The translations under genes were made by a program, and so were the position numbers. A stretch of DNA of 64,000 nucleotides from Amycolatopsis sp. GM8 (GTDB lineage: Bacteria > Actinomycetota > Actinomycetes > Mycobacteriales > Pseudonocardiaceae), in contig NZ_JAJKFK010000002.1 in assembly GCF_021653975.1 (NCBI RefSeq), positions 496,001 through 560,000 of the forward strand, written 5' to 3'. The number at the start of each line of letters is the position of its first letter. The stretch's first letter is position 1. Below the pieces are notes generated by a model. The model was not told where the DNA came from and ran no database searches. It was given only the letters and a program-made list of their open reading frames with translations. Of the stretch, positions 1 through 64,000 are shown in pieces.

Positions 1-1736
1 GTGGGCAGCCGGTGGGCGACCGGGTCGCGGCGGAAGTCCGCGAACAGGGTCCGGTCCTGGTTCTCCACCGGTAGCCGATACTCGCCCGCCGCCCAGAAGT
101 CCACAAAGGACGGAATATCGAAACCCTTTTCCAGCAACTGCTTTCGCCACGACTCGTACAGGTGGTCCAGCCAGGCGCGCGGTGACCGGCCTTCGGTGAA
201 CCGCTCCTCGATGCCCAGCCGGGCCGCGAGCCCGGCCAGGATCGCGTAGTCGTCGCGGGCTTCGGCGAACGGCTCGGCCACCTGGTGCATCGCGACGAAG
301 TGGGTGTCCCGGCGCCCGGACCCGAAGTCCTCCCGCTCCAGCGACACCGTCGACGGCAGGACGAAGTCCGCGTGGCGCGCGGTCGCGGTCCAGAACGGAT
401 CGTGCACGACCGCCGTGTCCGGCCGGGAGAACGCGGTGCGCAGCCGGTTGAGGTCCTGATGGTGGTGGAACGGGTTCCCGCCCGCCCAGTGCACGAGCCG
501 GATGTCCGGGTACGTGCGCACGGTGCCGTCGTAGTCGTACGAAGCGCCGGGATTCAGCAGCAAGTCGGCGATCCGGGCGACGGGGATGAACTCCCGCACG
601 GGATTCACGCCCTGCGCCAGGTGCGGCGTCCGGAAGTCGGGACCGATGTCGCCGATCTCCGCCATGGACCCGTAGCCGTGACCGAACCCACCGCCGGGCA
701 GGCCGATCTGGCCGAGCATCGCGGCCAGCGCGATCCCGGCCCACACCGGCTGCTCGCCGTGTTCGATGCGCTGCAACGACCAGGTGACCGTGATGAACGT
801 CCGCGCCGAGGCCATCCGGCGGGCCAGCGCGACGATGTCGGCCGCGGGCAGTTCGGTGATCGGGCTCGCCCAGTCCGCGTCCTTGGGCACGCCGTCGTCC
901 AAGCCGAGGAGGTAGCGCTCGAACTCGTCGTAGCCGGCGCAGTACCGGTCGAGGAAAGCCTTGTCGTGCAAGCCTTCCGTGACGAGGGTGTGCGCGAGGG
1001 CGAGCATCAGTGCGGTGTCGGTCGCCGGGCGGATCGGGTACCAGCGAGCGTCCAGGGACGTGGGAAGGTCACCCCGCAGCGGGCTGATCAGGGCGACCTC
1101 GACGCCGCGTTCGCCCAGCTGCGCCAGGAATCCCGGGGTGTGGTGGCGGGTGACGCCGCCCGGGGTGACGAACACGTTCTTCTCCGGCACCCCGCCGAAC
1201 GCGACGAGCAGGTCGGTGTTCTCGACGATCGTCGGCCAACTCGACCCGTTGCGCATGACTTCGCCGGCACCGCCGACGATGTGCGGGAGCACCACGGTGC
1301 TCGTGCCGTTGCTGTAGCTGTTGCGCGCGGAGACGAAGCCGCCGAACGCGTTGAGGAACCGGTGCAGCTGGCTCTGCGCGTGGTGGAACCGGCCCGCGCT
1401 GGCCCAGCCGTACGAGCCGCCGAAGATCGCCTGGTTGCCGTGCTCGTCGCGGACCCGGCGGAACTCGGCGGCGAGCAGGTCCAGCGCCTCGTCCCAGCCG
1501 ACCTGGACGAACTCCTCGCGACCGCGCGCCGGGTCGGGTCCCGGTCCGCGTTCGAGCCAGCCGCGGCGGATCGCCGGCGCCGCGATCCGGGTCGGATGGC
1601 GCAGCGTGTCGGTCAGGTTGGCAAGCAGGGGTGACGGCGCCGGGTCCTCCGGGTGCGCGACGACCTCCAGCCGGCCATCGGCGTCCAGCCCCGCGGAAAA
1701 CGCGCCCCAATGTGATGTGCTCGGCCGCAGACTCAC
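1..1736 (-). CDS. Molybdopterin-dependent oxidoreductase, BisC/DMSO-reductase type (C-terminus cut off by window edge)
   Basis: About 578 N-terminal residues are visible; the gene runs off the left edge. The protein opens with SLRPSTSHWGAF and has the block GGSYGWASAGRFHHAQ followed by NSYSNGTS, the region that carries the serine molybdenum ligand in DMSO/TMAO/biotin-sulfoxide reductases. Later VVHDPFWTATARHADFVLP and SLEREDFGSGRRD match the conserved substrate-domain core. There is no N-terminal CxxC iron-sulfur motif and no twin-arginine signal, which favours a cytoplasmic biotin- or methionine-sulfoxide-reductase-like enzyme over a respiratory one. The GTG start follows an AGGTG stretch; an ATG at 1753 is out of frame. 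It diverges from the NCS1 permease. The actual substrate cannot be read from sequence. Confidence 0.85.
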   Translation of the reverse strand, partial: MSLRPSTSHWGAFSAGLDADGRLEVVAHPEDPAPSPLLANLTDTLRHPTRIAAPAIRRGWLERGPGPDPARGREEFVQVGWDEALDLLAAEFRRVRDEHGNQAIFGGSYGWASAGRFHHAQSQLHRFLNAFGGFVSARNSYSNGTSTVVLPHIVGGAGEVMRNGSSWPTIVENTDLLVAFGGVPEKNVFVTPGGVTRHHTPGFLAQLGERGVEVALISPLRGDLPTSLDARWYPIRPATDTALMLALAHTLVTEGLHDKAFLDRYCAGYDEFERYLLGLDDGVPKDADWASPITELPAADIVALARRMASARTFITVTWSLQRIEHGEQPVWAGIALAAMLGQIGLPGGGFGHGYGSMAEIGDIGPDFRTPHLAQGVNPVREFIPVARIADLLLNPGASYDYDGTVRTYPDIRLVHWAGGNPFHHHQDLNRLRTAFSRPDTAVVHDPFWTATARHADFVLPSTVSLEREDFGSGRRDTHFVAMHQVAEPFAEARDDYAILAGLAARLGIEERFTEGRSPRAWLDHLYESWRKQLLEKGFDIPSFVDFWAAGEYRLPVENQDRTLFADFRRDPVAHRLP

Positions 1737-1778
1737 CCGTCCACACCTACCATAAGACCTGCGTGAGACGGTGATGTC

Positions 1779-3149
1779 ATGGACAGGAACGCATTGACCG
1801 CCGGTGTCTTCGGCGGCCGGATGCCCGCGCGGGCGGGCGATCTCGGGCTCGAGTCGCACGGGATCACCCCGGTTCCCGACAGCAACCGGTTCGGCAGGCC
1901 GATCCGGCTGCTCACGGTGTTCTTCGCGCCCAACCTGACCATGACCGCGGTGTTCTCGGGCACCCTCGGCGCCGGGCTGGGCCTCGGCTTCGGCACCGGC
2001 CTGATCGCGCTCCTGGTCGGCACGGTGCTCGGCTCGCTCCCCGTCGCGTACCTGGCGACGTGGGGTCCGCGCACCGGCACCGCGCAACTTCCCTTGGCGC
2101 GCCTGCCGTTCCGCGGCACGGTCGTCCTGCCGGGCCTGGTGCAGTGGGTCAGCTCGATCGCGTGGGACGCGCTCGTCGGCCTGTTCGGCGGGGACGCGCT
2201 GGCCCAGCTGCTCGGGATCCCGTTCTGGCTGGCGGTCGCGATCGTGTTGCTGCTGCAGTGCGCGGTCGGGGTGCTCGGCTACGAGGTGATCCACCGGGTG
2301 CAGGCCGTGATGACGGCCGTCATCGGGGTGTTCTTCGTGGTGCTGACCGTCAAGCTGGTCGGCGGGCACACCGTGGTGACCGCCAACTCGGTCACCGGCG
2401 GGGATCTCGCGGGCGCGTTCATCCTGTTCAGCACCATCGCGTTGAGCCTGGCCATCTCGTGGGCGAGCTACGCCTCGGACTTCAGCCGGTACCTGCCCTC
2501 GACGACGTCGCGGCCGCGAGCGTTCGTCTACACGCTGCTGGGCGTCACGCTGTCGTTCGCGTGGGGTGAGGCGCTCGGGCTCGCGGCCGGCCAGACGCTG
2601 ACCGACCAGACCACGGCCGGGATCAGCGCCCTGCTCGGCGGCGGCGTGCTCGGTGCCGTCGCACTGCTGGTGATCGCGCTGACCGCGGTCTCCTCCAACG
2701 CGATGAACGACTACAGCGGCTCGCTGGCCCTGCAGACCGTCGGCGTCCGGCTGAGGCGGCCGGTGTCGGCGGTGGTGGTGACGGTGATCGCGTTCGCGCT
2801 GATCCTGTGGATGCACAGCGGCGACCTGTCTTCGAAGTTCGAGGACGTGCTGCTGGTCATCGGCTACTGGATCCCGCCGTTCGTCGGGGTCGTGGTGATC
2901 GACTGGTGGCTGCGCACCCGGCGCGGGCGCCGCTTCGACGTGCTGGCCGACATCGCCGAACCGCAGCCGGGCTGGCCCGCGCTGGTGGCGTTCGTGGCCG
3001 GGTGCGGCGCGGCCGTGCCGTTCATGAACACCAGCATCTACACGGGTCCCGTCGCCGCCGCGGCACACGGCGCCGACCTCGCGTACTACGTCGGACTGGT
3101 CGCGTCGGCGGCCGTGTATTCCGTGCTGCGGGCAGTCACTCGCCGGTAG
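1779..3149 (+). CDS. NCS1-family cytosine/purine-type permease
   Basis: This 456-residue protein has about twelve hydrophobic segments and the NCS1 signature near its first helix (FFAPNLTMTAVFSGTLGAG), followed by the WVSSIAWDAL and SWASYASDFSRYLP blocks typical of purine/cytosine permeases (PF02133 type). Such carriers are secondary transporters in the cytoplasmic membrane moving nucleobases, hydantoins or thiamine-like compounds with protons or sodium. The ligand is not predictable here. The ATG start is preceded by GTGATGTC with only weak ribosome-binding complementarity. Its 3' end overlaps the convergent fusion gene by 14 bases. Confidence 0.85.
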   Translation: MDRNALTAGVFGGRMPARAGDLGLESHGITPVPDSNRFGRPIRLLTVFFAPNLTMTAVFSGTLGAGLGLGFGTGLIALLVGTVLGSLPVAYLATWGPRTGTAQLPLARLPFRGTVVLPGLVQWVSSIAWDALVGLFGGDALAQLLGIPFWLAVAIVLLLQCAVGVLGYEVIHRVQAVMTAVIGVFFVVLTVKLVGGHTVVTANSVTGGDLAGAFILFSTIALSLAISWASYASDFSRYLPSTTSRPRAFVYTLLGVTLSFAWGEALGLAAGQTLTDQTTAGISALLGGGVLGAVALLVIALTAVSSNAMNDYSGSLALQTVGVRLRRPVSAVVVTVIAFALILWMHSGDLSSKFEDVLLVIGYWIPPFVGVVVIDWWLRTRRGRRFDVLADIAEPQPGWPALVAFVAGCGAAVPFMNTSIYTGPVAAAAHGADLAYYVGLVASAAVYSVLRAVTRR

Positions 3150-4911
3150 CGACCGGACGGTCCGGGTGGTTGGACCACTGCGACCACGAGCCGGGGTACA
3201 GCGCGGCTTCGATCCCGGCCACCGCGAGCGCGGCGATCTCGTGTGCCGCGGTCACGCCGGATCCACAGTAGACACCGACCTGCGTGCCGGCACCGAGTTC
3301 GCGGAAACGCGCGGCAAGTTCTTCCGCCGCGCGGAAACGGCCGTCCGGCGCGAGATTCTCCGCCGTGGGGGCACTGACCGCGCCGGGAATGTGCCCCGCA
3401 CGGGGGTCGACCGGCTCCTGCTCGCCGCGATACCGCTCGCCCGCCCGCGCGTCGAGCAGGACGCCCTGGAACGCGCCGGCCTCGTCCATGGTCAGGACCG
3501 GCATATTGCCCGATTTGACGACGAAGTCACCGGCCTTCGGGGCCGGTCCGAAGCCGGTCTCCAGCTCGTCCCAGGCAGCCAGCCCGCCGTCGAGCAGCCG
3601 CACGTCTTCGACGCCCGCCCAGCGCAGCAGCCACCAAGCCCTTGCCGCGGCAAGGTTTCCGTTGTTGTCGTACGCCACGACGCGAGAGCCTTCCCGGATC
3701 CCCCACCGCCGGGCCGCCGCTTGCAGGGCCTGGGGATCGGGCAGCGGATGGCGGCCTTCGGCCGGGACTGGCGGGGCGGCGAGTTCCGTGTCGAGGTCGA
3801 CGTACACCGCGCCGGGAATGTGGCCGTCCAGATAGTGCCGGTGCCCGTTCGGGTCGCCGAGCGCCCACCGGACGTCGAGCAGCACGGGCGGATCCGCGGA
3901 CTCCAGCTGCCGCGCCAGTTCCTCCGCCGTGACCAGCACCGGCGGCACCACCCGCGGCAGCTCGCCGATGTTCGCGCTGCCCGGTTCCTCGCGTCGCTCC
4001 GCGGCCAGGCCGATCCGGTGCTGCAGCGCCTCGTTGAGCGGAGCCGGCACGCCGTGCAGGCGCCCGAGCAGCACGATCTCGCCGTTGAGGAAGTCGGCCT
4101 CGACCGAACCCGTGCCGCGCGCCAGGCTCTGCCACGTCGAACTGCCGCCGCGCGCATGGCTCGGCACTTCCGCGACGTCCGCGACGGACACGTCCACTTC
4201 GGACTCCGCACGGAGATCGGCCGCCGTCATCCCGGCGGCCTTGAACACCCGCAGTGCCTCGGCCCGCAACTCGGCGGCGATCTTCGGGTTCGGGCCGTAC
4301 AGCGCGTCGACCGCGTTTCGGAGGTTGCCCAGCAGCTTGCCCGCCTTCCAGTGCGACAGGTTCGGTACGACCTGCACGGCGAAGTCGGCTGCCCGGAAGT
4401 CGTCGGCGATCCGGGACAGGCGGGGATCGTCGCCGTGGGGGAACTGGCCGAGCCAGAAGATGCCCGGCTGCCGCGCGCCCTCGGCGCTCACCTCACCGGG
4501 CCGCAGGTAGCTCGATGGCTGCCAGATCGCCGCGCCGAACACCGTGCGGAACCGGCGCAGTGCCGCGCGCTCGTTCTCGAGCCCGTTCTGCAGGCTCACG
4601 ATGGGCAGGTCCGCCGCGGCACCATCGCCGGCGGGCCGCCACGACCATTCCCGCAGGACGGCTTCGGTGTCCTGGGTCTTGGTCGCGAGCACCAGCACGT
4701 CATCGGCGGTCAGCTCCACCTCGTGCGCACCGGCCGCGACGGTGAGGCGCACCTGCCGCTCACCGCTGGGCCGGTGATACCGCAGCCCGCGCTCGCGGAT
4801 CGTCGCGCCGTGCTCGCCGCGGGCGATCAGCACGACCGGGATCCCGGCCAGTTCGAGCTGCGCCGCGACGGTCGAGCCGATCGCGCCGGCGCCGATGATG
4901 ATGTATCGCAT
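3136..4911 (-). CDS. Ketopantoate reductase-like / two-domain rhodanese fusion protein
   Basis: A single 591-residue frame holds two enzymes. Residues 1 to about 305 are a PanE/ApbA-type reductase: Rossmann motif IIIGAGAIGS at 4-13 and the lysine-bearing LSHWKAGKLLGN block. From about residue 319 a tandem rhodanese/3-mercaptopyruvate sulfurtransferase follows, with the first domain LLDVRWALGDPNGHRHYLDG and the second-domain catalytic loop VYCGSGVTAAHE (Cys near 548). The linker EPGSANIGELPRVVPPVLV contains no stop codon. In relatives these are expected as separate neighbouring genes, so this is either a true fusion, internal initiation at a GTG in the linker, or a sequencing artefact. Start ATG 4911 is chosen because the Rossmann fold begins immediately; in-frame sequence upstream is low-complexity and overlaps the divergent lipoprotein gene. 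Confidence 0.8.
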   Translation of the reverse strand: MRYIIIGAGAIGSTVAAQLELAGIPVVLIARGEHGATIRERGLRYHRPSGERQVRLTVAAGAHEVELTADDVLVLATKTQDTEAVLREWSWRPAGDGAAADLPIVSLQNGLENERAALRRFRTVFGAAIWQPSSYLRPGEVSAEGARQPGIFWLGQFPHGDDPRLSRIADDFRAADFAVQVVPNLSHWKAGKLLGNLRNAVDALYGPNPKIAAELRAEALRVFKAAGMTAADLRAESEVDVSVADVAEVPSHARGGSSTWQSLARGTGSVEADFLNGEIVLLGRLHGVPAPLNEALQHRIGLAAERREEPGSANIGELPRVVPPVLVTAEELARQLESADPPVLLDVRWALGDPNGHRHYLDGHIPGAVYVDLDTELAAPPVPAEGRHPLPDPQALQAAARRWGIREGSRVVAYDNNGNLAAARAWWLLRWAGVEDVRLLDGGLAAWDELETGFGPAPKAGDFVVKSGNMPVLTMDEAGAFQGVLLDARAGERYRGEQEPVDPRAGHIPGAVSAPTAENLAPDGRFRAAEELAARFRELGAGTQVGVYCGSGVTAAHEIAALAVAGIEAALYPGSWSQWSNHPDRPVATGE

Positions 4912-5031
4912 GCCCCCATCCCACCACAGCGCACCGAAACAAGATCGTGACCAGCGGCTATCAACCTGAGGTAGCGAACTGACGTCTGAAGCGATGTAAC
5001 AACCGACCGAAACCGGACCCCGGGGGGCCAA

Positions 5032-5667
5032 GTGCGCACGAAGAAGATCTGGCTGGTGTTCGCGAGCGTCGCCGCGGCCGCCACCGTCGCCGGTTGCTCC
5101 GGCGGGACCAGCGCGAACGTGCAGCCGGCCGCGGCCGCGAGCACGCCGACGTCCTCCATCTCCAGCGCACCGCCGGTCGTCACCACCACCACGACCACAC
5201 CGCCGCCGAGCACGAGCAGCACCACGCCCGCGCCGCCGAGCTCGTCGACGACGACCACCAAGAAGACCACCACGACGCCGAAGAAGACGACGACTCCACC
5301 GCCCGCGGCGCAGCCCCCGGTGCCCTGCGCGATCACCGACGGCGCCTGCGTCGACATCTCCGCGAAGAAGGCCTGGCTGCTCAGCGGCGGCAAGGTGGTC
5401 TACGGCCCGGTCCCGATCACCACCGGCCGCAAGGGCTACCCGACCCCGACCGGCACGTTCCACGTGCTCTACAAGGAGAAGATGCACCTCAGCAAGGAGT
5501 TCGACAACGCGCCGATGCCGAACTCGGTCTTCTTCTACCCGGGCGACGCCTTCCACACCGGCAGCCTCTCGGCCCCGTCACACGGCTGCGTGCACCTGTC
5601 GAGCGCCGCGTCGCTGAAGTTCTTCAGCACGCTCAGCGTCGGGGACGCGGTTCAGGTCGTGCCCTGA
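5032..5667 (+). CDS. L,D-transpeptidase (YkuD domain) lipoprotein
   Basis: This 211-residue protein has a lipoprotein signal with lipobox VAGC (Cys22), then about 75 residues of Thr/Pro/Ser/Lys low-complexity linker, then a YkuD domain with the catalytic motif SHGCVHL (Cys186). YkuD enzymes form 3-3 crosslinks in peptidoglycan or attach proteins to it; the lipid anchor and flexible linker would place the domain in the wall. The domain is short, as in the small ErfK/YbiS-like lipoproteins of actinomycetes. Start is GTG after a GGGGGG tract. The last 16 bases overlap the convergent iniR-like gene. Confidence 0.88.
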   Translation: MRTKKIWLVFASVAAAATVAGCSGGTSANVQPAAAASTPTSSISSAPPVVTTTTTTPPPSTSSTTPAPPSSSTTTTKKTTTTPKKTTTPPPAAQPPVPCAITDGACVDISAKKAWLLSGGKVVYGPVPITTGRKGYPTPTGTFHVLYKEKMHLSKEFDNAPMPNSVFFYPGDAFHTGSLSAPSHGCVHLSSAASLKFFSTLSVGDAVQVVP

Positions 5668-7898
5668 GCCACACTGGGCTCCAGCTCCGCGCGCAGTTCG
5701 GCCAGTAGCTCGCCGCGGCTGCCGGCGCCCAGCCGCTGGCGCATCCGGGCCATGTGGTGCTCGACCGTCTTCGCCGAGATGAACAGCCGGTCGCCGATCT
5801 GCTTGTAGGTCAACCCGGCCAGCACGAGCTCGGCGACCTGCCGTTCACGGCCGCTCAGCCGCGCCGGTCCCGGGGTGGCCGACGGCTCGCGGCCCTGCAG
5901 CACCCGGGCGCAGTCCAGCAGGGTCACCATCACCTTGCGGTCGGACGTCCGGATGGCCGCCTGGCCGGCCAGCCGGGCGCCGTCCCAGCACAGGCCGACG
6001 TCGTGCAGGCCGCGCGCGGCCGTTTCGACCGCGACCTGGTCGACCTCGCCGCCCAGCACCTTCAACCAGCATTCGGCCGCCTGCGACATCGCCGCGAAGT
6101 ACGCGCCCGCCCCGGCACCGGTCGCGAGCGCACGGGCGTGCTCGGCCGCCTCGCCGGGCTGCTCGTCGAGGATCGCCGCGTGCAGCCCGCTCCAGTGCAG
6201 CGCCGTCGCCCACAACGGCGGATCACCGAGCGCGGCGAGCAGCTGCCGGGCCTGCCGCAGGTGCGGCGCGAGCCGGTCGCGCTCGCCGAGCCGGGCGGCC
6301 GCGACCTCGAACTCGCCGAACGGCAGGAAGGTGAACAGGTCCACCGGGTGCCGGATCACCGCTTCCCTTGCCTGGCCCCAGATCCGGCGCAACGCGGCGA
6401 GGTCGCTGGCCCGGCGGGCCAGGCCCACCCGCAGGCCGACGGCGAACAGCCAGTCGCGCGGGGACAGGTTGTCCCCGGCCTGGCGCAGCCGCGACACCGC
6501 CACCTCTTCGTCGCCGCGCACCATGGCGATCCACGCCAGCAGCAATCGGTGCCGCGCCACCAGCGAACCGGCCTCGATCGCGCGTGTCAGCAACGGCGCC
6601 GCGATCTCCGCCTCCCCGCTGTGCACGGCGACGAGCGCGCCGAGCGCGGCCGGGCTGTCCGGCAGCAGCAGCCGCGCCGACACGGGTTCGAGCATCTCCG
6701 CGGAACGGACCAAAGTGGACAGTGCGACCGCCGGCTGCTCGGTCACCGATTCGACGACGCCCCGCGCCGCACTGGACACCGCGCCGGACAGCAACGTCGG
6801 CGGGCCGCCGCCGGCTTTTTCCAGCGCCTGCTTGGCTTCCGCGGCCCGGCCGGTGCCGACGAGGGCGATCGCCGCGAAGCACTGGGCCTCGCTGGTCCCG
6901 GCCCACTGGAACAGTTCCGCGCTGCGGGCGAGCTGTCCCCGGTGTGCGAGCGCCGTACCGGCCACGCGCGCGCCCTCGGACCGGTCCGGTGCGTTCTCGG
7001 CCCCGATCACCGCGTCCGCGAGCCGCAGCGCACCGTCGAAATCTCCGGCCCGGCAGGCGGCATCCGCCCAGCGCGCACCCACCTGCCGGCCCGCCTTGGC
7101 CGCTGCTTCGTACAGCCGGGCGGCCGCCGCGGGCTCGGCTTCGTCCGCGGCCGCTTCGAAAGCCGCGCCGATCCCGTCGCCCGTCAACCCGGCGCCGAGC
7201 AACGGGGTGACCAGCCGCAGCAGGGGACCGCCGCGCTCCAGCTGCCGTTCGACCAGCTCCCGGCGCAAGGAGACCTGCCGGTCGCGGGGCATCAGCTCAC
7301 GCACCGCCCGCGCCGCGATCGGCAGCAGCTTGCCGTCCGGCGCGAGCAGGCCGGTCGCGTACGCCGCCTCGGCCGACCCGCCCGCGAGATCGGCGCCCGC
7401 CCCGGCGTCCGCGGCGACCAGGAACCGCAGCACGTCCTCACCGGCGTGGTCGAGCTCGTGCCGCAACAGGCTCAGCTCCGACGCCGCCCGCACCAGCCCG
7501 GGCACACCGCCGGTCTGCGCGTGCACGAACTCGGCCAGCTCGCGGGAACCGGTCGCTTCGAGGAACTTCGCCGTCCGCGCGACGTCGAACGGGCGCAGCA
7601 CGATCTGCCCCTTCAGCCGCGCGAGTACCCGGTTCAGCTCGGCCCGGCGCGCGTGCGGACGAGTCGCGATCACGATCCCGGCCTGCTCGTCCTCCAGGTG
7701 GCGCGACAGCTCGGCCAGTTCCGCGTCGCCCAGCAGATGCGCGTCGTCGACCAGGCGGACGTCGGCGCCGGACAGCCGTTCGAGCACGGTCGTCTTGCCG
7801 TAGCCACCGGGCGCCACGACCGCGAGCCGGACCGGCGCGAGCTCGCCGGACACGATGGCGGCGCAGACCCGTTCGGTGGGCTCATCCAGCAGGATCAC
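5652..7898 (-). CDS. iniR: IniR-like LuxR-family ATPase regulator
   Basis: This 748-residue protein has a STAND/LAL architecture. It carries Walker A GGYGKTT at 31-37, a Walker B-like VRLVDDAHLL about 15 residues later, a long alpha-helical repeat region and a C-terminal LuxR helix-turn-helix (LSGRERQVAELVLAGLTYKQ, then AKTVEHHMARMRQRL). In mycobacteria the equivalent IniR (Rv0339c) sits beside iniBAC and activates it under envelope stress. Here the gene shares a 4-base ATGA overlap with the upstream Hsp70-like gene and lies divergently next to iniB, iniA and iniC, so the same role is inferred. Assignment rests on architecture and position. Confidence 0.82.
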   Translation of the reverse strand: MILLDEPTERVCAAIVSGELAPVRLAVVAPGGYGKTTVLERLSGADVRLVDDAHLLGDAELAELSRHLEDEQAGIVIATRPHARRAELNRVLARLKGQIVLRPFDVARTAKFLEATGSRELAEFVHAQTGGVPGLVRAASELSLLRHELDHAGEDVLRFLVAADAGAGADLAGGSAEAAYATGLLAPDGKLLPIAARAVRELMPRDRQVSLRRELVERQLERGGPLLRLVTPLLGAGLTGDGIGAAFEAAADEAEPAAAARLYEAAAKAGRQVGARWADAACRAGDFDGALRLADAVIGAENAPDRSEGARVAGTALAHRGQLARSAELFQWAGTSEAQCFAAIALVGTGRAAEAKQALEKAGGGPPTLLSGAVSSAARGVVESVTEQPAVALSTLVRSAEMLEPVSARLLLPDSPAALGALVAVHSGEAEIAAPLLTRAIEAGSLVARHRLLLAWIAMVRGDEEVAVSRLRQAGDNLSPRDWLFAVGLRVGLARRASDLAALRRIWGQAREAVIRHPVDLFTFLPFGEFEVAAARLGERDRLAPHLRQARQLLAALGDPPLWATALHWSGLHAAILDEQPGEAAEHARALATGAGAGAYFAAMSQAAECWLKVLGGEVDQVAVETAARGLHDVGLCWDGARLAGQAAIRTSDRKVMVTLLDCARVLQGREPSATPGPARLSGRERQVAELVLAGLTYKQIGDRLFISAKTVEHHMARMRQRLGAGSRGELLAELRAELEPSVAQGTT

Positions 7899-9034
7899 TC
7901 GTCGTCATCCTCGTTTCGGGGCCGCCGGGTCAGCTCGAACCGCCGGCGGGGCGGTTCGAGCGGGGTGAGCACGACCGGCGGTCGTGGCGGGGTGGGCTCG
8001 GCATCGTAAACCTCGTCCGGGTCGAGCTCCGGATAGCCCGTCACTCTGGGCACGAGCGCCGTCGACGACGGGGGCGCCTCGGCGGGCGGCCGGGCGGCCA
8101 GTGCCGCACCCCGGCAGGCGGCGGTGGCCGGATCGGGGTCGAGCAGGACCCGGCAGTCCAATGCGTCCTCGGCGAGCCGGCTGACCAGCGGAATCCGGGC
8201 CACACCGCCGACCAGCAGCGCCGCGGACAGGTCTTCGAACCGGCGCAGCGGGGCCAGCGCCATGGCCAGCATCGGCTCGACCAGCCGCTCGAACTCGGTG
8301 CGGGTGACGCGGCCCGGCACGTCCACATCCCGCGACGTGGACAGCAGTTCCTTGGTCTCGGTGGACAGATCGCGCAGCTGGGCCGGATCTCCGCCGAACC
8401 GCGCGACGAGATGCTCGGCGAGCACGTCGTCCAGCGCGGGCGCGAGCTGTTCGTCGTGCCCGAGCAGCTCGAAGGTGGCCGCGGCGCGGCGCAGGAGCGC
8501 GGTGTCGACGTGCTCACCGCCGAGACGGCAGACCGCGAGCCGGTCGCCGGTTTCGACGCGTTCGCGGACCAGCAGGCTTTCGGCCGCCGCGATGGCGTTC
8601 GGCAGCAGCAGTGCGCCGGGGATGCCCGCGTCGTGCAGCGCGTCATGCAGCAGGGAGCGCCGGTAGCCGGTCCAGCTCGGCGGGTGGGTCAGCGCGATCC
8701 GCGCCGCGTCGCCGCCCTCGTTCTCGGCGACCTGGTCGGCCACCCAGCCGGCGACAACCGCCGCCAGCGACTCGGGCCGGTACAGCTCGTCGCCCAGCAG
8801 CATCGGCACGTCGTCGCCGACCCGCCGGGCGAAACCGCGGGCGACCCGGTCCGGCGCCACCTGCGCGCGCCGCCGGGCCTCCGGACCGGCGACGACCGTC
8901 GCGTCCGCGTCGACGTGCAGCACCGACTCGAGCGAGTACACCACCTCCGGCTCGCCCCATCGCTCCCCCGCACGACGGCACACGGCGGCCTTGATCCGGC
9001 TGCCACCAATGTCGATACCGAGGACGTAACGCAT
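7895..9034 (-). CDS. Short Hsp70-like ATPase (ini locus)
   Basis: This 379-residue actin/Hsp70-fold ATPase has the phosphate-1 motif GIDIGGSRIKAAV near the N-terminus, LTHPPSW in the middle, LLPNAIAAAESL and the adenosine motif VGGVARIPLV. There is no Hsp70 substrate-binding domain; after the ATPase core comes only a Pro/Arg/Glu-rich tail ending RRPRNEDDDE. Start ATG 9034 has a near-perfect ribosome-binding site (TAGGAGGA, 9-10 bases upstream); an upstream in-frame start would bury that site. It is translationally coupled to iniR and transcribed away from iniB, suggesting a sensor or partner for the IniR ATPase or for the IniA/IniC dynamins. Confidence 0.82.
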   Translation of the reverse strand: MRYVLGIDIGGSRIKAAVCRRAGERWGEPEVVYSLESVLHVDADATVVAGPEARRRAQVAPDRVARGFARRVGDDVPMLLGDELYRPESLAAVVAGWVADQVAENEGGDAARIALTHPPSWTGYRRSLLHDALHDAGIPGALLLPNAIAAAESLLVRERVETGDRLAVCRLGGEHVDTALLRRAAATFELLGHDEQLAPALDDVLAEHLVARFGGDPAQLRDLSTETKELLSTSRDVDVPGRVTRTEFERLVEPMLAMALAPLRRFEDLSAALLVGGVARIPLVSRLAEDALDCRVLLDPDPATAACRGAALAARPPAEAPPSSTALVPRVTGYPELDPDEVYDAEPTPPRPPVVLTPLEPPRRRFELTRRPRNEDDDE

Positions 9035-9125
9035 CCGAGTGCTTCCTCCTAGGAGTCGTCCTTTCGTACCAAAGGCTTCCGTTGGGGTCACATCCCCTAA
9101 CCCCCTAATGCCCGCACACCCCCAT

Positions 9126-9183
9126 TCGGGGAACGGGACCGGGTCGGATCCCCGATGGCAGGACCAGCGGGAATGCCTAGGTT
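9126..9183 (+). promoter_or_regulatory. Candidate iniB promoter with upstream inverted repeat
   Basis: A -10 box TAGGTT (9178-9183) lies 17 bases after a -35-like ATGGCA (9155-9160). Immediately upstream is an inverted repeat TCGGGGA (9126-9132) / TCCCCGA (9149-9155), centre-to-centre 23 bp or about two helical turns, abutting the -35. That is the usual place for an activator such as IniR. A second pair, GGGGT 9084-9088 / ACCCC 9100-9104, lies nearer the hsp70-like gene. Prediction by eye only. Confidence 0.5.
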
Positions 9184-9249
9184 GGTGGCAGTTGCCCGGC
9201 CGTGCCGCGCGATCACCTCATGACCAACTCCTAGATTCCGGAGCTTTCG

Positions 9250-11022
9250 TTGTCCCTCCCCGTCCAGACGCTGCACGACTTCGTGCTGAACCTGCTGACC
9301 GACGACGCCGCCCGGTCGGCCTTCGCCGCCGACCCGACCGCCGCGCTGGCGCACGCCGGGTTGAGCGACGTGACCCCTCAGGACATCCAGGAAGTCGCCC
9401 CGCTGGTGGCCGACTACGCGCCGGCGCCCGCCGCGGACGCGCTCGAGTCCGTCCTTTCCTCGCTGCCCGCCGGTGCCGGTGAAGGCGGCCTGCAGGACGC
9501 GATCGCGCAGCTGACGGCCGTCGCCGACGCCGCGCACTCGCTGCCGGTGTCGCTGCCGGAGGTGAGCACCCCGGAGCGCGCGCTGCCGACGTCGGAGGGC
9601 CTGCCCGTCTCGCTCCCCGCGGTCGGCGAGCTGCCGGCCGTGGGCGCCCTCCCCCTCGGCGAGCTGCCGATCGACGCCCCGAACCTGGGCGACCTGCCGG
9701 TGTCGGTCCCGTCGCTGGGCGACCTGCCCGTCGGCGACCTCCCGGTGTCGCTCCCCGCGACCGGCGCACTGCCCACCGGGGCACTGCCCATCGCCACCCC
9801 CGACCTGGGCAGCCTCCCGGTGTCGCTCCCCGACGCCGGCGCACTGCCCCTCGGCGAGCTCCCCGCCGTCGGCAACCTGCCCCTCGGCGAGCTGCCGGTC
9901 CAGGCCCCGGACCTGGGCAACCTGCCCGCGTCGGTCCCCTCGCTCGACGCCCTGCCCACCGGTGGCCTCCCCGTCTCGCTCCCCGCGGTCGGCGAGCTCC
10001 CGGCCGTGGGCCAGCTGCCCGTCGGTGACCTGCCCGTCTCGGTCCCGTCGCTCGACGCCCTCCCGCTGGGCGGCCTGCCGATCGCCGCGCCGGCGCTGCC
10101 CAACCTGCCCCTCGGCGACCTGCCGTTCGACCTGCCCAAGGCGGACACGCTCCCGCTGGACTCCTCGGCGCTCCCCGGGGTCCCGGACCTGAACGTGCCG
10201 GTCCTCGGCGACGTCAAGACCGCGACCAGCGAAACCGCGCACAGCCTCGCCGGCAGCGTGACCCTCGACGGTGACACGGCGTCGGGCGCGGCCGGTGCCG
10301 CGGCTTCGACCGAGAACGTGGCCCTCGCCGGTGCGTCGGATTCGCAGCTGGGCACCCTGACCGGCAGCGCCGTCACGGGCCTCGACAGCGTCGCGGGTGG
10401 CGTGCAGACCGAGTCCGGCGTCGGCTCCTACTCGGTGGGCATCGCGGGCACCCCGGCCGGCTTCGACTCGGTCGGCGACCTCGGCAGCTCCCTCGACTCG
10501 GACGCGCTCGCCAAGAGCGACACCGCCGCGGGCCCCCTCGCCGACTTCGTCTCCTCCGGTGGCGAGCTGCTCGGCCAGCCGGTCGAGGCGAGCACCGCGA
10601 CCATCGGCGGCTACCTGACCAGCGGGCTGCCCGCCGCCGCCCCGGTGGCCGTGCCGGCCGAAGCCGTGACCGCGGCCGGTGCCCAGGCCGGCAACGGCCT
10701 CGACCAGGCGACCACCGCGATTTCGGACCAGGCCGCGCACCTGCCGGCCGTCCCGGCGCTGCCGGTCCCGGCCGAACTGCCGGCGCACCTGCCCGCCGAT
10801 CTCCCGGCGCACGCCGGTGCCGACCTGCCGCAGGCGCTGCCGCACCTGCCGGTCGCGAACCCGCTGCCCCAGGTCACCGACGGCCTGACGCACGTCATCA
10901 CCGACAACCCGGTCACCGACATCGTGACGCACAGCCCGCTCGGCGACACGCTCGACCACGCTCAGCTGCCCGAGGCCCCCAGTCTCGACAGCCTCCACAA
11001 CGACCTGCCTTTCGGCCACTGA
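9250..11022 (+). CDS. iniB: IniB-like protein with Leu-Pro repeat region
   Basis: The 590-residue protein starts with an IniB-type N-terminal domain of about 50 residues (LHDFVLNLLTDDAARSAFAADP, then GLSDVTPQDIQEV). Next, about residues 95-300 are a low-complexity array of LPVSLPAVGELP / LGDLPVSVPSLGDLP units, followed by a Gly/Ala/Ser/Thr-rich segment and a second Pro/Leu/His-rich C-terminus. Mycobacterial IniB is instead Gly/Ala-rich after the same N-terminal domain. No signal peptide is evident. Start is TTG with GGAG seven bases upstream. It is the first gene of the ini locus; IniB function is unknown in any species. Confidence 0.8.
   Translation: MSLPVQTLHDFVLNLLTDDAARSAFAADPTAALAHAGLSDVTPQDIQEVAPLVADYAPAPAADALESVLSSLPAGAGEGGLQDAIAQLTAVADAAHSLPVSLPEVSTPERALPTSEGLPVSLPAVGELPAVGALPLGELPIDAPNLGDLPVSVPSLGDLPVGDLPVSLPATGALPTGALPIATPDLGSLPVSLPDAGALPLGELPAVGNLPLGELPVQAPDLGNLPASVPSLDALPTGGLPVSLPAVGELPAVGQLPVGDLPVSVPSLDALPLGGLPIAAPALPNLPLGDLPFDLPKADTLPLDSSALPGVPDLNVPVLGDVKTATSETAHSLAGSVTLDGDTASGAAGAAASTENVALAGASDSQLGTLTGSAVTGLDSVAGGVQTESGVGSYSVGIAGTPAGFDSVGDLGSSLDSDALAKSDTAAGPLADFVSSGGELLGQPVEASTATIGGYLTSGLPAAAPVAVPAEAVTAAGAQAGNGLDQATTAISDQAAHLPAVPALPVPAELPAHLPADLPAHAGADLPQALPHLPVANPLPQVTDGLTHVITDNPVTDIVTHSPLGDTLDHAQLPEAPSLDSLHNDLPFGH
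9540..10140 (+). repeat. In-frame Leu-Pro-rich repeat array in iniB
   Basis: DNA encoding roughly 20 tandem, diverged units of 8-12 codons with the core LPxxxLPxxGxLP. Units such as ctgcccctcggcgagctg recur, so the region is prone to slippage and unit-number variation between strains. Confidence 0.75.
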
Positions 11023-11035
11023 CCGCGCCCAGTGA

Positions 11036-11089
11036 GGCGAGTGGTGTTCTCGCCAGTGCCCTCCCTCTGGGGTGAGAACACCGCTCGCC
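11036..11089 (+). repeat. Long imperfect hairpin between iniB and iniA
   Basis: Arms GGCGAGTGGTGTTCTC (11036-11051) and GAGAACACCGCTCGCC (11074-11089) pair over 16 bases with one G-U, enclosing a 22-base loop. It may be a dispersed intergenic repeat or part of an attenuation structure with the terminator that follows. Confidence 0.65.
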
Positions 11090-11096
11090 GGTCGTG

Positions 11097-11142
11097 AACG
11101 GCGGGGGTTCATCTTCGGATGGACCCCCGCCGTTTCCTTTTC
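11097..11142 (+). terminator. Intrinsic terminator between iniB and iniA
   Basis: A perfect 12-bp stem, AACGGCGGGGGT (11097-11108) / ACCCCCGCCGTT (11123-11134), with a 14-base loop is followed by the T-rich TCCTTTTC. It lies downstream of iniB and would cut or reduce transcription into iniA, so iniA/iniC may be expressed by read-through or from another start. The ATG at 11119 lies in the loop, which argues against it as the iniA start. Confidence 0.72.
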
Positions 11143-11172
11143 GTGACCGCACAGGGCACACTGCTGCCCGTG

Positions 11173-12975
11173 ATGGCACCACCCTGGCTCGAAGTGCTGG
11201 ACGACACCGTCCGCGCCTGCGCCGCGCACCGGCGTCCCGACCTGGTGGAACGGTTGAGCGCGCGCAGATCCAGACTGCTGGACCCGAAGCTGCGCATGGT
11301 GGTCATCGGCGAGTCGGGGCAGGGCAAGAGTCAGCTGATCAACGCGTTGCTGAACGCCCCGGTGTGCGCGGTCGGGGATGACCGGACCACGGTCGTGCCC
11401 GCCGTCATCGAGCATGCCGAAACGCCGACCGCGACCGTGGTGACCGGTGGCCGGCTCGCGATCGAGGGGGCCGCGCGCACCCCCATCGCCGTCGAGGCCG
11501 TGACCACCGAGGCCAACCGCGAGGCCCGGTCGGTCACCGGCGTGCCCGTGGTGCGCACCGAAATCGGCCTGCCTCGCGCGCTGCTCGCCGGCGGTCTCGC
11601 GATCGTCGACACCCCGGCGGTCGCCGCGCTGGAGACCGTGGAGGAGATGTCGGCCGACGCCGTACTGATGGCCACCGACGCGACCACGGACCTGTCCGCG
11701 AGCGAGCTCCGTCTCCTCGAACAAGTCGCCCGGCTGTGCCCGACGATCATCGTGGCGCTGACCAAGATCGACCTCGTGCCGGGCTGGCGCGGCGTGGCCG
11801 AGCGGCTGCGGGCGCGGCTGGCGGAGGACGGGTTGCTGGCCACCGTGCTCCCCGTATCGGCGACGCTGCGGCTCGCCGCGGCCCGCACCGGTGACAAGTC
11901 GCTCAACGAGGAGTCCGGGTTCGGTGAGCTGATTCGCTTCCTGCACAAGGATTTGCTGGGTCAGGCGGATCTGCTGGCGCGGCGCTCGGTCGCGGTGCTG
12001 ACCGGGCTGACCGTCGAGTCGCTGGTGGGTCCGCTACAGGAGGAGTTCGCCGAGACGCAGCAGTCCGAAAACGATGAGACGGTCGCGCGCTGGCACAACG
12101 AGGGCCGGCGGCTGGAACGGCTGCAACGCGACGCCGCGCGCTGGCAGACCCTGCTCTCCGACGAGGTCGCGGACCTGCTGTCGGACGTCGAGTTCGACCT
12201 GCGTGACCGGACGCGCCGGATCCTGGTCGAGGTCGACGACTACTTCGACGCCGCCGACCCGGCCCGCGCCTGGCCGGAGTTCGAGGACTGGCTGCGCGAG
12301 AACCTGACGGTGGTCGCGGAGACGAACTCCGAGTGGCTGCTGGACCGCTTCGAGTGGGTCGCCCGCAAGATGGGCCGGCAGGTGTCGCCGCACCGGCCGG
12401 ACGCGGTGCCGGAGACGCTGCCGCGCGAGGTCCCCACCGATGCGGTCGGCGAGCTGAAGATGCCGCGTGTCGAGAAGTTCGGTGTGGGACAGAAGTTGTT
12501 CGTGGGCATGCGCGGGTCCTACAGCGGTTTGCTGATGTTCGGTCTGGCGACGACGATCGCCGGCCTGCCCCTGATCAACCCGATCTCGCTGGGCGCGGGT
12601 GCCGCGTTCGGCGCGAAGAGCGTGTTCGAGGAGCGCGGGAACCGGCTGAAACGGCGGCAGGCCACGGCGAAGAACGCGGCGCACCGGTACGTCGACGACT
12701 TCTTTCTCACGTACGGCAAGCACAGCAAGGACACCGCCCGGCAGATCCACCGCGCGCTGCGGGACCGGCTGACCGGGGTCGCGGACGAGCTGCGGGGCGA
12801 GATCACCGAGTCCGCGAAGACGCTGAAGCGCATCATCGACACCGATGCCGCGCAACGCAACGCGCGCGCACACGAGATCCGCCGCGCGATCGAAGAACTG
12901 GCCTTGCTGCAGCAACGCGCGCAGTCGGTCGGCGGGGTGCGGGCGCGGCCGGCGCTGCGGGGGCTCACGGCGTGA
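11173..12975 (+). CDS. iniA: IniA-like bacterial dynamin GTPase
   Basis: This 600-residue large GTPase has P-loop GESGQGKS, a G3-like motif IVDTPAVAAL and G4 TKID, then the stretch KSLNEESGFGELIRFL shared almost verbatim with mycobacterial IniA. A C-terminal hydrophobic hairpin region (MRGSYSGLLMFGLATTIAGL, then INPISLGAGAAFG) and the RYVDDFFLTYGKHSKD helix follow. M. tuberculosis IniA is a membrane-binding dynamin-like protein induced by isoniazid and ethambutol. Start ATG 11173 (or GTG 11170) aligns with the family; the longer in-frame ATG 11119 falls inside a terminator hairpin. It overlaps iniC by 4 bases (GTGA). Confidence 0.9.
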   Translation: MAPPWLEVLDDTVRACAAHRRPDLVERLSARRSRLLDPKLRMVVIGESGQGKSQLINALLNAPVCAVGDDRTTVVPAVIEHAETPTATVVTGGRLAIEGAARTPIAVEAVTTEANREARSVTGVPVVRTEIGLPRALLAGGLAIVDTPAVAALETVEEMSADAVLMATDATTDLSASELRLLEQVARLCPTIIVALTKIDLVPGWRGVAERLRARLAEDGLLATVLPVSATLRLAAARTGDKSLNEESGFGELIRFLHKDLLGQADLLARRSVAVLTGLTVESLVGPLQEEFAETQQSENDETVARWHNEGRRLERLQRDAARWQTLLSDEVADLLSDVEFDLRDRTRRILVEVDDYFDAADPARAWPEFEDWLRENLTVVAETNSEWLLDRFEWVARKMGRQVSPHRPDAVPETLPREVPTDAVGELKMPRVEKFGVGQKLFVGMRGSYSGLLMFGLATTIAGLPLINPISLGAGAAFGAKSVFEERGNRLKRRQATAKNAAHRYVDDFFLTYGKHSKDTARQIHRALRDRLTGVADELRGEITESAKTLKRIIDTDAAQRNARAHEIRRAIEELALLQQRAQSVGGVRARPALRGLTA

Positions 12976-14228
12976 ACCTGGCGCTGCGCACGCGGAGGAT
13001 GCTCGAACAGGCCCTCGACGCGTATCAGGACAGCCCGCGCGCGATCGGCTGGCTGCGACGGCATCTGGACCGGTTCTCCGATCCGCTGCGGCTCGCCGTC
13101 GTCGGCGCGAAGCAGACCGGCAAGTCGACGATGGTGAGCGCGATCGCCGGGCAGGAGCTGGCCGGGGACGGCGACGGGATGCGCTGGTTCCGGGTCGCGC
13201 CGAGCCGGTCGCAGGGTGAGCTGACGCTGATCGACACACCCGCGATCGACGCCGATGCCGCGCCCGGCACGGTCGAGGGCATCTGCATGGAGGCGGATGC
13301 CGTGCTGTTCCTGGTGCGGCATCCGGAGAACGCGGACCTCGGGTTCCTGCACACCCTGCAGGACCATCCGATCGCGCGGGCGTCCGCGGTGAACTCGGTG
13401 GTGGTGCTCTCCCGCGCGGACGAGCTCGGCGCCGGCCGGGTGGACGCGCTGATCTCGGCGCGGCAGATCGCCCGGCGCTACCGCCGCGAGCCCGAGTTGC
13501 AGGGGTTGTGCCAGGACGTGGTGCCGGTGGCGGGGCTGCTCGCGTCAGCGGGCCGGACCCTGCGCCCGGACGAGTTCGAGGCCTTGGTCGACCTGGCGCG
13601 GGTGCCGCGCGCGGAGCTGGAGCCGTATCTGATGTCCACCGACCGGTTCCTGTCCCAGGACGCCGGGAAACGGGCCCTGTTGCTGGAGCGGTTCGGGATG
13701 TTCGGCGTGCGGCTCGCGGTGACCCTGATCCGGCGTGGCGCGCAGACCCAGCCGGCGCTCGCGGCGCAGCTCATTCCGCGCAGCGGGCTGGCGGAGCTGC
13801 GGGACACCATCGACCAGTACTTCACCGAACGGCAGGCGGTGCTGAAGGCGCGGTCGGCGTTGCTGGGCCTGGAGGTGGTGCTGCGGATGGAACCGCACCC
13901 GGCCGCGGCGGCGCTCGCCGGTGAGCTGGAGCGGACCCTGGCCAGCGCGCACGAGTTTCGTGAGCTGCGGCTGCTGGCGGACCTGCGCACGGGCCGGGTG
14001 GCGCTTTCACCGGAGCTGAACGCCGAGGCGGTGCGGCTGGTGGGCGGCAACGGCGCGGGGATCGCGGAGCGGCTGGGCTCGGACGGTGCGGACATCGAAC
14101 GCACGATCTTCGACGCGATGCAGCGGTGGCGTTCCCTGGCGGAGACCGCGGGCTTCAGCACCGGCGAACGGCGGGCCGCGGCGGTCGTCCTGCGCAGCTG
14201 TGAGGCGATGGCGGCAGGGGCACTTTGA
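12972..14228 (+). CDS. iniC: IniC-like dynamin-family GTPase
   Basis: This 418-residue GTPase has P-loop VVGAKQTGKSTM near residue 37 and the Walker B/G3 block LTLIDTPAIDADAAPG; the G4 position is LSRADEL rather than NKxD. The C-terminal half is helical with no obvious membrane anchor. In mycobacteria IniC pairs with IniA. The GTG start overlaps the iniA stop, implying translational coupling. It is slightly shorter than mycobacterial IniC (493 residues). A GC-rich hairpin follows the stop. Confidence 0.85.
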   Translation: MNLALRTRRMLEQALDAYQDSPRAIGWLRRHLDRFSDPLRLAVVGAKQTGKSTMVSAIAGQELAGDGDGMRWFRVAPSRSQGELTLIDTPAIDADAAPGTVEGICMEADAVLFLVRHPENADLGFLHTLQDHPIARASAVNSVVVLSRADELGAGRVDALISARQIARRYRREPELQGLCQDVVPVAGLLASAGRTLRPDEFEALVDLARVPRAELEPYLMSTDRFLSQDAGKRALLLERFGMFGVRLAVTLIRRGAQTQPALAAQLIPRSGLAELRDTIDQYFTERQAVLKARSALLGLEVVLRMEPHPAAAALAGELERTLASAHEFRELRLLADLRTGRVALSPELNAEAVRLVGGNGAGIAERLGSDGADIERTIFDAMQRWRSLAETAGFSTGERRAAAVVLRSCEAMAAGAL

Positions 14229-14241
14229 AGGTGCCGGGGGT

Positions 14242-14259
14242 CCGGGGGTTGTCCCCCGG
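14242..14259 (+). terminator. Hairpin after iniC
   Basis: CCGGGGG (14242-14248), loop TTGT, CCCCCGG (14253-14259), just 13 bases after the iniC stop. There is no U-tract, so it is a probable but non-canonical terminator. Confidence 0.5.
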
Positions 14260-14319
14260 GTAGACACTGCGGGCAGCGGCGAAGGCGTGTCAGCGCCGAG
14301 CAGCCTGAGCTACCCCGGA

Positions 14320-14345
14320 GGCGCGGCAACGTGTGCTGCCGCGCC
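14320..14345 (-). terminator. Hairpin after the 67-residue peptide gene
   Basis: A perfect 9-bp stem, GGCGCGGCA (14320-14328) / TGCCGCGCC (14337-14345), begins a few bases downstream (minus strand) of the small-peptide stop codon at 14352. It sits between convergent transcription units and may serve both. Confidence 0.55.
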
Positions 14346-14351
14346 GGCGAA

Positions 14352-14555
14352 TCAGTCTTCGGAGTCGGTCGGCTTGAGGTAGGCGGTGCCGCCTGCGGGC
14401 ATCCGCCGGAAGAAGTCAACGCGGGTGAGGGGCTGGCCGTAGGGCCGGCCACCGAGAGCGACCTGCTCCGAAACGCTGCCGCCGTGGGGTACCGCCACCA
14501 CCGGCTCGCCCGTGGAGGTGCTGGATCTCCGCCGGGGGTCCCACTGCGCTGCCAT
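14352..14555 (-). CDS. Small 67-residue peptide downstream of HExxH protein
   Basis: Reads MAAQWDPRRRSSTSTGEPVV near the N-terminus and ends MPAGGTAYLKPTDSED. It is hydrophilic, with no membrane segment and no cysteine. A good ribosome-binding site (AAAGGA, 5 bases before ATG) supports that it is translated. It lies 93 bases after the HExxH gene, separated from it by a strong hairpin, and is followed by another hairpin. Because HExxH (2-oxoglutarate) enzymes modify ribosomal peptides, this could be the substrate peptide; that is inference. Asp, Asn, His, Phe and Gln side chains that such enzymes hydroxylate are present. No known family was recognised. Confidence 0.6.
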   Translation of the reverse strand: MAAQWDPRRRSSTSTGEPVVAVPHGGSVSEQVALGGRPYGQPLTRVDFFRRMPAGGTAYLKPTDSED

Positions 14556-14577
14556 CAGTGTCCTTTCAAAATGGCTT

Positions 14578-14606
14578 ACGGCACCGTCTTGTTTGGACGG
14601 TGCCGT
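14578..14606 (-). terminator. Hairpin between HExxH gene and small-peptide gene (terminator or attenuator)
   Basis: A perfect 11-bp stem, ACGGCACCGTC (14578-14588) / GACGGTGCCGT (14596-14606), with a 7-base loop. On the minus strand it comes after the HExxH stop and before the ribosome-binding site of the 67-residue peptide, followed by AAGCCATTTTG. It could end the main transcript or set the peptide to enzyme ratio. Confidence 0.65.
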
Positions 14607-14648
14607 CGTCGATGTCGAGCGAATCTTAGTCCTCTCGTCAACCGTACC

Positions 14649-15953
14649 TCAACGCGGCTCACCCACCCGATAAGCGAGTTCCGACGCGACGAGACCGTTG
14701 AGAATTTTCACCTTTTCCGGACCCAGCGCGCTCATCGACAACGGCTCCTCGCCGAACTGCTCCACGACCTCGGCGGCGTTGCGGTTGAGCCAAACCAGCT
14801 GGGGCGGATGTCCAGGACTGGCAAGCAGCATCCGGCCGGTGGCCATTCGGGCCATCCTGACGAAAGGTTTCAATGCATATCGTCCATCGAGAACAGAATT
14901 TTTTGATTCCTCTGTTCGGATGGCGGCATTGTCTGCACGCAGAAGTGTCCGGAGCAACCACCGTGCGTCGCTTTCCAGCGACTCTTCGGCGCCGAGCAGC
15001 CACCGGCCGATCTCGGTCTCGCGCTCGCGCGCGAACGGCAGGAGCGAGCTCGGCCCGACCTGCCCGATTTCACCGGAAGCGGTGACACTCTCGGCGAACT
15101 GGGCCAGCAACGCGTAGGCATGGAAGGCCGCGACAACCTGTTCGAGTGGCCAGCGCGCCGTCGACCAGGAAGGGCTGAACACCCGGTCGTCAACCTCGGA
15201 GCCCAGGAAGTCCCGGGTGATCGCAAGGTCGAAGAACTTCTGGTGTGCCCCCTCGTGCACCAGTGCTTCCGCGACGTCGTACGGACAGGTCGGCTTGTCG
15301 ATCAGGATCAACCCGGGGAAGAGCCGTGACGACGCGGAGACCAAGCCGTTGGACGTCGCCGGGTCCAGGATGACGAGCAGCGCGGTATGCGGCAGCAGGT
15401 CGCGAGCGAGCGCGGGACTGACTTCGCGGAAGCGGGCCAACCCCGCTTCGACGATGTCGATGGCTTCGCGGAAGGACTCGCCGTCGACCTGCGTAAGCAG
15501 CCGGGGCGGCGTGCCGGGGGCCCCGCTTTGACTGTGGACCACGCGAAGCGTGTCGGCGAGCCGGTCGTTGGCGCCGGCGCCGGAAGCGATCTTCAGCTGC
15601 CCGCCGACTTCGGTGACGACGTCGTCCAGATCGTCGTCCGCGGTGGAGTCGAACGGGATGCGATCGGCCAGTGCTTCGCCGACGCGGAAGCGGAACAGGG
15701 GGTTGTCGAGCCGGCTTTCCGGCAGTTTCGGTGCACCGCGCCAGAACAACTCGGCCGCCAGTTGATACAGCGCACGGCGCTCGGACAGCAGCTCGTCCGC
15801 AGGGGCGAGCGCCGCGTGCACCGCGGTGGCGTCCGGCCAGTCAGATCTGAGATTCATCCGCGCGGCTTCCCGGTCAGGAGGAACGACCTCAAGGAACGGC
15901 GTCAAGCTACTCGCCGGGCCAACTGGCCGCCCATCCGCCTCCGCCGAAGGCAT
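14649..15953 (-). CDS. HExxH-motif protein, aKG-HExxH-type peptide beta-hydroxylase-like
   Basis: This 434-residue protein's centre carries EALVHEGAHQKFFDL, the HExxH motif of the 'HEXXH motif domain' family. That family is now described as Fe(II)/2-oxoglutarate peptide beta-hydroxylases in RiPP clusters rather than proteases. Other blocks, LFPGLILIDKPTCPYDVAEA before it and WPLEQVVAAFHAYALLAQF after it, fit that family. No signal peptide, no transmembrane segment. Start ATG 15953 is the longest; ATG 15857 (MNLRSDWPD, with GGGAAG upstream) is an alternative. Codon use is less GC-biased than the neighbours (an AT-rich patch at 14870-14920), hinting at transfer. It sits 54 bases after a 53-residue membrane peptide gene. 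Confidence 0.7.
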   Translation of the reverse strand: MPSAEADGRPVGPASSLTPFLEVVPPDREAARMNLRSDWPDATAVHAALAPADELLSERRALYQLAAELFWRGAPKLPESRLDNPLFRFRVGEALADRIPFDSTADDDLDDVVTEVGGQLKIASGAGANDRLADTLRVVHSQSGAPGTPPRLLTQVDGESFREAIDIVEAGLARFREVSPALARDLLPHTALLVILDPATSNGLVSASSRLFPGLILIDKPTCPYDVAEALVHEGAHQKFFDLAITRDFLGSEVDDRVFSPSWSTARWPLEQVVAAFHAYALLAQFAESVTASGEIGQVGPSSLLPFARERETEIGRWLLGAEESLESDARWLLRTLLRADNAAIRTEESKNSVLDGRYALKPFVRMARMATGRMLLASPGHPPQLVWLNRNAAEVVEQFGEEPLSMSALGPEKVKILNGLVASELAYRVGEPR

Positions 15954-16007
15954 CGCTGTCTGACAACAGATCAGACCACGAGCCTTCGGCGCATACTCAT
16001 CGCACCG

Positions 16008-16169
16008 TCAGGTCACCGCTCCGAACAAGGAGACGATCTCGACCAGACCGAGCACGGCCAGGGTCACGCCGGCCGTCAGGGTCATCACCAGTACTGTGCG
16101 CCACCCGATCAGAGTCACGCCCATTGCTACCAGGAAGATGACAATCAGCAGGTTTTGCGAGCTCACCAT
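16008..16169 (-). CDS. 53-residue hydrophobic membrane peptide
   Basis: Starts MVSSQNLLIVIFLVAMGVTL and ends LVEIVSLFGAVT. Nearly the whole chain is hydrophobic, enough for two short membrane helices separated by GWRT. A textbook ribosome-binding site AAGGAGGTG lies just before ATG 16169, which selects this start over longer in-frame options. It is the first gene of the operon with the HExxH protein, directly under the operator-rich promoter. It could be a membrane partner, an immunity peptide, or itself a precursor; nothing identifies a family. Confidence 0.65.
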   Translation of the reverse strand: MVSSQNLLIVIFLVAMGVTLIGWRTVLVMTLTAGVTLAVLGLVEIVSLFGAVT

Positions 16170-16260
16170 GACACCTCCTTCGATGAGAACCGAGGCGACG
16201 AGCCGAGCACCGGGTCTTGTCCGACTCACCTCGGTGGAATTAGCATCCACAAGATGTCGG

Positions 16261-16323
16261 TTGTCTGTCAAGTAACAACTTGTCGACAGACAACTTGCGT
16301 CTGCTGTCTGTCCTTGCTAGGCT
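16261..16323. promoter_or_regulatory. Divergent promoters embedded in a TGTCTGTC operator array
   Basis: Three copies of an 8-base motif alternate in orientation: TGTCTGTC 16262-16269, GACAGACA 16285-16292 and TGTCTGTC 16305-16312. A nested palindrome CAAGT/ACTTG lies at 16269-16282. Rightward: -35 TTGCGT (16295-16300), 17 bp, -10 TAGGCT (16318-16323) for the GntR gene, with one motif inside the spacer. Leftward: a perfect -35 TTGACA (complement of 16266-16271) overlaps the first motif, with GATGCT 18 bases on. The layout implies autoregulation and repression of the peptide/HExxH operon. Confidence 0.68.
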
Positions 16324-16367
16324 CGGACGAGTTGCTCGGGGCCCGTCAGAGGTGGAGAAGGCCGATC

Positions 16368-17150
16368 ATGGATGACGAGAGCTGGTCGCTCTCCCCGGAC
16401 ACTCGCAAACCACTGCCTGAGCTCATCGAGGACAAGCTCCGCCAGTTGATCGAGAGTGGCCGGTTCAAAGCCGGCGACCGGCTGCCCACCGAACCCGAGC
16501 TCGCCCAGCGGATGGCGGTCGCGAGAAGCTCGCTGCGGACCGCGCTGCAACGGTTGCAGCTGCAGGGAATCGTCGAGGTCATGCGCGGCCGTGGCTGGTA
16601 CGTCCGGTCCACGGAGGTCACCGGCCAGGACGATGTGCTGGTGCTGGACAACCGGGCCAGCGAGGCGGATCTGATCGAGGTGCGCATCGCGCTCGAGGCG
16701 ACCGCCGCGAGCCTGGCCGCGCTGCGCGCCGACGACGGCGAGATCGACGAGATCACCAAGCGCGCGAAGGACCACCAGACGGCGCCGCACGATGACAAGG
16801 AAGAGTTGCTGCGGACCGACGAGGAGTTCCACGCGGCGGTCATCCGGGCGAGCCACAACGAGTTGCTGGAGCAGCTGTACCGGACGCTGGTGCCGAAGCT
16901 GCGCGGGTTCCGCCGGAACAGCTACGGCACGGTCGAGCTGCAGAACCGGTCGGCATCGGAGCACAACCAGGTGGCGTGGTTCCTCAAGCGGCGCGACGAG
17001 GGTGGCGCGCGGGTCTCGATGACGACGCACCTGCTGGGGCTGTACAACGACGTCGCCAACCAGACCGGGGAGCCCGTCGACGAGCGGGCCACGCTCAGCA
17101 CGTACGTGTACGACTCCGAGGAGGACGAGCCGCGCTGGCACAAGCGCTGA
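16368..17150 (+). CDS. GntR/FadR-family transcriptional regulator
   Basis: This 260-residue protein has an N-terminal winged helix (KPLPELIEDKLRQLIESGRF, then GDRLPTEPELAQRMAVARSS) and a C-terminal all-helical FCD-type ligand domain (EVRIALEATAASLAALRADD, LLRTDEEFHAAVIRASHNEL). FadR-subfamily proteins bind short palindromes and release them with small acidic ligands. The ATG at 16368 has GGTGGAGAAGG upstream. It diverges from the peptide/HExxH operon across the operator array and is its likely regulator. The ligand is unknown. Confidence 0.87.
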   Translation: MDDESWSLSPDTRKPLPELIEDKLRQLIESGRFKAGDRLPTEPELAQRMAVARSSLRTALQRLQLQGIVEVMRGRGWYVRSTEVTGQDDVLVLDNRASEADLIEVRIALEATAASLAALRADDGEIDEITKRAKDHQTAPHDDKEELLRTDEEFHAAVIRASHNELLEQLYRTLVPKLRGFRRNSYGTVELQNRSASEHNQVAWFLKRRDEGGARVSMTTHLLGLYNDVANQTGEPVDERATLSTYVYDSEEDEPRWHKR

Positions 17151-17254
17151 CCCACTGACCCGCCGGAGTGTAACGAACGACACAGTAAGCCGATCGGGTC
17201 TATCGCGTTCCTCCCCTTTCCGCAGACGATTGTCGTAGACGGGGCGGAGAGGCA

Positions 17255-18439
17255 GTGAAGGCTGGGGAACGCGAGTGGTCCGCCGATGACGCGCGACTGC
17301 CCGAGCACCGGCGGCGTGCGCGGGCGGCCGCGCTGTTGCTCGTGTTCCTGGGCGCGGCCTCGTTGTCCGTGGTGGTGGTGTGGACGCCTCGTCCCGGCTG
17401 GCCCACGGCCGTCCAGCGGTTGCTGGAGCTGACTTTCCCGGTGCTGCTGCTCGCGGGCGGCGCGCTCGGCGCGTACGAACTGTTCCTGCGGCGGTGGATC
17501 TCCGGTGAGCTGGCGCGGATCGCCGGCCCGCGGATCGTCGAGTCGCTGCTCCCCCAGCAGGTCATGGAAGTGTTCCTGGAGTCGATCTACGGAAAGAACG
17601 ACGCGAACCGGGATGTGATGACCGGCGTGCTGGGCGGTGAGGGCCGGCGGCCGCTCGGCGGGGATCTGACGATCAGCACGCACACCGGCGTGAACGTCGA
17701 GCTGCGGGCGGTCGATCACGAGCTGTACCACTTCACGCTCGCCGTGACGTACAGCTTCAAGAAGAACGTCCAGGTCGACCGGTTCATCATCTTCGCCACC
17801 TGTAACGCCCTGCTGCGCGACTCCATCAGTTCGGGTTGCCAGCTGCCGCTGTTCGAGCTGTGGTTCGTGCCGGACAGTGAGCTGTTCCAGAGCTCGGTGG
17901 ACGACATGCTGCCGTCGGTGCGGCTGGGCATCGAGTACCTGGACCACGACCGCCAGCACCACGTCGCGGAGTCGAGCAAGATGCGGCTGCGCGAGGTGAA
18001 GTTCCAGAACTGGCCGGACTATCTGTCGTTCTTCCGCGAGGACATGGGGGCGCTGGCCCGGCAGAGCCCGCGGGAACATCTCGGTGATCTGCGGATCTTC
18101 GAATGCGACCTGAGCGATATCGCCGGCGATCACCAGAATGTCGGTGCCATCGAACGCCTTTCCGTGCGCGCGACTTCGCTGCAACGCATCGACGAAGGAT
18201 TCTGTTACTGGCAGGCGCCGTATCCGTGTTACGTCGACCGCGTCACGTTCTCGGTGAAAGAACTGGACATCGACGGCGCCGGTGACTTCCAGTTCAACAT
18301 CGCGCCGTTCACATTCAGGTCGAACACCGCCCCGACCCGGTGGTTGAAGGCCGAGGACCTGCCGGACCTGGAAGTACGCTCCTGGTTGTTGCCGGGCCAC
18401 GGCGTCGTCCTGTTCTGGCGCCGAGGCGGCGGGCCATGA
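17255..18439 (+). CDS. Uncharacterised membrane protein (intact copy of a tandem pair)
   Basis: A 394-residue protein with two N-terminal transmembrane helices (AAALLLVFLGAASLSVVVVW and LTFPVLLLAGGALGAYELFL) followed by about 320 soluble residues, predicted cytoplasmic. Distinctive blocks are QVMEVFLESIYGKNDANRDV, FQNWPDYLSFFREDMGALAR, RIDEGFCYWQAPYPCYVDRV and the C-terminal VRSWLLPGHGVVLFW. No enzyme motif was recognised. Start GTG 17255 has GGAGAGG upstream. A decayed second copy follows directly with an ATGA overlap, indicating tandem duplication of a two-gene unit. Confidence 0.75.
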   Translation: MKAGEREWSADDARLPEHRRRARAAALLLVFLGAASLSVVVVWTPRPGWPTAVQRLLELTFPVLLLAGGALGAYELFLRRWISGELARIAGPRIVESLLPQQVMEVFLESIYGKNDANRDVMTGVLGGEGRRPLGGDLTISTHTGVNVELRAVDHELYHFTLAVTYSFKKNVQVDRFIIFATCNALLRDSISSGCQLPLFELWFVPDSELFQSSVDDMLPSVRLGIEYLDHDRQHHVAESSKMRLREVKFQNWPDYLSFFREDMGALARQSPREHLGDLRIFECDLSDIAGDHQNVGAIERLSVRATSLQRIDEGFCYWQAPYPCYVDRVTFSVKELDIDGAGDFQFNIAPFTFRSNTAPTRWLKAEDLPDLEVRSWLLPGHGVVLFWRRGGGP

Positions 18440-19315
18440 CCAGCCGGGGCGCCATCGTGCTGGGCGCCCTGTCGATCGCCGCGTTCGCCGGAGTCCTGGT
18501 CTGGCAGCCGGCCTCGGATTGGCAGCGAATCGGATATCAGGCCCTCACCCAACTCTGGCTCCCACTCGGCCTGATCGCGGTCGCGATGTTCACCTACAAG
18601 CACTTCATCCATCGGCGGCTGGCAACGGAACTCGCCAAACTCACGGCCCCGCCATCGTCGGTTCGATGCCCCCGCACCAGGTGATCGAATCCTTCTTGAG
18701 CTCGGTCTACGGCACGAACGAAGCCAATCGGGATGTCGTGGCCGGAATCCTCGGCGGCGATCTCTCGACGATCAGCACGCGAACAGAGGTGGAGCTGCGG
18801 CTGAGCGCCGTGAGCCAGGAGGTGTACCGCCTGCGCAACACCATCACCTATCGCTTTCGCAGGAACGTCGAAGCCAGCCATTTCATCGTGTTCGCAACCC
18901 GTCCCTTTTCACTCCGTCGGGTTCCGCGAGCTTTCCCTGGAGGAGGTCAAGTTCCAGGAATGGTCTCGTTATCTGCCACGATGACGGCCCACCGATCGCG
19001 TCTGTCGAGCGTCTGAGTGTTCGCCAGGCAACGCTGGAAAGGATCGACGAGGGAGCTTGCTATTGGCTGGCTCCCTATCCCTGCTATGTCGATCACATCG
19101 GCATCGACGCCCGTGAGCTGGACTTCGACGGTTCTGGCGCCTGGGAGTTCATCGCGATGCCGTTCTGCTTCCGAGCCAGCAGCGTCGCGAACTCGTGGCT
19201 CCCCGCGGAAGAACTGACGTCCGTGGAGTTGCGTTCGTGGCTGCTTCCGGGGCACGGCGTCGCATTGCTCTGGCGTGCCGCGAAGTCTCATTCAGCGGTC
19301 GACTCGGACCCGTGA
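18436..19315 (+). pseudogene. Decayed tandem paralogue of the preceding membrane protein
   Basis: It starts ATGACCAGC overlapping the upstream stop and encodes two membrane helices, then breaks. Frame 1 ends at 18684. A second frame continues with PPHQVIESFLSSVYGTNEAN and VEASHFIVFATRPF to about 18905. A third piece reads GFRELSLEEVKFQEWSRYL, and a fourth RIDEGACYWLAPYPCYVDHI through LRSWLLPGHGVALLW to the stop at 19315. These fragments line up in order with the intact copy. The stretch matching its residues of about 190-255 is missing, and a second gap falls after EWSRYL. At least three frameshifts and two internal deletions make it non-functional. Confidence 0.85.
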
Positions 19316-19463
19316 CTTGTTCGGGAATTTCCGACCATTCAGCGCCGGGAAACATTTGTAGTATTGCGCCGATCTCCTTTCGCAACCGGCGATCGGCGGT
19401 TTATCGTGCGTTCGCCGAGACGGTCGGTGCTCGGGTTTGCTGGGGGTTTTGGGGAGGTTTGTC

Positions 19464-21440
19464 GTGCGGTTGCGAGCGCTCGCGGCGGTGTCGGTGGTGG
19501 TGGCGGGCCTGGCGGTCGGCTCGGGCGGAAACGCCTTGGCGGCACAAGGTCCGAGGCATCCGGACACCGACTACATGGGCTCGACGGTGCACGCGCACGA
19601 GACCACCGCCCGGTCACTGGCCGTCGCGGCGGCGCCGGCCGGCACGCCGGGCTTCGACGTCTCGCACTACCAGGGCAACGTGGACTGGACCGGGGCCGTC
19701 GCGAGCGGCGCCAAGTTCGTCTACATGAAGGCCACCGAGGGCACCGACTACACCGACCCGCAGTTCACCGCGAACTACGCGAACTCGGCCAACGCGGGCC
19801 TGGCGCGCGGCGCCTACCACTTCGCGCTACCCAGCGACTCCAGCGGCGCCGCGCAGGCCACGTTCTTCCTCGCGCACGGCGGCGGCTGGGTCGCCGACGG
19901 ACACACCCTCCCGCCGGTGCTGGACATCGAGTACAACCCGTACGGCACCGCGGACTGGGCCGGCTGGTGCTACAACCTGAACGCCGCTCAGATGACCGCC
20001 TGGATCAGCGATTTCGCGAACACGATCCACGCCCGCACCAACCGCTGGCCGGCGATCTACACCACCAACGGCTGGTGGTCCAACTGCACCGGCAACGACG
20101 CCGGCTTCGGCAACGATCCACTGTGGATTGCGCCGAGCAGCTCCGACGCCGGCGGCCCGCCGGGCATACCGGCCTCGTGGAGCGCGTACACGTTCTTCCA
20201 GTGGGCCACGTCCGGCACCTTCCCCGGCGACCAGGATGTCTTCAACGGCACCGCGGCCGACGTCGCCGCCTTCACGATCGCCGGCACGGCTGACCAGATC
20301 CAGGCGCACTACACCGCGTTTGGCGGCAGCGCGTCGAGTCTGGGCAACGCCACCGGCGGCGAATACCCGATCGCCTCGGGCTGGGCGCAGAACTACCAGA
20401 ACGGCATCATCTACTACAGCCCCGACACCGGCGCGTACGCCGTCACCGGCGCCGTCCTCACCCGGTACCAGCAACTGGGTGGGCCCGGCGGCAGCCTCGG
20501 CTTCCCGACCAGCGACACCACGACCACCTCCGACGGCGGCCAGCACGCCGATTTCGGCGGCACGTCGCTCTACTACTCGCCCGCCACCGGAACGCACAGC
20601 GTCCAGGGCCAGATCCGCACCAAGTGGCTCGCCCTCGGCGGCGCCCAGGCCCTCGGCTACCCCACCACCGACGAGTCGGGGACGCCGGACGGGGTCGGGC
20701 GGTACAACCACTTCTCGTCGTCGTCCGGCTCGGCGTCGATCTATTGGACGCCCAACACCGGCGCCCATTCGATCCAAGGCGCGATCCGGTCGAAGTGGGC
20801 GTCACTCGGCTGGGAAACCGGGCTGGGCTACCCCATCACCGATGAGTCGGTGACGCCGGACGGCACGGGCCGGTACAACCACTTCAGCCTTGCCGCCGGG
20901 GCGTCGATTTATTGGACGCCCGGCACCGGCGCGCACTCGATCCAGGGCGCGATCCGGTCGAAGTGGGCGTCGATGGGCTGGGAACGGAGCATCGGATACC
21001 CGACCACCGACGAGAACGGCACCCCGGACGGCGTAGGGCGGTACAACCACTTCAGCTTGGCCGCCGGGGCATCCATCTACTGGACCCCCGGCACCGGTGC
21101 CCACTCGATCCAGGGCGCGATCCGGTCGAAGTGGTCGGCGCTCGGCTGGGAAACCGGCCTCGGCTACCCCACCACGGACGAGTCGGTGACGCCGGACGGC
21201 GTCGGCCGGTACAACCACTTCACCGGCTCGGCGTCGATCTACTGGACCCCTGGCACGGGCGCGTGGTCGATCTACGGCGCGATCCGCGACACGTGGGCTT
21301 CGCTGGGCTGGGAAACCAGCCGCCTCCGCTACCCGACGAGCGACGAATTCGGCGTCCCCGGCGGCCGCCGCAACAACTTCCAGGGCGGCAACATCACGTG
21401 GCTCAGCGCCAACGGCAGCACTCAGGCGGCCTACAGCTGA
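19464..21440 (+). CDS. Secreted GH25 lysozyme with C-terminal LGFP repeats
   Basis: This 658-residue protein has a signal peptide (VRLRALAAVSVVVAGLAVGS, then GGNALAAQG). A GH25 muramidase domain follows at about residues 55-280, with GFDVSHYQGNVDW, FVYMKATEG and the catalytic LDIEYNP (DxE). About seven LGFP repeats of 50-55 residues complete the protein (for example WASLGWETGLGYPITDE, PDGVGRYNHFS). LGFP repeats are thought to anchor proteins to actinobacterial arabinogalactan walls, so this is likely a wall-bound peptidoglycan hydrolase. GTG 19464 is preferred because GGGGAGG lies 8 bases upstream and the signal peptide then starts with VRLR. Confidence 0.9.
   Translation: MRLRALAAVSVVVAGLAVGSGGNALAAQGPRHPDTDYMGSTVHAHETTARSLAVAAAPAGTPGFDVSHYQGNVDWTGAVASGAKFVYMKATEGTDYTDPQFTANYANSANAGLARGAYHFALPSDSSGAAQATFFLAHGGGWVADGHTLPPVLDIEYNPYGTADWAGWCYNLNAAQMTAWISDFANTIHARTNRWPAIYTTNGWWSNCTGNDAGFGNDPLWIAPSSSDAGGPPGIPASWSAYTFFQWATSGTFPGDQDVFNGTAADVAAFTIAGTADQIQAHYTAFGGSASSLGNATGGEYPIASGWAQNYQNGIIYYSPDTGAYAVTGAVLTRYQQLGGPGGSLGFPTSDTTTTSDGGQHADFGGTSLYYSPATGTHSVQGQIRTKWLALGGAQALGYPTTDESGTPDGVGRYNHFSSSSGSASIYWTPNTGAHSIQGAIRSKWASLGWETGLGYPITDESVTPDGTGRYNHFSLAAGASIYWTPGTGAHSIQGAIRSKWASMGWERSIGYPTTDENGTPDGVGRYNHFSLAAGASIYWTPGTGAHSIQGAIRSKWSALGWETGLGYPTTDESVTPDGVGRYNHFTGSASIYWTPGTGAWSIYGAIRDTWASLGWETSRLRYPTSDEFGVPGGRRNNFQGGNITWLSANGSTQAAYS
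20590..21300 (+). repeat. Near-identical LGFP-coding tandem repeats
   Basis: Units of about 160 bases share runs such as gcgatccggtcgaagtggtc and gacgccggacggcgt. The central units are almost identical at DNA level, indicating recent duplication or homogenisation by recombination. Confidence 0.8.
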
Positions 21441-21970
21441 GCACCGATCCAACGCGTGAGGCTCACTGCGGGTTGGTGCGCGAGATGATTGGTCCGGGCC
21501 GCGGTGGAAACCGTAGGAATGTGGAGCGCAGCGTCAAAGAATACCGCGTCCACAGGTGTCTCTAGCCGTTCGCTCCGCGCCGAGACCGTCGCCAGCGCAA
21601 CCGACCCGGCTTGTCCAGATAGCGAATGAGCCGCCCTGCGGTAAGAGTGTGATCCGGCATCTGGAATGTCGAGCGCAGATGTGCCCCCGCATGCTTCGCA
21701 CTGTTGTCCAGTAACGCTTGCGGCCGCTGAATCACCCCATCACTCATGCCGAGACGCTTGACCTCCAGCGCGCTCGAAGTCAAGCGCTCAGCCCCGCAAC
21801 GCAGTCGACGTTGATGGCCTCGATTGCCTCAAGCTGACCTGCGGGAGGTCTTTCGAGGCCCCGCCCGGCGGTCGGAGGCCTGCACGCCCTGCCCCGGAGG
21901 GGCTTGCGGAATGGACCACCACATGTATCCTCTATCCTGTAACACTGCCACAGGAAACCAGGAGTCAAGG
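21441..21970. other. Gene-poor interval before the RAMA-domain gene
   Basis: No convincing gene. A minus-strand frame, 21783-21562 (73 codons from TTG, or 61 from ATG 21747, ending RLIRYLDKPGRLRWRRSRRGANG), has no good ribosome-binding site and looks like a relic. Base composition is less GC-rich than the flanking wall genes. The right end holds the promoter/operator of the RAMA gene. Confidence 0.5.
21904..21955 (+). promoter_or_regulatory. Candidate promoter and operator for the RAMA-domain gene
   Basis: TTGCGG (21904-21909), 16 bp, TATCCT (21926-21931), with a second TATCCT at 21933. An inverted repeat TCCTGT (21935-21940) / ACAGGA (21950-21955) with a 9-base spacer lies between promoter and start codon, a typical autorepressor position for ribbon-helix-helix proteins. 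Confidence 0.45.
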
Positions 21971-22354
21971 ATGATGCCGACTATCCGCATCTCGGACGAG
22001 GTCTTCAGCGAACTCAAGCGCCGGGCAGAAGCTTTCGTGGACACGCCGGACTCAGTGCTGCGCAAGATCTTGGGCCTGACCGACGCGGCGAAGACCAGCA
22101 GGACGGGAGGACTCCTGCCGCAGCTCCGGTCCGGCGCCCTGTCAGCTGGCGACAAGCTTGTATGGCACCGCAAGAGGGCTGGTCAAACGCACCAAGCGAC
22201 CGTGCTCGCCGACGGATGCGTTCGATTGCCCGATGGACGAGTGGCGGAATCGCTATCGAAGGCGTGCGCCCTGCTCAGCGAAGGTAAGAGCTACAACGGC
22301 TGGGAGGAATGGCGTCGAGCGTCCGATGACGTGCTGCTGAACGAACTGCGCTGA
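21971..22354 (+). CDS. SeqA-N/ribbon-helix-helix-like plus RAMA-domain DNA-binding protein
   Basis: A 127-residue protein. The N-terminus, PTIRISDEVFSELKRRAEAF, then TPDSVLRKILGL, resembles the short SeqA/CopG-type dimerisation-DNA-binding segment. The C-terminus (GDKLVWHRKRAGQTHQATVL, LPDGRVAESLSKACALL, YNGWEEWRR) matches the RAMA domain often found with restriction and methylation systems and thought to read modified DNA. AGGAGTCAAGG precedes the double ATG. No methylase or nuclease is adjacent, so it is an orphan; a role in sensing modified or foreign DNA is inference. It lies in the accessory patch near tRNA-Ser. Confidence 0.7.
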   Translation: MMPTIRISDEVFSELKRRAEAFVDTPDSVLRKILGLTDAAKTSRTGGLLPQLRSGALSAGDKLVWHRKRAGQTHQATVLADGCVRLPDGRVAESLSKACALLSEGKSYNGWEEWRRASDDVLLNELR

Positions 22355-22362
22355 CTGGGTTC

Positions 22363-22381
22363 GCGGGCCTTGCCTGCCCGC
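22363..22381 (+). terminator. Hairpin after the RAMA gene
   Basis: GCGGGC (22363-22368) / GCCCGC (22376-22381) with a 7-base loop lies 8 bases after the stop. A larger imperfect hairpin spans 22395-22436 (GCCGTCC / GGACGGC outer arms). Either could terminate transcription; neither has a T-run. Confidence 0.45.
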
Positions 22382-22703
22382 AGCGGAGGTGCCAGCCGTC
22401 CGCCACCCGGATGGATGTGCCCGGGCGGTGGACGGCGCTCACTCAACGCCGAGGAGCGCTCTACGACAGCAGGGTTCGAACAAGGCCACGAAGGTCTCGG
22501 CTCAGCGGAAGCGGAGGATTTGCCCCCCGGTCGGCTGCCCGACGGTCGCTTCAACGTGGGCCATATCCGTGGATCAGGATCCTTGAGCGAAGCGGGCGCC
22601 GGCGCGGACGAGCGCGACACCGGTGATGAACGCGACCTTTTCATTCGAATTGACGTGCAGTAATCACACATCACTATCGGAGGTTTGAGAATCCGAACTA
22701 GCC
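22382..22703. other. Intergenic region containing a degenerate tRNA-Ser fragment
   Basis: No gene supported: small frames on both strands have irregular codon use and no ribosome-binding site. It contains the hairpin at 22395-22436 and, at 22504-22554, the tRNA-like duplicate listed separately. Confidence 0.55.
22504..22554 (-). repeat. Degenerate copy of tRNA-Ser 3' half (att-like)
   Basis: The + strand block agcggaagcggagg (22504-22517), followed by atttgccccccggtcggc and cgcttcaa, aligns with 24321-24374 of the intact tRNA-Ser(UGA), covering acceptor 3' strand, T-arm, variable arm and part of the anticodon stem. Small indels and substitutions break the T-arm and variable-arm pairing. Same orientation as the real tRNA, 1.8 kb apart. 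Typical of an attachment-site duplicate left by a site-specific integration. Confidence 0.65.
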
Positions 22704-23897
22704 CTAGCCAAACGTGACAGGCAGGCGGTCCGGGCCGCGCAGGACCGAGCCGTGGACCAGAGGTGCCTGCTCCGGGGCGGAGAGGCGCAGATTCGGGAGG
22801 CGGTCGAGGAGTGTTCGCAAGGCGATACTCATCTCGGCGCGAGCAAAATGCTCCCCGAGGCAGTGATGGGTCGCGAGTCCGAAGGTGAGGGTCCGTTGCG
22901 AATGCCGTTCCAGATCAAAGCGATCGGGGTCTGAGAACTGGGCTGGATCCCGGTTGGCGCTGAGAACGCTCAACAGCACCATCGTTCCCCCTGGGATCGG
23001 GATGCCGTTCCACTCGATGTCGTCAGACACGCTTCGGCGTGGTAGATGGGCCACCGACGGTTGCCAGCGCAGTCCTTCCTCGACTGCCCACGGGATCTCG
23101 TGCTCAGGGTCCGCCACGGTCCGGTCCATCGCTTCGGGATGGGTCAGCAAGGCGAGCAAGGTGTTACCCAGACCGAGCAGGGTGGTGTCGGATCCTGCCG
23201 GGAACATGAGCCGGACGAACGAGAACACTTCGTCGTCGCTCATGCGTTCCCCGTCGACCTCCGCCGCGAGCAAGGCGGAAATGAGGTCATTGCCGGGATG
23301 TCGGCGCCGCTCTTCGAGAATGGGGCCGATGCGCCGGTCGAACTCCGCGATCGCGGCCTCCGCCACGTCCGGGTTGTGGCCGTACTGGATCATCTCCCAT
23401 GCCAGCTGTGACCAGTTGACGTCCGCCGACACCTCAAGATCGAGCAACCGCATAATGACGCGCGGCGGGTACTGCTTGGTGAACTCGGCAACCAAATCTG
23501 CTTCACCGTCGTCGATGAACTTGTCGATCAACTCGTGAGCCACCGGTTCGAACAACGACGCAATATACGATGGTAGAAGGCTCCGCCGAAAGAATGGCGA
23601 CTGCAATCCTCGGGCCGTATGGTGCGCCTTGCCCGACAAGCTTTGCACCGTCCATCCCATCGCCGGTTGCTGCGTCTCTTCGTAGAAGCCGTGACCAGGA
23701 ATGTTCACCTCGTCGCGGAAGCCGGCCTTGACGAGATCGTAAGTATTGAGGTGCAGCGCGGGCTCGCCGGCGAAACGGACCCAGGTGGCCGGCTCCACTG
23801 CCCGCATACGGGCCACCCGGGCCGGCAGATCGGTCATGTCGTCGACCGAAAAATCGATGTCGTCGATGTCAGCCTTGAGAAGTCGGGTCGTGCTCAC
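22704..23897 (-). CDS. Cytochrome P450
   Basis: This 397-residue soluble bacterial P450 has the I-helix oxygen-activation motif PAGSDTT, K-helix ExxR in VEEGLRWQP, the PRRSVSDD region, and the haem loop FGLATHHCLGEHFAR with axial Cys346. Start GTG 23897 follows GAGAGGAAG; the in-frame extension upstream lies in AT-rich promoter sequence. There is no ferredoxin or biosynthetic gene beside it. It stands alone between a tRNA-Ser gene and a degenerate copy of that tRNA, so it may have arrived with a mobile element. Subfamily and substrate cannot be told. Confidence 0.92.
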   Translation of the reverse strand: MSTTRLLKADIDDIDFSVDDMTDLPARVARMRAVEPATWVRFAGEPALHLNTYDLVKAGFRDEVNIPGHGFYEETQQPAMGWTVQSLSGKAHHTARGLQSPFFRRSLLPSYIASLFEPVAHELIDKFIDDGEADLVAEFTKQYPPRVIMRLLDLEVSADVNWSQLAWEMIQYGHNPDVAEAAIAEFDRRIGPILEERRRHPGNDLISALLAAEVDGERMSDDEVFSFVRLMFPAGSDTTLLGLGNTLLALLTHPEAMDRTVADPEHEIPWAVEEGLRWQPSVAHLPRRSVSDDIEWNGIPIPGGTMVLLSVLSANRDPAQFSDPDRFDLERHSQRTLTFGLATHHCLGEHFARAEMSIALRTLLDRLPNLRLSAPEQAPLVHGSVLRGPDRLPVTFG

Positions 23898-23997
23898 TTT
23901 CTGCGCACTTCCTCTCAGCTTCGAATGGAGCATGAACCGGAGTCGAATTCGCGGTCTCATTGCCAATGACGGCCTCGAATTGTCCATCGAAGTTATA

Positions 23998-24026
23998 AAG
24001 ATACGGATTTATTCCACCCCTGTCAA
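23998..24026 (-). promoter_or_regulatory. Consensus-like sigma70 promoter for the P450
   Basis: On the minus strand TTGACA (24026-24021) is followed after exactly 17 bases by TATCTT (24003-23998). This is one of the best housekeeping-type promoters in the window and would give a leader of about 95 bases before the P450 start. Confidence 0.7.
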
Positions 24027-24044
24027 TAGATTCCTCTCTCTTCG

Positions 24045-24060
24045 GTATTTCAAAAAATAC
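24045..24060. promoter_or_regulatory. Palindrome upstream of the P450 promoter
   Basis: GTATTT-CAAA-AAATAC, a perfect 6-bp inverted repeat, lies about 20 bases upstream of the -35 box. A possible operator for an unseen regulator, or merely AT-rich sequence. Confidence 0.35.
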
Positions 24061-24322
24061 GACTGGGTCCGACGTGGTGATCGTGGCGGCAAGGGTGAGG
24101 GAGGCGAGGAAATGGCCGGCTCTTCGTTCGTGGATGCCGACGCGCCGCTCGGCGACCCATGCTCGCAGGTCGGCGTACAGCTCCCCAAGCGATACCAGCA
24201 CGTCACGACGCACCGCGGCGCTCAATCGCAGACCAGGTGGGCGGGAGCGGCAAATGAGACCAGGGCACGCCCGCAGGCTCACCCGAAGATGCTTCGCCCG
24301 GCATACGCTCTGATCAAAAGAG

Positions 24323-24407
24323 CGGAAGCGGAGGGATTTGAACCCCCGGTTGGTTTCCCAACGCTCGCTTTCAAGGCGAGTGCATTCGGCCGCTCTGCCA
24401 CGCTTCC
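24323..24407 (-). tRNA. tRNA-Ser (anticodon UGA)
   Basis: The minus strand folds as a class II tRNA. The acceptor stem GGAAGCG / CGCTTCC pairs 7 bases, the D-arm is AGAGCGGCCGAATGCACT, the anticodon stem-loop TCGC-CTTGAAA-GCGA has anticodon TGA, and a long variable arm GTTGGGAAACCAAC precedes T-loop GGTTCAAATCC. CCA is not encoded. Its 3' half is duplicated in degenerate form at 22504-22554. Confidence 0.95.
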
Positions 24408-24427
24408 CGTAGGTGCAGGGTAGCCCG

Positions 24428-24892
24428 TCACTCCGGCAGGTCCGTCAGGTGTTCGAGGACCCGCGAGAACACCGTGCCGACGACCTGCTGCTCCGCGGGG
24501 TCCAGCAGGTCGATCAGATGTTGCCGGACGCCCGCGACGTGCGTCGGCGCTGCCCGCTCCAGCAGGGCGTCGCCGGCTGGGGTTAGTTCTGCGATGACGC
24601 CTCGCTTGTCCTCCGGGTCCGGGACGCGCCGCACGTACCCGTTCGCCTCCATGCGGGCGACCTGGTGTGACAACCGGCTCTTCGTCGAGCCCAGGTCGGA
24701 CGCCAGATCCGACATCCGCCGCCGGCCGTCTTCCTGGACCTGCAGCACCACGAGGACCTCGTAGTCCGCCAGTGACACCTGATGCGCTTCGGTCAGTTCG
24801 CGGTGCAGGCGCTGCCGCAGGCGCAATCCCGCCACCACGTACGACCGCCACGCGTCCTGCTCGGGAGCAGTCAGCCAGCGAACTTCTGTCAT
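24428..24892 (-). CDS. MarR-family transcriptional regulator
   Basis: A 154-residue protein with a MarR winged helix: LADYEVLVVLQVQEDGRRRM, SDLASDLGSTKSRLSHQVAR (recognition helix), and the wing with PDPEDKRGVIAELTPAG. The conserved D-x-R of the wing (DPEDKRG) is present. MarR proteins are usually small-molecule-responsive repressors of nearby genes; here no divergent transporter is adjacent, so the target is unclear. ATG start. Confidence 0.9.
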   Translation of the reverse strand: MTEVRWLTAPEQDAWRSYVVAGLRLRQRLHRELTEAHQVSLADYEVLVVLQVQEDGRRRMSDLASDLGSTKSRLSHQVARMEANGYVRRVPDPEDKRGVIAELTPAGDALLERAAPTHVAGVRQHLIDLLDPAEQQVVGTVFSRVLEHLTDLPE

Positions 24893-25394
24893 GCCGGGAG
24901 GCTACTGCGGCGCCAAGCACCGCAACGAGGGGCGGTGGCGGTGCCCGGCCTTGACCGGAAAGTGGGATAACGGAACGGTTGAGACCGCCGCCGGAAAGGC
25001 GCATGCTGGGATGTATCGGAGGACGAGCTCCGCGGCAACCGGCGCACTACCCGGGTGCACCTCGCGGAGCACACCGCCGGGGAATGGTCAGGTGGTTCAA
25101 TGGCGAATGCTTCTACCGCGGTTGACTGCCGGCTGTGGACCCACGACCGGGATGCGGTGAATCCCAGCCCAGTCGCGAAGTGAGCAGCACGGGTGTCAAC
25201 GCCATGCGCTCGATCTACCTCTCGCGCATCACGGTGAGGCTCTGGCCTGCCTCGATGCCGCCTCCGCGTGCATCGGCAGCGCGAAACTCGCCGGCCCGAG
25301 AGGCAGCCAACCGCCAACAGTGACAACCTCGGTATAACCCCGGGTGCGGCCGGACAAGGCCGCACCCGGGCTTTTGTCGGTACTCTTCCGCTCC
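24893..25394. other. Gene-free structured interval ending in a terminator
   Basis: No convincing gene. It contains an 8-bp stem GCTCCGCG (25027-25034) / CGCGGAGC (25063-25070) and a GGGAT...ATCCC hairpin near 25149-25165. Short plus-strand frames are present, for example from ATG 25204 (39 codons), and the strong plus-strand terminator at 25339-25375. A terminator facing right with no gene before it suggests a leader or small RNA. Confidence 0.45.
25339..25375 (+). terminator. Strong intrinsic terminator with no upstream gene
   Basis: A perfect 13-bp stem CCCGGGTGCGGCC (25339-25351) / GGCCGCACCCGGG (25358-25370), loop GGACAA, then CTTTTG. The metallopeptidase GTG is only 20 bases further on. 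It ends either an unannotated RNA or a regulated leader of the metallopeptidase. Confidence 0.85.
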
Positions 25395-26321
25395 GTGAGG
25401 TTCGACGACAACGCAGGGCTCGACACATCCGAGGTTTCCGACCTCCGCGGCGGCGGCGACAGCGGCGGAGGAGGTATCGGCTCCCGGGTCGCACTCGGCG
25501 GCGGCGGGCTCGGCGTCGTGGGCGTGCTCATCTACTTCGTGCTCAGCCAGCTCGGCGGCACCAGCGCCCCCAGCAGCGACGTGAGCCTGGGCCGCCTGCA
25601 GTCCGGCCAGCAGGTCAGCAACAGCACCCTCGCCCAGGAATGCCGCACCGGCGCCGACGCCAACCGCAACCACGACTGCGCCACCGTGGCGATCATCAAC
25701 TCCGTCCAGGACTACTGGACCGACCAGTTCGCGCGCTCCGGCCGCACCTACCGCAAGGCCACCACGAACTTCTTCAACGGCAGCGTCCGCACCGGCTGCG
25801 GCGGCGCCACCTCCGACACCGGCCCCTTCTACTGCCCCGCCGACTCCGAGGTCTACATCGACCTGTCGTTCTTCAACGAACTCCAAACCCGCTTCGGCGC
25901 CCAGGGCGGGCCGTTCGCCGAGGCGTACGTGCTCGCCCACGAGTACGGCCACCACGTCCAGAACCAGCTCGGCACGTCCAAAAGGGTCGGCAACGACACC
26001 GGCCCCACCTCCGGCTCCGTGCGCCTCGAACTGCAGGCCGACTGCTACGCGGGAGTATGGGGCAACCACGCCACCACCACGCCGTCCTCCAGCGGCAAAC
26101 CGCTGGTGCAGAACGTGACGCAGGACGACGTGCGGCGCGCGCTCGACACCGCCTCCCGGATCGGCGACGACTACATCCAGAAGAACCTCGGCAACGGGCG
26201 CGTCAACAGCTCGCAGTTCACCCACGGCACCTCGGCGCAACGCGAAAAGTGGTTCAACACAGGCTTTTCCACCGGCGATCCGGCGCGCTGCGACACCTTT
26301 GGCGCTCGGGACCTTGGTTGA
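25395..26321 (+). CDS. Neutral zinc metallopeptidase, YpfJ/KPN_02809 family
   Basis: A 308-residue protein. A Gly-rich N-terminus and one membrane helix (GLGVVGVLIYFVLSQL) are followed by an extracytoplasmic domain with the zinc site HEYGHH, downstream LQADCYAGVWGNH providing the third ligand region, and FFNELQTRFG and DPARCDTF blocks of the family. Substrates are unknown. GTG 25395 (VRFDDN) matches the family start; a TACTCT box 10 bases upstream would allow leaderless transcription. It follows a strong terminator. Confidence 0.88.
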   Translation: MRFDDNAGLDTSEVSDLRGGGDSGGGGIGSRVALGGGGLGVVGVLIYFVLSQLGGTSAPSSDVSLGRLQSGQQVSNSTLAQECRTGADANRNHDCATVAIINSVQDYWTDQFARSGRTYRKATTNFFNGSVRTGCGGATSDTGPFYCPADSEVYIDLSFFNELQTRFGAQGGPFAEAYVLAHEYGHHVQNQLGTSKRVGNDTGPTSGSVRLELQADCYAGVWGNHATTTPSSSGKPLVQNVTQDDVRRALDTASRIGDDYIQKNLGNGRVNSSQFTHGTSAQREKWFNTGFSTGDPARCDTFGARDLG

Positions 26322-26338
26322 CGTCTAGGGTCGGGATC

Positions 26339-27316
26339 ATGCATGCGATCACCATCCGCGAACCCGGCGGTCCCGAAGTCCTGACCTGGACCGAAGTCCC
26401 CGATCCCGAACCGGGCCCCGGTGAGGTGCTCGTCGAGGTCGCGGCCAGCGCCGTCAACCGCGCGGATCTGATGCAGCGGAAGGGTTTGTACCCACCGCCG
26501 CCCGGGGCGAGCGACATCCTCGGCCTCGAATGCTCCGGCACCATCACAGCGCTCGGCGACGGCGTCGAGGGCTGGCAGCTCGGCGACGAGGTGTGCGCGC
26601 TGCTCGCCGGCGGCGGGTACGCCGAGAAGGTCGTCGTCCCGGCCGTGCAGCTCCTGCCGATCCCCGCCGAGGTCGGCCTCGTCACCGCCGCGGCGCTGCC
26701 CGAGGTCGCGTGCACCGTGTGGTCCAACGTCGTCATGATCGCCAGCCTCCGCGAGGGCGAACTGCTGCTGATCCACGGTGGCGCGGGCGGCATCGGCACG
26801 CACGCGATCCAGGTCGGCAAGGCCCTGGGCGCGACGGTCGCGGTGACCGCGGGCTCGGCCGAGCGGCTGGAACGCTGCGGGCAGCTCGGCGCGGACATCA
26901 CGATCAACTACCGCGACCAGGATTTCGTCGAGGTGCTCAAGAAGGAGACCGGCGGCGCCGACGTCATCCTCGACAACATGGGCGCGTCCTATCTGGACCG
27001 GAACATCGACGCGCTGGCCCCGGGCGGGCGGCTCGCGATCATCGGCATGCAGGGCGGCACCAAGACCGAGATCAACCTCGGCAAGGTGATGGCCAAGCGC
27101 GCCAGCATCTCCGGCACCACGTTGCGGGCGCGGCCGGTGGCGGAGAAGGGCACGGTCGTCGCCGCGGTCCGCGAGTTCCTGTGGCCGCTGGTGGCACAGG
27201 GCTCGGTGCGGCCGATCGTCGGCCAGGCCATCCCGATGGCGGAAGCCGCGGACGCCCATCGCGCGCTCGACGAAGGCGACGTGTTCGGGAAGGTGCTGCT
27301 CACCGCCAAGGGCTAG
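26339..27316 (+). CDS. NAD(P)H-quinone oxidoreductase (zinc-free MDR family; Rv3777-like)
   Basis: This 325-residue protein opens MHAITIREPGGPEVL, with the VNRADLMQRKGLYPPPPGAS motif of PIG3/quinone oxidoreductases, dinucleotide site IHGGAGGIGTHAIQVGKALG, and C-terminal GDVFGKVLLT. It lacks zinc-ligand cysteines of alcohol dehydrogenases. It reduces quinones or alpha,beta-unsaturated carbonyls with NADPH. It sits beside the Rv3778c-like gene as in M. tuberculosis, with the two stop codons overlapping by 4 bases; this marks the edge of the conserved wall locus. Confidence 0.9.
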   Translation: MHAITIREPGGPEVLTWTEVPDPEPGPGEVLVEVAASAVNRADLMQRKGLYPPPPGASDILGLECSGTITALGDGVEGWQLGDEVCALLAGGGYAEKVVVPAVQLLPIPAEVGLVTAAALPEVACTVWSNVVMIASLREGELLLIHGGAGGIGTHAIQVGKALGATVAVTAGSAERLERCGQLGADITINYRDQDFVEVLKKETGGADVILDNMGASYLDRNIDALAPGGRLAIIGMQGGTKTEINLGKVMAKRASISGTTLRARPVAEKGTVVAAVREFLWPLVAQGSVRPIVGQAIPMAEAADAHRALDEGDVFGKVLLTAKG

Positions 27317-28512
27317 CGGAGCTCTTCCAGCGCCCGGACCAGCTGGTTGATCTCGAAGACGTTGGAGTAGTGGGCGAGGCCGATGCGGACCGCACCGCCG
27401 ACCTCGCCCACGCCGAGCGCCGAGAACACGCCGCTGGTGCCGTCGTCGGCGAACGCGCAAAGTCCTTGCGAGGCAAGGTAGTCCGCGACCTCGGGCGCTT
27501 TCTTGCCCGCGACCGCGAACGCCAGGGCGGGGATGCGCCGCATGGCGTCGCCGATGACCATCACGTGCGGCAGCGCACGCAGCTCCGTGTTCAGCTGCGC
27601 GAGCAGCCCGGCGTGGTACGACTTCGCCGAGCCGAGCGAGGTCACCAGCTTCTCCCGCCGGGAGCCGGTGGCCGCGTCGTCGAGTCCGGCGAGGTAGTCG
27701 ATCGACGCGATCAGGCCGGCCAGCAGCGGATACGCGTGCGGTCCCAGTTCGAGCCGCGCCGGGCCGCGCACCTCCGGGTCCAGCGACGCCGACGGCAGCC
27801 GCTCGATCAGCTCCGGATCCCGGAAGGCGAGCGCGCCCACCGGGGGCCCGCCCCACGCCTGCGCGGACACCACGATCACGTCGGCGCCCAGCTCCGCCAG
27901 GTCGAGCGGCACGAACGGGGCGGCGTAGGTCGCGTCCACCACGACGGTCGCGCCCACCCGTTTCGCGAACTCCACCACCGTCGGCACATCGGGCCGGGTG
28001 CCGACCGCGCCGGACGCGGCCGTGATGGTGACCGCCTTGGTGTGCGCGGAAATGAGGTTCTCGTACTGCCACGCCGGCAGTTCACAGTTCTCGATGTCGA
28101 TCTCGCCCCAGCGCACGATCGCGCCGACCCGCTTCGCGGTGCGCTGCCAGGGCACCAGGTTCGCGTGCTCGTCCAGCCGCGACACGACGACTTCGTCGCC
28201 CAGCTGCCAGTCCTCGCTCATCGCGTCGGCCAGCCGGCGCAACAGCACGGCGGCGCTCGGACCGAGCACGACACCGGCCGGGTCGGTGCCGACGAGATCG
28301 GCCACCGCGCGGCGGGCCGCGGTCACGATGCTCTCCGCACGCTGGGATGCCGGGAACGCGCCACCGGGTCCGGAAACCGGGGCACGCATCGCCGTCGACA
28401 CGGCCGAGGCCACCTGTTCGGGTACCAGCATTCCGGCAGGGCCGTCGAAGTGGATCCAGCCGTCACCCAGCGCGGGGAACAACCCACGTATTCGAGCGAC
28501 GTCGAACGCCAT
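27313..28512 (-). CDS. Class-V aminotransferase-fold protein, Rv3778c-like, lacking the PLP lysine
   Basis: A 399-residue cysteine-desulfurase-like protein. It has the fold landmarks IHFDGPAGMLVPEQV, LDEHANLVPWQ, ITAASGAVGTRPDVPTV and VVVDATYAAPFVPLDLAELG. At the site where SufS/NifS have SGHK it reads SAQAWGGPPVGAL, so the Schiff-base lysine is absent. M. tuberculosis Rv3778c has the same NAHAWGGPP replacement, so this is a conserved feature rather than decay. Start ATG 28512 matches the family N-terminus MAxDVARxRGL; GTG 28518 is an alternative. Function unknown. Confidence 0.8.
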   Translation of the reverse strand: MAFDVARIRGLFPALGDGWIHFDGPAGMLVPEQVASAVSTAMRAPVSGPGGAFPASQRAESIVTAARRAVADLVGTDPAGVVLGPSAAVLLRRLADAMSEDWQLGDEVVVSRLDEHANLVPWQRTAKRVGAIVRWGEIDIENCELPAWQYENLISAHTKAVTITAASGAVGTRPDVPTVVEFAKRVGATVVVDATYAAPFVPLDLAELGADVIVVSAQAWGGPPVGALAFRDPELIERLPSASLDPEVRGPARLELGPHAYPLLAGLIASIDYLAGLDDAATGSRREKLVTSLGSAKSYHAGLLAQLNTELRALPHVMVIGDAMRRIPALAFAVAGKKAPEVADYLASQGLCAFADDGTSGVFSALGVGEVGGAVRIGLAHYSNVFEINQLVRALEELR

Positions 28513-28626
28513 GGGCACACGGTACGGAGAAGTAATTTCGCTGCGCGTCCGGGGTTGAGATATGGGCCGCCCCGCCGCGGCGGGAGGACTACGCTCGGGG
28601 ACGTCGCATCAGCGCAGCAGGAGCCC

Positions 28627-29199
28627 ATGGACGGAGACATGACGGATCCCAACCACTTCACCAACCAGCCGGACGAGCAGGCGCAGCACGTGCTCGTCGT
28701 CGGACCCGATGGTGCCCCGGTGGGCACGGCGAGGGTGCCGGCCGGCGAGGAGGAGTCCCAGGAAACCGTCGGTGACCTGGTCGAAGAGCCGGCCAAGGTG
28801 ATGCGCATCGGCACCATGATCAAGCAGCTGCTGGAGGAGGTCCGCGCCGCTCCGCTGGACGACGCGAGCCGCAACCGGCTGCGCGAGATCCACCAGACCT
28901 CGGTCAAGGAGCTCGAACAGGCGCTCGCGCCGGAGCTGCAGAGCGAGATGGAACGCCTGGTGCAGCCGTTCACCGACGACTCGACGCCGTCCGACGCCGA
29001 GCTGCGCATCGCGCAGGCCCAGCTGGTCGGCTGGCTCGAGGGGCTGTTCCACGGCATCCAGACGGCGCTGTTCGCCCAGCAGATGGCGGCGCGCGTGCAG
29101 CTGGAGCAGATGCGCCGCGGCCTGCCGCCGGGTGCCTCGGCCGGGCGCGGCGCCGACGGCGTCACCCCGGGGATCACCGGCACCGGCCAGTACCTCTAG
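28627..29199 (+). CDS. bpa: Bacterial proteasome activator Bpa
   Basis: This 190-residue protein is the orthologue of M. tuberculosis Rv3780. The core VGDLVEEPAKVMRIGTMIKQ, then LDDASRNRLREIHQTSVKEL and AELRIAQAQLVGWLEGLFHG is almost unchanged, and it ends in the GTGQYL tail that docks into the 20S proteasome. Bpa forms a dodecameric ring and opens the proteasome gate without ATP, degrading unfolded proteins. ATG 28627 follows CAGGAG; ATG 28639 is possible. It is positioned, as in mycobacteria, beside the wall-glycan genes; its stop overlaps the convergent GT-C gene. Confidence 0.93.
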   Translation: MDGDMTDPNHFTNQPDEQAQHVLVVGPDGAPVGTARVPAGEEESQETVGDLVEEPAKVMRIGTMIKQLLEEVRAAPLDDASRNRLREIHQTSVKELEQALAPELQSEMERLVQPFTDDSTPSDAELRIAQAQLVGWLEGLFHGIQTALFAQQMAARVQLEQMRRGLPPGASAGRGADGVTPGITGTGQYL

Positions 29200-30794
29200 C
29201 GCCGCGGGCAGATCACGAGCGGGTCGGCCCTGATGGCGTTGTCGCAGTCGTAGGTCTGGCGGATCCGCGTGGCCAGGTCTGGTTCGAGCATGCCCAGGTC
29301 GAACCACGACGGGTCCACGACGAGGTACCGCGGCGCGGGATCCGCCAGGCACTCGGCGTTCTCGCCGTAGCTGACGACCGTGCGCACGTCAGGGATCCGC
29401 ATCCCGCGTTGCAGGAACGTCGGCGACGGGTAGCGGCACGGCGTGGGGTTGCCGAGGAAGTAGTTCACGTCGCCGAAGGTCAGGTACAGCACCGGTGTGT
29501 CCGCGCCGATCACGGCGTGCACCTCCGCGGCCTGCGCGGTCATCTGATCGGCGAACCGGACGCGGTCGGCGTTCGTGGACTCGGACCAGCCGAAGTCGAA
29601 GGAATACGGGCTGCTGGGCCAGATCGGGACCGCGAGCGCGGCCACGGCCGCCAGCGCGGGCACGAAGAACAGCGGGCGCCCACCGCGGGCCGGTTCGATC
29701 GCGGCGACCACCAGCGCGAGCACGAGCGCGACCGCCAGCACCCAGTAGACCTGCGTCGCGTACGCGATGCGAAAGGCCTGCGATTTCGCGTCCACCACCG
29801 GCAACCCGACGGCGAGCACGGCGGTGACGAGTACGAGCGTCCACGGCGGCCGCCCGTACTCGGTGTACCAGCGGGCGATCGCGAGCGCCCACAATCCGGC
29901 CGCCAGCGGCAAAAGCGCGTCGAGGTGGTACTGGAACCACTGCGCCTGCAACATGGTCGCGCCGAACACGCCCGCGATTCCCAGCGCCAGCAACACCGGC
30001 CACCAGCCGCGGACCACGCGGAACAGCACGAGCGCGCTGACCGGCAGCAGGGCGAACAGCGGCGCCAGCAGGGCCTCGTTGCCGACCGTCCGCCACAGGT
30101 CGGTGAAATCGAGCGGGGCGCCGCCGAGCGGTGAGGCGCCGTTGAGTGTCGAGAACTCCCCCAGCCACCGCCATTCCCGCGGTTCGACCAGCACGGCGAG
30201 CCCGAACAGCGCGCCACCCAGCGGGATGGCGGCGACGGTCATCGCGAGCGCACGCCGCCGGTCGGCGACGAGCACCACGCCGATCGCGAGCAGCGCCGCC
30301 GGCAGCGTCGTGTACTTGACGAGCACGGTCAGCGCGAGCAGGAAACCGCCCAGCAGGGCCGAAAACCACAGTTTCCGCGGCCACAGCGCGCCCGCGACGG
30401 CGGCGGTCGCAAGCAGTGAGCCGATCCATTCCGGCTGCAGGAAGTCCCAGTTCGGCGCGAGCGCCAGTGCCAGGCCGACGGCCGCCGCGATCATCGTCGC
30501 TTCCGGGCGGCGGAGCGCGGTGCGCAGCCACCACGCGACCAGCGCGACGAGCACCAGCGCGGCCAGCCGGATCAGCGCGTCCGAGCCGAGCGGGGACAGC
30601 GCCGCCATGAACAGCCGGGCGGCGAGCGGCCGATGCACGAACACCGCCGAAGGCGGCAGTTCGGCCACCCGCAGCACGCCGAGCACGTAGTGAACGTCGT
30701 GGTTGAGGCCGGTCCACAGCACCGTCGTCGCGACGGCGACCAGGGCGGCGACGCCCCCGGCGGCCCAGCCGAGCCGCTCGGAAAGCGCTTTCAT
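29196..30794 (-). CDS. GT-C-type polyprenyl glycosyltransferase-like membrane protein
   Basis: 532 residues with about ten transmembrane helices and a C-terminal extracytoplasmic domain. The first loop after helix 1 has LNHDVHYVLGVLRVAEL and VFVHRPLAARLF, an arrangement seen in lipid-linked sugar transferases (GT-C). Cysteines and tyrosines in the tail (TPCRYPSPTFLQRG, YDCDNAIRADPLVICPRR) suggest an exported disulfide domain. It is last in the nonulosonate operon and sits next to bpa, where M. tuberculosis has the GT-C protein Rv3779. The donor sugar is unknown; it might ligate or extend the operon's glycan. Confidence 0.7.
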   Translation of the reverse strand: MKALSERLGWAAGGVAALVAVATTVLWTGLNHDVHYVLGVLRVAELPPSAVFVHRPLAARLFMAALSPLGSDALIRLAALVLVALVAWWLRTALRRPEATMIAAAVGLALALAPNWDFLQPEWIGSLLATAAVAGALWPRKLWFSALLGGFLLALTVLVKYTTLPAALLAIGVVLVADRRRALAMTVAAIPLGGALFGLAVLVEPREWRWLGEFSTLNGASPLGGAPLDFTDLWRTVGNEALLAPLFALLPVSALVLFRVVRGWWPVLLALGIAGVFGATMLQAQWFQYHLDALLPLAAGLWALAIARWYTEYGRPPWTLVLVTAVLAVGLPVVDAKSQAFRIAYATQVYWVLAVALVLALVVAAIEPARGGRPLFFVPALAAVAALAVPIWPSSPYSFDFGWSESTNADRVRFADQMTAQAAEVHAVIGADTPVLYLTFGDVNYFLGNPTPCRYPSPTFLQRGMRIPDVRTVVSYGENAECLADPAPRYLVVDPSWFDLGMLEPDLATRIRQTYDCDNAIRADPLVICPRR

Positions 30795-31259
30795 TCAGTC
30801 CCCGGAAGCCCTGTGCGCCAACACCTCTTCGACGCGCGCGAGCCGCTCTTCGTATTGCGCCACAACGGACTCGCGGGCCCGGATGCGGGCGTGTTCCGCG
30901 CGGGTGTCGTCGACCTCAGCCGACGCCGCGCCCGGCCGTTCGAGCGCCGCGACCTGGCTGCCCATCGCGGCCACGTGCGCGGCGATCCGGCGCAGCTCGT
31001 CGTCATGCCAGCGGAACCGGCCGTCGACTTCGTCGACCCGATGATCGGCATGCCCGCGCAGCTCGTCGCGCGTCGCCTGCAGCTCCGTGCGGAACTCCCC
31101 GCGCAGCGCGTCCAGCTGACCGCGCACCTCCGCCAGCTGCCGGCGCAGATCGTCGAGCTGCGGGACGAAACGCTGATCACTCACGTTCTCGATACGCCAG
31201 CGCAGCCGCTTCCACAGCGGGAAAACGGCCCGCTTCCCCAGATTCTTCACAGTGCTCAC
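30795..31259 (-). CDS. Coiled-coil protein of the nonulosonate operon
   Basis: 154 residues. A basic amphipathic N-terminus (GKRAVFPLWKRLRWRIENVS) is followed by heptad-rich sequence (LDDLRRQLAEVRGQLDALRG and ARIRARESVVAQYEERLARV). No membrane helix. The GTG start overlaps the upstream GT29-like gene by four bases. Similar small coiled-coil proteins sit beside glycosyltransferases and may hold an enzyme complex at the membrane; that role is inferred from position only. Confidence 0.65.
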   Translation of the reverse strand: MSTVKNLGKRAVFPLWKRLRWRIENVSDQRFVPQLDDLRRQLAEVRGQLDALRGEFRTELQATRDELRGHADHRVDEVDGRFRWHDDELRRIAAHVAAMGSQVAALERPGAASAEVDDTRAEHARIRARESVVAQYEERLARVEEVLAHRASGD

Positions 31260-31948
31260 GGGATCAACTCGATTTCTCCGTTGTCACGCCAGGACCGCAG
31301 CAACGCGGACTCGGCGTGCAGCCGGTGGTCTCCGGTGACGTGCACGTCCTCACCCCAGGCGTGCGCGAACGTCGTCTGCTCGGGCCGGTCGACGATCGAG
31401 AACCCGGTGACGCCGATCTTGGCCCCGGGGAACAGCCGGACCGCCAGATACACGACGAGTGTGCCGGTGGTCGCCCAGGTCGGCTGATCGGGATCGAGCC
31501 CGAGCAGCCGGCCCAGCGGCCGCACGAACGGCCGGTTCGGGATCGGCACGAAGCCGAGGTCCGCGGGCCACCAGTCGGGGATGATCTCCGGTTCCCAGTG
31601 CAGCCGGCCCGGCTCGGCGAGCAGGTACAGGCGGGACGTGTAGTCGGCGAAGGTGTGCGGGCTGGCCAGCACTCCGCGGTGCATGACCACGACGTCGGTC
31701 TTGCGTCCGTACGCCGGCTCCGCGCCCGGCTCGTCGAGCGCGAACGTCGTCATCCGCACGACGAGATCGCTGTCGTCGATCAGCGCGGCCCGTTCGGCGC
31801 TCGGCGCGAGTGGTGCGTTGCCAACCACGGTGAGCGATTCGACCCGCTGGCCTCGTCCATACGAAGCCACCAGCTCGCGGAGAGCGTCGAGCTGTCGTGC
31901 CGCGGCCACCTCTTCGGGCGCGGCCTCAGCCAGGTACACGGCTTCCAC
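31256..31948 (-). CDS. GT29-like sialyltransferase-family protein
   Basis: A 230-residue soluble protein. An L-motif-like block VVGNAPLAPSAERAALIDDS followed by DLVVRMT, an S-motif-like block TTGTLVVYLAVRLFPGAKIG followed by VTGF, and a VS-like HDHRLHAESALL reproduce the layout of GT29 sialyltransferases (nucleotide binding, donor/acceptor, catalytic His). It lies directly after a NeuB-like synthase and a CMP-sugar synthetase, so transfer of a CMP-nonulosonic acid is a coherent inference. GTG start at 31948, 39 bases after the neuB-like stop. No signal peptide, so it would act at the cytoplasmic membrane face before export. Confidence 0.7.
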   Translation of the reverse strand: MEAVYLAEAAPEEVAAARQLDALRELVASYGRGQRVESLTVVGNAPLAPSAERAALIDDSDLVVRMTTFALDEPGAEPAYGRKTDVVVMHRGVLASPHTFADYTSRLYLLAEPGRLHWEPEIIPDWWPADLGFVPIPNRPFVRPLGRLLGLDPDQPTWATTGTLVVYLAVRLFPGAKIGVTGFSIVDRPEQTTFAHAWGEDVHVTGDHRLHAESALLRSWRDNGEIELIP

Positions 31949-31987
31949 CCCTTCACCGATCGGAGGACCGACTGTAGCGAAGTTGGT

Positions 31988-32857
31988 TCAGACCCTCCGC
32001 AGACGGCGGCGCGGGGCCTCTTCGCCGGGAAACACGCGCTTCACGCCGTCACCGAGCGCCAGTTCGACATTACGGATATCGCGGATCAAGCGCCGCAAAC
32101 CTTCCGGCTCGAGCGAAGCGGCCTGATCCGAACCCCACATCGTGCGGTCCAGCGTGACATGCCGCTCGACGACACACGCGCCCAGCGCCACCGCGGCGAT
32201 CGACACCTGCAGCCCGCGCTCGTGCCCGGAATAGCCGATCGGCACGCCGAACCGCCGCGACAGCGTCTCGATCATGCGGAGGTTCGCCTCCTCCGGCGGG
32301 CACGGATAGGTCGACGTGGCGTGCAGCAGCACCAAGCGCTCGGTGCCGAGTACCTCGACGGCCTTCTCGATTTCCTCCATTGTGGACATACCGGTCGAGG
32401 CGATGATCGGCTTCCCGGTGTCCCGCAAGGCTTTCAGCAAGTCCACATCGGTCAGTGACGCCGACGCGACCTTGTGCGTGACCACGTCGAACTTCTCCAG
32501 GAAGTCCACACTCGGCACGTCCCACGGCGAAGCGAACCAGGCGATGCCCTGGTCCTTGCAGTGCCGGTCGATCTCCTCGTACTCGGGCACGCCGAACTCG
32601 ACGCGGTACCGGTAGTCGAGGTAGGTCATCTCGCCCCACGGCGTGTCGCGCAGGGTGTCCCGCATGTCCGGCGGGGTCGCGATGTCCGGCGTGCGCTTCT
32701 GGAACTTGACCGCGTCCGCGCCCACGCTCACCGCGACGTCGATCAACTGCTTGGCGATCTCGACGTCGCCGTTGTGGTTGATGCCGATCTCCGCGACCGT
32801 GAACACCGGATGCCCGGGACCCACCTCGCGGTCGCCGATTCGCACGGCAGAAGTCAC
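31988..32857 (-). CDS. NeuB-family nonulosonic acid synthase (short, no SAF domain)
   Basis: A 289-residue TIM-barrel enzyme. It has FTVAEIGINHNGD, GADAVKFQKRTP, ASASLTDVDLLKAL, STGMSTMEEIEKAV, LLHATSTYPCPPEEANL, IGYSGHERG and ERHVTLDRTMWGSDQAASLE, the ordered motifs of sialic, legionaminic or KDN synthases that condense PEP with a mannose-type sugar. The C-terminal antifreeze-like (SAF) domain of classical NeuB is missing. The start overlaps the CMP-synthetase stop (ATGA). With no NeuC epimerase or aminotransferase nearby, KDN or KDN-phosphate is the simplest product, but this is not provable from sequence. Confidence 0.85.
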   Translation of the reverse strand: MTSAVRIGDREVGPGHPVFTVAEIGINHNGDVEIAKQLIDVAVSVGADAVKFQKRTPDIATPPDMRDTLRDTPWGEMTYLDYRYRVEFGVPEYEEIDRHCKDQGIAWFASPWDVPSVDFLEKFDVVTHKVASASLTDVDLLKALRDTGKPIIASTGMSTMEEIEKAVEVLGTERLVLLHATSTYPCPPEEANLRMIETLSRRFGVPIGYSGHERGLQVSIAAVALGACVVERHVTLDRTMWGSDQAASLEPEGLRRLIRDIRNVELALGDGVKRVFPGEEAPRRRLRRV

Positions 32858-34071
32858 TGTTCCGTCCTCCGTTCAACTGCGTGCAAGACGAGGTCGGCCA
32901 CCTCGCGGACAGCGCCGGCGCCACCGGGCCGGGTCAGCACCAGCCGCGCCGCCCGCAGCACCTCCGGCCGCGCGTCGTGCACCGCGATCGGCCAGCCGAC
33001 CAGCGCCATCGCGTCCAGGTCGCGCAGGTCGTTGCCGACGAACGCGACCCTGGCCGGGTCCAGCCGCTGCTCGGTGAGCCAGGTCTTGAGCACGGCAGCC
33101 TTGTCCCCGACCCCGTGCAGCACTTCCACGCCGAGCTTCGCGGCCCGCGCGGCGACCACCGGGTTCTTCTCGACGGACAGGATCATCAGCGGGATCCCGG
33201 CGGCCAGCAGCCGCGCGACACCCGCCCCGTCCGACCGGCTGACCAGCACGCCCTCGGTACCGTCCTGCAGGACCAGCGCGCGGTCGTCGGTGTGCACGCC
33301 GTCGAAGTCGGTGACCACCGCGTCCACGTCCAGATCCACCGACAGCGGTTCGATGGTGGCCGCGAGCGCGCGGGCGATCGCGAGGTCCTCCGCGGTGTCG
33401 ATCTCGATCGCGTGCTTCGCGGGTGTCTCGACGAGCCCGATCCGGCCGAAGAACCGGTGCCGCGCCGAGCGGAACCCGGGCACGCGCATGCCATACACCG
33501 CACCGGTTTCGCGGAACTCCGGCGTGCGCTCCTGGCGCCGCGGCCGCACCGCGGCGTCGTGGTTGACCGCGACCGCCGCGCCGTCCGGGTCTCGCTGCCA
33601 CAGGAACTCGTGCACCCGCACGGCCGTGAAAGCACAGTCCCAGCCGTCGTCGAGGATCTGCGACACGACGTTGTCGATCGTCTCGGTCGCGATGAACGGC
33701 GACGTGCACTGGACCAGTAGCACCACTTCGGGCGAATACCCGTGCTCCTGCTCGAACACGTCGAGCGAATGCAGCAGGACCGCTTCCGAGGACACCGAAT
33801 CCCCGGACAGCTCGTCCGGACGCGGCGACACCACAGCGCCCGCGGCCTCCGCGACGGCGCCGATCTCGGCGCTGTCGGTGCTGACCACGACCTCGTCGAC
33901 CCGGGTGGACGAGCGCAGCGCGCGCACCGCCCGCGCGATCAGCGGGTCCTCGCCGACCTTCGCGAGGTTCTTGCCGGGTACGCCCTTCGAGCCGCCCCTG
34001 GCGGGCACAACCGCCAGGACCCGGGTCCCCTCACGTTCAACCACACGGGTGAGGGTACGGAACGCGCTCAC
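32854..34071 (-). CDS. CMP-nonulosonate cytidylyltransferase fused to a KdsC-type HAD phosphatase
   Basis: A 405-residue protein. The N-terminal half is a NeuA-type nucleotidyltransferase with VVPARGGSKGVPGKN at 21-35, SSEAVLLHSLD and VLLVQCTSPFI. From about residue 260 a HAD domain follows with nucleophile motif DFDGVHTDD, conserved SVEKN and VGNDLRDLDAM. The fusion could dephosphorylate a 9-phosphate nonulosonate and activate it with CTP in one polypeptide. GTG 34071 overlaps the upstream GlfT2-like stop by four bases, fixing the start; a longer frame to 34173 would intrude deep into that gene. Confidence 0.87.
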   Translation of the reverse strand: MSAFRTLTRVVEREGTRVLAVVPARGGSKGVPGKNLAKVGEDPLIARAVRALRSSTRVDEVVVSTDSAEIGAVAEAAGAVVSPRPDELSGDSVSSEAVLLHSLDVFEQEHGYSPEVVLLVQCTSPFIATETIDNVVSQILDDGWDCAFTAVRVHEFLWQRDPDGAAVAVNHDAAVRPRRQERTPEFRETGAVYGMRVPGFRSARHRFFGRIGLVETPAKHAIEIDTAEDLAIARALAATIEPLSVDLDVDAVVTDFDGVHTDDRALVLQDGTEGVLVSRSDGAGVARLLAAGIPLMILSVEKNPVVAARAAKLGVEVLHGVGDKAAVLKTWLTEQRLDPARVAFVGNDLRDLDAMALVGWPIAVHDARPEVLRAARLVLTRPGGAGAVREVADLVLHAVERRTEQ

Positions 34072-35945
34072 TTCGCCCCGAACAGGCGCTCCCAGTTCTC
34101 CTTGCTGGTCAGCTGTGGCTTCGCCTGCTGGTAACGGCGGACCGTCTGATCGCCCTCCTGGCGCAACCGCCACAGCACCGCCAGGCCCTGCTTACCGAGC
34201 TTCGTCATCAGCCGCTTGTCCAGCCGGCGCACCCGGACCCCGGTCTGCGACGCGTCGGTGACGACCGCGGTACGGAACAGCGAGACGTGCCACCAGTGCT
34301 CGTCACCCGCGCGGATGGCCGCGCCACCGCCCGGCTTGTCCAGGTACTGCGTGAGCAGGCGCTTGAGCAGCACGAGCGTCGGCTTCGACGGCTCCCAGCT
34401 CGGCCGCACCATCGGCGCGTGCTCGGCCCGCACCCCGGTGCGCGCCGCCGGCACGATGTGGGTCTCCGGGAACTCGGCGCGCAGCATGCGGATCGAGGGC
34501 ACCACGTTCGCGCCACCGTCGGACAGCGACTCCGGGCCCGCCAGGAAGTCCTCGATCGCCTTGATCATGGTCGCCGCGAGGCCGTACTGCATCGACGCCA
34601 GCGTCTCCATGAACTCGGTGAGCAGGAACTGGAACATGTCCTTGGACCGCAGCTGGTTGTGCAGCGACGCGGTGATCAGGCCGTTGCGGTAGTGGAAGTA
34701 GCGGGCCCAGTCGTCCCAGCCCTTCCAGTACAGGTCCTGGTGCCACACGCCGGCGCCCGGCAGGGTCACCGTGAAGAACCCGGCGGCACGCGCCCGCAGC
34801 CCGTACTCGACGTCGTCCCACTGGAAGAAGATCGGCAGCGGGTAGCCGACGGACCGCACGACCTCGGCCGGGATCAGGCAGCACCACCACGCGTTGTGCG
34901 TCGCCTCGACGCGGCGTTCCTGGTTGTGGTCCAGCATGCTGCGCTGCGACAGCGACTCGTTGCGGTCGATCCCGGCGCGCAGCTTCGGCAGGTCCGCGAT
35001 GTCCGCGTCGACGAACAGCCGGTCGGGGTGCAGCTCGCAGAGGTTCTGCCCGCCGATCACGGCCGGTTCGCAGGCGCTGTTGGCGAGCGCGCTGATCCGC
35101 ATGATGGTGTCGGACTCGAGCTTGATGTCGTCGTCCATCAGCAGGACGTGCGCGTCCTCGCCGCCCGGGCCTTCGAGCGTATCGTGCATGCCGCGGGTGA
35201 AGCCGCCGGCGCCGCCGAGGTTGGCCTGGCGGACGTAGCGGAGCTTGTCCCCGAGCAGCTCCTTGACGTGCGCGAAGCGGTCCCGCGAGTCGACGGTGTC
35301 GGTGCCCTGGTCGGTGACGTGCACGGTGGTGACGTACTCGCGGACGATCGGGTCCTCGGCGAGCTCGATCAGCGTCTCGATGCAGTAGTCGGCGCGGTTG
35401 AACGTGCAGATGACGATCGAGATGGGGCGCGGCGCCTTCGCGCTCGCCACCGTCCAGCGCACGTTCTCCACGACCAGCTGTTCGGCGCCGGTCTCGATGT
35501 CCAGCCACAGCGCGCCGCCGTCGACGAACCGGTCGATCGGCGCGGTCAGCCGGACGGTCTCCCCGTCGGCGCCCGCGACGACCTTGGTCGCCACCGTCCT
35601 GGGCTCGCCGTGGCTGTCCGACGCGGTGATCACCAGCTTGCCGGATCCGGTGACCACGGCCTCGACGTCACAGCTGGTGACCTCGGTATAGCGCTGCCAG
35701 TAGCTCGCGGGGAAACGACCGAAATAGGTGTTCGTCGTGACCTGTGCGTGCGGTTCGACCGTCACCCGTTCGCGTTCTGCGACCGCCGCGCCCAGCTTCG
35801 TGGCTGCATACATCGCGTCCGGCGCCGGAAATGACCGTGCGGCGAAGAATGTCCGCTGCGCGAGCAGACGTCCTGGCTCACCATCGCGTCTTTCCGGCCG
35901 GTTCTCCGGCTCGGCAACCACGTTCTGGGTCATGCCGATCGACAC
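34068..35945 (-). CDS. GlfT2-like galactofuranosyltransferase, paralogue A (nonulosonate operon)
   Basis: A 625-residue protein. The N-terminal beta-domain contains NTYFGRFPASYWQRY, then a GT2 core ISIVICTFNRADYCIETLIE, the metal site LLMDDDIKLES, QWDDVEYGLRARAAGFFTVT, the WHQDLYWKGWDDWARY base/acceptor motif, and the C-terminal PQLTSKENWERLF helix. All landmarks of M. tuberculosis GlfT2 (WDD, the H of WHxxx, DDD) are present. GlfT2 alternates beta-1,5 and beta-1,6 galactofuranose in galactan. It is the first gene of an operon leading into nonulosonate synthesis, so it may build a decorated or separate galactan. GTG 35945, or ATG 35933. Confidence 0.85.
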   Translation of the reverse strand: MSIGMTQNVVAEPENRPERRDGEPGRLLAQRTFFAARSFPAPDAMYAATKLGAAVAERERVTVEPHAQVTTNTYFGRFPASYWQRYTEVTSCDVEAVVTGSGKLVITASDSHGEPRTVATKVVAGADGETVRLTAPIDRFVDGGALWLDIETGAEQLVVENVRWTVASAKAPRPISIVICTFNRADYCIETLIELAEDPIVREYVTTVHVTDQGTDTVDSRDRFAHVKELLGDKLRYVRQANLGGAGGFTRGMHDTLEGPGGEDAHVLLMDDDIKLESDTIMRISALANSACEPAVIGGQNLCELHPDRLFVDADIADLPKLRAGIDRNESLSQRSMLDHNQERRVEATHNAWWCCLIPAEVVRSVGYPLPIFFQWDDVEYGLRARAAGFFTVTLPGAGVWHQDLYWKGWDDWARYFHYRNGLITASLHNQLRSKDMFQFLLTEFMETLASMQYGLAATMIKAIEDFLAGPESLSDGGANVVPSIRMLRAEFPETHIVPAARTGVRAEHAPMVRPSWEPSKPTLVLLKRLLTQYLDKPGGGAAIRAGDEHWWHVSLFRTAVVTDASQTGVRVRRLDKRLMTKLGKQGLAVLWRLRQEGDQTVRRYQQAKPQLTSKENWERLFGAK

Positions 35946-36126
35946 CCCACTTCAAGGATTTGGTTTTTTGAGAAACACCGGAGGCCCCAGCGCCCTTGCG
36001 GAATTAGAGCCACACGTTACCCAACAACGAGGGCGCGAAATTACCCGGCCCGAACATGGATGCGCTGGTGACACGGCTTTCCCGCCCAGGGCGGGAGCCC
36101 ACACCTCCGGTCGCTACCCTGAACAG
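35946..36126. promoter_or_regulatory. Divergent region between GlfT2-like A and wzm
   Basis: 181 bases with an AT-rich patch (35955-36005, including TTTGGTTTTTTGAG) and a perfect palindrome CCCGCCC-A-GGGCGGG (36081-36095). It must hold the promoters of both the exporter and nonulosonate operons, but no clear -35/-10 pair was seen. Confidence 0.45.
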
Positions 36127-37089
36127 GTGCATGCCACCAGCACGGTCGACAAGGCCAGTGATCACGCGACGGACAGCCCGCGGCGCGTCCCGCCCTCAGC
36201 GAACAGCCGTTCCTTCGCACGCGCGTTCGAGGACATCCGTGAGGGGTTTTCGCAGCGTGAGCTGTGGTCGCACCTCGGATGGCAGGACATCAAGCAGCGC
36301 TATCGCCGCTCGGTGATCGGCCCGTTCTGGATCACGATCAGCCAGGGTGTCATCTCGCTCGGTCTCGGCATCCTGTACTCGACGCTGTGGGGCCTGCACG
36401 TCTCGACGTTCCTGCCCTACATCGCGACCGGGTTCATCGTCTGGACCTTTGTCAGCGGCTGCCTCGCCGAAGGCATGGAAACCTTCATCTCCAACGAGGG
36501 CCTGATCAAGCAGATCCGGGCGCCGTTGACGGTGTACATGCTGCGCACGGTGTGGCGGCAGACGTTGATGTTCGCGCACAACATCATCGTCGTGGTCATC
36601 ATCGTGGCGATCTTCTTCGGCAGCCTGAACAACCACTACGACCTCAACCACGGGGTCTGCGGGCCGGAAACGATCATCTGCCACCCCGGCCTCGGCTGGT
36701 ACTCGCTGAGCGCGATCCCCGCGTTCGCGCTGCTGGCGATCAACGCGGGCTGGCTCACCCTGCTGCTGGGCATCATCTCGACGCGTTTCCGCGACATCCC
36801 GCAGCTGATCAACTCGATCATCCAGCTGCTGTTCTACATGACCCCGATCGTGTGGCCGATCGACCAGCTCTACGGCACCGGCGCCCGCGCGGAACTGGCC
36901 CGCTGGGTGGTGCCGATCGTGCACCTCAACCCCTTCTACCATTTCGTCCAGATCCTGCGCGCCCCGTTGATCGGGCAGGCCGTGAGCTTCGGCAGCTGGC
37001 TGGTCGTCATCGGCATCACGATCGTCGGCTGGGCGCTCGCGCTCGTCGCGCTGCGCAACTACCGTGCCCGCGTCTCCTACTGGGTGTGA
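36127..37089 (+). CDS. wzm: ABC-2 type glycan exporter permease (Wzm; galactan export)
   Basis: This 320-residue protein has six transmembrane helices after a cytoplasmic N-terminus (WSHLGWQDIKQRYRRSVIGP, FWITISQG), the family signature of O-antigen/galactan exporters (Rv3783-like). The C-terminal half has LLGIISTRFRDIPQLINSII and FYMTPIVWPIDQL. With the ATPase it would flip lipid-linked galactan across the membrane. GTG 36127 starts the protein; a longer frame to 35728 is not coding-like. It is nine bases upstream of wzt. Confidence 0.9.
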   Translation: MHATSTVDKASDHATDSPRRVPPSANSRSFARAFEDIREGFSQRELWSHLGWQDIKQRYRRSVIGPFWITISQGVISLGLGILYSTLWGLHVSTFLPYIATGFIVWTFVSGCLAEGMETFISNEGLIKQIRAPLTVYMLRTVWRQTLMFAHNIIVVVIIVAIFFGSLNNHYDLNHGVCGPETIICHPGLGWYSLSAIPAFALLAINAGWLTLLLGIISTRFRDIPQLINSIIQLLFYMTPIVWPIDQLYGTGARAELARWVVPIVHLNPFYHFVQILRAPLIGQAVSFGSWLVVIGITIVGWALALVALRNYRARVSYWV

Positions 37090-37098
37090 GAACTAGAC

Positions 37099-37914
37099 AT
37101 GGTCAGCATTGATGTTCAGAACGCGTACGTCGATTTCCCGATCTTCGACGCGAAGACCCGTTCACTGAAAAAGCGGGTGCTCGGCAAGGTCGGCGGCAAG
37201 ATCGGCACCGAGAGCCGGGTTCCGGTGATCGAGGCGCTGCAGGACGTGTCGCTGTCGCTGGGCGACGGTGACCGGGTCGGCCTGGTCGGGCACAACGGCG
37301 CCGGCAAGTCCACGCTGCTGCGGCTGCTGTCGGGGATCTACGAGCCCACCCGCGGCACCGCCCGGGTCGAGGGCAAGGTCGCGCCGGTGTTCGACCTCGG
37401 CATCGGGATGGACCCGGAGATCTCCGGCTACGAGAACATCATGATCCGCGGCCTGTTCCTCGGCATGACCCGCAAGCAGATGGAGAAGCGGGTCGACGAC
37501 ATCGCCGAATTCACCGAGCTGGGTGACTACCTGGCGATGCCGCTGCGGACGTACTCGACCGGTATGCGGGTGCGGCTCGCACTCGGCGTGGTCACCACGA
37601 TCGACCCGGAGATCCTGATCCTCGACGAGGGGATCGGCGCGGTCGACGCGGCCTTTTTGAACAAGGCACGTGATCGGCTCGTGGATCTGGTCAGGCGCTC
37701 CGGCCTGTTGGTCTTCGCTTCGCACGCGGACGACCTACTGTTGGAGCTCTGCACGACGGCCATCTGGATGGACGAGGGCCGGATGCGGATGGAGGGCTCC
37801 CTGCGGGACGTCCTCACCGCGTACAAGGGCCGTGATCCGTACGAGAGCATCAGCGCGGAGACGGCCGAACGGATCGGTGCCGAGCGCGTGGTGACAGTCA
37901 AAGGCGGAGAGTAA
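37099..37914 (+). CDS. wzt: ABC glycan exporter ATPase (Wzt; galactan export)
   Basis: A 271-residue ATPase with Walker A GHNGAGKS, signature YSTGMRVRLALG, Walker B ILILDEG and H-loop ASHADD. The N-terminal SLKKRVLGKVGGKIG segment before the nucleotide domain is typical of RfbE/Wzt (Rv3781-like). There is no C-terminal carbohydrate-binding domain, in line with export independent of a terminal cap. It lies between wzm and glfT1 in a tight operon. Confidence 0.92.
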   Translation: MVSIDVQNAYVDFPIFDAKTRSLKKRVLGKVGGKIGTESRVPVIEALQDVSLSLGDGDRVGLVGHNGAGKSTLLRLLSGIYEPTRGTARVEGKVAPVFDLGIGMDPEISGYENIMIRGLFLGMTRKQMEKRVDDIAEFTELGDYLAMPLRTYSTGMRVRLALGVVTTIDPEILILDEGIGAVDAAFLNKARDRLVDLVRRSGLLVFASHADDLLLELCTTAIWMDEGRMRMEGSLRDVLTAYKGRDPYESISAETAERIGAERVVTVKGGE

Positions 37915-37916
37915 GT

Positions 37917-38828
37917 ATGAGCAGTCCCGAGCAGGCGCCGCTCGACAAGGGCGCCGTGGTGGCCGTCGTGGTCACCAGGCACCGGCGTGAGCTGCTCGCG
38001 GACTCGCTGAAAGTGCTCGCCGCGCAGACCAGGGCGGTCGACCATCTCGTGGTGGTGGACAACGGGCCGGACCAGCCCGCGCGCTCGGTCGTCGAGTCGT
38101 ATCCACTGCCCTGCACCTACCTGCCCTCGCACCGGAACCTCGGCGGCGCCGGCGGTTTCGCGCTCGGCATGCTGCACGCGCTGGCGCTCGGCGCGGACTG
38201 GGTGTGGCTCGCGGACGACGACGGCAGGCCCGCGGACGAGACGGTCCTCGCGGTGCTGCTGAGCGAGGCGGAGAAACGCGGCCTGGCCGAGGTTTCACCG
38301 GTGGTGACGAACATCGACGCGCCCGCGAAGCTGGCCTTCCCGTTGCGGCGCGGGCTGACCTGGAAGCGTTCGTCGGCCGAGTTGGGCACGGATTTCCTGC
38401 CCGGGATCGCCTCGCTGTTCAACGGCGCGCTGTTCCGCGCGTCCACCCTCGACGTCGTCGGGGTGCCGGACCTGCGGCTGTTCTTCCGCGGCGACGAGGT
38501 CGAGGTGCATCGCAGGCTGGTGCGCTCGGGCCTGCCGTTCGGCACCTCGCTGAAGGCGGCGTATCTGCACCCGGACGGTTCGGACGAGTTCAAGCCGATG
38601 CTCGGCGGGCGGTTCCACGCGCAGGACCCGGAGAACGAGGTCAAGCGGTACTACACGTATCGCAACCGCGGGTTCCTGTTGTCCCAGCCGGGAATGCGCA
38701 AGATCGGCGCACTCGAGGTGATCCGGTTCGGGCTGTACTTCATGGGCGTGAAGCGGGACCCGAAGGCTTTCCTGCAGTGGCTGAAGCTGGTCCGGCAGGG
38801 CCAGCGGGAACGCTTCTTCCGCTACTGA
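37917..38828 (+). CDS. glfT1: GlfT1-type galactofuranosyltransferase
   Basis: 303 residues, GT2 family: VAVVVTRHRRELLADSLKVL, LVVVDNGPDQPAR, RNLGGAGGFALGMLHAL, the metal motif WLADDDGRP, FFRGDEVEVHRRL and a C-terminal HAQDPENEVKRYYTYRNRG. Matches the initiating galactan transferase Rv3782, which adds the first two galactofuranoses to the GlcNAc-rhamnose linker lipid. AAAGGCGGAG lies ahead of the ATG, two bases after the wzt stop. It ends overlapping the convergent espG-like gene by 7 bases. Confidence 0.9.
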   Translation: MSSPEQAPLDKGAVVAVVVTRHRRELLADSLKVLAAQTRAVDHLVVVDNGPDQPARSVVESYPLPCTYLPSHRNLGGAGGFALGMLHALALGADWVWLADDDGRPADETVLAVLLSEAEKRGLAEVSPVVTNIDAPAKLAFPLRRGLTWKRSSAELGTDFLPGIASLFNGALFRASTLDVVGVPDLRLFFRGDEVEVHRRLVRSGLPFGTSLKAAYLHPDGSDEFKPMLGGRFHAQDPENEVKRYYTYRNRGFLLSQPGMRKIGALEVIRFGLYFMGVKRDPKAFLQWLKLVRQGQRERFFRY

Positions 38829-39580
38829 TACGGCTGCAGCTGCTCGAAAATGTGGTGCGCTATGCGGGCATTGTCGGCGGGCGCGTAGGTGAGCCAGTTC
38901 TGGCCGTCCTCGGCCTGGCGTGAAGTCACGAAGTACCGGCCCTCTTCGGTGTCGAACCAGGCCGTCGGGGTCAGCCGCTGACCCTGGACCACCGCGCTGA
39001 ACTGGCCGATGCGGAGTTTCGGCTTCTGGAAGATGCGTTCGACCACGCGCAACTGCGCTGGGGCGGTCGAGCGAGGTTTGGCCACGTTGGCGAACGGGTC
39101 GTAGCTGTTGTCGTCGAGACGATGCTTCGCGCGCTTCACCGGTTTCACGACGGTGACCGACTGGCCGGCAGCCGCCGCCGTGAGCGGGAGCAGGTCGACG
39201 ACCCCGGGCACGATCGCGGCCGGCCGGACGTCGGTGAAGATCATCGAATTCTCGTCCTGCTTGGCGACCAGGGCGTACTGCCCGTTGGACGCGGCGCGGG
39301 CGAACAGCTGCTTGCCGTCCTCGAGCTGGGCGACGGCGGTGATCGCGATGGGGGCGCCGGTGAAGGTGTGCAGGGCCAGCTCCAGGTCCGGGTCGAACCG
39401 GCCGCGGCCGGCGAGGCCCTGGTTCTCCAGCTCGCGGAACACCGCGCCGCGAACCTGGCCCCGCTGCTCGACGGTGGTGCCGATGTAGGGCACCTCGAAC
39501 GGCGCCGGTGCCCGGCCGAGCCGCATGTGCTCCAGCAGGACGTCCAGCGCCGTCAGCGACAGCGAGAACTGGTGTGGCAT
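38822..39580 (-). CDS. EspG-family type VII secretion-associated protein
   Basis: A 252-residue protein opening MPHQFSLSLTALDVLLEHMR, with VPYIGTTVEQRGQV, the YALVAKQDENSMIFTDVRPA beta region and C-terminal DNARIAHHIFEQLQPY, the layout of EspG (PF14011). In mycobacteria EspG chaperones PE-PPE dimers to ESX systems. Here a PPE-like and a PE-like gene lie a few kilobases upstream on the same strand. Start ATG 39580 has GGGGGAAG upstream; the longer in-frame reading contains the divergent 80-residue gene. No ESX core (EccC) is in the window. Confidence 0.82.
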   Translation of the reverse strand: MPHQFSLSLTALDVLLEHMRLGRAPAPFEVPYIGTTVEQRGQVRGAVFRELENQGLAGRGRFDPDLELALHTFTGAPIAITAVAQLEDGKQLFARAASNGQYALVAKQDENSMIFTDVRPAAIVPGVVDLLPLTAAAAGQSVTVVKPVKRAKHRLDDNSYDPFANVAKPRSTAPAQLRVVERIFQKPKLRIGQFSAVVQGQRLTPTAWFDTEEGRYFVTSRQAEDGQNWLTYAPADNARIAHHIFEQLQPYQ

Positions 39581-39695
39581 GACACTTCCCCCTCGGAAAT
39601 CGTCCATCGAGCACGTTAGCCGATAACGGGGACACTCGTTGCGCCCTTGGCGAACCAGCTTGCCGCGCAAGATCGGGAACTGCTGTGGTGGACCC

Positions 39696-39938
39696 ATGGC
39701 CGATACGAAACCCGCGCTCGTCCTGCACCTCGCGTCCGGCGGCGAACCTTTGCTGTTCGCGCTGCCGGAAGAAGGCCTGGCAGAACTGGCGTCAAGACTG
39801 CCGCTGTGGCTCGAACACGGTTCCACGGAATCCGTGCAGACCAAAGAGGAATTCCGGATTTCCGTCAATTTCGCGCAGGTCGCCGTCGCCTATATCGACG
39901 ACCTGCAGCGAAAAGGAAAGGTGTTCGGGCTGCGCTGA
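39696..39938 (+). CDS. Conserved-looking 80-residue protein
   Basis: Reads MADTKPALVLHLASGGEPLL near the N-terminus and ends AYIDDLQRKGKVFGLR. Compact and acidic with no membrane segment. It diverges from the EspG-like gene and faces the PPE-like gene with only 5 bases between stops. Codon use is typical and the start is plausible, but no family was recognised; it may be a small accessory of the type VII module. Confidence 0.6.
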   Translation: MADTKPALVLHLASGGEPLLFALPEEGLAELASRLPLWLEHGSTESVQTKEEFRISVNFAQVAVAYIDDLQRKGKVFGLR

Positions 39939-39943
39939 GCCCG

Positions 39944-41449
39944 TTACTCGCCGATGACCGGCGGGGCGGTGCGCTCGCTGGTGCCGAAGACCTCGTCCGG
40001 GTCGGGCTCGACGAGCCAGGTCGGACGCTGGTGCTCCTCGTCCTCGCTGCCCTGCCCCTTGCCGCCGTGGCCCATCCCGCCGCCGGCCATGCCGGGACGT
40101 CCGGACGCCCCGCCGCGGCCGGCACCCGCGGCGGTCTCGGCCGCGCCCGCGCCACCGGCACGAGCGCCGCTCTGCCCGCCGGCACCGCCGCTGCCACTGC
40201 TCGCGGCCGAACCGCCGGAGCCGCCGGGCCCGAACCCGCTGCCACCGCCGGCGCCACCACGGCCCAGCTTGCTGGAGTACTCGTCGCCGTCCATACCGCC
40301 GAAGCCGCCGCCCATACCACCCATCGGCAGGCCGCCCATGGCGCCGAGCCCGGTGTTGCCGAGGTCTGAGCCGCTGCTGGAGCCGACGTTGCTGGTCGGT
40401 GGCCGGAAGCCCTGCGCGGTGGTCCGGCCGGGCGTGGTGGAGCTGCCGCCGGTCTTGGTGCCGCCGGCGAGCGGGGCCGGCGGTGTGAAGCCGGCCAGGT
40501 TGCCGGTGAGCGAGCCGCTGCCACCGCCGCCGGGCGCCCCCACCGGCGCGGAGCTCGCTCCGGTGCCGCCGACGCCGAGGCTGCCGCCGGCCGGGCCGGT
40601 GAACGACGAGGACGTGGTGCCCATCAGGCCGCCGCTGATGTGGCCGACCGACCCCGTGCCGGGCCCGTCGAACGTGGGCGGCGGGTTGAAGGCGGGCGCC
40701 TTGGACGCGGCGCTGTACAGGTTGTTGTCGTAGGCCGACATGACCTGGACCGCCTGGTCGTGGGCGTCCTGGCTGTCCTTCTGCTTCTGGATGGACTTGT
40801 CGATGTTGTCGACGATGTCGAACGGGTTCGAGGTCGCCCAGCTCTTCATCTCGTCGGACCAGCTGAACGGGATGGGCTCGGGCATGTTGTTCTTGGCCGT
40901 CTCGGCGGCCGAGGACTGGTTGTACACCTGGTCCGCCGCGAGCTGCGCCGCCTGGCCGCTCTGGTCGCTCCACGTGCCCAGCCCGGAGACGAAGCTGAAC
41001 GCCGACTCGGCCGCGTCACCCTTCCAGGTGGCGCCGGACTTGTTCGCCGCCTGCCCCAGCTGCTGGCCGAAGGTGGCCATCGCGTTGGCGAGCTGGGTCC
41101 AGGAGGTCGAGACGCCGGTGACCTGGCCGGGGTTGACGGTCTGCACCATGTTGTAGAGCTGCTGGTGGTCGATGCCCTGGTACACCGTGCCGGGCGGCTG
41201 CAGCCCGCTGCGGTACTCGACGCCCTGGCTCAGCTGCTGGGTCTGCTGGCTGCGCTGCTGGCTGGACGCCTGCTCGGCGCGCGCCTGGGCCACCATGTTG
41301 GTGATCGCGTCGAAGAAGCCCTTGCTGTTGGGGTCATACCCCTGGGCGATGAGCTGCTGGCGAGCCGCCTCCTCGGGGGAGACGTACTGGCCGCTCTGGT
41401 TGTACTGGTCCAGCCCCTGATTCCCCGGCTGCTGCTGCGGATTGGTCAT
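39944..41449 (-). CDS. PPE-like type VII substrate with Gly/Ser-rich C-terminus
   Basis: 501 residues. The N-terminal 200 are Gln-rich and helical, with LYNMVQTVNPGQVTGVSTSW and SGATWKGDAAESAFSFVSGL, the WxG-bearing helical hairpin of PPE/WXG100 proteins. Then a long low-complexity Gly/Ser/Pro region (MGGLPMGGMGGGFGGMDG) leads to an acidic C-terminus RPTWLVEPDPDEVFG. ATG 41449 follows GGAGGCG; the next gene upstream ends two bases earlier. It is probably secreted by an ESX system with the PE-like protein and EspG, and sits at the cell surface. Confidence 0.8.
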   Translation of the reverse strand: MTNPQQQPGNQGLDQYNQSGQYVSPEEAARQQLIAQGYDPNSKGFFDAITNMVAQARAEQASSQQRSQQTQQLSQGVEYRSGLQPPGTVYQGIDHQQLYNMVQTVNPGQVTGVSTSWTQLANAMATFGQQLGQAANKSGATWKGDAAESAFSFVSGLGTWSDQSGQAAQLAADQVYNQSSAAETAKNNMPEPIPFSWSDEMKSWATSNPFDIVDNIDKSIQKQKDSQDAHDQAVQVMSAYDNNLYSAASKAPAFNPPPTFDGPGTGSVGHISGGLMGTTSSSFTGPAGGSLGVGGTGASSAPVGAPGGGGSGSLTGNLAGFTPPAPLAGGTKTGGSSTTPGRTTAQGFRPPTSNVGSSSGSDLGNTGLGAMGGLPMGGMGGGFGGMDGDEYSSKLGRGGAGGGSGFGPGGSGGSAASSGSGGAGGQSGARAGGAGAAETAAGAGRGGASGRPGMAGGGMGHGGKGQGSEDEEHQRPTWLVEPDPDEVFGTSERTAPPVIGE

Positions 41450-41451
41450 GG

Positions 41452-42027
41452 CTAGTTCGCCTCCGGAGGCAACTTCGGCTCGATGATGTTGGCGATGTCG
41501 GACGCGATCTGGCAGGACTGAGCGGCATTGTCGGCAACCACGGAAATGTCCACCCGCGACTTCGGCCCGACCCTGAGTGACAGGATGCAACCGCCATTCA
41601 CCGTCTGGAGCTGCCGGGCTGCGTGGGAATTGACCTTGCCGTCGGTGACGGTGCCCCCGTTGGCACGGAGTTCATCAATCCCCTGCGTCGCCCGTATGTC
41701 GACACCGAAGCTAACCGAGTTGTCGTCGGCCGTTCGGCCATGCCAGCCACATGCACTCGTCGATCCGGACGCCTGGGTGTCGCCAACCTGACCGGGTCCC
41801 TGCGCCTTGAACTGAGCAGCCTCCTGAGCCGTGAGCAGGTCACATGGCTTTATCGCGGCCAAGGTCTCGTCCTGACCGGTGGACGCGTTGGCGGAAGAGG
41901 TCTGCGAGATCGAGGTACCGCCCGTGCTCGGCACTGGTTGGCCAGGCTGCTCGCTCGAGCAACCGCTCATGAGGGCCAGTCCCAATGCGGCAGTAGCGAA
42001 CAGGGACGTGTTCTTCAGAGTCGGCAT
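41452..42027 (-). CDS. DUF3558-family lipoprotein
   Basis: 191 residues. Signal peptide with lipobox LMSGC (Cys23), a Ser/Thr/Gly linker, then a domain with IKPCDLLTAQEAAQF, SACGWHGRTADDNSVSFGVD and NGGCILSLRVGPKSRVDISV; three domain cysteines. DUF3558 lipoproteins are abundant in Pseudonocardiaceae and often sit beside WXG100/PPE genes; function unknown. It ends 2 bases before the PPE-like start. Confidence 0.82.
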   Translation of the reverse strand: MPTLKNTSLFATAALGLALMSGCSSEQPGQPVPSTGGTSISQTSSANASTGQDETLAAIKPCDLLTAQEAAQFKAQGPGQVGDTQASGSTSACGWHGRTADDNSVSFGVDIRATQGIDELRANGGTVTDGKVNSHAARQLQTVNGGCILSLRVGPKSRVDISVVADNAAQSCQIASDIANIIEPKLPPEAN

Positions 42028-42030
42028 ACC

Positions 42031-42498
42031 TCAGACCTGGATCCCGCGGAACTTCTGCGCTACTTGATCGTCCATTTGTGAATAGTTCTTCTTGGCCTGT
42101 TCAAATGCCGCGCGGGCCTGCCGAACGACCTCGATAAGCGACCTGAGCGCCGTACTGTAGGACTGTGCGTCACCAGTTGCGACAAGCTGGGTGTGCTGCG
42201 CCACGGCATTCGCGTAGTCACTGTCTCCGAGCTGCGGCGCTTGCCCTGCCCCGTCAGCCGCGCGAAGAACATCCTGACCGATGTCCTCGAACTCGCGAAA
42301 CACGCGGATGTACTCGTTCGCGCCTTCTTCGCTGATCGCGAAGCCGCCGGAGTTGGCTGAGTCGACCAGCTTCTGGACCTCGGCCGAGGCCGACGCCACC
42401 GCGGTAGCGCTGAGCGCGCCGCCGACCGCGGCGCCTATCGCTCCCCCGATACCTGCGGCCGTCTGCGGCTGGCCCGCGTTCGGCACGAAGCCTGTCAT
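42031..42498 (-). CDS. PE/WXG100-like helical protein of the type VII module
   Basis: 155 residues. A small-residue N-terminus (GIGGAIGAAVGGALSATAVA) is followed by helical regions GGFAISEEGANEYIRVFREF and QARAAFEQAKKNYSQMDDQV. Size, helix content and position ahead of the lipoprotein/PPE-like genes suggest the partner of the PPE-like protein. No canonical WxG or YxxxD/E was found, so the family call is tentative. ATG preceded by GGGGGA. Confidence 0.6.
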   Translation of the reverse strand: MTGFVPNAGQPQTAAGIGGAIGAAVGGALSATAVASASAEVQKLVDSANSGGFAISEEGANEYIRVFREFEDIGQDVLRAADGAGQAPQLGDSDYANAVAQHTQLVATGDAQSYSTALRSLIEVVRQARAAFEQAKKNYSQMDDQVAQKFRGIQV

Positions 42499-42627
42499 CG
42501 CTGTCCCCCGTCTCGTCCGGTTACGTCGCGGAGTTTACTGGCGGCCGCCCGGTCGCAACCGCGCTTTCACACAGAAAACAACACTTCGACGCAACCGGAA
42601 CGAGCAGGGTTCCCGGCGCGCGGACGA

Positions 42628-44559
42628 TCACAGCTCGTACAGGCGCTGCCAGTTCTCCCGGCTGGTCAGCTGCGGCATCGCCCGCTTGTACTGGGCCTGC
42701 ACCGCCCGGCCTTCCTTGCGCAGCCGGTTGATCGTCCGCAGTCCGTGCTTGCCCAGCTCGAACATGCGGTCGCGATCGTACTTGCGGACCCGCACACCCT
42801 CCTGGTTGGCATCGGTCACCACGGCGGTGTCGAACAGCGCCACGTGCCACCAGCTGGCCTCGTCCATCGGGATCGCGCCCAGGCCGAACCGCGAACGGCC
42901 GCGCAGCCGGTCGACGATGCGCTTCACCAGCACCAGTCGCTGCAACGCGGGCCGGCCGCCGCCGTTGATGATGCCGATGTCGTTCGACGCGATACCCGGG
43001 ACCTCGGTCGGGTCGTACCGCTTCGTCTCCGGGTACCTGGCCCGGATCTCCCGGATCTCCTGCATCGCGGCGACCCCGCCGTCCCGCAGGATGTCCGGGC
43101 CCTCGAGGAAGTCCTCGACCGCCTTGATCAGGGTGTGCGTCAGGCCGTACTGCATCCCCAGCAGGTACCGGACCAGCTGCGCCGTCAGCACCCGCGCCAG
43201 CACGTTCACGTTGAACTCGCTGTGCAGCGCCGCGGTGATGATCGAGTTACGCAGATTGAAGTAGCGGTGCCACTCGTCCCAGTCCTTCCAGTGGAAGTCG
43301 GCGTGCCACACGCCCGCACCGGGCAGGGTCACCGTCGGGAAGCCGTGCTCCCGCGCCCGGTAGCTGTACTCGGCGTCGTCCCACTGGAAGAAGAACGGCA
43401 TCGGGTAGCCGACCTCACGCACGACCTCGTACGGGATCAGGCACGACCACCAGCCGTTGTACCCGGCGTCGAGCCGCCGCTCCTGCTTGTTCGGCTTACC
43501 CGTCTCCTCGTCGACCCCGAGCAGGTTCGCCGTGGACAGGCTGTGCTCGACCGGCATCCCCGGTTCGAGCGTGTTCAGCCGCGCATACTCCGCCCCGACG
43601 TGCAACTGGTGCGGGTGCAGCAGGTTCAGCATCTGACCGCCGACGATGACCGGGTTCGCGGCGCGGTTGGAGAACGCCGTCATCCGGATCACCAGGTCCG
43701 GCTCCAGCAGCACGTCGTCGTCCATGAACAGCACGTTCGCGTGCTCGGTGTCGGTGTGCCCGGCCACCTCGTACAGCCCGCGCGTGAACCCGCCGGCGCC
43801 ACCGAGGTTCGGCTGGGTGATGTAGTGCAGCTTCTCGCCCAGCGCGGCGGACACCTCGGCGAACCCGTCCCGCGACTCGACCCGGTCGGTGCCCTGGTCG
43901 GCGACGTAGATGGCGTCGAGCGTGTCCAGCGACGAGATGTCCCCGGCGAGCGCCTGCAGGTTCTTCAGGCAGTCGTCCGCGCGGTTCATCGTGCAGATGG
44001 TGACCGCGGTCGGCCGGATCTTCTCCGGCGGCTCGACGGTCCAGCGCACCCGCTCGGCGGTCAGCTGCTGACCCGCCTCGGTCTCCAGGTCCAGCCACAG
44101 CGCGCCGCCGTCGAGGAACTTGTCGAGCTTCAGGTCGAACGAGACCGCGAGCTTCTTGGCGCCGTCGATCTCCTGCGCGGCGACCGTGCGCGGTTCGCCT
44201 TCGAAGTCCGACGCGCGCACGGCCACCAGACCGGAGCCGGTGACGACCAGCTCGGCGCGGACCTCACGCACCGTGGTCCACCGCTGCCAGTAGCTGGCGG
44301 GGAAGCGACCGAAATAGGTGTTGCCGGAGACCCGTGCGGACTCTTCGAGACTGACGCTGTCGCGCTTGCGGGTGACGACCCCCGCCTGCACCTCGCCGTA
44401 CAGGTCCTTCGACACGACCGGCGCCGGGCCGGCATAGAGCCCGCGCTGGGTGGTCAGCCGCCCCTGGGGGGTGTGTTCGGAGAACGTGGTCTGCTCCTTG
44501 TCCGCGGCCGCGGAGGAGCCGTTGCCCCGCGTCGTGGCCGTCGCGGTCTTACCAGCCAT
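42628..44559 (-). CDS. glfT2: GlfT2-like galactofuranosyltransferase, paralogue B
   Basis: A 643-residue protein. The N-terminal domain has NTYFGRFPASYWQRWTTVRE, the GT2 core PTAVTICTMNRADDCLKNLQ, NLGGAGGFTRGLYEVAGH, metal site LFMDDDVLLEP, GGQMLNLLHP, YNGWWSCLIP, FFQWDDAEYSYRAREHGFPT and WHADFHWKDWDEW. Its GGQMLNL and YNGWW stretches are closer to M. tuberculosis GlfT2 than those of the paralogue at 34068-35945, so this is the better candidate for the housekeeping galactan polymerase. ATG 44559 follows GGAGGA; in-frame GTG 44589 and TTG 44598 exist. It lies beside GtrA/DprE1 rather than glf. Confidence 0.87.
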   Translation of the reverse strand: MAGKTATATTRGNGSSAAADKEQTTFSEHTPQGRLTTQRGLYAGPAPVVSKDLYGEVQAGVVTRKRDSVSLEESARVSGNTYFGRFPASYWQRWTTVREVRAELVVTGSGLVAVRASDFEGEPRTVAAQEIDGAKKLAVSFDLKLDKFLDGGALWLDLETEAGQQLTAERVRWTVEPPEKIRPTAVTICTMNRADDCLKNLQALAGDISSLDTLDAIYVADQGTDRVESRDGFAEVSAALGEKLHYITQPNLGGAGGFTRGLYEVAGHTDTEHANVLFMDDDVLLEPDLVIRMTAFSNRAANPVIVGGQMLNLLHPHQLHVGAEYARLNTLEPGMPVEHSLSTANLLGVDEETGKPNKQERRLDAGYNGWWSCLIPYEVVREVGYPMPFFFQWDDAEYSYRAREHGFPTVTLPGAGVWHADFHWKDWDEWHRYFNLRNSIITAALHSEFNVNVLARVLTAQLVRYLLGMQYGLTHTLIKAVEDFLEGPDILRDGGVAAMQEIREIRARYPETKRYDPTEVPGIASNDIGIINGGGRPALQRLVLVKRIVDRLRGRSRFGLGAIPMDEASWWHVALFDTAVVTDANQEGVRVRKYDRDRMFELGKHGLRTINRLRKEGRAVQAQYKRAMPQLTSRENWQRLYEL

Positions 44560-44621
44560 GAGTTCGCTGTCCTCCAGGGATTCGGTCACGCCGGGCAAAC
44601 TACACGTGAGTTTTTCACACG

Positions 44622-45101
44622 CTAGGTGGTGGGTTGTTCACGGAACACGACCCACTTGAGCATCACGAAGTTGATCGCGGTCGCCGTGCCCTGGGAGATC
44701 ACCCACGCCAGCGTGGCCTTCCAGGCGAGGCTGTCCGGCAGCACCACCAGCATCAGCGCGTTCATGCCGACCGCGACGAAGAACGTCACGGTATAGAGCA
44801 GCACGAAACTGCCGACCTGACCGGCGCCTTGTTTGCGGCCCGCGGAAAACGTGAATTTCCGGTTAAGGAAATACGCGGTGGTGGTGCCGATGATGAAACT
44901 GATCGCCCGCGCCACCGTGTCCCACGGCGCGTGGTCCAGGCCCAGCGCGCGTTCGCCGGTGTACACCCCGAGATCGAGACAAGCACACAAGCCGCCGATG
45001 AGAGCGAAGCGCACCAGCTGGCCGAGCAGGCCGGGCGCGGCTTTCGGCGTTTCCGTCGACTCCTGCGGTTCCGTGGACACCACTGCGCACCTCACCGGCA
45101 T
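44622..45101 (-). CDS. GtrA-family membrane protein (Rv3789-like)
   Basis: 159 residues with four transmembrane helices: GQLVRFALIGGLCACLDLGV, FIIGTTTAYFLNRKFTFSAG, VGSFVLLYTVTFFVAVGMNA and AWVISQGTATAINFVMLKWV. The NRKFTF motif is diagnostic for GtrA. The M. tuberculosis homologue Rv3789 sits next to dprE1 and has been linked to arabinan synthesis. Start is uncertain: ATG 45101 or GTG at 45083. It diverges from dprE1 across 75 bases. Confidence 0.87.
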   Translation of the reverse strand: MPVRCAVVSTEPQESTETPKAAPGLLGQLVRFALIGGLCACLDLGVYTGERALGLDHAPWDTVARAISFIIGTTTAYFLNRKFTFSAGRKQGAGQVGSFVLLYTVTFFVAVGMNALMLVVLPDSLAWKATLAWVISQGTATAINFVMLKWVVFREQPTT

Positions 45102-45176
45102 GGGATTTCCAGGACGCGGAAAGTGTAGAAGCGATGCGCCGCAAGCCGCCGATCGGGGATCGTTACCCTGGTTCGG

Positions 45177-46559
45177 GTGAACGCGACGACTCCCGATTTC
45201 CCGACCGAGCGGCGGACACTGACCGGTTGGGGCCGCACGGCTCCGACCACGGCGGACGTGCTCAGCACGCCGGATGTGGAGGTCATCGCCCGCGCGGTGA
45301 CCCAGGCCGGCGAGCGGGGCGTGATCGCGCGCGGGCTGGGCCGTTCCTACGGCGACCCCGCGCAGAACGCGGGCGGCCTGGTCGTCGACATGACCCCGCT
45401 GGACCGCATCCATTCGATCGACCCCGACAGCGGGGTGGTCGATCTCGACGCGGGCGTGAGCCTGGACCAGCTGATGAAGGCGGCGCTGCCGCACGGGCTG
45501 TGGGTGCCGGTGCTGCCGGGGACCCGCCAGGTGACCATCGGCGGCGCGATCGCCAACGACATCCACGGCAAGAACCACCACAGCGCGGGCAGTTTCGGCA
45601 ACCACGTGGTGTCGATGGATCTGATCACCGCGGACGGCCAGGTGCACACGCTGACGCCGGAAGGCCCCGAGGCCGAGCTGTTCTGGGCGACCGTCGCGGG
45701 TGTCGGGCTGACCGGGATCATCGTGCGCGCCAAGGTCAAGATGAAGAAGACCGAGAGCGCGTACTTCATCGTGGACGCGGACCGCACGTCGAACCTGGAC
45801 GAGACGCTGGCCCTGTTCACCGATGGTTCGGACCTCAACTACGACTACTCGATGTCGGTGCCGGACCTCATCAACTCCGACTCGCGGCTGGGCCGCGCCA
45901 CGTTTTCCCGCGGCTCGCTGGCGAAACTCGACCAGCTGCCGCCGAAACTGCGCGCGGACCCGTTGAAGTTCGACGCGCCGCAGCTGATGACGCTGCCCGA
46001 CGTGTTCCCGAACGGGCTGGGCAACAAGCTGACTTTCGGGCTGCTCAACAACGTCTGGCAGCGCACCGTGCCGCAGAAGGGCGTGCGCGGGAAGATCCAG
46101 AACCTGACGCAGTTCTACCACCCGCTGGACATGCTCAGCGAGTGGAACCGCGCCTACGGCTCCAAGGGTTTCCTGCAGTACCAGTTCTCGATGCCGTTCG
46201 GCCGCGAGGACGAGCTGAAGCACCTGTGCCGCCGGATCGCGACCTCGGGTCACTACTCGTTCCTCAACGTGTTCAAGCGGATGGGCGAGGGCAACGCCGC
46301 GCCGCTGTCCTGGCCGTCGCCGGGCTGGATGCTCAGCGTGGACTTCCCGATCAAGGCCGGCCTGAGCCGGTTCTGCATCGAACTGGACGACGAGGTGCTG
46401 GCCGCCGGTGGCCGGCTGTACACGGCGAAGGACTCGCGCACCACGCCGGAGATGTTCGCGAAGATGTACCCGCGACTCGAAGAGTGGCGCAAGGTCCGGC
46501 ATTCCGTTGACCCCGAAGGCGTTTTCGCCTCAGACATGAGCCGGAGGCTCGAACTGTGA
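45177..46559 (+). CDS. dprE1: Decaprenylphosphoryl-beta-D-ribose 2'-oxidase DprE1
   Basis: A 460-residue FAD oxidase: [52 protein letters not shown] and the C-terminal [14 protein letters not shown] and [12 protein letters not shown] blocks identify it. With DprE2 it epimerises decaprenyl-phosphoribose to the arabinose donor. At the place of the benzothiazinone-reactive Cys387 the sequence reads [10 protein letters not shown]; with the GTG 45177 start the serine is residue 387. Mycobacteria with this change are resistant, so natural insensitivity is likely. It overlaps dprE2 by four bases. Confidence 0.95.
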
Positions 46560-47311
46560 TCGACGCGGTAGGCAACCCCCAGTCGCTTTTGCTGCTCGGC
46601 GGCACTTCGGACATCGCGCTCGCGATCGCCGGCAAGTACCTCGCCGAGCGCCCGGCCAGGGTCGTGCTCGCGGCCCGCGCGACCGAGCGCCGCAAGCTCG
46701 CCGCGGAGCAGCTGCGCGCGGCCGGCGCCGAAGTGTCCGAAGTGGACTTCGACGCGAAGGACATGGCTTCGCACCCCGGCATGCTGGACCGGGCTTTCGC
46801 CGACGGCGACATCGACGTCACGGTCGTCGCGTTCGGTTTGCTCGGCGACGCCGAGGAAATGTGGCAGGACCACGCGAAGGCCGTCGAACTGGCCACGGTG
46901 AACTACACGGCCGCGGTGTCGGTCGGGGTGGCGCTGGCGGACAAGCTGAAGAAGCAGGGTCACGGCCAGATCATCGCGCTGTCCTCGGTGGCCGGTGAGC
47001 GGGTGCGCCGCTCGAACTTCATGTACGGCTCGACGAAGGCCGGGTTCGACGGGTTCTTCCTCTGCCTCGGCGAAGCGCTCGCCCCGCACGGCGCGAGTGT
47101 CACCGTCGTCCGCCCCGGCCAGGTCAGGACGAAGATGACCGAGGGCATCGGCAAGGCGCCGCTGGAGCAGACCGCGGACCAGGTCGCCGAGATCGCGGTG
47201 GACGCGGCGCGCAAGGGCAAGGACCTGGTGTGGGCGCCCGCCCAGTTCCGGCTGGTGATGGCCGTGCTGCGGCACATTCCGCGACCGATCTTCCGGAAGC
47301 TGCCGATCTGA
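46556..47311 (+). CDS. dprE2: Decaprenylphosphoryl-D-2-keto-erythropentose reductase DprE2
   Basis: A 251-residue short-chain dehydrogenase: [19 protein letters not shown] (cofactor loop), [16 protein letters not shown], the catalytic serine in [10 protein letters not shown] and YxxxK as MYGSTKAG, with the C-terminal [20 protein letters not shown] tail that touches the membrane. It reduces the DprE1 keto product to decaprenyl-phosphoarabinose. GTG 46556 overlaps the dprE1 stop. In M. tuberculosis aftA and embCAB follow; here they do not, and aftA is found at 56-58 kb. Confidence 0.95.
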
Positions 47312-47664
47312 TTCACTTTCCCTTGGGGAGTTCGTGGCTCCGGGAGAGGTTCTCGGCGCGATCCGGCAGGCGACGGCGGTTTCGGTGTGACGGGTTGGCG
47401 GCCGGTGCCGGTCGCCGTGCGTGCCGGCGGTTCGGGAAGGGCCGTGGCGGCGACGCCGGAGGTCGAACCGGAGGAATTCGGCGGACCGATCCCGAGGCGT
47501 GAATGATGACGGCCGCATCGCAGGCATTCCAGGTGGAACCCGGGGCGCCTACACGGGCCGCAGCGTGCCGCCGCCGCAGGCGATCCAGCTAGATTTCGCC
47601 GACGGGTCAACGCTGCTGCTGCGTGATCCGATGGCGGCGGCCCGCGTCGCGCGTCACTGACCGG
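47312..47664. other. Intergenic region after dprE2
   Basis: No well-supported gene. Three short plus-strand stretches in different frames look faintly coding: from GTG 47334, GTG 47417, and GTG 47499 to 47660 (ending QLDFADGSTLLLRDPMAAAR). None has a good ribosome-binding site. They may be remnants of a gene lost from the position where mycobacteria carry aftA/emb. Confidence 0.4.
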
Positions 47665-49782
47665 TTACTGGCTCAGCCAGTAGCCGAACGAGTTGTAGAT
47701 CGGGTATGGGTTCAGCAGCGGCCTCGGCTGGGTGATCTCGATGCGTGCGGTCGGCCCGGTGATCAGCGAGCCCGGGATCGTGTAGGTGTAGGTCGCCCAG
47801 CCGCCGCGATCGGGTTCGCGTGTCCAGGTGCCCGCCGGTTTGCCGTCGACCAGCACCGACATGTCCGGCACGATCTTGTTCATCGCGGTGCGTGCGGTGA
47901 TCGTCAGCGGCCGGCCCGGTTCCAGGTTGTGCGCGGTGAACGCCTCGCCGCCGGCGATGGTGCGGCCGCTGTCGACGACGTCGCCGACCCGCGCGACGAT
48001 GCTCAGCGGCTGCATGCCGACCTCCGCCATCAGCGGTTCGTACCCGTGCGCCGCCTCGTTGCGCATATCGCCGACGTTGACGTAATCGCGCAGTTCACCC
48101 GGAACACGCTGGAGGTCACCGCTGCCGGCGAGTGTCCAGTCCGCGCGCCACACGTCGAGCTCGTCGAACGGCACGATGAGGTTGCCGCCGATGTCCCGCG
48201 GCGTCTGCACCTTGAACTCCTGCACCGGTTCCGGGTCCAGGATGCCGACCTGCCGCAGCATGTCCATCGACACGCCGGGGCCGGTGTCGTACGTCGCGAA
48301 GTAGGCCGGTCGCTGACTCGGTGGCAGCTGCCGCAGCGCCTCGTACAGCGAGCCGATGCCGTTGTTCGACGGCTCGGCCAGCCCGTTGGTGCCGAGGCCG
48401 ATCAGGTCGATGACGTGGTGCTTGCCGAAGTACGCGACCGCGCCGACGTCCTTCACCGCGACGCTCACCCCCGGCGGCAGGTTGCCGCTGACCCAGGCAC
48501 CGACCGAAACGTCGGTGTCGCGGATCGTCTCGGCGTCGCGGCCGAACCGGACGATCCAGGTCGGCAGGGCGACCAGCGAGAACACGAGCACGATCGCGAG
48601 CCCGCCGTGCAGCGTGGCCCGGCGCGCCGGATGCGGCACCGCCCGCGTGATGCCGTAGGCGCCGGCCACCGCGAACAGCAGGATCAGCGGCAGGAAAGGC
48701 TGTTCGTAGCGCAGGTTGTGCACCAGCACGGTGTTCAAAGTGGACACTGACACCAGCACCGCGAGCAGCCCGGCGACGAGCGCCACGAACACCGGCTGCC
48801 ACGCCCGCCGCACCATGATCAGGTAGACCGCGCCGGCGAAGAACAGCAGCAGCGCACCCGGGAAAGCGAAGTCTCCGTTGGTGAAACCGAGGAAGATGCC
48901 GGCGACCTTGCGCAGGTTGTCCGTGGTGCGGTCGACGAACTCGCCGAAGTAGAACATCGGCCGGTCGTGCAGCAGCGACTTGGCCTGGATGCCGTTGGCC
49001 GACGTGGTGCCGGTGGCGATCGTGTAGAACACCAGCTGCGCCACCCCGGCGAGCAGCGGGAGCAACGTCCACGGCCAGCGCGCGAGAGTCCGCACGAGAC
49101 CGGTCGTGCGGCGCTGCGTCCACAGGATCCACCAGGACGCGAGCGTCAGGACGGCCGCGAAGATCAGCCCTTCCGGCCGGACGATCGCGAGCAGCACGCC
49201 GACGAGCGGGGTGAACAGGAACAGCCCGCTGGGCACCTCGTGCACGAACACCAGCACCGTCGAGACGACGAGCAGCATCGTCAGGCCGACTTCCATCCCG
49301 CTGCTGCTGCCCCACAGCACCGGCCCGCTGACCGCGAGCAGCACCCCGGTCCACGCGCCGACCGAGCGCGCCACGAGCCGCGAGCCGAGCCGATACACCA
49401 GCGCGGCGCTGATCGCGAAGCACAGCAGGTTGAAACCCATCGCGAAGGCGAGGAACCACGGGCCATGGAACCCGATCGCATACGCCGCCCCGAGGACCAG
49501 CGCGTACAGGAAGCTGCTGGCGCCGGTGCTGATCGGGTCGCCGGTGTTGTACTGGAAGAAGTGCCCCAGCCCGATCTGCCGCCCGTACTGCAGATGGATG
49601 TACACGTCGTCGAGCGGCCCGATGAGCTTGCCCTGGTTCGCGGCGAGATCGGAGATGATGAACAGCGCGCCGAGGAGCAGCGCGAGACCGCCGATCAGCC
49701 ACGGGTACGGATCGCGCTTCCTGGCGCTCGCGGCTCGGCGGATTTCGCTGGTCTCGCGGGTTGCGTTCAGCACTTCGATCAC
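47665..49782 (-). CDS. GT-C membrane glycosyltransferase-like protein (AftB-like layout)
   Basis: 705 residues with about eleven transmembrane helices and a C-terminal extracytoplasmic domain of about 250 residues. After the first helix it has GPLDDVYIHLQYGRQIGLGH, FFQYNTGDPISTGASSFLYA, the xDD and NxG...TSxxL motif layout of arabinofuranosyl/mannosyl GT-C enzymes such as AftB. The tail contains ADIxxHHVIDLIGLGTNG-like and carbohydrate-binding-like beta sequence (ARIEITQPRPLLNPYPIYNS). Decaprenyl-phosphoarabinose from the adjacent dprE1/E2 is a plausible donor. Start at 49782 has an RNA-polymerase-side neighbour only 21 bases away. Confidence 0.75.
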   Translation of the reverse strand: MIEVLNATRETSEIRRAASARKRDPYPWLIGGLALLLGALFIISDLAANQGKLIGPLDDVYIHLQYGRQIGLGHFFQYNTGDPISTGASSFLYALVLGAAYAIGFHGPWFLAFAMGFNLLCFAISAALVYRLGSRLVARSVGAWTGVLLAVSGPVLWGSSSGMEVGLTMLLVVSTVLVFVHEVPSGLFLFTPLVGVLLAIVRPEGLIFAAVLTLASWWILWTQRRTTGLVRTLARWPWTLLPLLAGVAQLVFYTIATGTTSANGIQAKSLLHDRPMFYFGEFVDRTTDNLRKVAGIFLGFTNGDFAFPGALLLFFAGAVYLIMVRRAWQPVFVALVAGLLAVLVSVSTLNTVLVHNLRYEQPFLPLILLFAVAGAYGITRAVPHPARRATLHGGLAIVLVFSLVALPTWIVRFGRDAETIRDTDVSVGAWVSGNLPPGVSVAVKDVGAVAYFGKHHVIDLIGLGTNGLAEPSNNGIGSLYEALRQLPPSQRPAYFATYDTGPGVSMDMLRQVGILDPEPVQEFKVQTPRDIGGNLIVPFDELDVWRADWTLAGSGDLQRVPGELRDYVNVGDMRNEAAHGYEPLMAEVGMQPLSIVARVGDVVDSGRTIAGGEAFTAHNLEPGRPLTITARTAMNKIVPDMSVLVDGKPAGTWTREPDRGGWATYTYTIPGSLITGPTARIEITQPRPLLNPYPIYNSFGYWLSQ

Positions 49783-49803
49783 ACGGAACTGTACGTTCCC
49801 GGC

Positions 49804-50244
49804 TCAGCCCGGGTTGCCCGCACCCCGTACCCAGGCGTTGAACAGCAGGTCACGGTGCAGCTCGCGGTATCGGGCGAGTTCTCCGATATGCACCGTTTTC
49901 GCCCACGTGCCGGCGTCGGTCTGCACGAACCCGTCGCGCGGCATCGCGGCCATGTCGTCGCCGAGGTAGTACAGGCCGGTCGCGCCGTCCTCGCCGATGC
50001 TGATCACCTGGCACTGGTGCCCGCGGTAGTCGGCGACGGTGGTCACCTCGGCGAGCCGGTCGCAGCGCGCCAGCGGAACCGTCGCCAGCCATTGGCCGTC
50101 CTGCTCGGCGAACAGTTCCGGGTCCGGATTTTCCGTTTGGCGCGAGAAAAGCGTGACGGCGTCTTCGCGCGGGTACGAGCTCGCCTGGTACTCGCGGCCG
50201 TCGACGGTCGCGAGGATGCCCGAGCGTGGACGCTGGTAGGTCAT
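49804..50244 (-). CDS. Immunity-like protein, single domain (partner of orphan toxin module)
   Basis: 146 residues. RSGILATVDGREYQASSY, CDRLAEVTTVADYRGHQCQV, GLYYLGDDM and WAKTVHIGELARY recur in the proteins at 50903-51349 and, twice, at 53912-54652. It follows the orphan toxin module with an ATGA overlap, the order expected for a toxin-immunity pair. Soluble, beta-rich. The family was not recognised by name; the immunity role is inferred from pairing and paralogy. Confidence 0.65.
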   Translation of the reverse strand: MTYQRPRSGILATVDGREYQASSYPREDAVTLFSRQTENPDPELFAEQDGQWLATVPLARCDRLAEVTTVADYRGHQCQVISIGEDGATGLYYLGDDMAAMPRDGFVQTDAGTWAKTVHIGELARYRELHRDLLFNAWVRGAGNPG

Positions 50245-50906
50245 CGCACGTGCCCCCAGCCGAACGCCTCACCGCGGTAGACGGCGATCGTCTTCCGCAC
50301 CGGGTACTGGACGATCTGGGCTCCCGCCGGAATCGGGCCGAACCGCCGCCAGCGTTCGGGCACCCCGGTGTCCGGGTCGGCGGTCAGGCCGGTGCCGGTG
50401 TACGGCCACGGCCGGACCTCGCGGCGGAACGTGTTCGGATCCACCCCGGCGCGTTCCGCGGCCTGTGCCATGGCCGCGGCGACGAGTTCCACTTCGGCGT
50501 GATCCGGCGGGAAACCCTGCTCGGGATAGGGCTGAGACGGCGCGCCGAGCGGGGTCACGTACTGCGCCGGGTCGACCGCCGGGAACTCCAGCGTGTGCAG
50601 TGCCGGCTGGTCGGAATGAAACGGGCTGTGCGGATAGTCCAGTCGCAGCGCCCGCACGAAGTCCGCCGGCGCGCGCAGTTCCGCGCAGTCCTGCTTGCGG
50701 ACGACGGTGCCGCCGACGAGCCGGTAGTCGAACGGCGGCGCCTGGCCCCACACACCGGGCGAAACCTCGTGCCGCAGGTATCGCGCACCGCTGCCGGGGC
50801 GCAGGACCTTGAGCATGATCGTGCCGGGCTCGATCACCACGACCCGCTGCACGCGCGCCACCAGCTCACGTTCCTGGTCGCTCAGGCGACCCGACCCGGG
50901 GATCAC
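50241..50906 (-). CDS. Orphan toxin C-terminal module
   Basis: 221 residues, homologous along their length to the C-terminal half of the 51349-52560 protein: compare GSGRLSDQERELVARVQ with GSGQLTQRERELVAQAQ, LRLDYPHSPFHSDQPALHTL with NRLDYGGTPYTSGMPEVHVI, and WPYTGTGLTADPDTGVPER with WPYSGIGVTADKDMGVPER. It lacks the helical delivery region, the hallmark of an orphan module that can recombine onto the full-length toxin. GTG 50906 overlaps the preceding immunity-like gene (GTGA). Confidence 0.65.
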   Translation of the reverse strand: MIPGSGRLSDQERELVARVQRVVVIEPGTIMLKVLRPGSGARYLRHEVSPGVWGQAPPFDYRLVGGTVVRKQDCAELRAPADFVRALRLDYPHSPFHSDQPALHTLEFPAVDPAQYVTPLGAPSQPYPEQGFPPDHAEVELVAAAMAQAAERAGVDPNTFRREVRPWPYTGTGLTADPDTGVPERWRRFGPIPAGAQIVQYPVRKTIAVYRGEAFGWGHVR

Positions 50907-51349
50907 GGCGCCTCCCCGAAGGTCTGGACCCGCCAGTCGTCGAACAGCAGGTCCCACTGTTCCTCGTGGTAGTCGTACAACTCGGTGCTCGGCACGGTCC
51001 GCCGGAACGTGCCGCGGTCGTGCTGCTCGAAACCGTTGCGCTGGGCCCAGTCCTGATCGGTACCCGCGTAGATCAGCTCGGCGGACTCGCCGGTCAGACC
51101 GTCCACATAGCACCGATGACCGAAGAACCTCGCGTACGGCGAAATCCGGAACACCCGGTCGCACTCGCCGGCGGGCACCTGGGCGACCCACAGCTCGTGC
51201 GTCTCCTGCCACGTGAACAGGCCGGGATCCGGATTCTCGGGCGCGGCAAGGGAAATGAACGCGACGCGCTTGCCCGAGTTGTACCGCGCGGGATAGGTAC
51301 GACCATTGATCGTGGCGTGCACGCCATGGCGATGCGGCTGGTACGCCAT
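50903..51349 (-). CDS. Immunity-like protein of the full-length toxin
   Basis: 148 residues from ATG 51349, which shares one base with the toxin stop (TGATG). HGVHATINGRTYPARY, CDRVFRISPYARFFGHRCYV and LYDYHEEQWDLLFDDWRVQ match the paralogues at 49804 and 53912. Acidic and soluble with no signal peptide, as expected of a cytoplasmic immunity factor. Position directly after the toxin gene supports cognate pairing. Confidence 0.65.
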   Translation of the reverse strand: MAYQPHRHGVHATINGRTYPARYNSGKRVAFISLAAPENPDPGLFTWQETHELWVAQVPAGECDRVFRISPYARFFGHRCYVDGLTGESAELIYAGTDQDWAQRNGFEQHDRGTFRRTVPSTELYDYHEEQWDLLFDDWRVQTFGEAP

Positions 51350-52560
51350 CACAGCCTCACCCACTTGCCGATCGTCTCGTCGAACCGTGCCACCGGGAGC
51401 TTGTCCCCGGCGGCCGTGTACTTGTACATCATGTCACCGTCTTCGAAGTCCTTCCGGTCGGTCATGGTGCGCTCGGGCACGCCCATGTCCTTGTCCGCGG
51501 TGACGCCGATGCCGCTGTAGGGCCACTCGGAGTTGTTCCGGTAGTAACCGTTCGGGTCAACGCCCGCGGTGCGCGCGCCGGTGATCATGTCGTCGCTCGC
51601 CCTGGTCACGGCGGGATCGCTGGCGTCGAGCCCGCTCGCACCGCCGTGCGGCGCGCCGAACGGGATCTGGTAGTTGTCCGGCGAACCGGCGCGGAACTCG
51701 ATCACGTGTACCTCGGGCATCCCGCTCGTGTACGGAGTTCCCCCGTAGTCCAGCCGGTTTCCCCGGATCAGATCGTCCGGAGTGGACATATGGGTCGCGT
51801 CCTGCTGACGGGCGACGAACCCGCCGACCTGGCCGTAGCTGCCGTCGAGGTACTTGGGGACATCGCCCGGCGGGATCACCTTCTGCATCCGGGTGCCAGG
51901 CGAGATCGTGACCAGTTTCTGCGCCTGGGCAACGAGTTCGCGCTCGCGCTGGGTCAGCTGTCCCGATCCGGCAACCTCGCCGGGACGCGGATCGTCGGAC
52001 ATCTTCTTGAACGCGGTGTCGAGTTCGCGCTGCTCACTCGGGCTGAACTGGCTCTTGATCTCGTCGCGCCACGAGCGTGGCGCGGCGGCACCGGATGGCG
52101 TGGTCGACGGCGGAGTGCCACCACCGGCGGCCGGCTTACCGTCCACATCGGACTTGAGTTTGGCGAGCTTGTCCGCGCTGGCGCGTTCCCTGCCCTGGAT
52201 GGCTTCCCGGGCCGTCTTCGTCTGCGTCCGCGCACCGTCGACGGCCTCGCTCGCCTTCGCGACCTGCTGCTTCGCCTTGTCCAGTGCGGTGTTGAGGGTG
52301 CCGGTCATCGTGCTGCCGACGATACCCATCGACTGCGCACCGAAGTTCGTGCCGGCCACCCGCTGCCCCGCCGAGTCGACCCTGGCGCGGGTCGCGTCGA
52401 TCCGGCCCTCCATGGTGCCGAGCTGCTCCGGGTCGAATCGGAACCCTTTGCCTCCACCGCCACTCGGCGGCGGCGAGCCGCTTTCCTTTGTGTGGTGCGG
52501 AGTTTCCGGCGATGACGTGCTTGTGTGGTGCGGGGTGGACGGGTGCGGGTGGCGCGCCAT
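51349..52560 (-). CDS. WXG100-associated polymorphic toxin-like protein
   Basis: 403 residues. The N-terminus is His/Pro/Ser/Gly-rich, residues of about 40-150 form a long helical region (LGTMEGRIDATRARVDSAGQ, DKAKQQVAKASEAVDGARTQ), then a Pro/Gly hinge and, from about 190, a globular domain (SPGTRMQKVIPPGD, GFVARQQDATHMSTPDDLIR, VHVIEFRAG, YSGIGVTADKDMGVPER). That domain is repeated alone in the orphan gene downstream. Its enzymatic activity is not recognisable to me; it does not match the TNT NAD-glycohydrolase motifs. Delivery by type VII secretion is inferred from the WXG100-like gene just upstream (TGATG overlap). Confidence 0.65.
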   Translation of the reverse strand: MARHPHPSTPHHTSTSSPETPHHTKESGSPPPSGGGGKGFRFDPEQLGTMEGRIDATRARVDSAGQRVAGTNFGAQSMGIVGSTMTGTLNTALDKAKQQVAKASEAVDGARTQTKTAREAIQGRERASADKLAKLKSDVDGKPAAGGGTPPSTTPSGAAAPRSWRDEIKSQFSPSEQRELDTAFKKMSDDPRPGEVAGSGQLTQRERELVAQAQKLVTISPGTRMQKVIPPGDVPKYLDGSYGQVGGFVARQQDATHMSTPDDLIRGNRLDYGGTPYTSGMPEVHVIEFRAGSPDNYQIPFGAPHGGASGLDASDPAVTRASDDMITGARTAGVDPNGYYRNNSEWPYSGIGVTADKDMGVPERTMTDRKDFEDGDMMYKYTAAGDKLPVARFDETIGKWVRL

Positions 52561-53366
52561 CACGCCCCCGCCGGATACGGCTGCACGGTCTGGTAGGCGC
52601 CGAGCGCGAGCCCGCCGGCGGTGGAGAACCGGTCCAGACCCTTGGTGATCTTCTCCATCGCCTCGGCGAGCTTCGCGAGCCTGCTGCCCTGCCGCGCGAA
52701 CGCCTGCAGCAGCTTGCTGATCTTGCCCGCGATCTTCGACGCCGTTGCCGCCGCCCGCGCGCCCGCGACCCCGCAGAACGCGGCGATCGAACTGCCGAAC
52801 GTCACCACCGCCGAGGCCGCCGCGATGAGCGCGTCCCGGATCAGCTCGGAGATCACCGAGGCGATCAGCCCATACACGATCTCGCGCAGCGTGCAGACCA
52901 GCATCCCGGACACCGCGGCGACGGTGGCCGTGCCGTCGAGCGTCTTGCCGAGCGACTCCAGCTCGTCGCCGAGCTGGTGCATCGATCCCCGGTACGCCTC
53001 AGCGGTGTCGCCCGACCAGTCCCCGACCGTGCCGACGTCCTGGCGGTGCTCGCCGGCGAGCTGGTGCATCTCCGCCGCGGCGGACTTGAGCTGGTCGACG
53101 TTCGCGTTGATCTCGTCCGGGTTGCCGAGCAGCGCGTCGAGCGGTTCGCGCAGGAAGCTGATGTGCTGCAACAACCAGCCGACCCCCGCGTTGAGCACCG
53201 TGCCGAGCGGATCGGCCAGCGCCGCGACGGTGTCGACGACCGCGCCCGCCGCGTTGATCGACACGTCGAGCGCCTTCATGCCTTCGGACTCGGAATCGCT
53301 GGTGATCGAGTCGACCAGGCCGGCGTAGGAGTCGACGATTCCCGTACCGGCGGTGGCTGAAGTCAT
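52560..53366 (-). CDS. WXG100-domain protein with hydrophobic C-terminus
   Basis: 268 residues. The middle contains LKSAAAEMHQLAGEHRQDVG and DWSGDTAEAYRGSMHQLG, a WxG helical hairpin (WSG followed by YR). A hydrophobic stretch follows (VVTFGSSIAAFCGVAGARAA). These longer WXG100-like proteins accompany ESX-exported toxins in Pseudonocardiaceae and act as delivery partners. The stop overlaps the toxin start. Confidence 0.78.
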   Translation of the reverse strand: MTSATAGTGIVDSYAGLVDSITSDSESEGMKALDVSINAAGAVVDTVAALADPLGTVLNAGVGWLLQHISFLREPLDALLGNPDEINANVDQLKSAAAEMHQLAGEHRQDVGTVGDWSGDTAEAYRGSMHQLGDELESLGKTLDGTATVAAVSGMLVCTLREIVYGLIASVISELIRDALIAAASAVVTFGSSIAAFCGVAGARAAATASKIAGKISKLLQAFARQGSRLAKLAEAMEKITKGLDRFSTAGGLALGAYQTVQPYPAGA

Positions 53367-53378
53367 CGCGGCTCCCGG

Positions 53379-53882
53379 TCAGTCTCGGCGCAGGTACGAG
53401 TTGTCACCGAAGTCCTCGTCCTCGTCGCGTGACGGCCGGGTGCGGCGGGGACGGGACTGCGGTTGCTGGGCTGGCTGCTGGATCGGACGCGGCGGCGGGG
53501 CCTGCGGTTCCACGGTGTCGGTGAACCGGTAGGTCGGAGCCGACGGCTCCTCCGGCGGCTCGGGCTCTTCCGGCGGGATGTAGCCGGTGACCATCTCCAT
53601 CGCCTCGGAATCGGCGCCCAGCGGCGCGAACGCCTCCGCCACGTGCACCGCGGCGGCCCGCTGCGCCTTGCGGGCGAGCCGGAGGATCTCCTGCGCCAGC
53701 TTGGTGTCGGGCAGCCGCAGGTCCGTTAGCGCGCCGTTGGGCGCGACGGTGACCGCGATCGAACCGTCTTTCGAAGATTCGGTGGCCCCGGCGGCCTGCA
53801 GGTTCTCCTGGAACTCCGCGGCCTTCGCCCGCACATCGGCGACCCTGGACTCGAAGTTCGCGAGCCACTCTTCCGGCGACAT
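53379..53882 (-). CDS. YbaB/EbfC-family protein of the WXG100 operon
   Basis: 167 residues. The first 100 match the YbaB/EbfC fold: a coiled-coil ESRVADVRAKAAEFQENLQA, then SIAVTVAPNGALTDLRLP and ILRLARKAQRAAAVHVAEAF. The Pro/Glu/Arg-rich tail ends in FGDNSYLRRD. YbaB paralogues of this kind routinely open WXG100 toxin operons in actinomycetes; whether they bind DNA or act in secretion is unknown. Twelve bases upstream of the WXG100 gene. Confidence 0.8.
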   Translation of the reverse strand: MSPEEWLANFESRVADVRAKAAEFQENLQAAGATESSKDGSIAVTVAPNGALTDLRLPDTKLAQEILRLARKAQRAAAVHVAEAFAPLGADSEAMEMVTGYIPPEEPEPPEEPSAPTYRFTDTVEPQAPPPRPIQQPAQQPQSRPRRTRPSRDEDEDFGDNSYLRRD

Positions 53883-53911
53883 GCGCCAGAGATTACCTGG
53901 TGAAAAGCGAA

Positions 53912-54652
53912 CTACGTACCGTTCGCCGGTTCACGGGACAGACGCCACTTCTCGAAGTCCAGATCCGCCTGGTGTTCCTGGTATCTCGCCAGGTCGTAGA
54001 TGTGCACGGTCTTGGCCCACCGCCCGGTCTCGTCCGGTGTGAAGCCGTCGGCCTCGGCGCGCCCATGGTCCGTGCCGAGGTAGTACAGGCCAACGGAACC
54101 GTTCGCCGAGATGCCCGCGATCTCGCACGGGTGCCCGAAGTACTCGGCGCGGGTGGTGACCTCGACGGTCCGGCCGTCTTCGGTCTGCAGCACACCCGAA
54201 CGGGGCCGGCCGTCGACGATCGCGGGCACGCCGTTGGCCCAGCCGCCGGCGAGCGGCATCCCGTCCACGGGCCGCGCGAAATGCGCCGCCCGCCAGCGCA
54301 GGAACAGCAGATCGACCTGTTTCTCGTAGTAGTCGCGCAGGTCACGCAGGTCGACGGTCTTGAAGTACTCGTACTTGTTCTCGTGCACGAAACCGTTGGC
54401 GGTGGCCCATTCCCCGTCCCACTCGGCTTCCATCAGCCGCGCGTTGCCGGTCTCGTCCATGTCGTCGACCAGCACGACGTGACCACGGTAGGTGGCGTAG
54501 ACCTGTATCGAGACGATCCGGTCACACTTTTCGACCGGGACCGGCTCGCCCGACCGCAGGTGGGCGAATTTTTCGCCGACCGCGTACGAAACCGGCCGCG
54601 CCTTCCCGTCGAAGACGGCGAATACACCGTGCCGGTAACTCGGGTAACTCAT
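53912..54652 (-). CDS. Tandem two-domain immunity-like protein
   Basis: 246 residues made of two copies of the domain seen in the single-domain immunity-like proteins. Copy 1: HGVFAVFDGKARPVSY, CDRIVSIQVYATYRGHVVLV, FKTVDLRDLRDYYEKQVDLL. Copy 2: NGVPAIVDGRPRSGVLQ, YFGHPCEIAGISANGSVGLY, WAKTVHIYDLARYQEHQADL. It lies upstream of the YbaB gene, away from any toxin. ATG 54652 begins MSYPSYRHG as in the paralogues (MAYQPHRHG). Possibly an orphan immunity fusion guarding against two toxin variants. Confidence 0.65.
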   Translation of the reverse strand: MSYPSYRHGVFAVFDGKARPVSYAVGEKFAHLRSGEPVPVEKCDRIVSIQVYATYRGHVVLVDDMDETGNARLMEAEWDGEWATANGFVHENKYEYFKTVDLRDLRDYYEKQVDLLFLRWRAAHFARPVDGMPLAGGWANGVPAIVDGRPRSGVLQTEDGRTVEVTTRAEYFGHPCEIAGISANGSVGLYYLGTDHGRAEADGFTPDETGRWAKTVHIYDLARYQEHQADLDFEKWRLSREPANGT

Positions 54653-54680
54653 TTCTGGGATTTTACCAATCCGACCAGAA

Positions 54681-56081
54681 TCAGCGAATTGGGTCCAGTA
54701 TGAAGTGACCGACACCTTTTGCCACCGAGAAAACCTGCCACGGACCGGGTCCTGGCTCGTAACGCAGCTGGTAGTCGAGCCGCACGGGGTGCTTCGACCA
54801 ATCGAAATACCGGTAGTTGAGCCGGAAGAGCCAGGCCGTGACCGGGTCCGCCTGGTCGATTCGCTGCAAGATCTGGGGCCCGAGTAGGCCCTGGTCGGAA
54901 AACCCGTCGATCAGCCGGCAGTCGCAGAAGTAGGCGATCGTGCCGATCTCGCCGGGTGAACCCACCGCCGCGCCGGGCGGGATCCGGGTGGCGAGCTCCT
55001 GGCCGACGCGGGCGTAGTCCGTTGCGCTCGCCCAGTTTCCGAAAAACGGCGGCGCGTCCCACGGCAGCCCGCGCCCGGCGAACGCCGGTGCGTAACCGAA
55101 GACGAGCAGCCCGGCGAGCACCACGGCGACGGCGTGCGGGATCCGGGGCAGGCCGACGCCCACGGCCGCCACCCCGAGCGAGACCACCGGCGGCACGTAG
55201 TACCAGTGATATGCCGGGACGTCCAGCAGCGAATACACCGCGAAGTAGGCGATCCCGCCGAGCCCGAGCCCGATGAACGGGTCGAGCCGCCGTTTGACCA
55301 CCAGGCTCACGACCACCGCCAGCACACCGAGTTCCGCGGGCGCGAAGGTGAGCATCGCCATCGGGTCCCCGCCCCACATCTGCTGGAACCCGACCTCGAG
55401 ATACGTGCTGCCGTCAAAAGATTTCTGCAGCTGCTTGATGACCAGCGTGTCCGGCAGGGCGGAGCCGAAGTAGAACCAGCTGAACACGAACCACGGCAAC
55501 GCGACGAGCACGCAGCAGCCCAGCGCGCGCAGGGCGTGCCGCCGGATTTCGGCCGAACAGAGCCCGATCAGCAGCACGAACACGATCAGATCGAGCCGGA
55601 CCAGCAGCGCGAGACCCGCGATGACGCCGAACACGACCGGCCGGTCGGCGAACGACACCAGCAGCACCAGCACCGTGCCGATCAGCAGGACTTCCATACC
55701 CAGCGCGGAAAGCAGCAGCGGGTTGAGCAGGATCAACGCGGTCCCGATGGCAGCGGCGGCCGGATGTATCCGCATTCGGGCAAAGGCCCAGCCGAGTACC
55801 GCACTCACCCCGACATGGACGATGCCCAGCGCGACGATCGGGTGCGCCGAACCGGAGATCCGGGTCAGGAACGTGACGAACCCGAGCAGCGCGACGTTCA
55901 GCGGCGAGGTCGCGGTGTTCGACGTCATCCCGGGGACCAGCGCCCATTCGCCGCGGACGGCGAGATTCCGGGCGTAGTCGAGGGTGATGAAGGCGTCGTC
56001 GGTGAGACTGTCCTTGACGACCAGGAAGGTCAGCGCGGACACCAGTGCGGCAGCGGCCGGTAGCCACCGGGTTGTTCTCAC
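54681..56081 (-). CDS. GT-C membrane glycosyltransferase-like protein
   Basis: 466 residues from GTG 56081 (VRTTRWLPAAAALVSAL); ATG 56126 would overlap aftA. About ten transmembrane helices. The first periplasmic loop has DSLTDDAFITLDYARNLAVR and MTSNTATSPLNVALLGFVTF, the DD...NxTSPL motif set shared with AftB-type arabinofuranosyltransferases. The C-terminal region has IGTIAYFCDCRLIDGFSDQG. It lies directly downstream of aftA in the arabinan operon, so an arabinofuranosyl or related transferase role is inferred. Confidence 0.75.
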   Translation of the reverse strand: MRTTRWLPAAAALVSALTFLVVKDSLTDDAFITLDYARNLAVRGEWALVPGMTSNTATSPLNVALLGFVTFLTRISGSAHPIVALGIVHVGVSAVLGWAFARMRIHPAAAAIGTALILLNPLLLSALGMEVLLIGTVLVLLVSFADRPVVFGVIAGLALLVRLDLIVFVLLIGLCSAEIRRHALRALGCCVLVALPWFVFSWFYFGSALPDTLVIKQLQKSFDGSTYLEVGFQQMWGGDPMAMLTFAPAELGVLAVVVSLVVKRRLDPFIGLGLGGIAYFAVYSLLDVPAYHWYYVPPVVSLGVAAVGVGLPRIPHAVAVVLAGLLVFGYAPAFAGRGLPWDAPPFFGNWASATDYARVGQELATRIPPGAAVGSPGEIGTIAYFCDCRLIDGFSDQGLLGPQILQRIDQADPVTAWLFRLNYRYFDWSKHPVRLDYQLRYEPGPGPWQVFSVAKGVGHFILDPIR

Positions 56082-56091
56082 CAGGACATTG

Positions 56092-58026
56092 TCACCGCTG
56101 AGCGACCACAGTAAACGGACCGACATTCCGGTGCACGAATCGCGGCGAGTCGAACAGCGCCGGATCGAAGTCCACCTTCTCCACCGCCACCGGTGAGGCC
56201 TGCGGGAACGAGTCCGACGCGAGGTACGCCGCGAACTTGCCCTCGTCGTTGCGGAACACGAAGACGTTCGGCGCGGAGTACGGGCTCGCCGCGAGCCGCT
56301 CGACCAGCTCGGCGGAGTTCGCCGACGTAGACCAGTACTTGATCTCGCCGTTGCGCTTGGTGTACTCGGCCAGCGGGTTCGCGTACTGCGGGGTGGTCTG
56401 CTGGAAACCCCAGTACGGCGCGAAGGACAGCAGCCGGTCGTACGCCGAGAGCACGATGTTCTGCGTTTGCGGGCGGCCGGACAGCTGGTCGATCGTGCTG
56501 ATCAGCGCGCCGGTCCACGCGCCGTCCTGGCTCAGGTCGTGCTGGCCCTTGGCGTTGTACCCGTCGGCGTAGTAGTCCGACTCGGCGGTCTGGACCAATC
56601 CGCTCGTCGTCTTGACGCTGGACTGGGCGAGCGACACCGCCGCGACGAACGCGAGCACGAACCCGGTGACCAGCACCGCCCGCCCGTCGCGGAACATCCG
56701 CGGCACGAGCCGCAGCAGGTCGACCGCCGCGAAAACGCCCGCGACGGCGAAGATCGTGTCGACCGTGACGATGAAACGGAACGGCAGCAGCGTCGTGTGC
56801 GCCAGCAGCGCGAGCGTGGAAACCCCGAACCAGAGGTAGATCACCGCGGCGACGGTCAGCAGCGAGAACGCGATCGGGCTCCGGCGCGCCCGCAGCAGCA
56901 GCCAGATCAGCCCGGCCAGGCACAGCACGCCGAACAGGCTCGTCGGCTCGAACGGGGTCGGGAAGTTGGCGCTCGACTCGGGCAGGAAATGCGCGGCGAC
57001 GTTCGGCTCGCCCAGGCCGCCGCCCAGGATGAACGGACCCCAGGTGACCAGCGACAACACCAGCGTCACCAGGCCGATGACGACCAGCCGCAGGAAGAGC
57101 CGCCGGACCGTCGCGCCGGCGGGTTCGCCGCGGCGGATGTCCAGAACCCCGGCAACGATCGCGAGCACCACCACGACCACGACGCCGAGCGCCAGGTGCA
57201 GGGTGTAGGTGATTCCGGAGAAGCCCAGGAACAGGCCGATCAGCACGAGCGTCCACGCCGGGACGCGGCCGCGGCGGCGGAACACCAGCCAGGCGAGCAC
57301 GGCGATCGGCGCCAGCCAGGCCGACGTCGGCCACGCGTACGGCTCGTCGATCGCGGCCGAGAGCAGGCCGGCGAGCACGGTCGCGATGGAGGCGAGCAGC
57401 GCGAGCCGGCGGCTCACGACCAGGCTCCACAGCACGAAGGCGACCACGGAGGCGAGCGCGATCCACAGGATCGAGTACGGCTTGTAGGCGGCCCAGCCGT
57501 CCCAGCCGAGCAGGTTCGCGAACCGGCCGCCGAGCCAGAACCAGCCGCCCGGGTAATACGGCGCGATGCCGTGGTAGTTCATGTCCGCGAGCGAACTGCC
57601 CGCGGTCATCCGCTCTATGTACTGGAGGCGGAAGGTGTTGTCGACGGACGAGCCGCCGAGGAAGAACCGGGTGGCCTGCAGCGGGATGGCCAGCAGCAGC
57701 GTCGCGAACGCGGACAGTGCCGTCCCCGCGCCCGCGAGCTTCAGCCAGGACGGCCAGCGTGCCGCCCAGCCCGAGGCCAGCAGCACGAACAGCACCAGCA
57801 GGATCACCGCGCAGGCCAGGTTGACCAGCGCGTTCGGCACGTACGTGCCCGGGTCGGTGCCGATCCGGCTCGCCGCGAACTGCAGCACCAGGCTGACCAG
57901 CACGGCGAGCACACTGCCGAGCACCAGTTCGACGACCGTACGGCCGAGGGAGAGCCGGGTGAGCGGCGGTTCCTCCGGCGCGGGCGCCGTATCCGTCTCG
58001 GCGCGCCGCGCCAGCGTCGTCGTCAC
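56092..58026 (-). CDS. aftA: Galactan 5-O-arabinofuranosyltransferase AftA
   Basis: 644 residues with about eleven helices and a soluble C-terminal domain. The diagnostic AftA_N stretch SSVDNTFRLQYIERMTAG, then MNYHGIAPYYPGGWFWLGGR and WAAYKPYSI, is present, with a C-terminal DYYADGYNAKGQHD and PYSAPNVFVFRNDEGKF domain. AftA adds the first arabinofuranose residues to galactan using decaprenyl-phosphoarabinose. GTG 58026 overlaps the ubiA stop, so donor synthesis and use are coupled. In mycobacteria aftA follows dprE2; here it replaces aftB next to ubiA. Confidence 0.88.
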   Translation of the reverse strand: MTTTLARRAETDTAPAPEEPPLTRLSLGRTVVELVLGSVLAVLVSLVLQFAASRIGTDPGTYVPNALVNLACAVILLVLFVLLASGWAARWPSWLKLAGAGTALSAFATLLLAIPLQATRFFLGGSSVDNTFRLQYIERMTAGSSLADMNYHGIAPYYPGGWFWLGGRFANLLGWDGWAAYKPYSILWIALASVVAFVLWSLVVSRRLALLASIATVLAGLLSAAIDEPYAWPTSAWLAPIAVLAWLVFRRRGRVPAWTLVLIGLFLGFSGITYTLHLALGVVVVVVLAIVAGVLDIRRGEPAGATVRRLFLRLVVIGLVTLVLSLVTWGPFILGGGLGEPNVAAHFLPESSANFPTPFEPTSLFGVLCLAGLIWLLLRARRSPIAFSLLTVAAVIYLWFGVSTLALLAHTTLLPFRFIVTVDTIFAVAGVFAAVDLLRLVPRMFRDGRAVLVTGFVLAFVAAVSLAQSSVKTTSGLVQTAESDYYADGYNAKGQHDLSQDGAWTGALISTIDQLSGRPQTQNIVLSAYDRLLSFAPYWGFQQTTPQYANPLAEYTKRNGEIKYWSTSANSAELVERLAASPYSAPNVFVFRNDEGKFAAYLASDSFPQASPVAVEKVDFDPALFDSPRFVHRNVGPFTVVAQR

Positions 58027-59000
58027 AGGTAGAACGTCACCGCGAGCGTGGCGACCCACAACACACCCAGGATCTGCAGCACGCGGTCCTTGAGCACGAT
58101 CTCCTCGGGCTCACCGGCCGTGCCGCCGTCCACGTCCACCGCGTACCGCAGCACCGCGATGACGAACGGCACCATCGAGATCAGCGGCCAGATCGAGCCG
58201 TGCGCGCCCTCGCGGAGGGTGAACGCCCACAGCGAGTACGACATGATCAGGATCGCCGCCGCGGTCGCCCACACGAAGCGCAGGTAGCTGGCCGAGTACT
58301 TCTTCAGCGAGGACCGGATCTTGGCGCCGGTCCGCTCGAACAGCATGATCTCGGCGTAACGCTTGCCGGCCACCATGAACAGCGAGCCGAACGCGGTCAC
58401 CAGCAGGAACCACTGCGACAGCGCGATCCCGGCGGCGACACCACCGGCCATCGCGCGCATCAGGAAGCCGGAGCCCACGATCGCGAGGTCGACCACCGGC
58501 TGGTGCTTGAGCCCGAAGCAGTAGCCCAGCTGCACCGCCTCGTAGACGCCCAGCACGATCGCCAGCTGCGGGCTGGCCAGGAAGGACAGCCCCAGGCCGG
58601 CCGCGAAGAAGATCACCGCGCTGACGTAGGCCAGCGGGACCGGGACGATCCCGGCGGCGATCGGCCGGTTGCGCTTCGTCGGATGCGCCTTGTCCGCCTC
58701 GACGTCGATCGCGTCGTTGATCAGGTAGACCGAGGACGCGACGAGTGAGAAGGCGACGAACGCGATCAGTGCGTCGAGCAGCACCCCGCCGTTGGTGATC
58801 TGCGCCGCGGTGAACGGCGCGACGAAGACGAGCACGTTCTTCGCCCACTGACGCGGCCGTGCGGTCTTCAGCACGCCCAGCGCCATCCGGACCGGGCCCC
58901 GCGTGGCGGTGGTCTCCGGCTTGGTCTCCGGTTTGGTGTCGGTGTCCGGTTCGGCTGCCGGCGTGACGTCCACGCCGGCCTCGTTCACTGATTTGGTCAC
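58023..59000 (-). CDS. ubiA: Decaprenyl-phosphate phosphoribosyltransferase (UbiA/DPPR synthase)
   Basis: 325-residue UbiA-fold enzyme with nine helices; the first aspartate-rich site YLINDAIDVEADKAHPTKRN and the second GYCFGLKHQPVVDLAIVGSG are present, with LFMVAGKRYAEIML later. It attaches 5-phosphoribose to decaprenyl phosphate, the first step to decaprenyl-phosphoarabinose (Rv3806c-like). The first 35 residues are a Thr/Pro/Glu-rich cytoplasmic tail. GTG start. It sits between the PAP2 phosphatase and aftA. Confidence 0.94.
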   Translation of the reverse strand: MTKSVNEAGVDVTPAAEPDTDTKPETKPETTATRGPVRMALGVLKTARPRQWAKNVLVFVAPFTAAQITNGGVLLDALIAFVAFSLVASSVYLINDAIDVEADKAHPTKRNRPIAAGIVPVPLAYVSAVIFFAAGLGLSFLASPQLAIVLGVYEAVQLGYCFGLKHQPVVDLAIVGSGFLMRAMAGGVAAGIALSQWFLLVTAFGSLFMVAGKRYAEIMLFERTGAKIRSSLKKYSASYLRFVWATAAAILIMSYSLWAFTLREGAHGSIWPLISMVPFVIAVLRYAVDVDGGTAGEPEEIVLKDRVLQILGVLWVATLAVTFYL

Positions 59001-59011
59001 GAACGCTTTCC

Positions 59012-60779
<1,768 letters not shown>

Positions 60780-60798
60780 CTATCGAACCGGCCGCTGG

Positions 60799-61677
60799 TT
60801 AAGCCGTGTCGCGCAGGTTCGGCAATACGTCCGACACTACTTGTTCAAGCACCGTTTCCCGGCCCGCATACGGGCCGCTGGAGCGGGGCCAGTGCGTGAC
60901 GATATCGGTGAAACCCAGCTCGGCGGCCCGGCCCGCGGCGTCGGTGAACGCGTCTGCGCTGGTCAGGGAGAACACCGGGGCGGCGTCGAGGCTGAGATAG
61001 CGGTGCACGCCGCCGCGCCCGGTCTCGTCGAGGATCTGCTCGAATCGCTTCGCCAGGGCACCGACGCCCTGCCACCACTCGTCCAGCGTCTCGGCGGGCT
61101 GCCCGCTGGTGACCCAGCCGCCGCCGAATCGTGCCGCTAGCTTCATGTTCCGGGGCCCGTTCGCCGCGATCAGGAAAGGAATCCGCGGGCGTTGCACCGG
61201 TCCGGGCAGGTTGCGGGCGCCGACCGCCCGGTAGTACTCGCCGGAGTAGTCGAACTTGTCCGTCCTGAGCAGGCCGTCGAGCGCCTCGACGAACTCCGCG
61301 AGCCGGTCGGAGCGCTCCTTCGCGGTCGGCTCGCCGCCGCCCATGACGAGGTTGTCGTAGCCGAGGCTGCCCGCGCCGATGCCCAGCAGCAGGCGGCCGT
61401 CGGCGATGTCGTCCAGGGTTGTCAGCTCGCGCATGAACGGCACCGGGTGCCGGAAGACGGGCGAGGCGACGAAGGTGCCGAGGCGGATGGTGGAGGTGAC
61501 GGTCGCGGCGGCGGTGAGGGTCGGCACGGCGCTGAACCACGGGCCGTCCACGAGTGATCTCCAGCCCAGGTGGTCATAGGTCCAGGCGTGGTCGAAGCCG
61601 TACTCCTCGGCCGCCCGCCACTTGGGCTCGGCGGCCCACCACCGGTCCTCGGGGAGAATCACAATGCCTACGCGCAC
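60799..61677 (-). CDS. LLM-class F420-dependent oxidoreductase-like protein
   Basis: A 292-residue bacterial luciferase-like TIM barrel: MRVGIVILPEDRWWAAEPKW, YDHLGWRSLVDGPWFSAVPT, TIRLGTFVASPVFRHPVPFM, DGRLLLGIGAGSLGYDNLVM and IPFLIAANGPRNMKLAARFG. Actinobacterial members use coenzyme F420 or FMN; the cofactor cannot be decided. It lies 50 bases upstream of glf on the same strand, and a divergent HAD gene starts 37 bases away. Confidence 0.87.
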   Translation of the reverse strand: MRVGIVILPEDRWWAAEPKWRAAEEYGFDHAWTYDHLGWRSLVDGPWFSAVPTLTAAATVTSTIRLGTFVASPVFRHPVPFMRELTTLDDIADGRLLLGIGAGSLGYDNLVMGGGEPTAKERSDRLAEFVEALDGLLRTDKFDYSGEYYRAVGARNLPGPVQRPRIPFLIAANGPRNMKLAARFGGGWVTSGQPAETLDEWWQGVGALAKRFEQILDETGRGGVHRYLSLDAAPVFSLTSADAFTDAAGRAAELGFTDIVTHWPRSSGPYAGRETVLEQVVSDVLPNLRDTA

Positions 61678-61713
61678 TGGGCAACGCTATCGGGCATCGG
61701 CGGCAAAGGGACA

Positions 61714-62538
61714 ATGGCGGGTGTGGAGCAACCCCTGCTGATCGCCTCCGACGTGGACGGCACCCTGCTGGACACCTACGAACGGCTGTCCCCGCGCACG
61801 CTGGCCGTTGTCCGCCGGGTGACCGCGGCGGGGGTGCCGATCGTGCTGGCCAGCGGGCGGCCGCCGCGCTGGATCCCGTCCGTCGCGAACGCCGCCGGCC
61901 TGACCGGTTACGCCGTGTGCGCCAACGGTGCCGTGCTGTACGACATCGGCGCGGACCGGGTCGTCGCGGTGAACGGGCTGCTCGAGCCGATGGTGCTGCG
62001 CACCGTGGTGGCCGAGGTCGAAAAGGCGCTGCCGGGCTGCGGGTTCGCCGCCGAGCGGATCGGCAAGCGGGCGCTCGACCCGGAGCTCCACAACCTGGTG
62101 ATCGAGGACGGCTACCAGAACCCGTGGGGCGACGGCGAAGGCGTGCGGGTGGCGCGGGGCGAGATCATCGGCCGTCCGGCGATGAAACTGCTGGTCAGCA
62201 GGCCGGGGATGACGTCGGACGAGATGGCGGAGGCGGCCGGCGCGGTGCTGGACTCGGCGGTGGACATCACGTTCTCGGCGGGCTCGGGGCTGATCGAGAT
62301 CTCCGCGCACGGGATCACCAAGGCGTCCGGGCTGGCGGAGGTCGCCGAGCGGCTCGACGTGCCGGCCGAGCGGGTCATCGCGTTCGGGGACATGCCCAAC
62401 GACGTGGCGATGCTGCGGTGGGCCGGGCACGGGGTGGCGATGGCCAACGCGCACCCGGCCGTCCGCGCGGCGGCCGACGAGATCACCGGGCCGAACACCG
62501 AAGACGGCGTGGCCCAGGTGCTCGAACGCTGGTTCTGA
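61714..62538 (+). CDS. Cof-type HAD hydrolase
   Basis: 274 residues with HAD motif I IASDVDGTLLDTYERL, motif II LASGRPP, the C2 cap, motif III lysine in AMKLLVSRPG, and motif IV AFGDMPNDVAMLRWAGHG. Such enzymes dephosphorylate sugar phosphates or nucleotides; substrate unknown. ATG 61714 follows AAAGGGA; the longer frame overlaps the divergent gene. Confidence 0.9.
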   Translation: MAGVEQPLLIASDVDGTLLDTYERLSPRTLAVVRRVTAAGVPIVLASGRPPRWIPSVANAAGLTGYAVCANGAVLYDIGADRVVAVNGLLEPMVLRTVVAEVEKALPGCGFAAERIGKRALDPELHNLVIEDGYQNPWGDGEGVRVARGEIIGRPAMKLLVSRPGMTSDEMAEAAGAVLDSAVDITFSAGSGLIEISAHGITKASGLAEVAERLDVPAERVIAFGDMPNDVAMLRWAGHGVAMANAHPAVRAAADEITGPNTEDGVAQVLERWF

Positions 62539-62545
62539 CCCGGGG

Positions 62546-63832
62546 TCAGGGGCAGGGGACGTAGGACAGCCGCGGGTCCTGGTCGAGGCGCTTGATCAGA
62601 GCCGTCGCCTGGTCCTCTCGCGGGTACACGGTGACCCACTCGTGCGCGCCCTGGCGCAGGAACGTCGCGACGGCGTAGAGGCCGGCGTAGGCGGGATCGA
62701 GGTCGCACTGCTGCCGGGCCGAATAGCCGAGGCCGGTGATCGTGAGCGCGGGTTCCTGCAGGCTCACGACGAACTCGTAGTCCTCGTCGTCGCGGTGCGG
62801 GGTGACGACGGTCAGCCGCGTCCCCACGCCGTACGCGAGCGCGCCGCCGCCGCCGGTGCTGATGATCGAGCCGGGCGGCAGGCGGGTGGCGAGCCAGTCG
62901 CTGATCTCCGCCGTCTCGGCCAGCCGCGACCGCCAGTCGAGCACGCCCGGCCGCTGGTAGGCGGCGAACGGAAAGCTCACCGCGCACAGCAGCAACGCCA
63001 CGACCGGCGCCCAGCGGCGAGTCGCCCGCGGGGTCGGCGACGGCTTGCGGTGCTGTTCGAGCAGGCGCCCTACGACGACCGCGGCGAGCGTCGCCCCGAG
63101 GAACGCGTACGCCGGGAACGACGCGTGCAGGGCGGGCCAGCCCGACAGCTTCTCGTAGTAGGTGGTGCGCCAGACCAGCCAGGGCACCACGAGCACCAAC
63201 GCGCCGAGCAGGTACCCGACCGGCGCCCACCAGGTCGACCGCCGCCGCGCGGCGCCGAGCACCAGCCACAGCACGGCCGCACCCGCGAGGATCAGACCAT
63301 CGGGCCGGGTCATCACGGCCAGCGCGGTGAGCACCCCGGCCGCGAGCGGATGCCGCGTCGTCAGCGCGTACCCGACCGCGAGCACCAGCAGCACGAACAG
63401 CGGCGTCTCGGTGCCCGCGCATTCGTACGCCGCCAGACCGCTGACCGCCGCGGTGAGCACCGCCGCGAGCCTGCTGAACCGGCCGGCCAGCAGCACGCAG
63501 CCCAGCGCGCACGCGGAGCTGAGTACGACGGCACCGGTGACGATGTCGGCCCCGAACAGCGCCTTCGGCAGCGTGACCAGGACCAGCCAGGCGAAGTTGG
63601 TGTAGCCCTCGACGTACTCGCCGATGTTGAACACCGCGCCGTGCCCGGCCGCGATGTTCGCCGCGTAGCGGAAGGTCAGGAACGCGCTGTCCGGGACGGT
63701 GCTGAAGATGAGCTGCTGCAGCAGGGCGAACGCGAGCGCCAGCAGGGGCACCCCGGTCCGCCCGAACCGTGGCCACGCACAGAGAACGACCGCCGCCAGC
63801 GCGAACCAGACGGCGACCGCGACGATCACCAT
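62546..63832 (-). CDS. AftB-like GT-C arabinofuranosyltransferase-family membrane protein
   Basis: 428 residues with about ten helices. The first periplasmic loop reads VPDSAFLTFRYAANIAAGHG, AVFNIGEYVEGYTNFAWLVL, very close to the AftB pattern (xDDxxxxxRxxxNLxxGxGxVFNxGExVExxTNxxW), but the second Asp is Ser (PDSAF). AftB adds terminal beta-1,2-arabinofuranose. It is shorter than mycobacterial AftB (about 630) and lacks most of the soluble C-terminal domain. ATG 63832 follows GGGAAAAGA; an upstream ATG (63928) adds a basic tail. Confidence 0.75.
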   Translation of the reverse strand: MVIVAVAVWFALAAVVLCAWPRFGRTGVPLLALAFALLQQLIFSTVPDSAFLTFRYAANIAAGHGAVFNIGEYVEGYTNFAWLVLVTLPKALFGADIVTGAVVLSSACALGCVLLAGRFSRLAAVLTAAVSGLAAYECAGTETPLFVLLVLAVGYALTTRHPLAAGVLTALAVMTRPDGLILAGAAVLWLVLGAARRRSTWWAPVGYLLGALVLVVPWLVWRTTYYEKLSGWPALHASFPAYAFLGATLAAVVVGRLLEQHRKPSPTPRATRRWAPVVALLLCAVSFPFAAYQRPGVLDWRSRLAETAEISDWLATRLPPGSIISTGGGGALAYGVGTRLTVVTPHRDDEDYEFVVSLQEPALTITGLGYSARQQCDLDPAYAGLYAVATFLRQGAHEWVTVYPREDQATALIKRLDQDPRLSYVPCP

Positions 63833-63917
63833 TCTTTTCCCGGGCCCCCTCCGCCGCCTCCCTTGCAGAAAGTATCGTGCGTGCGCGGAAATCGTTTCTG
63901 GAATTCGGGGCGGGATT

Positions 63918-64000
63918 TTGCTGACCATCGCGGGGTACCTGCTGGTGATCTTCGGGCCGGGCGCCGTGATCGGCGCGCTCGCCGGTGCCCGTGGCTGGCT
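63918..64000 (+). CDS. Start of a membrane protein (truncated by window edge)
   Basis: A TTG with GGGGCGGG upstream opens a frame LTIAGYLLVIFGPGAVIGAL, AGARGW, a first transmembrane helix. It continues past the window. In this neighbourhood it could be another large GT-C or DUF6541-type wall glycosyltransferase, but only 27 residues are visible. Confidence 0.45.
   Translation, partial: MLTIAGYLLVIFGPGAVIGALAGARGW

Follow-up and report, generated by a model that had tools for sequence, protein, structure and literature searches.

A recurrent nonulosonate cassette with a GT29-like transferase beside the galactan export genes of Amycolatopsis

With the galactan export genes (Wzm/Wzt/GlfT1) on one side and a resident membrane gene on the other, Amycolatopsis sp. 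GM8 carries what appears to be a four-gene accessory cassette, with predicted products that comprise a NeuA-HAD fusion, a NeuB without SAF domain, a GT29-like transferase and a short charged protein, here joined by an extra GlfT2. The cassette lies in the window, by which we mean the whole stretch of 64,000 nucleotides that was analysed, and its gene families and arrangement recur in other genera, where they are again linked to galactan export genes. In addition, 6/6 congeners that lack the cassette have a clean empty site. These observations lead us to favour, on balance, an exchangeable module that transfers a nonulosonate to galactan or to another galactofuranose glycan of this locus. The family matches and the arrangement support the first-pass annotation in its proposal of a GT29-like transferase and CMP-nonulosonate cassette at a galactan export locus.

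Families were assigned by Pfam and NCBIfam profile searches (Table 1). The cassette genes are all on the same strand, divergent from the exporter genes, and run in the order GlfT2 paralogue, NeuA-HAD, NeuB and GT29-like gene. All six open reading frames of the first-pass annotation are present at the coordinates it gave, and GTGA overlaps were found in the sequence at the GlfT2/NeuA, NeuA/NeuB and GT29-like/short charged gene junctions. The NeuB and GT29-like genes are separated by a 39 bp gap, and the stop codon that ends the short charged gene directly abuts the ATG of the GT-C-like gene. Because the same arrangement recurs in other genera, it is not due to chance.

Table 1. Features of the nonulosonate cassette and its galactan neighbourhood in the window
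Feature	Coordinates	Strand	Basis or remark
GlfT2b, accessory galactofuranosyltransferase-2 paralogue	34068..35933	-	ORF open to 35945; likely ATG 35933
NeuA-HAD, CMP-nonulosonate synthetase and KdsC-type HAD phosphatase fusion	32854..34071	-	ORF to 34173; likely GTG start 34071
NeuB-type nonulosonate synthase without SAF domain	31988..32857	-	Pfam NeuB (PF03102), 283 bits
GT29-like nonulosonyltransferase (putative)	31256..31948	-	PF00777, E=0.004
Short charged protein, possibly coiled coil, after transferase	30795..31259	-	Weak coiled-coil-type Pfam matches
Polytopic membrane protein (GT-C-like), resident flank, outside cassette	29196..30794	-	Hydropathy; empty-site comparison
Cysteine-desulfurase-like gene, far flank	27313..28518	-	TIGR01976
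Wzm, galactan ABC exporter membrane subunit	36127..37089	+	PF01061; start approximate
Wzt, ABC exporter ATPase, 271 aa	37099..37914	+	ABC_tran the only over-cut-off family
GlfT1	37917..38828	+	NF050113, 507 bits, cut-off 330
GlfT2a, canonical galactan polymerase	42628..44598	-	GlfT2 family match, 92 bits
DprE1-like oxidase (galactan/arabinan neighbourhood)	45177..46559	+	Pfam domains; presumably DprE1
AftA arabinofuranosyltransferase	56092..58059	-	PF12250/PF12249
Glf, UDP-galactopyranose mutase	59526..60749	-	PF03275, 277 bits

Comparison with other loci sets the limits of the cassette. GlfT2b matches GlfT2_domain3 (86 bits) and Glft2_N (75 bits) in Pfam and the GlfT2 entries 4fix and 9dtp in the PDB, and it falls in a starred clade with the GlfT2 of four other Amycolatopsis cassette loci; the second copy, GlfT2a, had been overlooked. 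The link to GlfT2 had been taken as essential, but besides the window just 4 of 13 further KDN-type loci have GlfT2b, and we rejected it as a core part. The GT-C-like gene had likewise been counted as a cassette member, but it occupies the same site in all six cassette-free congeners and was removed; a simple scan of hydropathy gives its product nine membrane segments, and it has no Pfam match at E≤0.01. With ORFs picked mechanically, the GT29-like gene is followed by a short charged ORF in 76/80 loci, with sequence similarity in 44/80. Heptad periodicity was dropped as evidence for a coiled coil, as it is raised in many relatives but not in the window protein (0.95).

The window cassette brings together a NeuB-type synthase, a HAD phosphatase with its motifs and a CMP transferase, which is the set of the KDN pathway. 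Its NeuB is the only one found in the genome and has no Pfam match to a SAF domain. NeuA-HAD matches CTP_transf_3 in Pfam (88 bits) and scores below the cut-offs of both the KdsC-type HAD family TIGR01670 (86 bits, cut-off 107) and the KDN-9-P phosphatase equivalog NF058599 (76 bits, cut-off 180). In an alignment of the window with 13 loci that share its cassette type, the HAD motif DK is present in 13/13, DxDG is printed in 12/13 (the L057 row begins after the first Asp) and VGND is found in 12/13, with VGDD in L107. Plasmid matches to NeuA-HAD (12 records, the best from Nonomuraea at 55%) indicate that the fusion is not restricted to this cassette; the same kind of search returned no plasmid match for the GT29-like gene.

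Judged from gene content, the likeliest sugar made here is KDN. The absence of NeuC had been offered as a ground for this choice, and that ground falls, since a NeuC-family gene lies elsewhere in the genome, about 129 kb from the cassette. KDN as the simplest product is instead supported by the Actinokineospora genomes that carry this type of cassette, 0/5 of which have NeuC over the cut-off (against 5/5 cassette genomes of the window's genus), by the absence of NanE from 9/10 genomes of this cassette type and by the fused HAD. A NeuC-family gene is also present in 2/6 congeners without GT29 and NeuB matches, so that in those genomes at least its role must be a different one. The one genome of the ten with NanE is the window's own, and the presence of both this gene and a NeuC-family gene means that KDN is not the sole possible sugar. 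The neighbourhood of the NeuC-family gene contains ORFs that, without a family search, read as LegB-, LegC- and PtmE-like.

Across 200 genomes of the family, the GT29-like gene occurs in 48 (own genome included), and a true NeuB is present in 46/48 genomes with it and 11/152 without it (Fisher 4e-32, uncorrected for kinship). The two genes share a contig in 42/46 cases and the same strand in 42/42. In 73 of 80 named loci, nonulosonate marker genes lie near the GT29-like gene, in the flanking sequence of at most 10 kb stored per locus; these loci divide into 44 pseudaminic, 16 Neu5Ac and 13 KDN-like types, the last being that of the window. The cassette of A. deserti is of the KDN type and that of A. 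orientalis of the pseudaminic type. Representatives exceed the cut-offs for PseB (487 bits), PseI (451) and NeuC (357), with PseC (409) just under its cut-off of 423.5 and the Neu5Ac-type NeuB (356) under 400. The type of transferase and the type of sugar pathway are associated. Among 68 loci, switches between pseudaminic and KDN/Neu5Ac types number eight for Wzt, seven for GlfT1 and two for GT29, or three, three and two on strongly supported branches only; the GT29 count is one on the named loci alone and two after adding five non-duplicate loci (68 rows). The seven to eight switches of the export genes against two of the transferase indicate that transferase and sugar mostly move together. 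A clear exception is G009, which has NeuC, NeuB and NeuA genes, yet its transferase lies inside the pseudaminic clade; this locus and the two GT29 switches led us to reject strict co-exchange. Sister transferases also occur in two Modestobacter loci, one of the Neu5Ac and one of the pseudaminic type.

Wzm and GlfT1 are found within 10 kb of the GT29-like gene, again in the stored flank, in 63/80 loci; a further five share a contig with GlfT1 at a distance of 19-33 kb, and in two the distance to glf and to Wzm/Wzt-like genes is 16-22 kb. G663, from outside the order, is differently arranged, and over about 13 kb its genes run in the order GlfT1-like, glf, GlfT2-like, Wzt-like, GT29, short charged gene and a partial NeuA. 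This linkage argues against the nonulosonate going to another glycan, a glycolipid or a protein with galactan synthesis sharing only the neighbourhood, and no other acceptor gene was seen travelling with the cassette among the part of the loci inspected. We consider such an acceptor rather unlikely but a serious contender, given that 10/80 loci are on contigs other than that of the best GlfT1 match and that exchangeable cassettes could occupy a hot spot. Moreover, among 20 transferase-carrying handles (19 distinct genomes, as G214 and G803 look identical) picked mainly for loci away from Wzm, GlfT1 is over the cut-off in 14 and AftA in three, so that canonical galactan cannot be the acceptor in the remaining six. 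On these counts arabinogalactan, as named earlier, is too narrow a term, and galactan would be the probable acceptor.

Two further alternatives concern the polymer and the enzyme. The sugar could belong to a polymer backbone, as in the teichulosonic-type galactose-KDN polymer of streptomycetes, rather than to a cap or side group, which we think improbable. The PDB entry closest to the window HAD is 3mmz, which we take to be a HAD from Streptomyces and which would fit a backbone. The accessible portion of PMC11481543 describes teichulosonic acids in Streptomyces walls as short phosphate-free Gal-KDN polymers, a likeness in that KDN occurs in an actinomycete wall glycan, although such a polymer is not a modified ABC-exported galactofuranan of the kind proposed here. 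However, besides GlfT2b in the window and four loci, one small transferase alone travels with the pathway, and transferase matches are confined to 5/394 class-level genomes, own genome included. That the GT29-like protein should be something other than a glycosyltransferase is very improbable: the window protein scores 17 bits against Glyco_transf_29, under the cut-off of 23, but 41 of 61 alignment members match PF00777 at E≤1 (best 1.7e-6) and at most two match any other family. In the PDB, the top six matches to the transferase profile are all GT29 enzymes, but weak (E 0.0037-0.38), and the protein accompanies nonulosonate pathways. In the alignment, 'VGN', 'TTG' and 'H-x4-E' are conserved and N44, T161-G162, H196, H208 and E213 are invariant across 61 rows, features that by our own assignment resemble what we take to be sialyl motifs L, S, III and VS. 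G173 is without a NeuB match, and its copy of the transferase has lost the stretch carrying H196 and also lacks H208. GT29 is best known from animals, and the likeness to ST6Gal1 and ST8SiaIII lies in the sialyl-type motifs and the weak profile match; in contrast, the window type is bacterial, about 220-230 aa long, without a membrane anchor (no membrane segment in the window protein by hydropathy scan) and accompanied by pathways of the KDN, Neu5Ac or pseudaminic type.

For the favoured transfer to galactan or a related glycan, NeuB would join PEP to a hexose phosphate, of which Man-6-P is the simplest candidate; the fused HAD would remove the 9-phosphate, and NeuA would form the CMP-sugar, most simply CMP-KDN. 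The soluble GT29-like enzyme would add the sugar to lipid-linked galactan in the cytosol, before export by the ABC exporter, and in relatives the sugar would be Neu5Ac or pseudaminic acid, the transferase mostly changing along. We infer galactan as the acceptor, the enzyme activities, the cytosolic order and KDN in this organism; the retention of the transferase at this site type, with pathways differing among relatives, suggests a sugar cap or decoration of wall galactan that has so far gone unreported. A cap with the charged partner protein acting as a ruler is possible, and we tentatively suggest that an exchangeable nonulosonate caps the galactan non-reducing end, that the charged protein sets chain length and that the cap, whether KDN, Neu5Ac or pseudaminic acid, is swapped between species, usually with the GT29-like enzyme. 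Such a cap might be an analogue, from other parts, of Gram-negative O-antigen Kdo-terminator/ruler systems. The accessible portion of PMC11231755 describes Kdo-terminated ABC-exported O antigens, with WbbB of Klebsiella O12, ORF7 of O4 (GT137) and WbdD-type rulers, the likeness being that the transferase acting on the ABC-exported glycan depends on a CMP-ulosonate and has a coiled-coil element. Here, however, the transferase is GT29-like and thus of another family, the possible coiled-coil protein is a separate gene, the sugar would be a nonulosonate on a Gram-positive galactan, and Wzt has no C-terminal carbohydrate-binding module among its Pfam matches at E≤0.001.

The mycobacterial galactan pathway (GlfT1, GlfT2, Wzm-Wzt) has its synthesis and export genes in common with the window locus, but the accessible portion of PMC10951656 describes no nonulosonate cassette there; it presents mycobacterial galactan length control as open, with a GlfT2-exporter contact proposed. 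Among 298 genomes of the order, the transferase had matches in two families only. Our literature search, mostly outside subscription journals, turned up no account of wall galactan bearing sialic-acid-type sugars. If the exporter does have a capping module beside it, galactan length control would become testable in harmless soil actinomycetes. That a single site type hosts three sugar pathways would suggest selection on surface identity, for which phages as the agent are a matter of speculation.

The overlapping GlfT2-like, NeuA-HAD and NeuB genes described in the first-pass annotation are confirmed in the sequence, with GTGA overlaps joining GlfT2b, the GlfT2 paralogue at the cassette head, to NeuA-HAD and NeuA-HAD to NeuB, all on the minus strand. 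The GT29-like gene follows NeuB after 39 bp on the same strand and shares a GTGA overlap with the short charged gene, whose stop adjoins the start of a GT-C-like membrane gene. In a tree that carries a long-branch warning, GlfT2b and four Amycolatopsis cassette loci form a starred clade of five, far from the canonical GlfT2a. In all six congeners that lack the transferase, Wzm is followed by the membrane gene and then by a cysteine-desulfurase-like gene, and NeuA-HAD, NeuB, GT29 and the short charged gene had no match (E<=1e-3) in the 19-kb stretch. This arrangement sets the limits of the cassette and excludes the membrane gene, which had been assigned to it. An EspG-family gene match also occurs in 35 of the 80 named loci (L052-L131), and in Geodermatophilus (L106) the cassette has an amidase with ten LGFP repeats nearby.

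Features of the window (C12:496001-560000 of its own 8.16-Mb genome, G000) and of related stretches
Feature	Stretch	Position	Strand	Remark
GH25 lysozyme-type protein	window	19437-21440		seven LGFP repeats
Membrane gene	window	29196-30794	minus	GT-C-like
Wzm, Wzt, GlfT1	window		plus	divergent from cassette; GlfT1: NF050113, 507 bits
EspG-family gene (type VII secretion)	window	38822-39868		between GlfT1 and canonical GlfT2
GlfT2a (second GlfT2)	window	42628-44598		beyond Wzm/Wzt/GlfT1
DprE1-like oxidase, AftA, UbiA-family gene, Glf	window			further along, after second GlfT2
NeuC-family gene and neighbours (L155, L156)	G000:C12	about 396760-405229
Neu5Ac-type genes, transferase, PseF-like match	L046 (G009)	5393-10388
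GT29-like copy	L051 (G173)	9662-10381
Transferase and neighbours	L119	7616-10651

The GT29-like protein has a match in 48 of 200 family genomes, G000 counted, and NeuB (E<=1e-60) was found in 46 of these 48 versus 11 of the 152 others, after removal of NeuB-like matches of E 1e-13 or worse. The 48 include two genomes with no such NeuB match, G196 (83% complete) and G173. The GT29-like copy in G173 has lost part of its conserved region, with the stretch containing H196 missing and no H208, and nonulosonate queries had no match in its 20-kb stretch; it looks as if the gene decayed following loss of the donor pathway. At order level the transferase matched in 23 of 298 genomes (17 in the window's family, 6 in one other), and at class level in 5 of 394, one very weakly.

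Among the named loci (the best 80 of 89 relatives), nonulosonate pathway markers lie in the stored flank of 73, comprising 44 pseudaminic, 16 Neu5Ac and 13 KDN-type loci, with types named from NCBIfam scores of representatives only and a few typed by a single marker (e.g. PseI at contig ends in L085 and L115). PseB (487 bits), PseI (451) and the NeuC representatives (357 and 361) scored above their cut-offs, PseC slightly below (409; cut-off 423.5) and Neu5Ac-type NeuB below (356; cut-off 400), while PseF- and PseG-type labels reflect position and weak scores. Of the seven loci without markers, L066, L069, L125 and L126 (genomes G167, G017, G074 and G040) have NeuB on another contig, and three Geodermatophilus loci have a NeuA-like match at the stretch edge.

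Exchange was measured as the minimum number of times that pathway type must switch between pseudaminic and KDN/Neu5Ac on each gene tree, these being quick trees with many open forks. For named loci with the exporter, the minimum was 7 for GlfT1 (63 rows), 7 for Wzt (64 rows) and 1 for GT29; adding five unnamed loci that duplicate none of these (68 rows, of which 62 carry a type label) left GlfT1 at 7 and raised Wzt to 8 and GT29 to 2. When only strongly supported branches count, 3 (GlfT1), 3 (Wzt) and 2 (GT29) switches are forced. In the 81-row GT29 tree, the window, 12 KDN-type, 12 Pseudonocardiaceae Neu5Ac and two unlabelled loci form one starred clade. Outside it fall four Geodermatophilaceae Neu5Ac loci and one KDN-type locus, one of them sister to a pseudaminic locus. 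G009, one of the five added loci, is an exception: it carries NeuC, NeuB and NeuA genes, but its transferase is starred among pseudaminic ones, as if the pathway had been replaced while the transferase stayed. The PseF-like match in the same stretch may be a remnant of the earlier pathway. Transferase type therefore tracks the sugar more closely than do the genes for export, although in some cases the donor has changed without transferase exchange. G009 slightly reduces our confidence that the nonulosonate is transferred to galactan or another galactofuranose glycan of this locus.

Regarding the window's sugar, its NeuB lacks a SAF domain, and the 13 aligned KDN-type loci retain the HAD motifs DxDG (12), DK (13) and VGND (12); the L057 row begins after the first Asp and L107 has VGDD. 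NeuC above cut-off is absent from all five Actinokineospora genomes of KDN cassette type. It is present in the window's genome and in its four cassette-bearing congeners. Of ten KDN-type genomes, only the window's own has NanE. The simplest reading, and a reasonably probable one, is KDN. The NeuC-family gene of G000 lies with ORFs resembling LegB, LegC and PtmE, and such a gene also occurs in two congeners without a NeuB match.

Wzm and GlfT1 lie in the stretch of 63 of the best 80 of 89 loci, mostly adjoining the cassette and in some cases several kb away. Among the remaining 17 loci, GlfT1 lies 19-33 kb away on the same contig in five Geodermatophilaceae, glf and Wzm/Wzt-like genes are 16-22 kb distant in two Schumannella, and ten loci are on a contig other than that of the best GlfT1 match. 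Outside the order, G663 carries GlfT1-like, glf (72%), GlfT2-like (35%), Wzt-like (35%), GT29, short charged and partial NeuA genes in that order, interspersed with further ORFs, the contig ending at NeuA. Of 20 genome entries searched (19 distinct genomes, as G214 and G803 are alike), 14 have GlfT1 above its cut-off and 3 have AftA, so galactofuranan is a commoner partner than arabinogalactan. This sample was picked largely to cover loci distant from Wzm, and small metagenome bins make up three of the six entries that lack GlfT1. The genomes of L073, L077, L066 and seven Geodermatophilaceae loci have GlfT1 above cut-off and no AftA_N match, that is, galactan genes without the first arabinosyltransferase. 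In Blastococcus xanthinilyticus (L119), the transferase adjoins purE, purK and a GtrA-type membrane gene rather than Wzm.

One account of mycobacteria has galactan made on the cytosolic side and then exported by Wzm-Wzt (PMC10951656), and hydropathy predicts no membrane segment in the GT29-like transferase. Several Klebsiella O antigens are described as ended with Kdo or methyl groups by proteins with coiled-coil rulers (PMC11231755). In contrast, the window's Wzt has no sugar-binding domain match, and the short charged protein is a separate gene in which a coiled coil is only possible; the resemblance is therefore one of logic, offered as an idea of how the cassette might work and not as membership. 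On balance, we modestly favor transfer of the nonulosonate to galactan or to another galactofuranose glycan of this locus.
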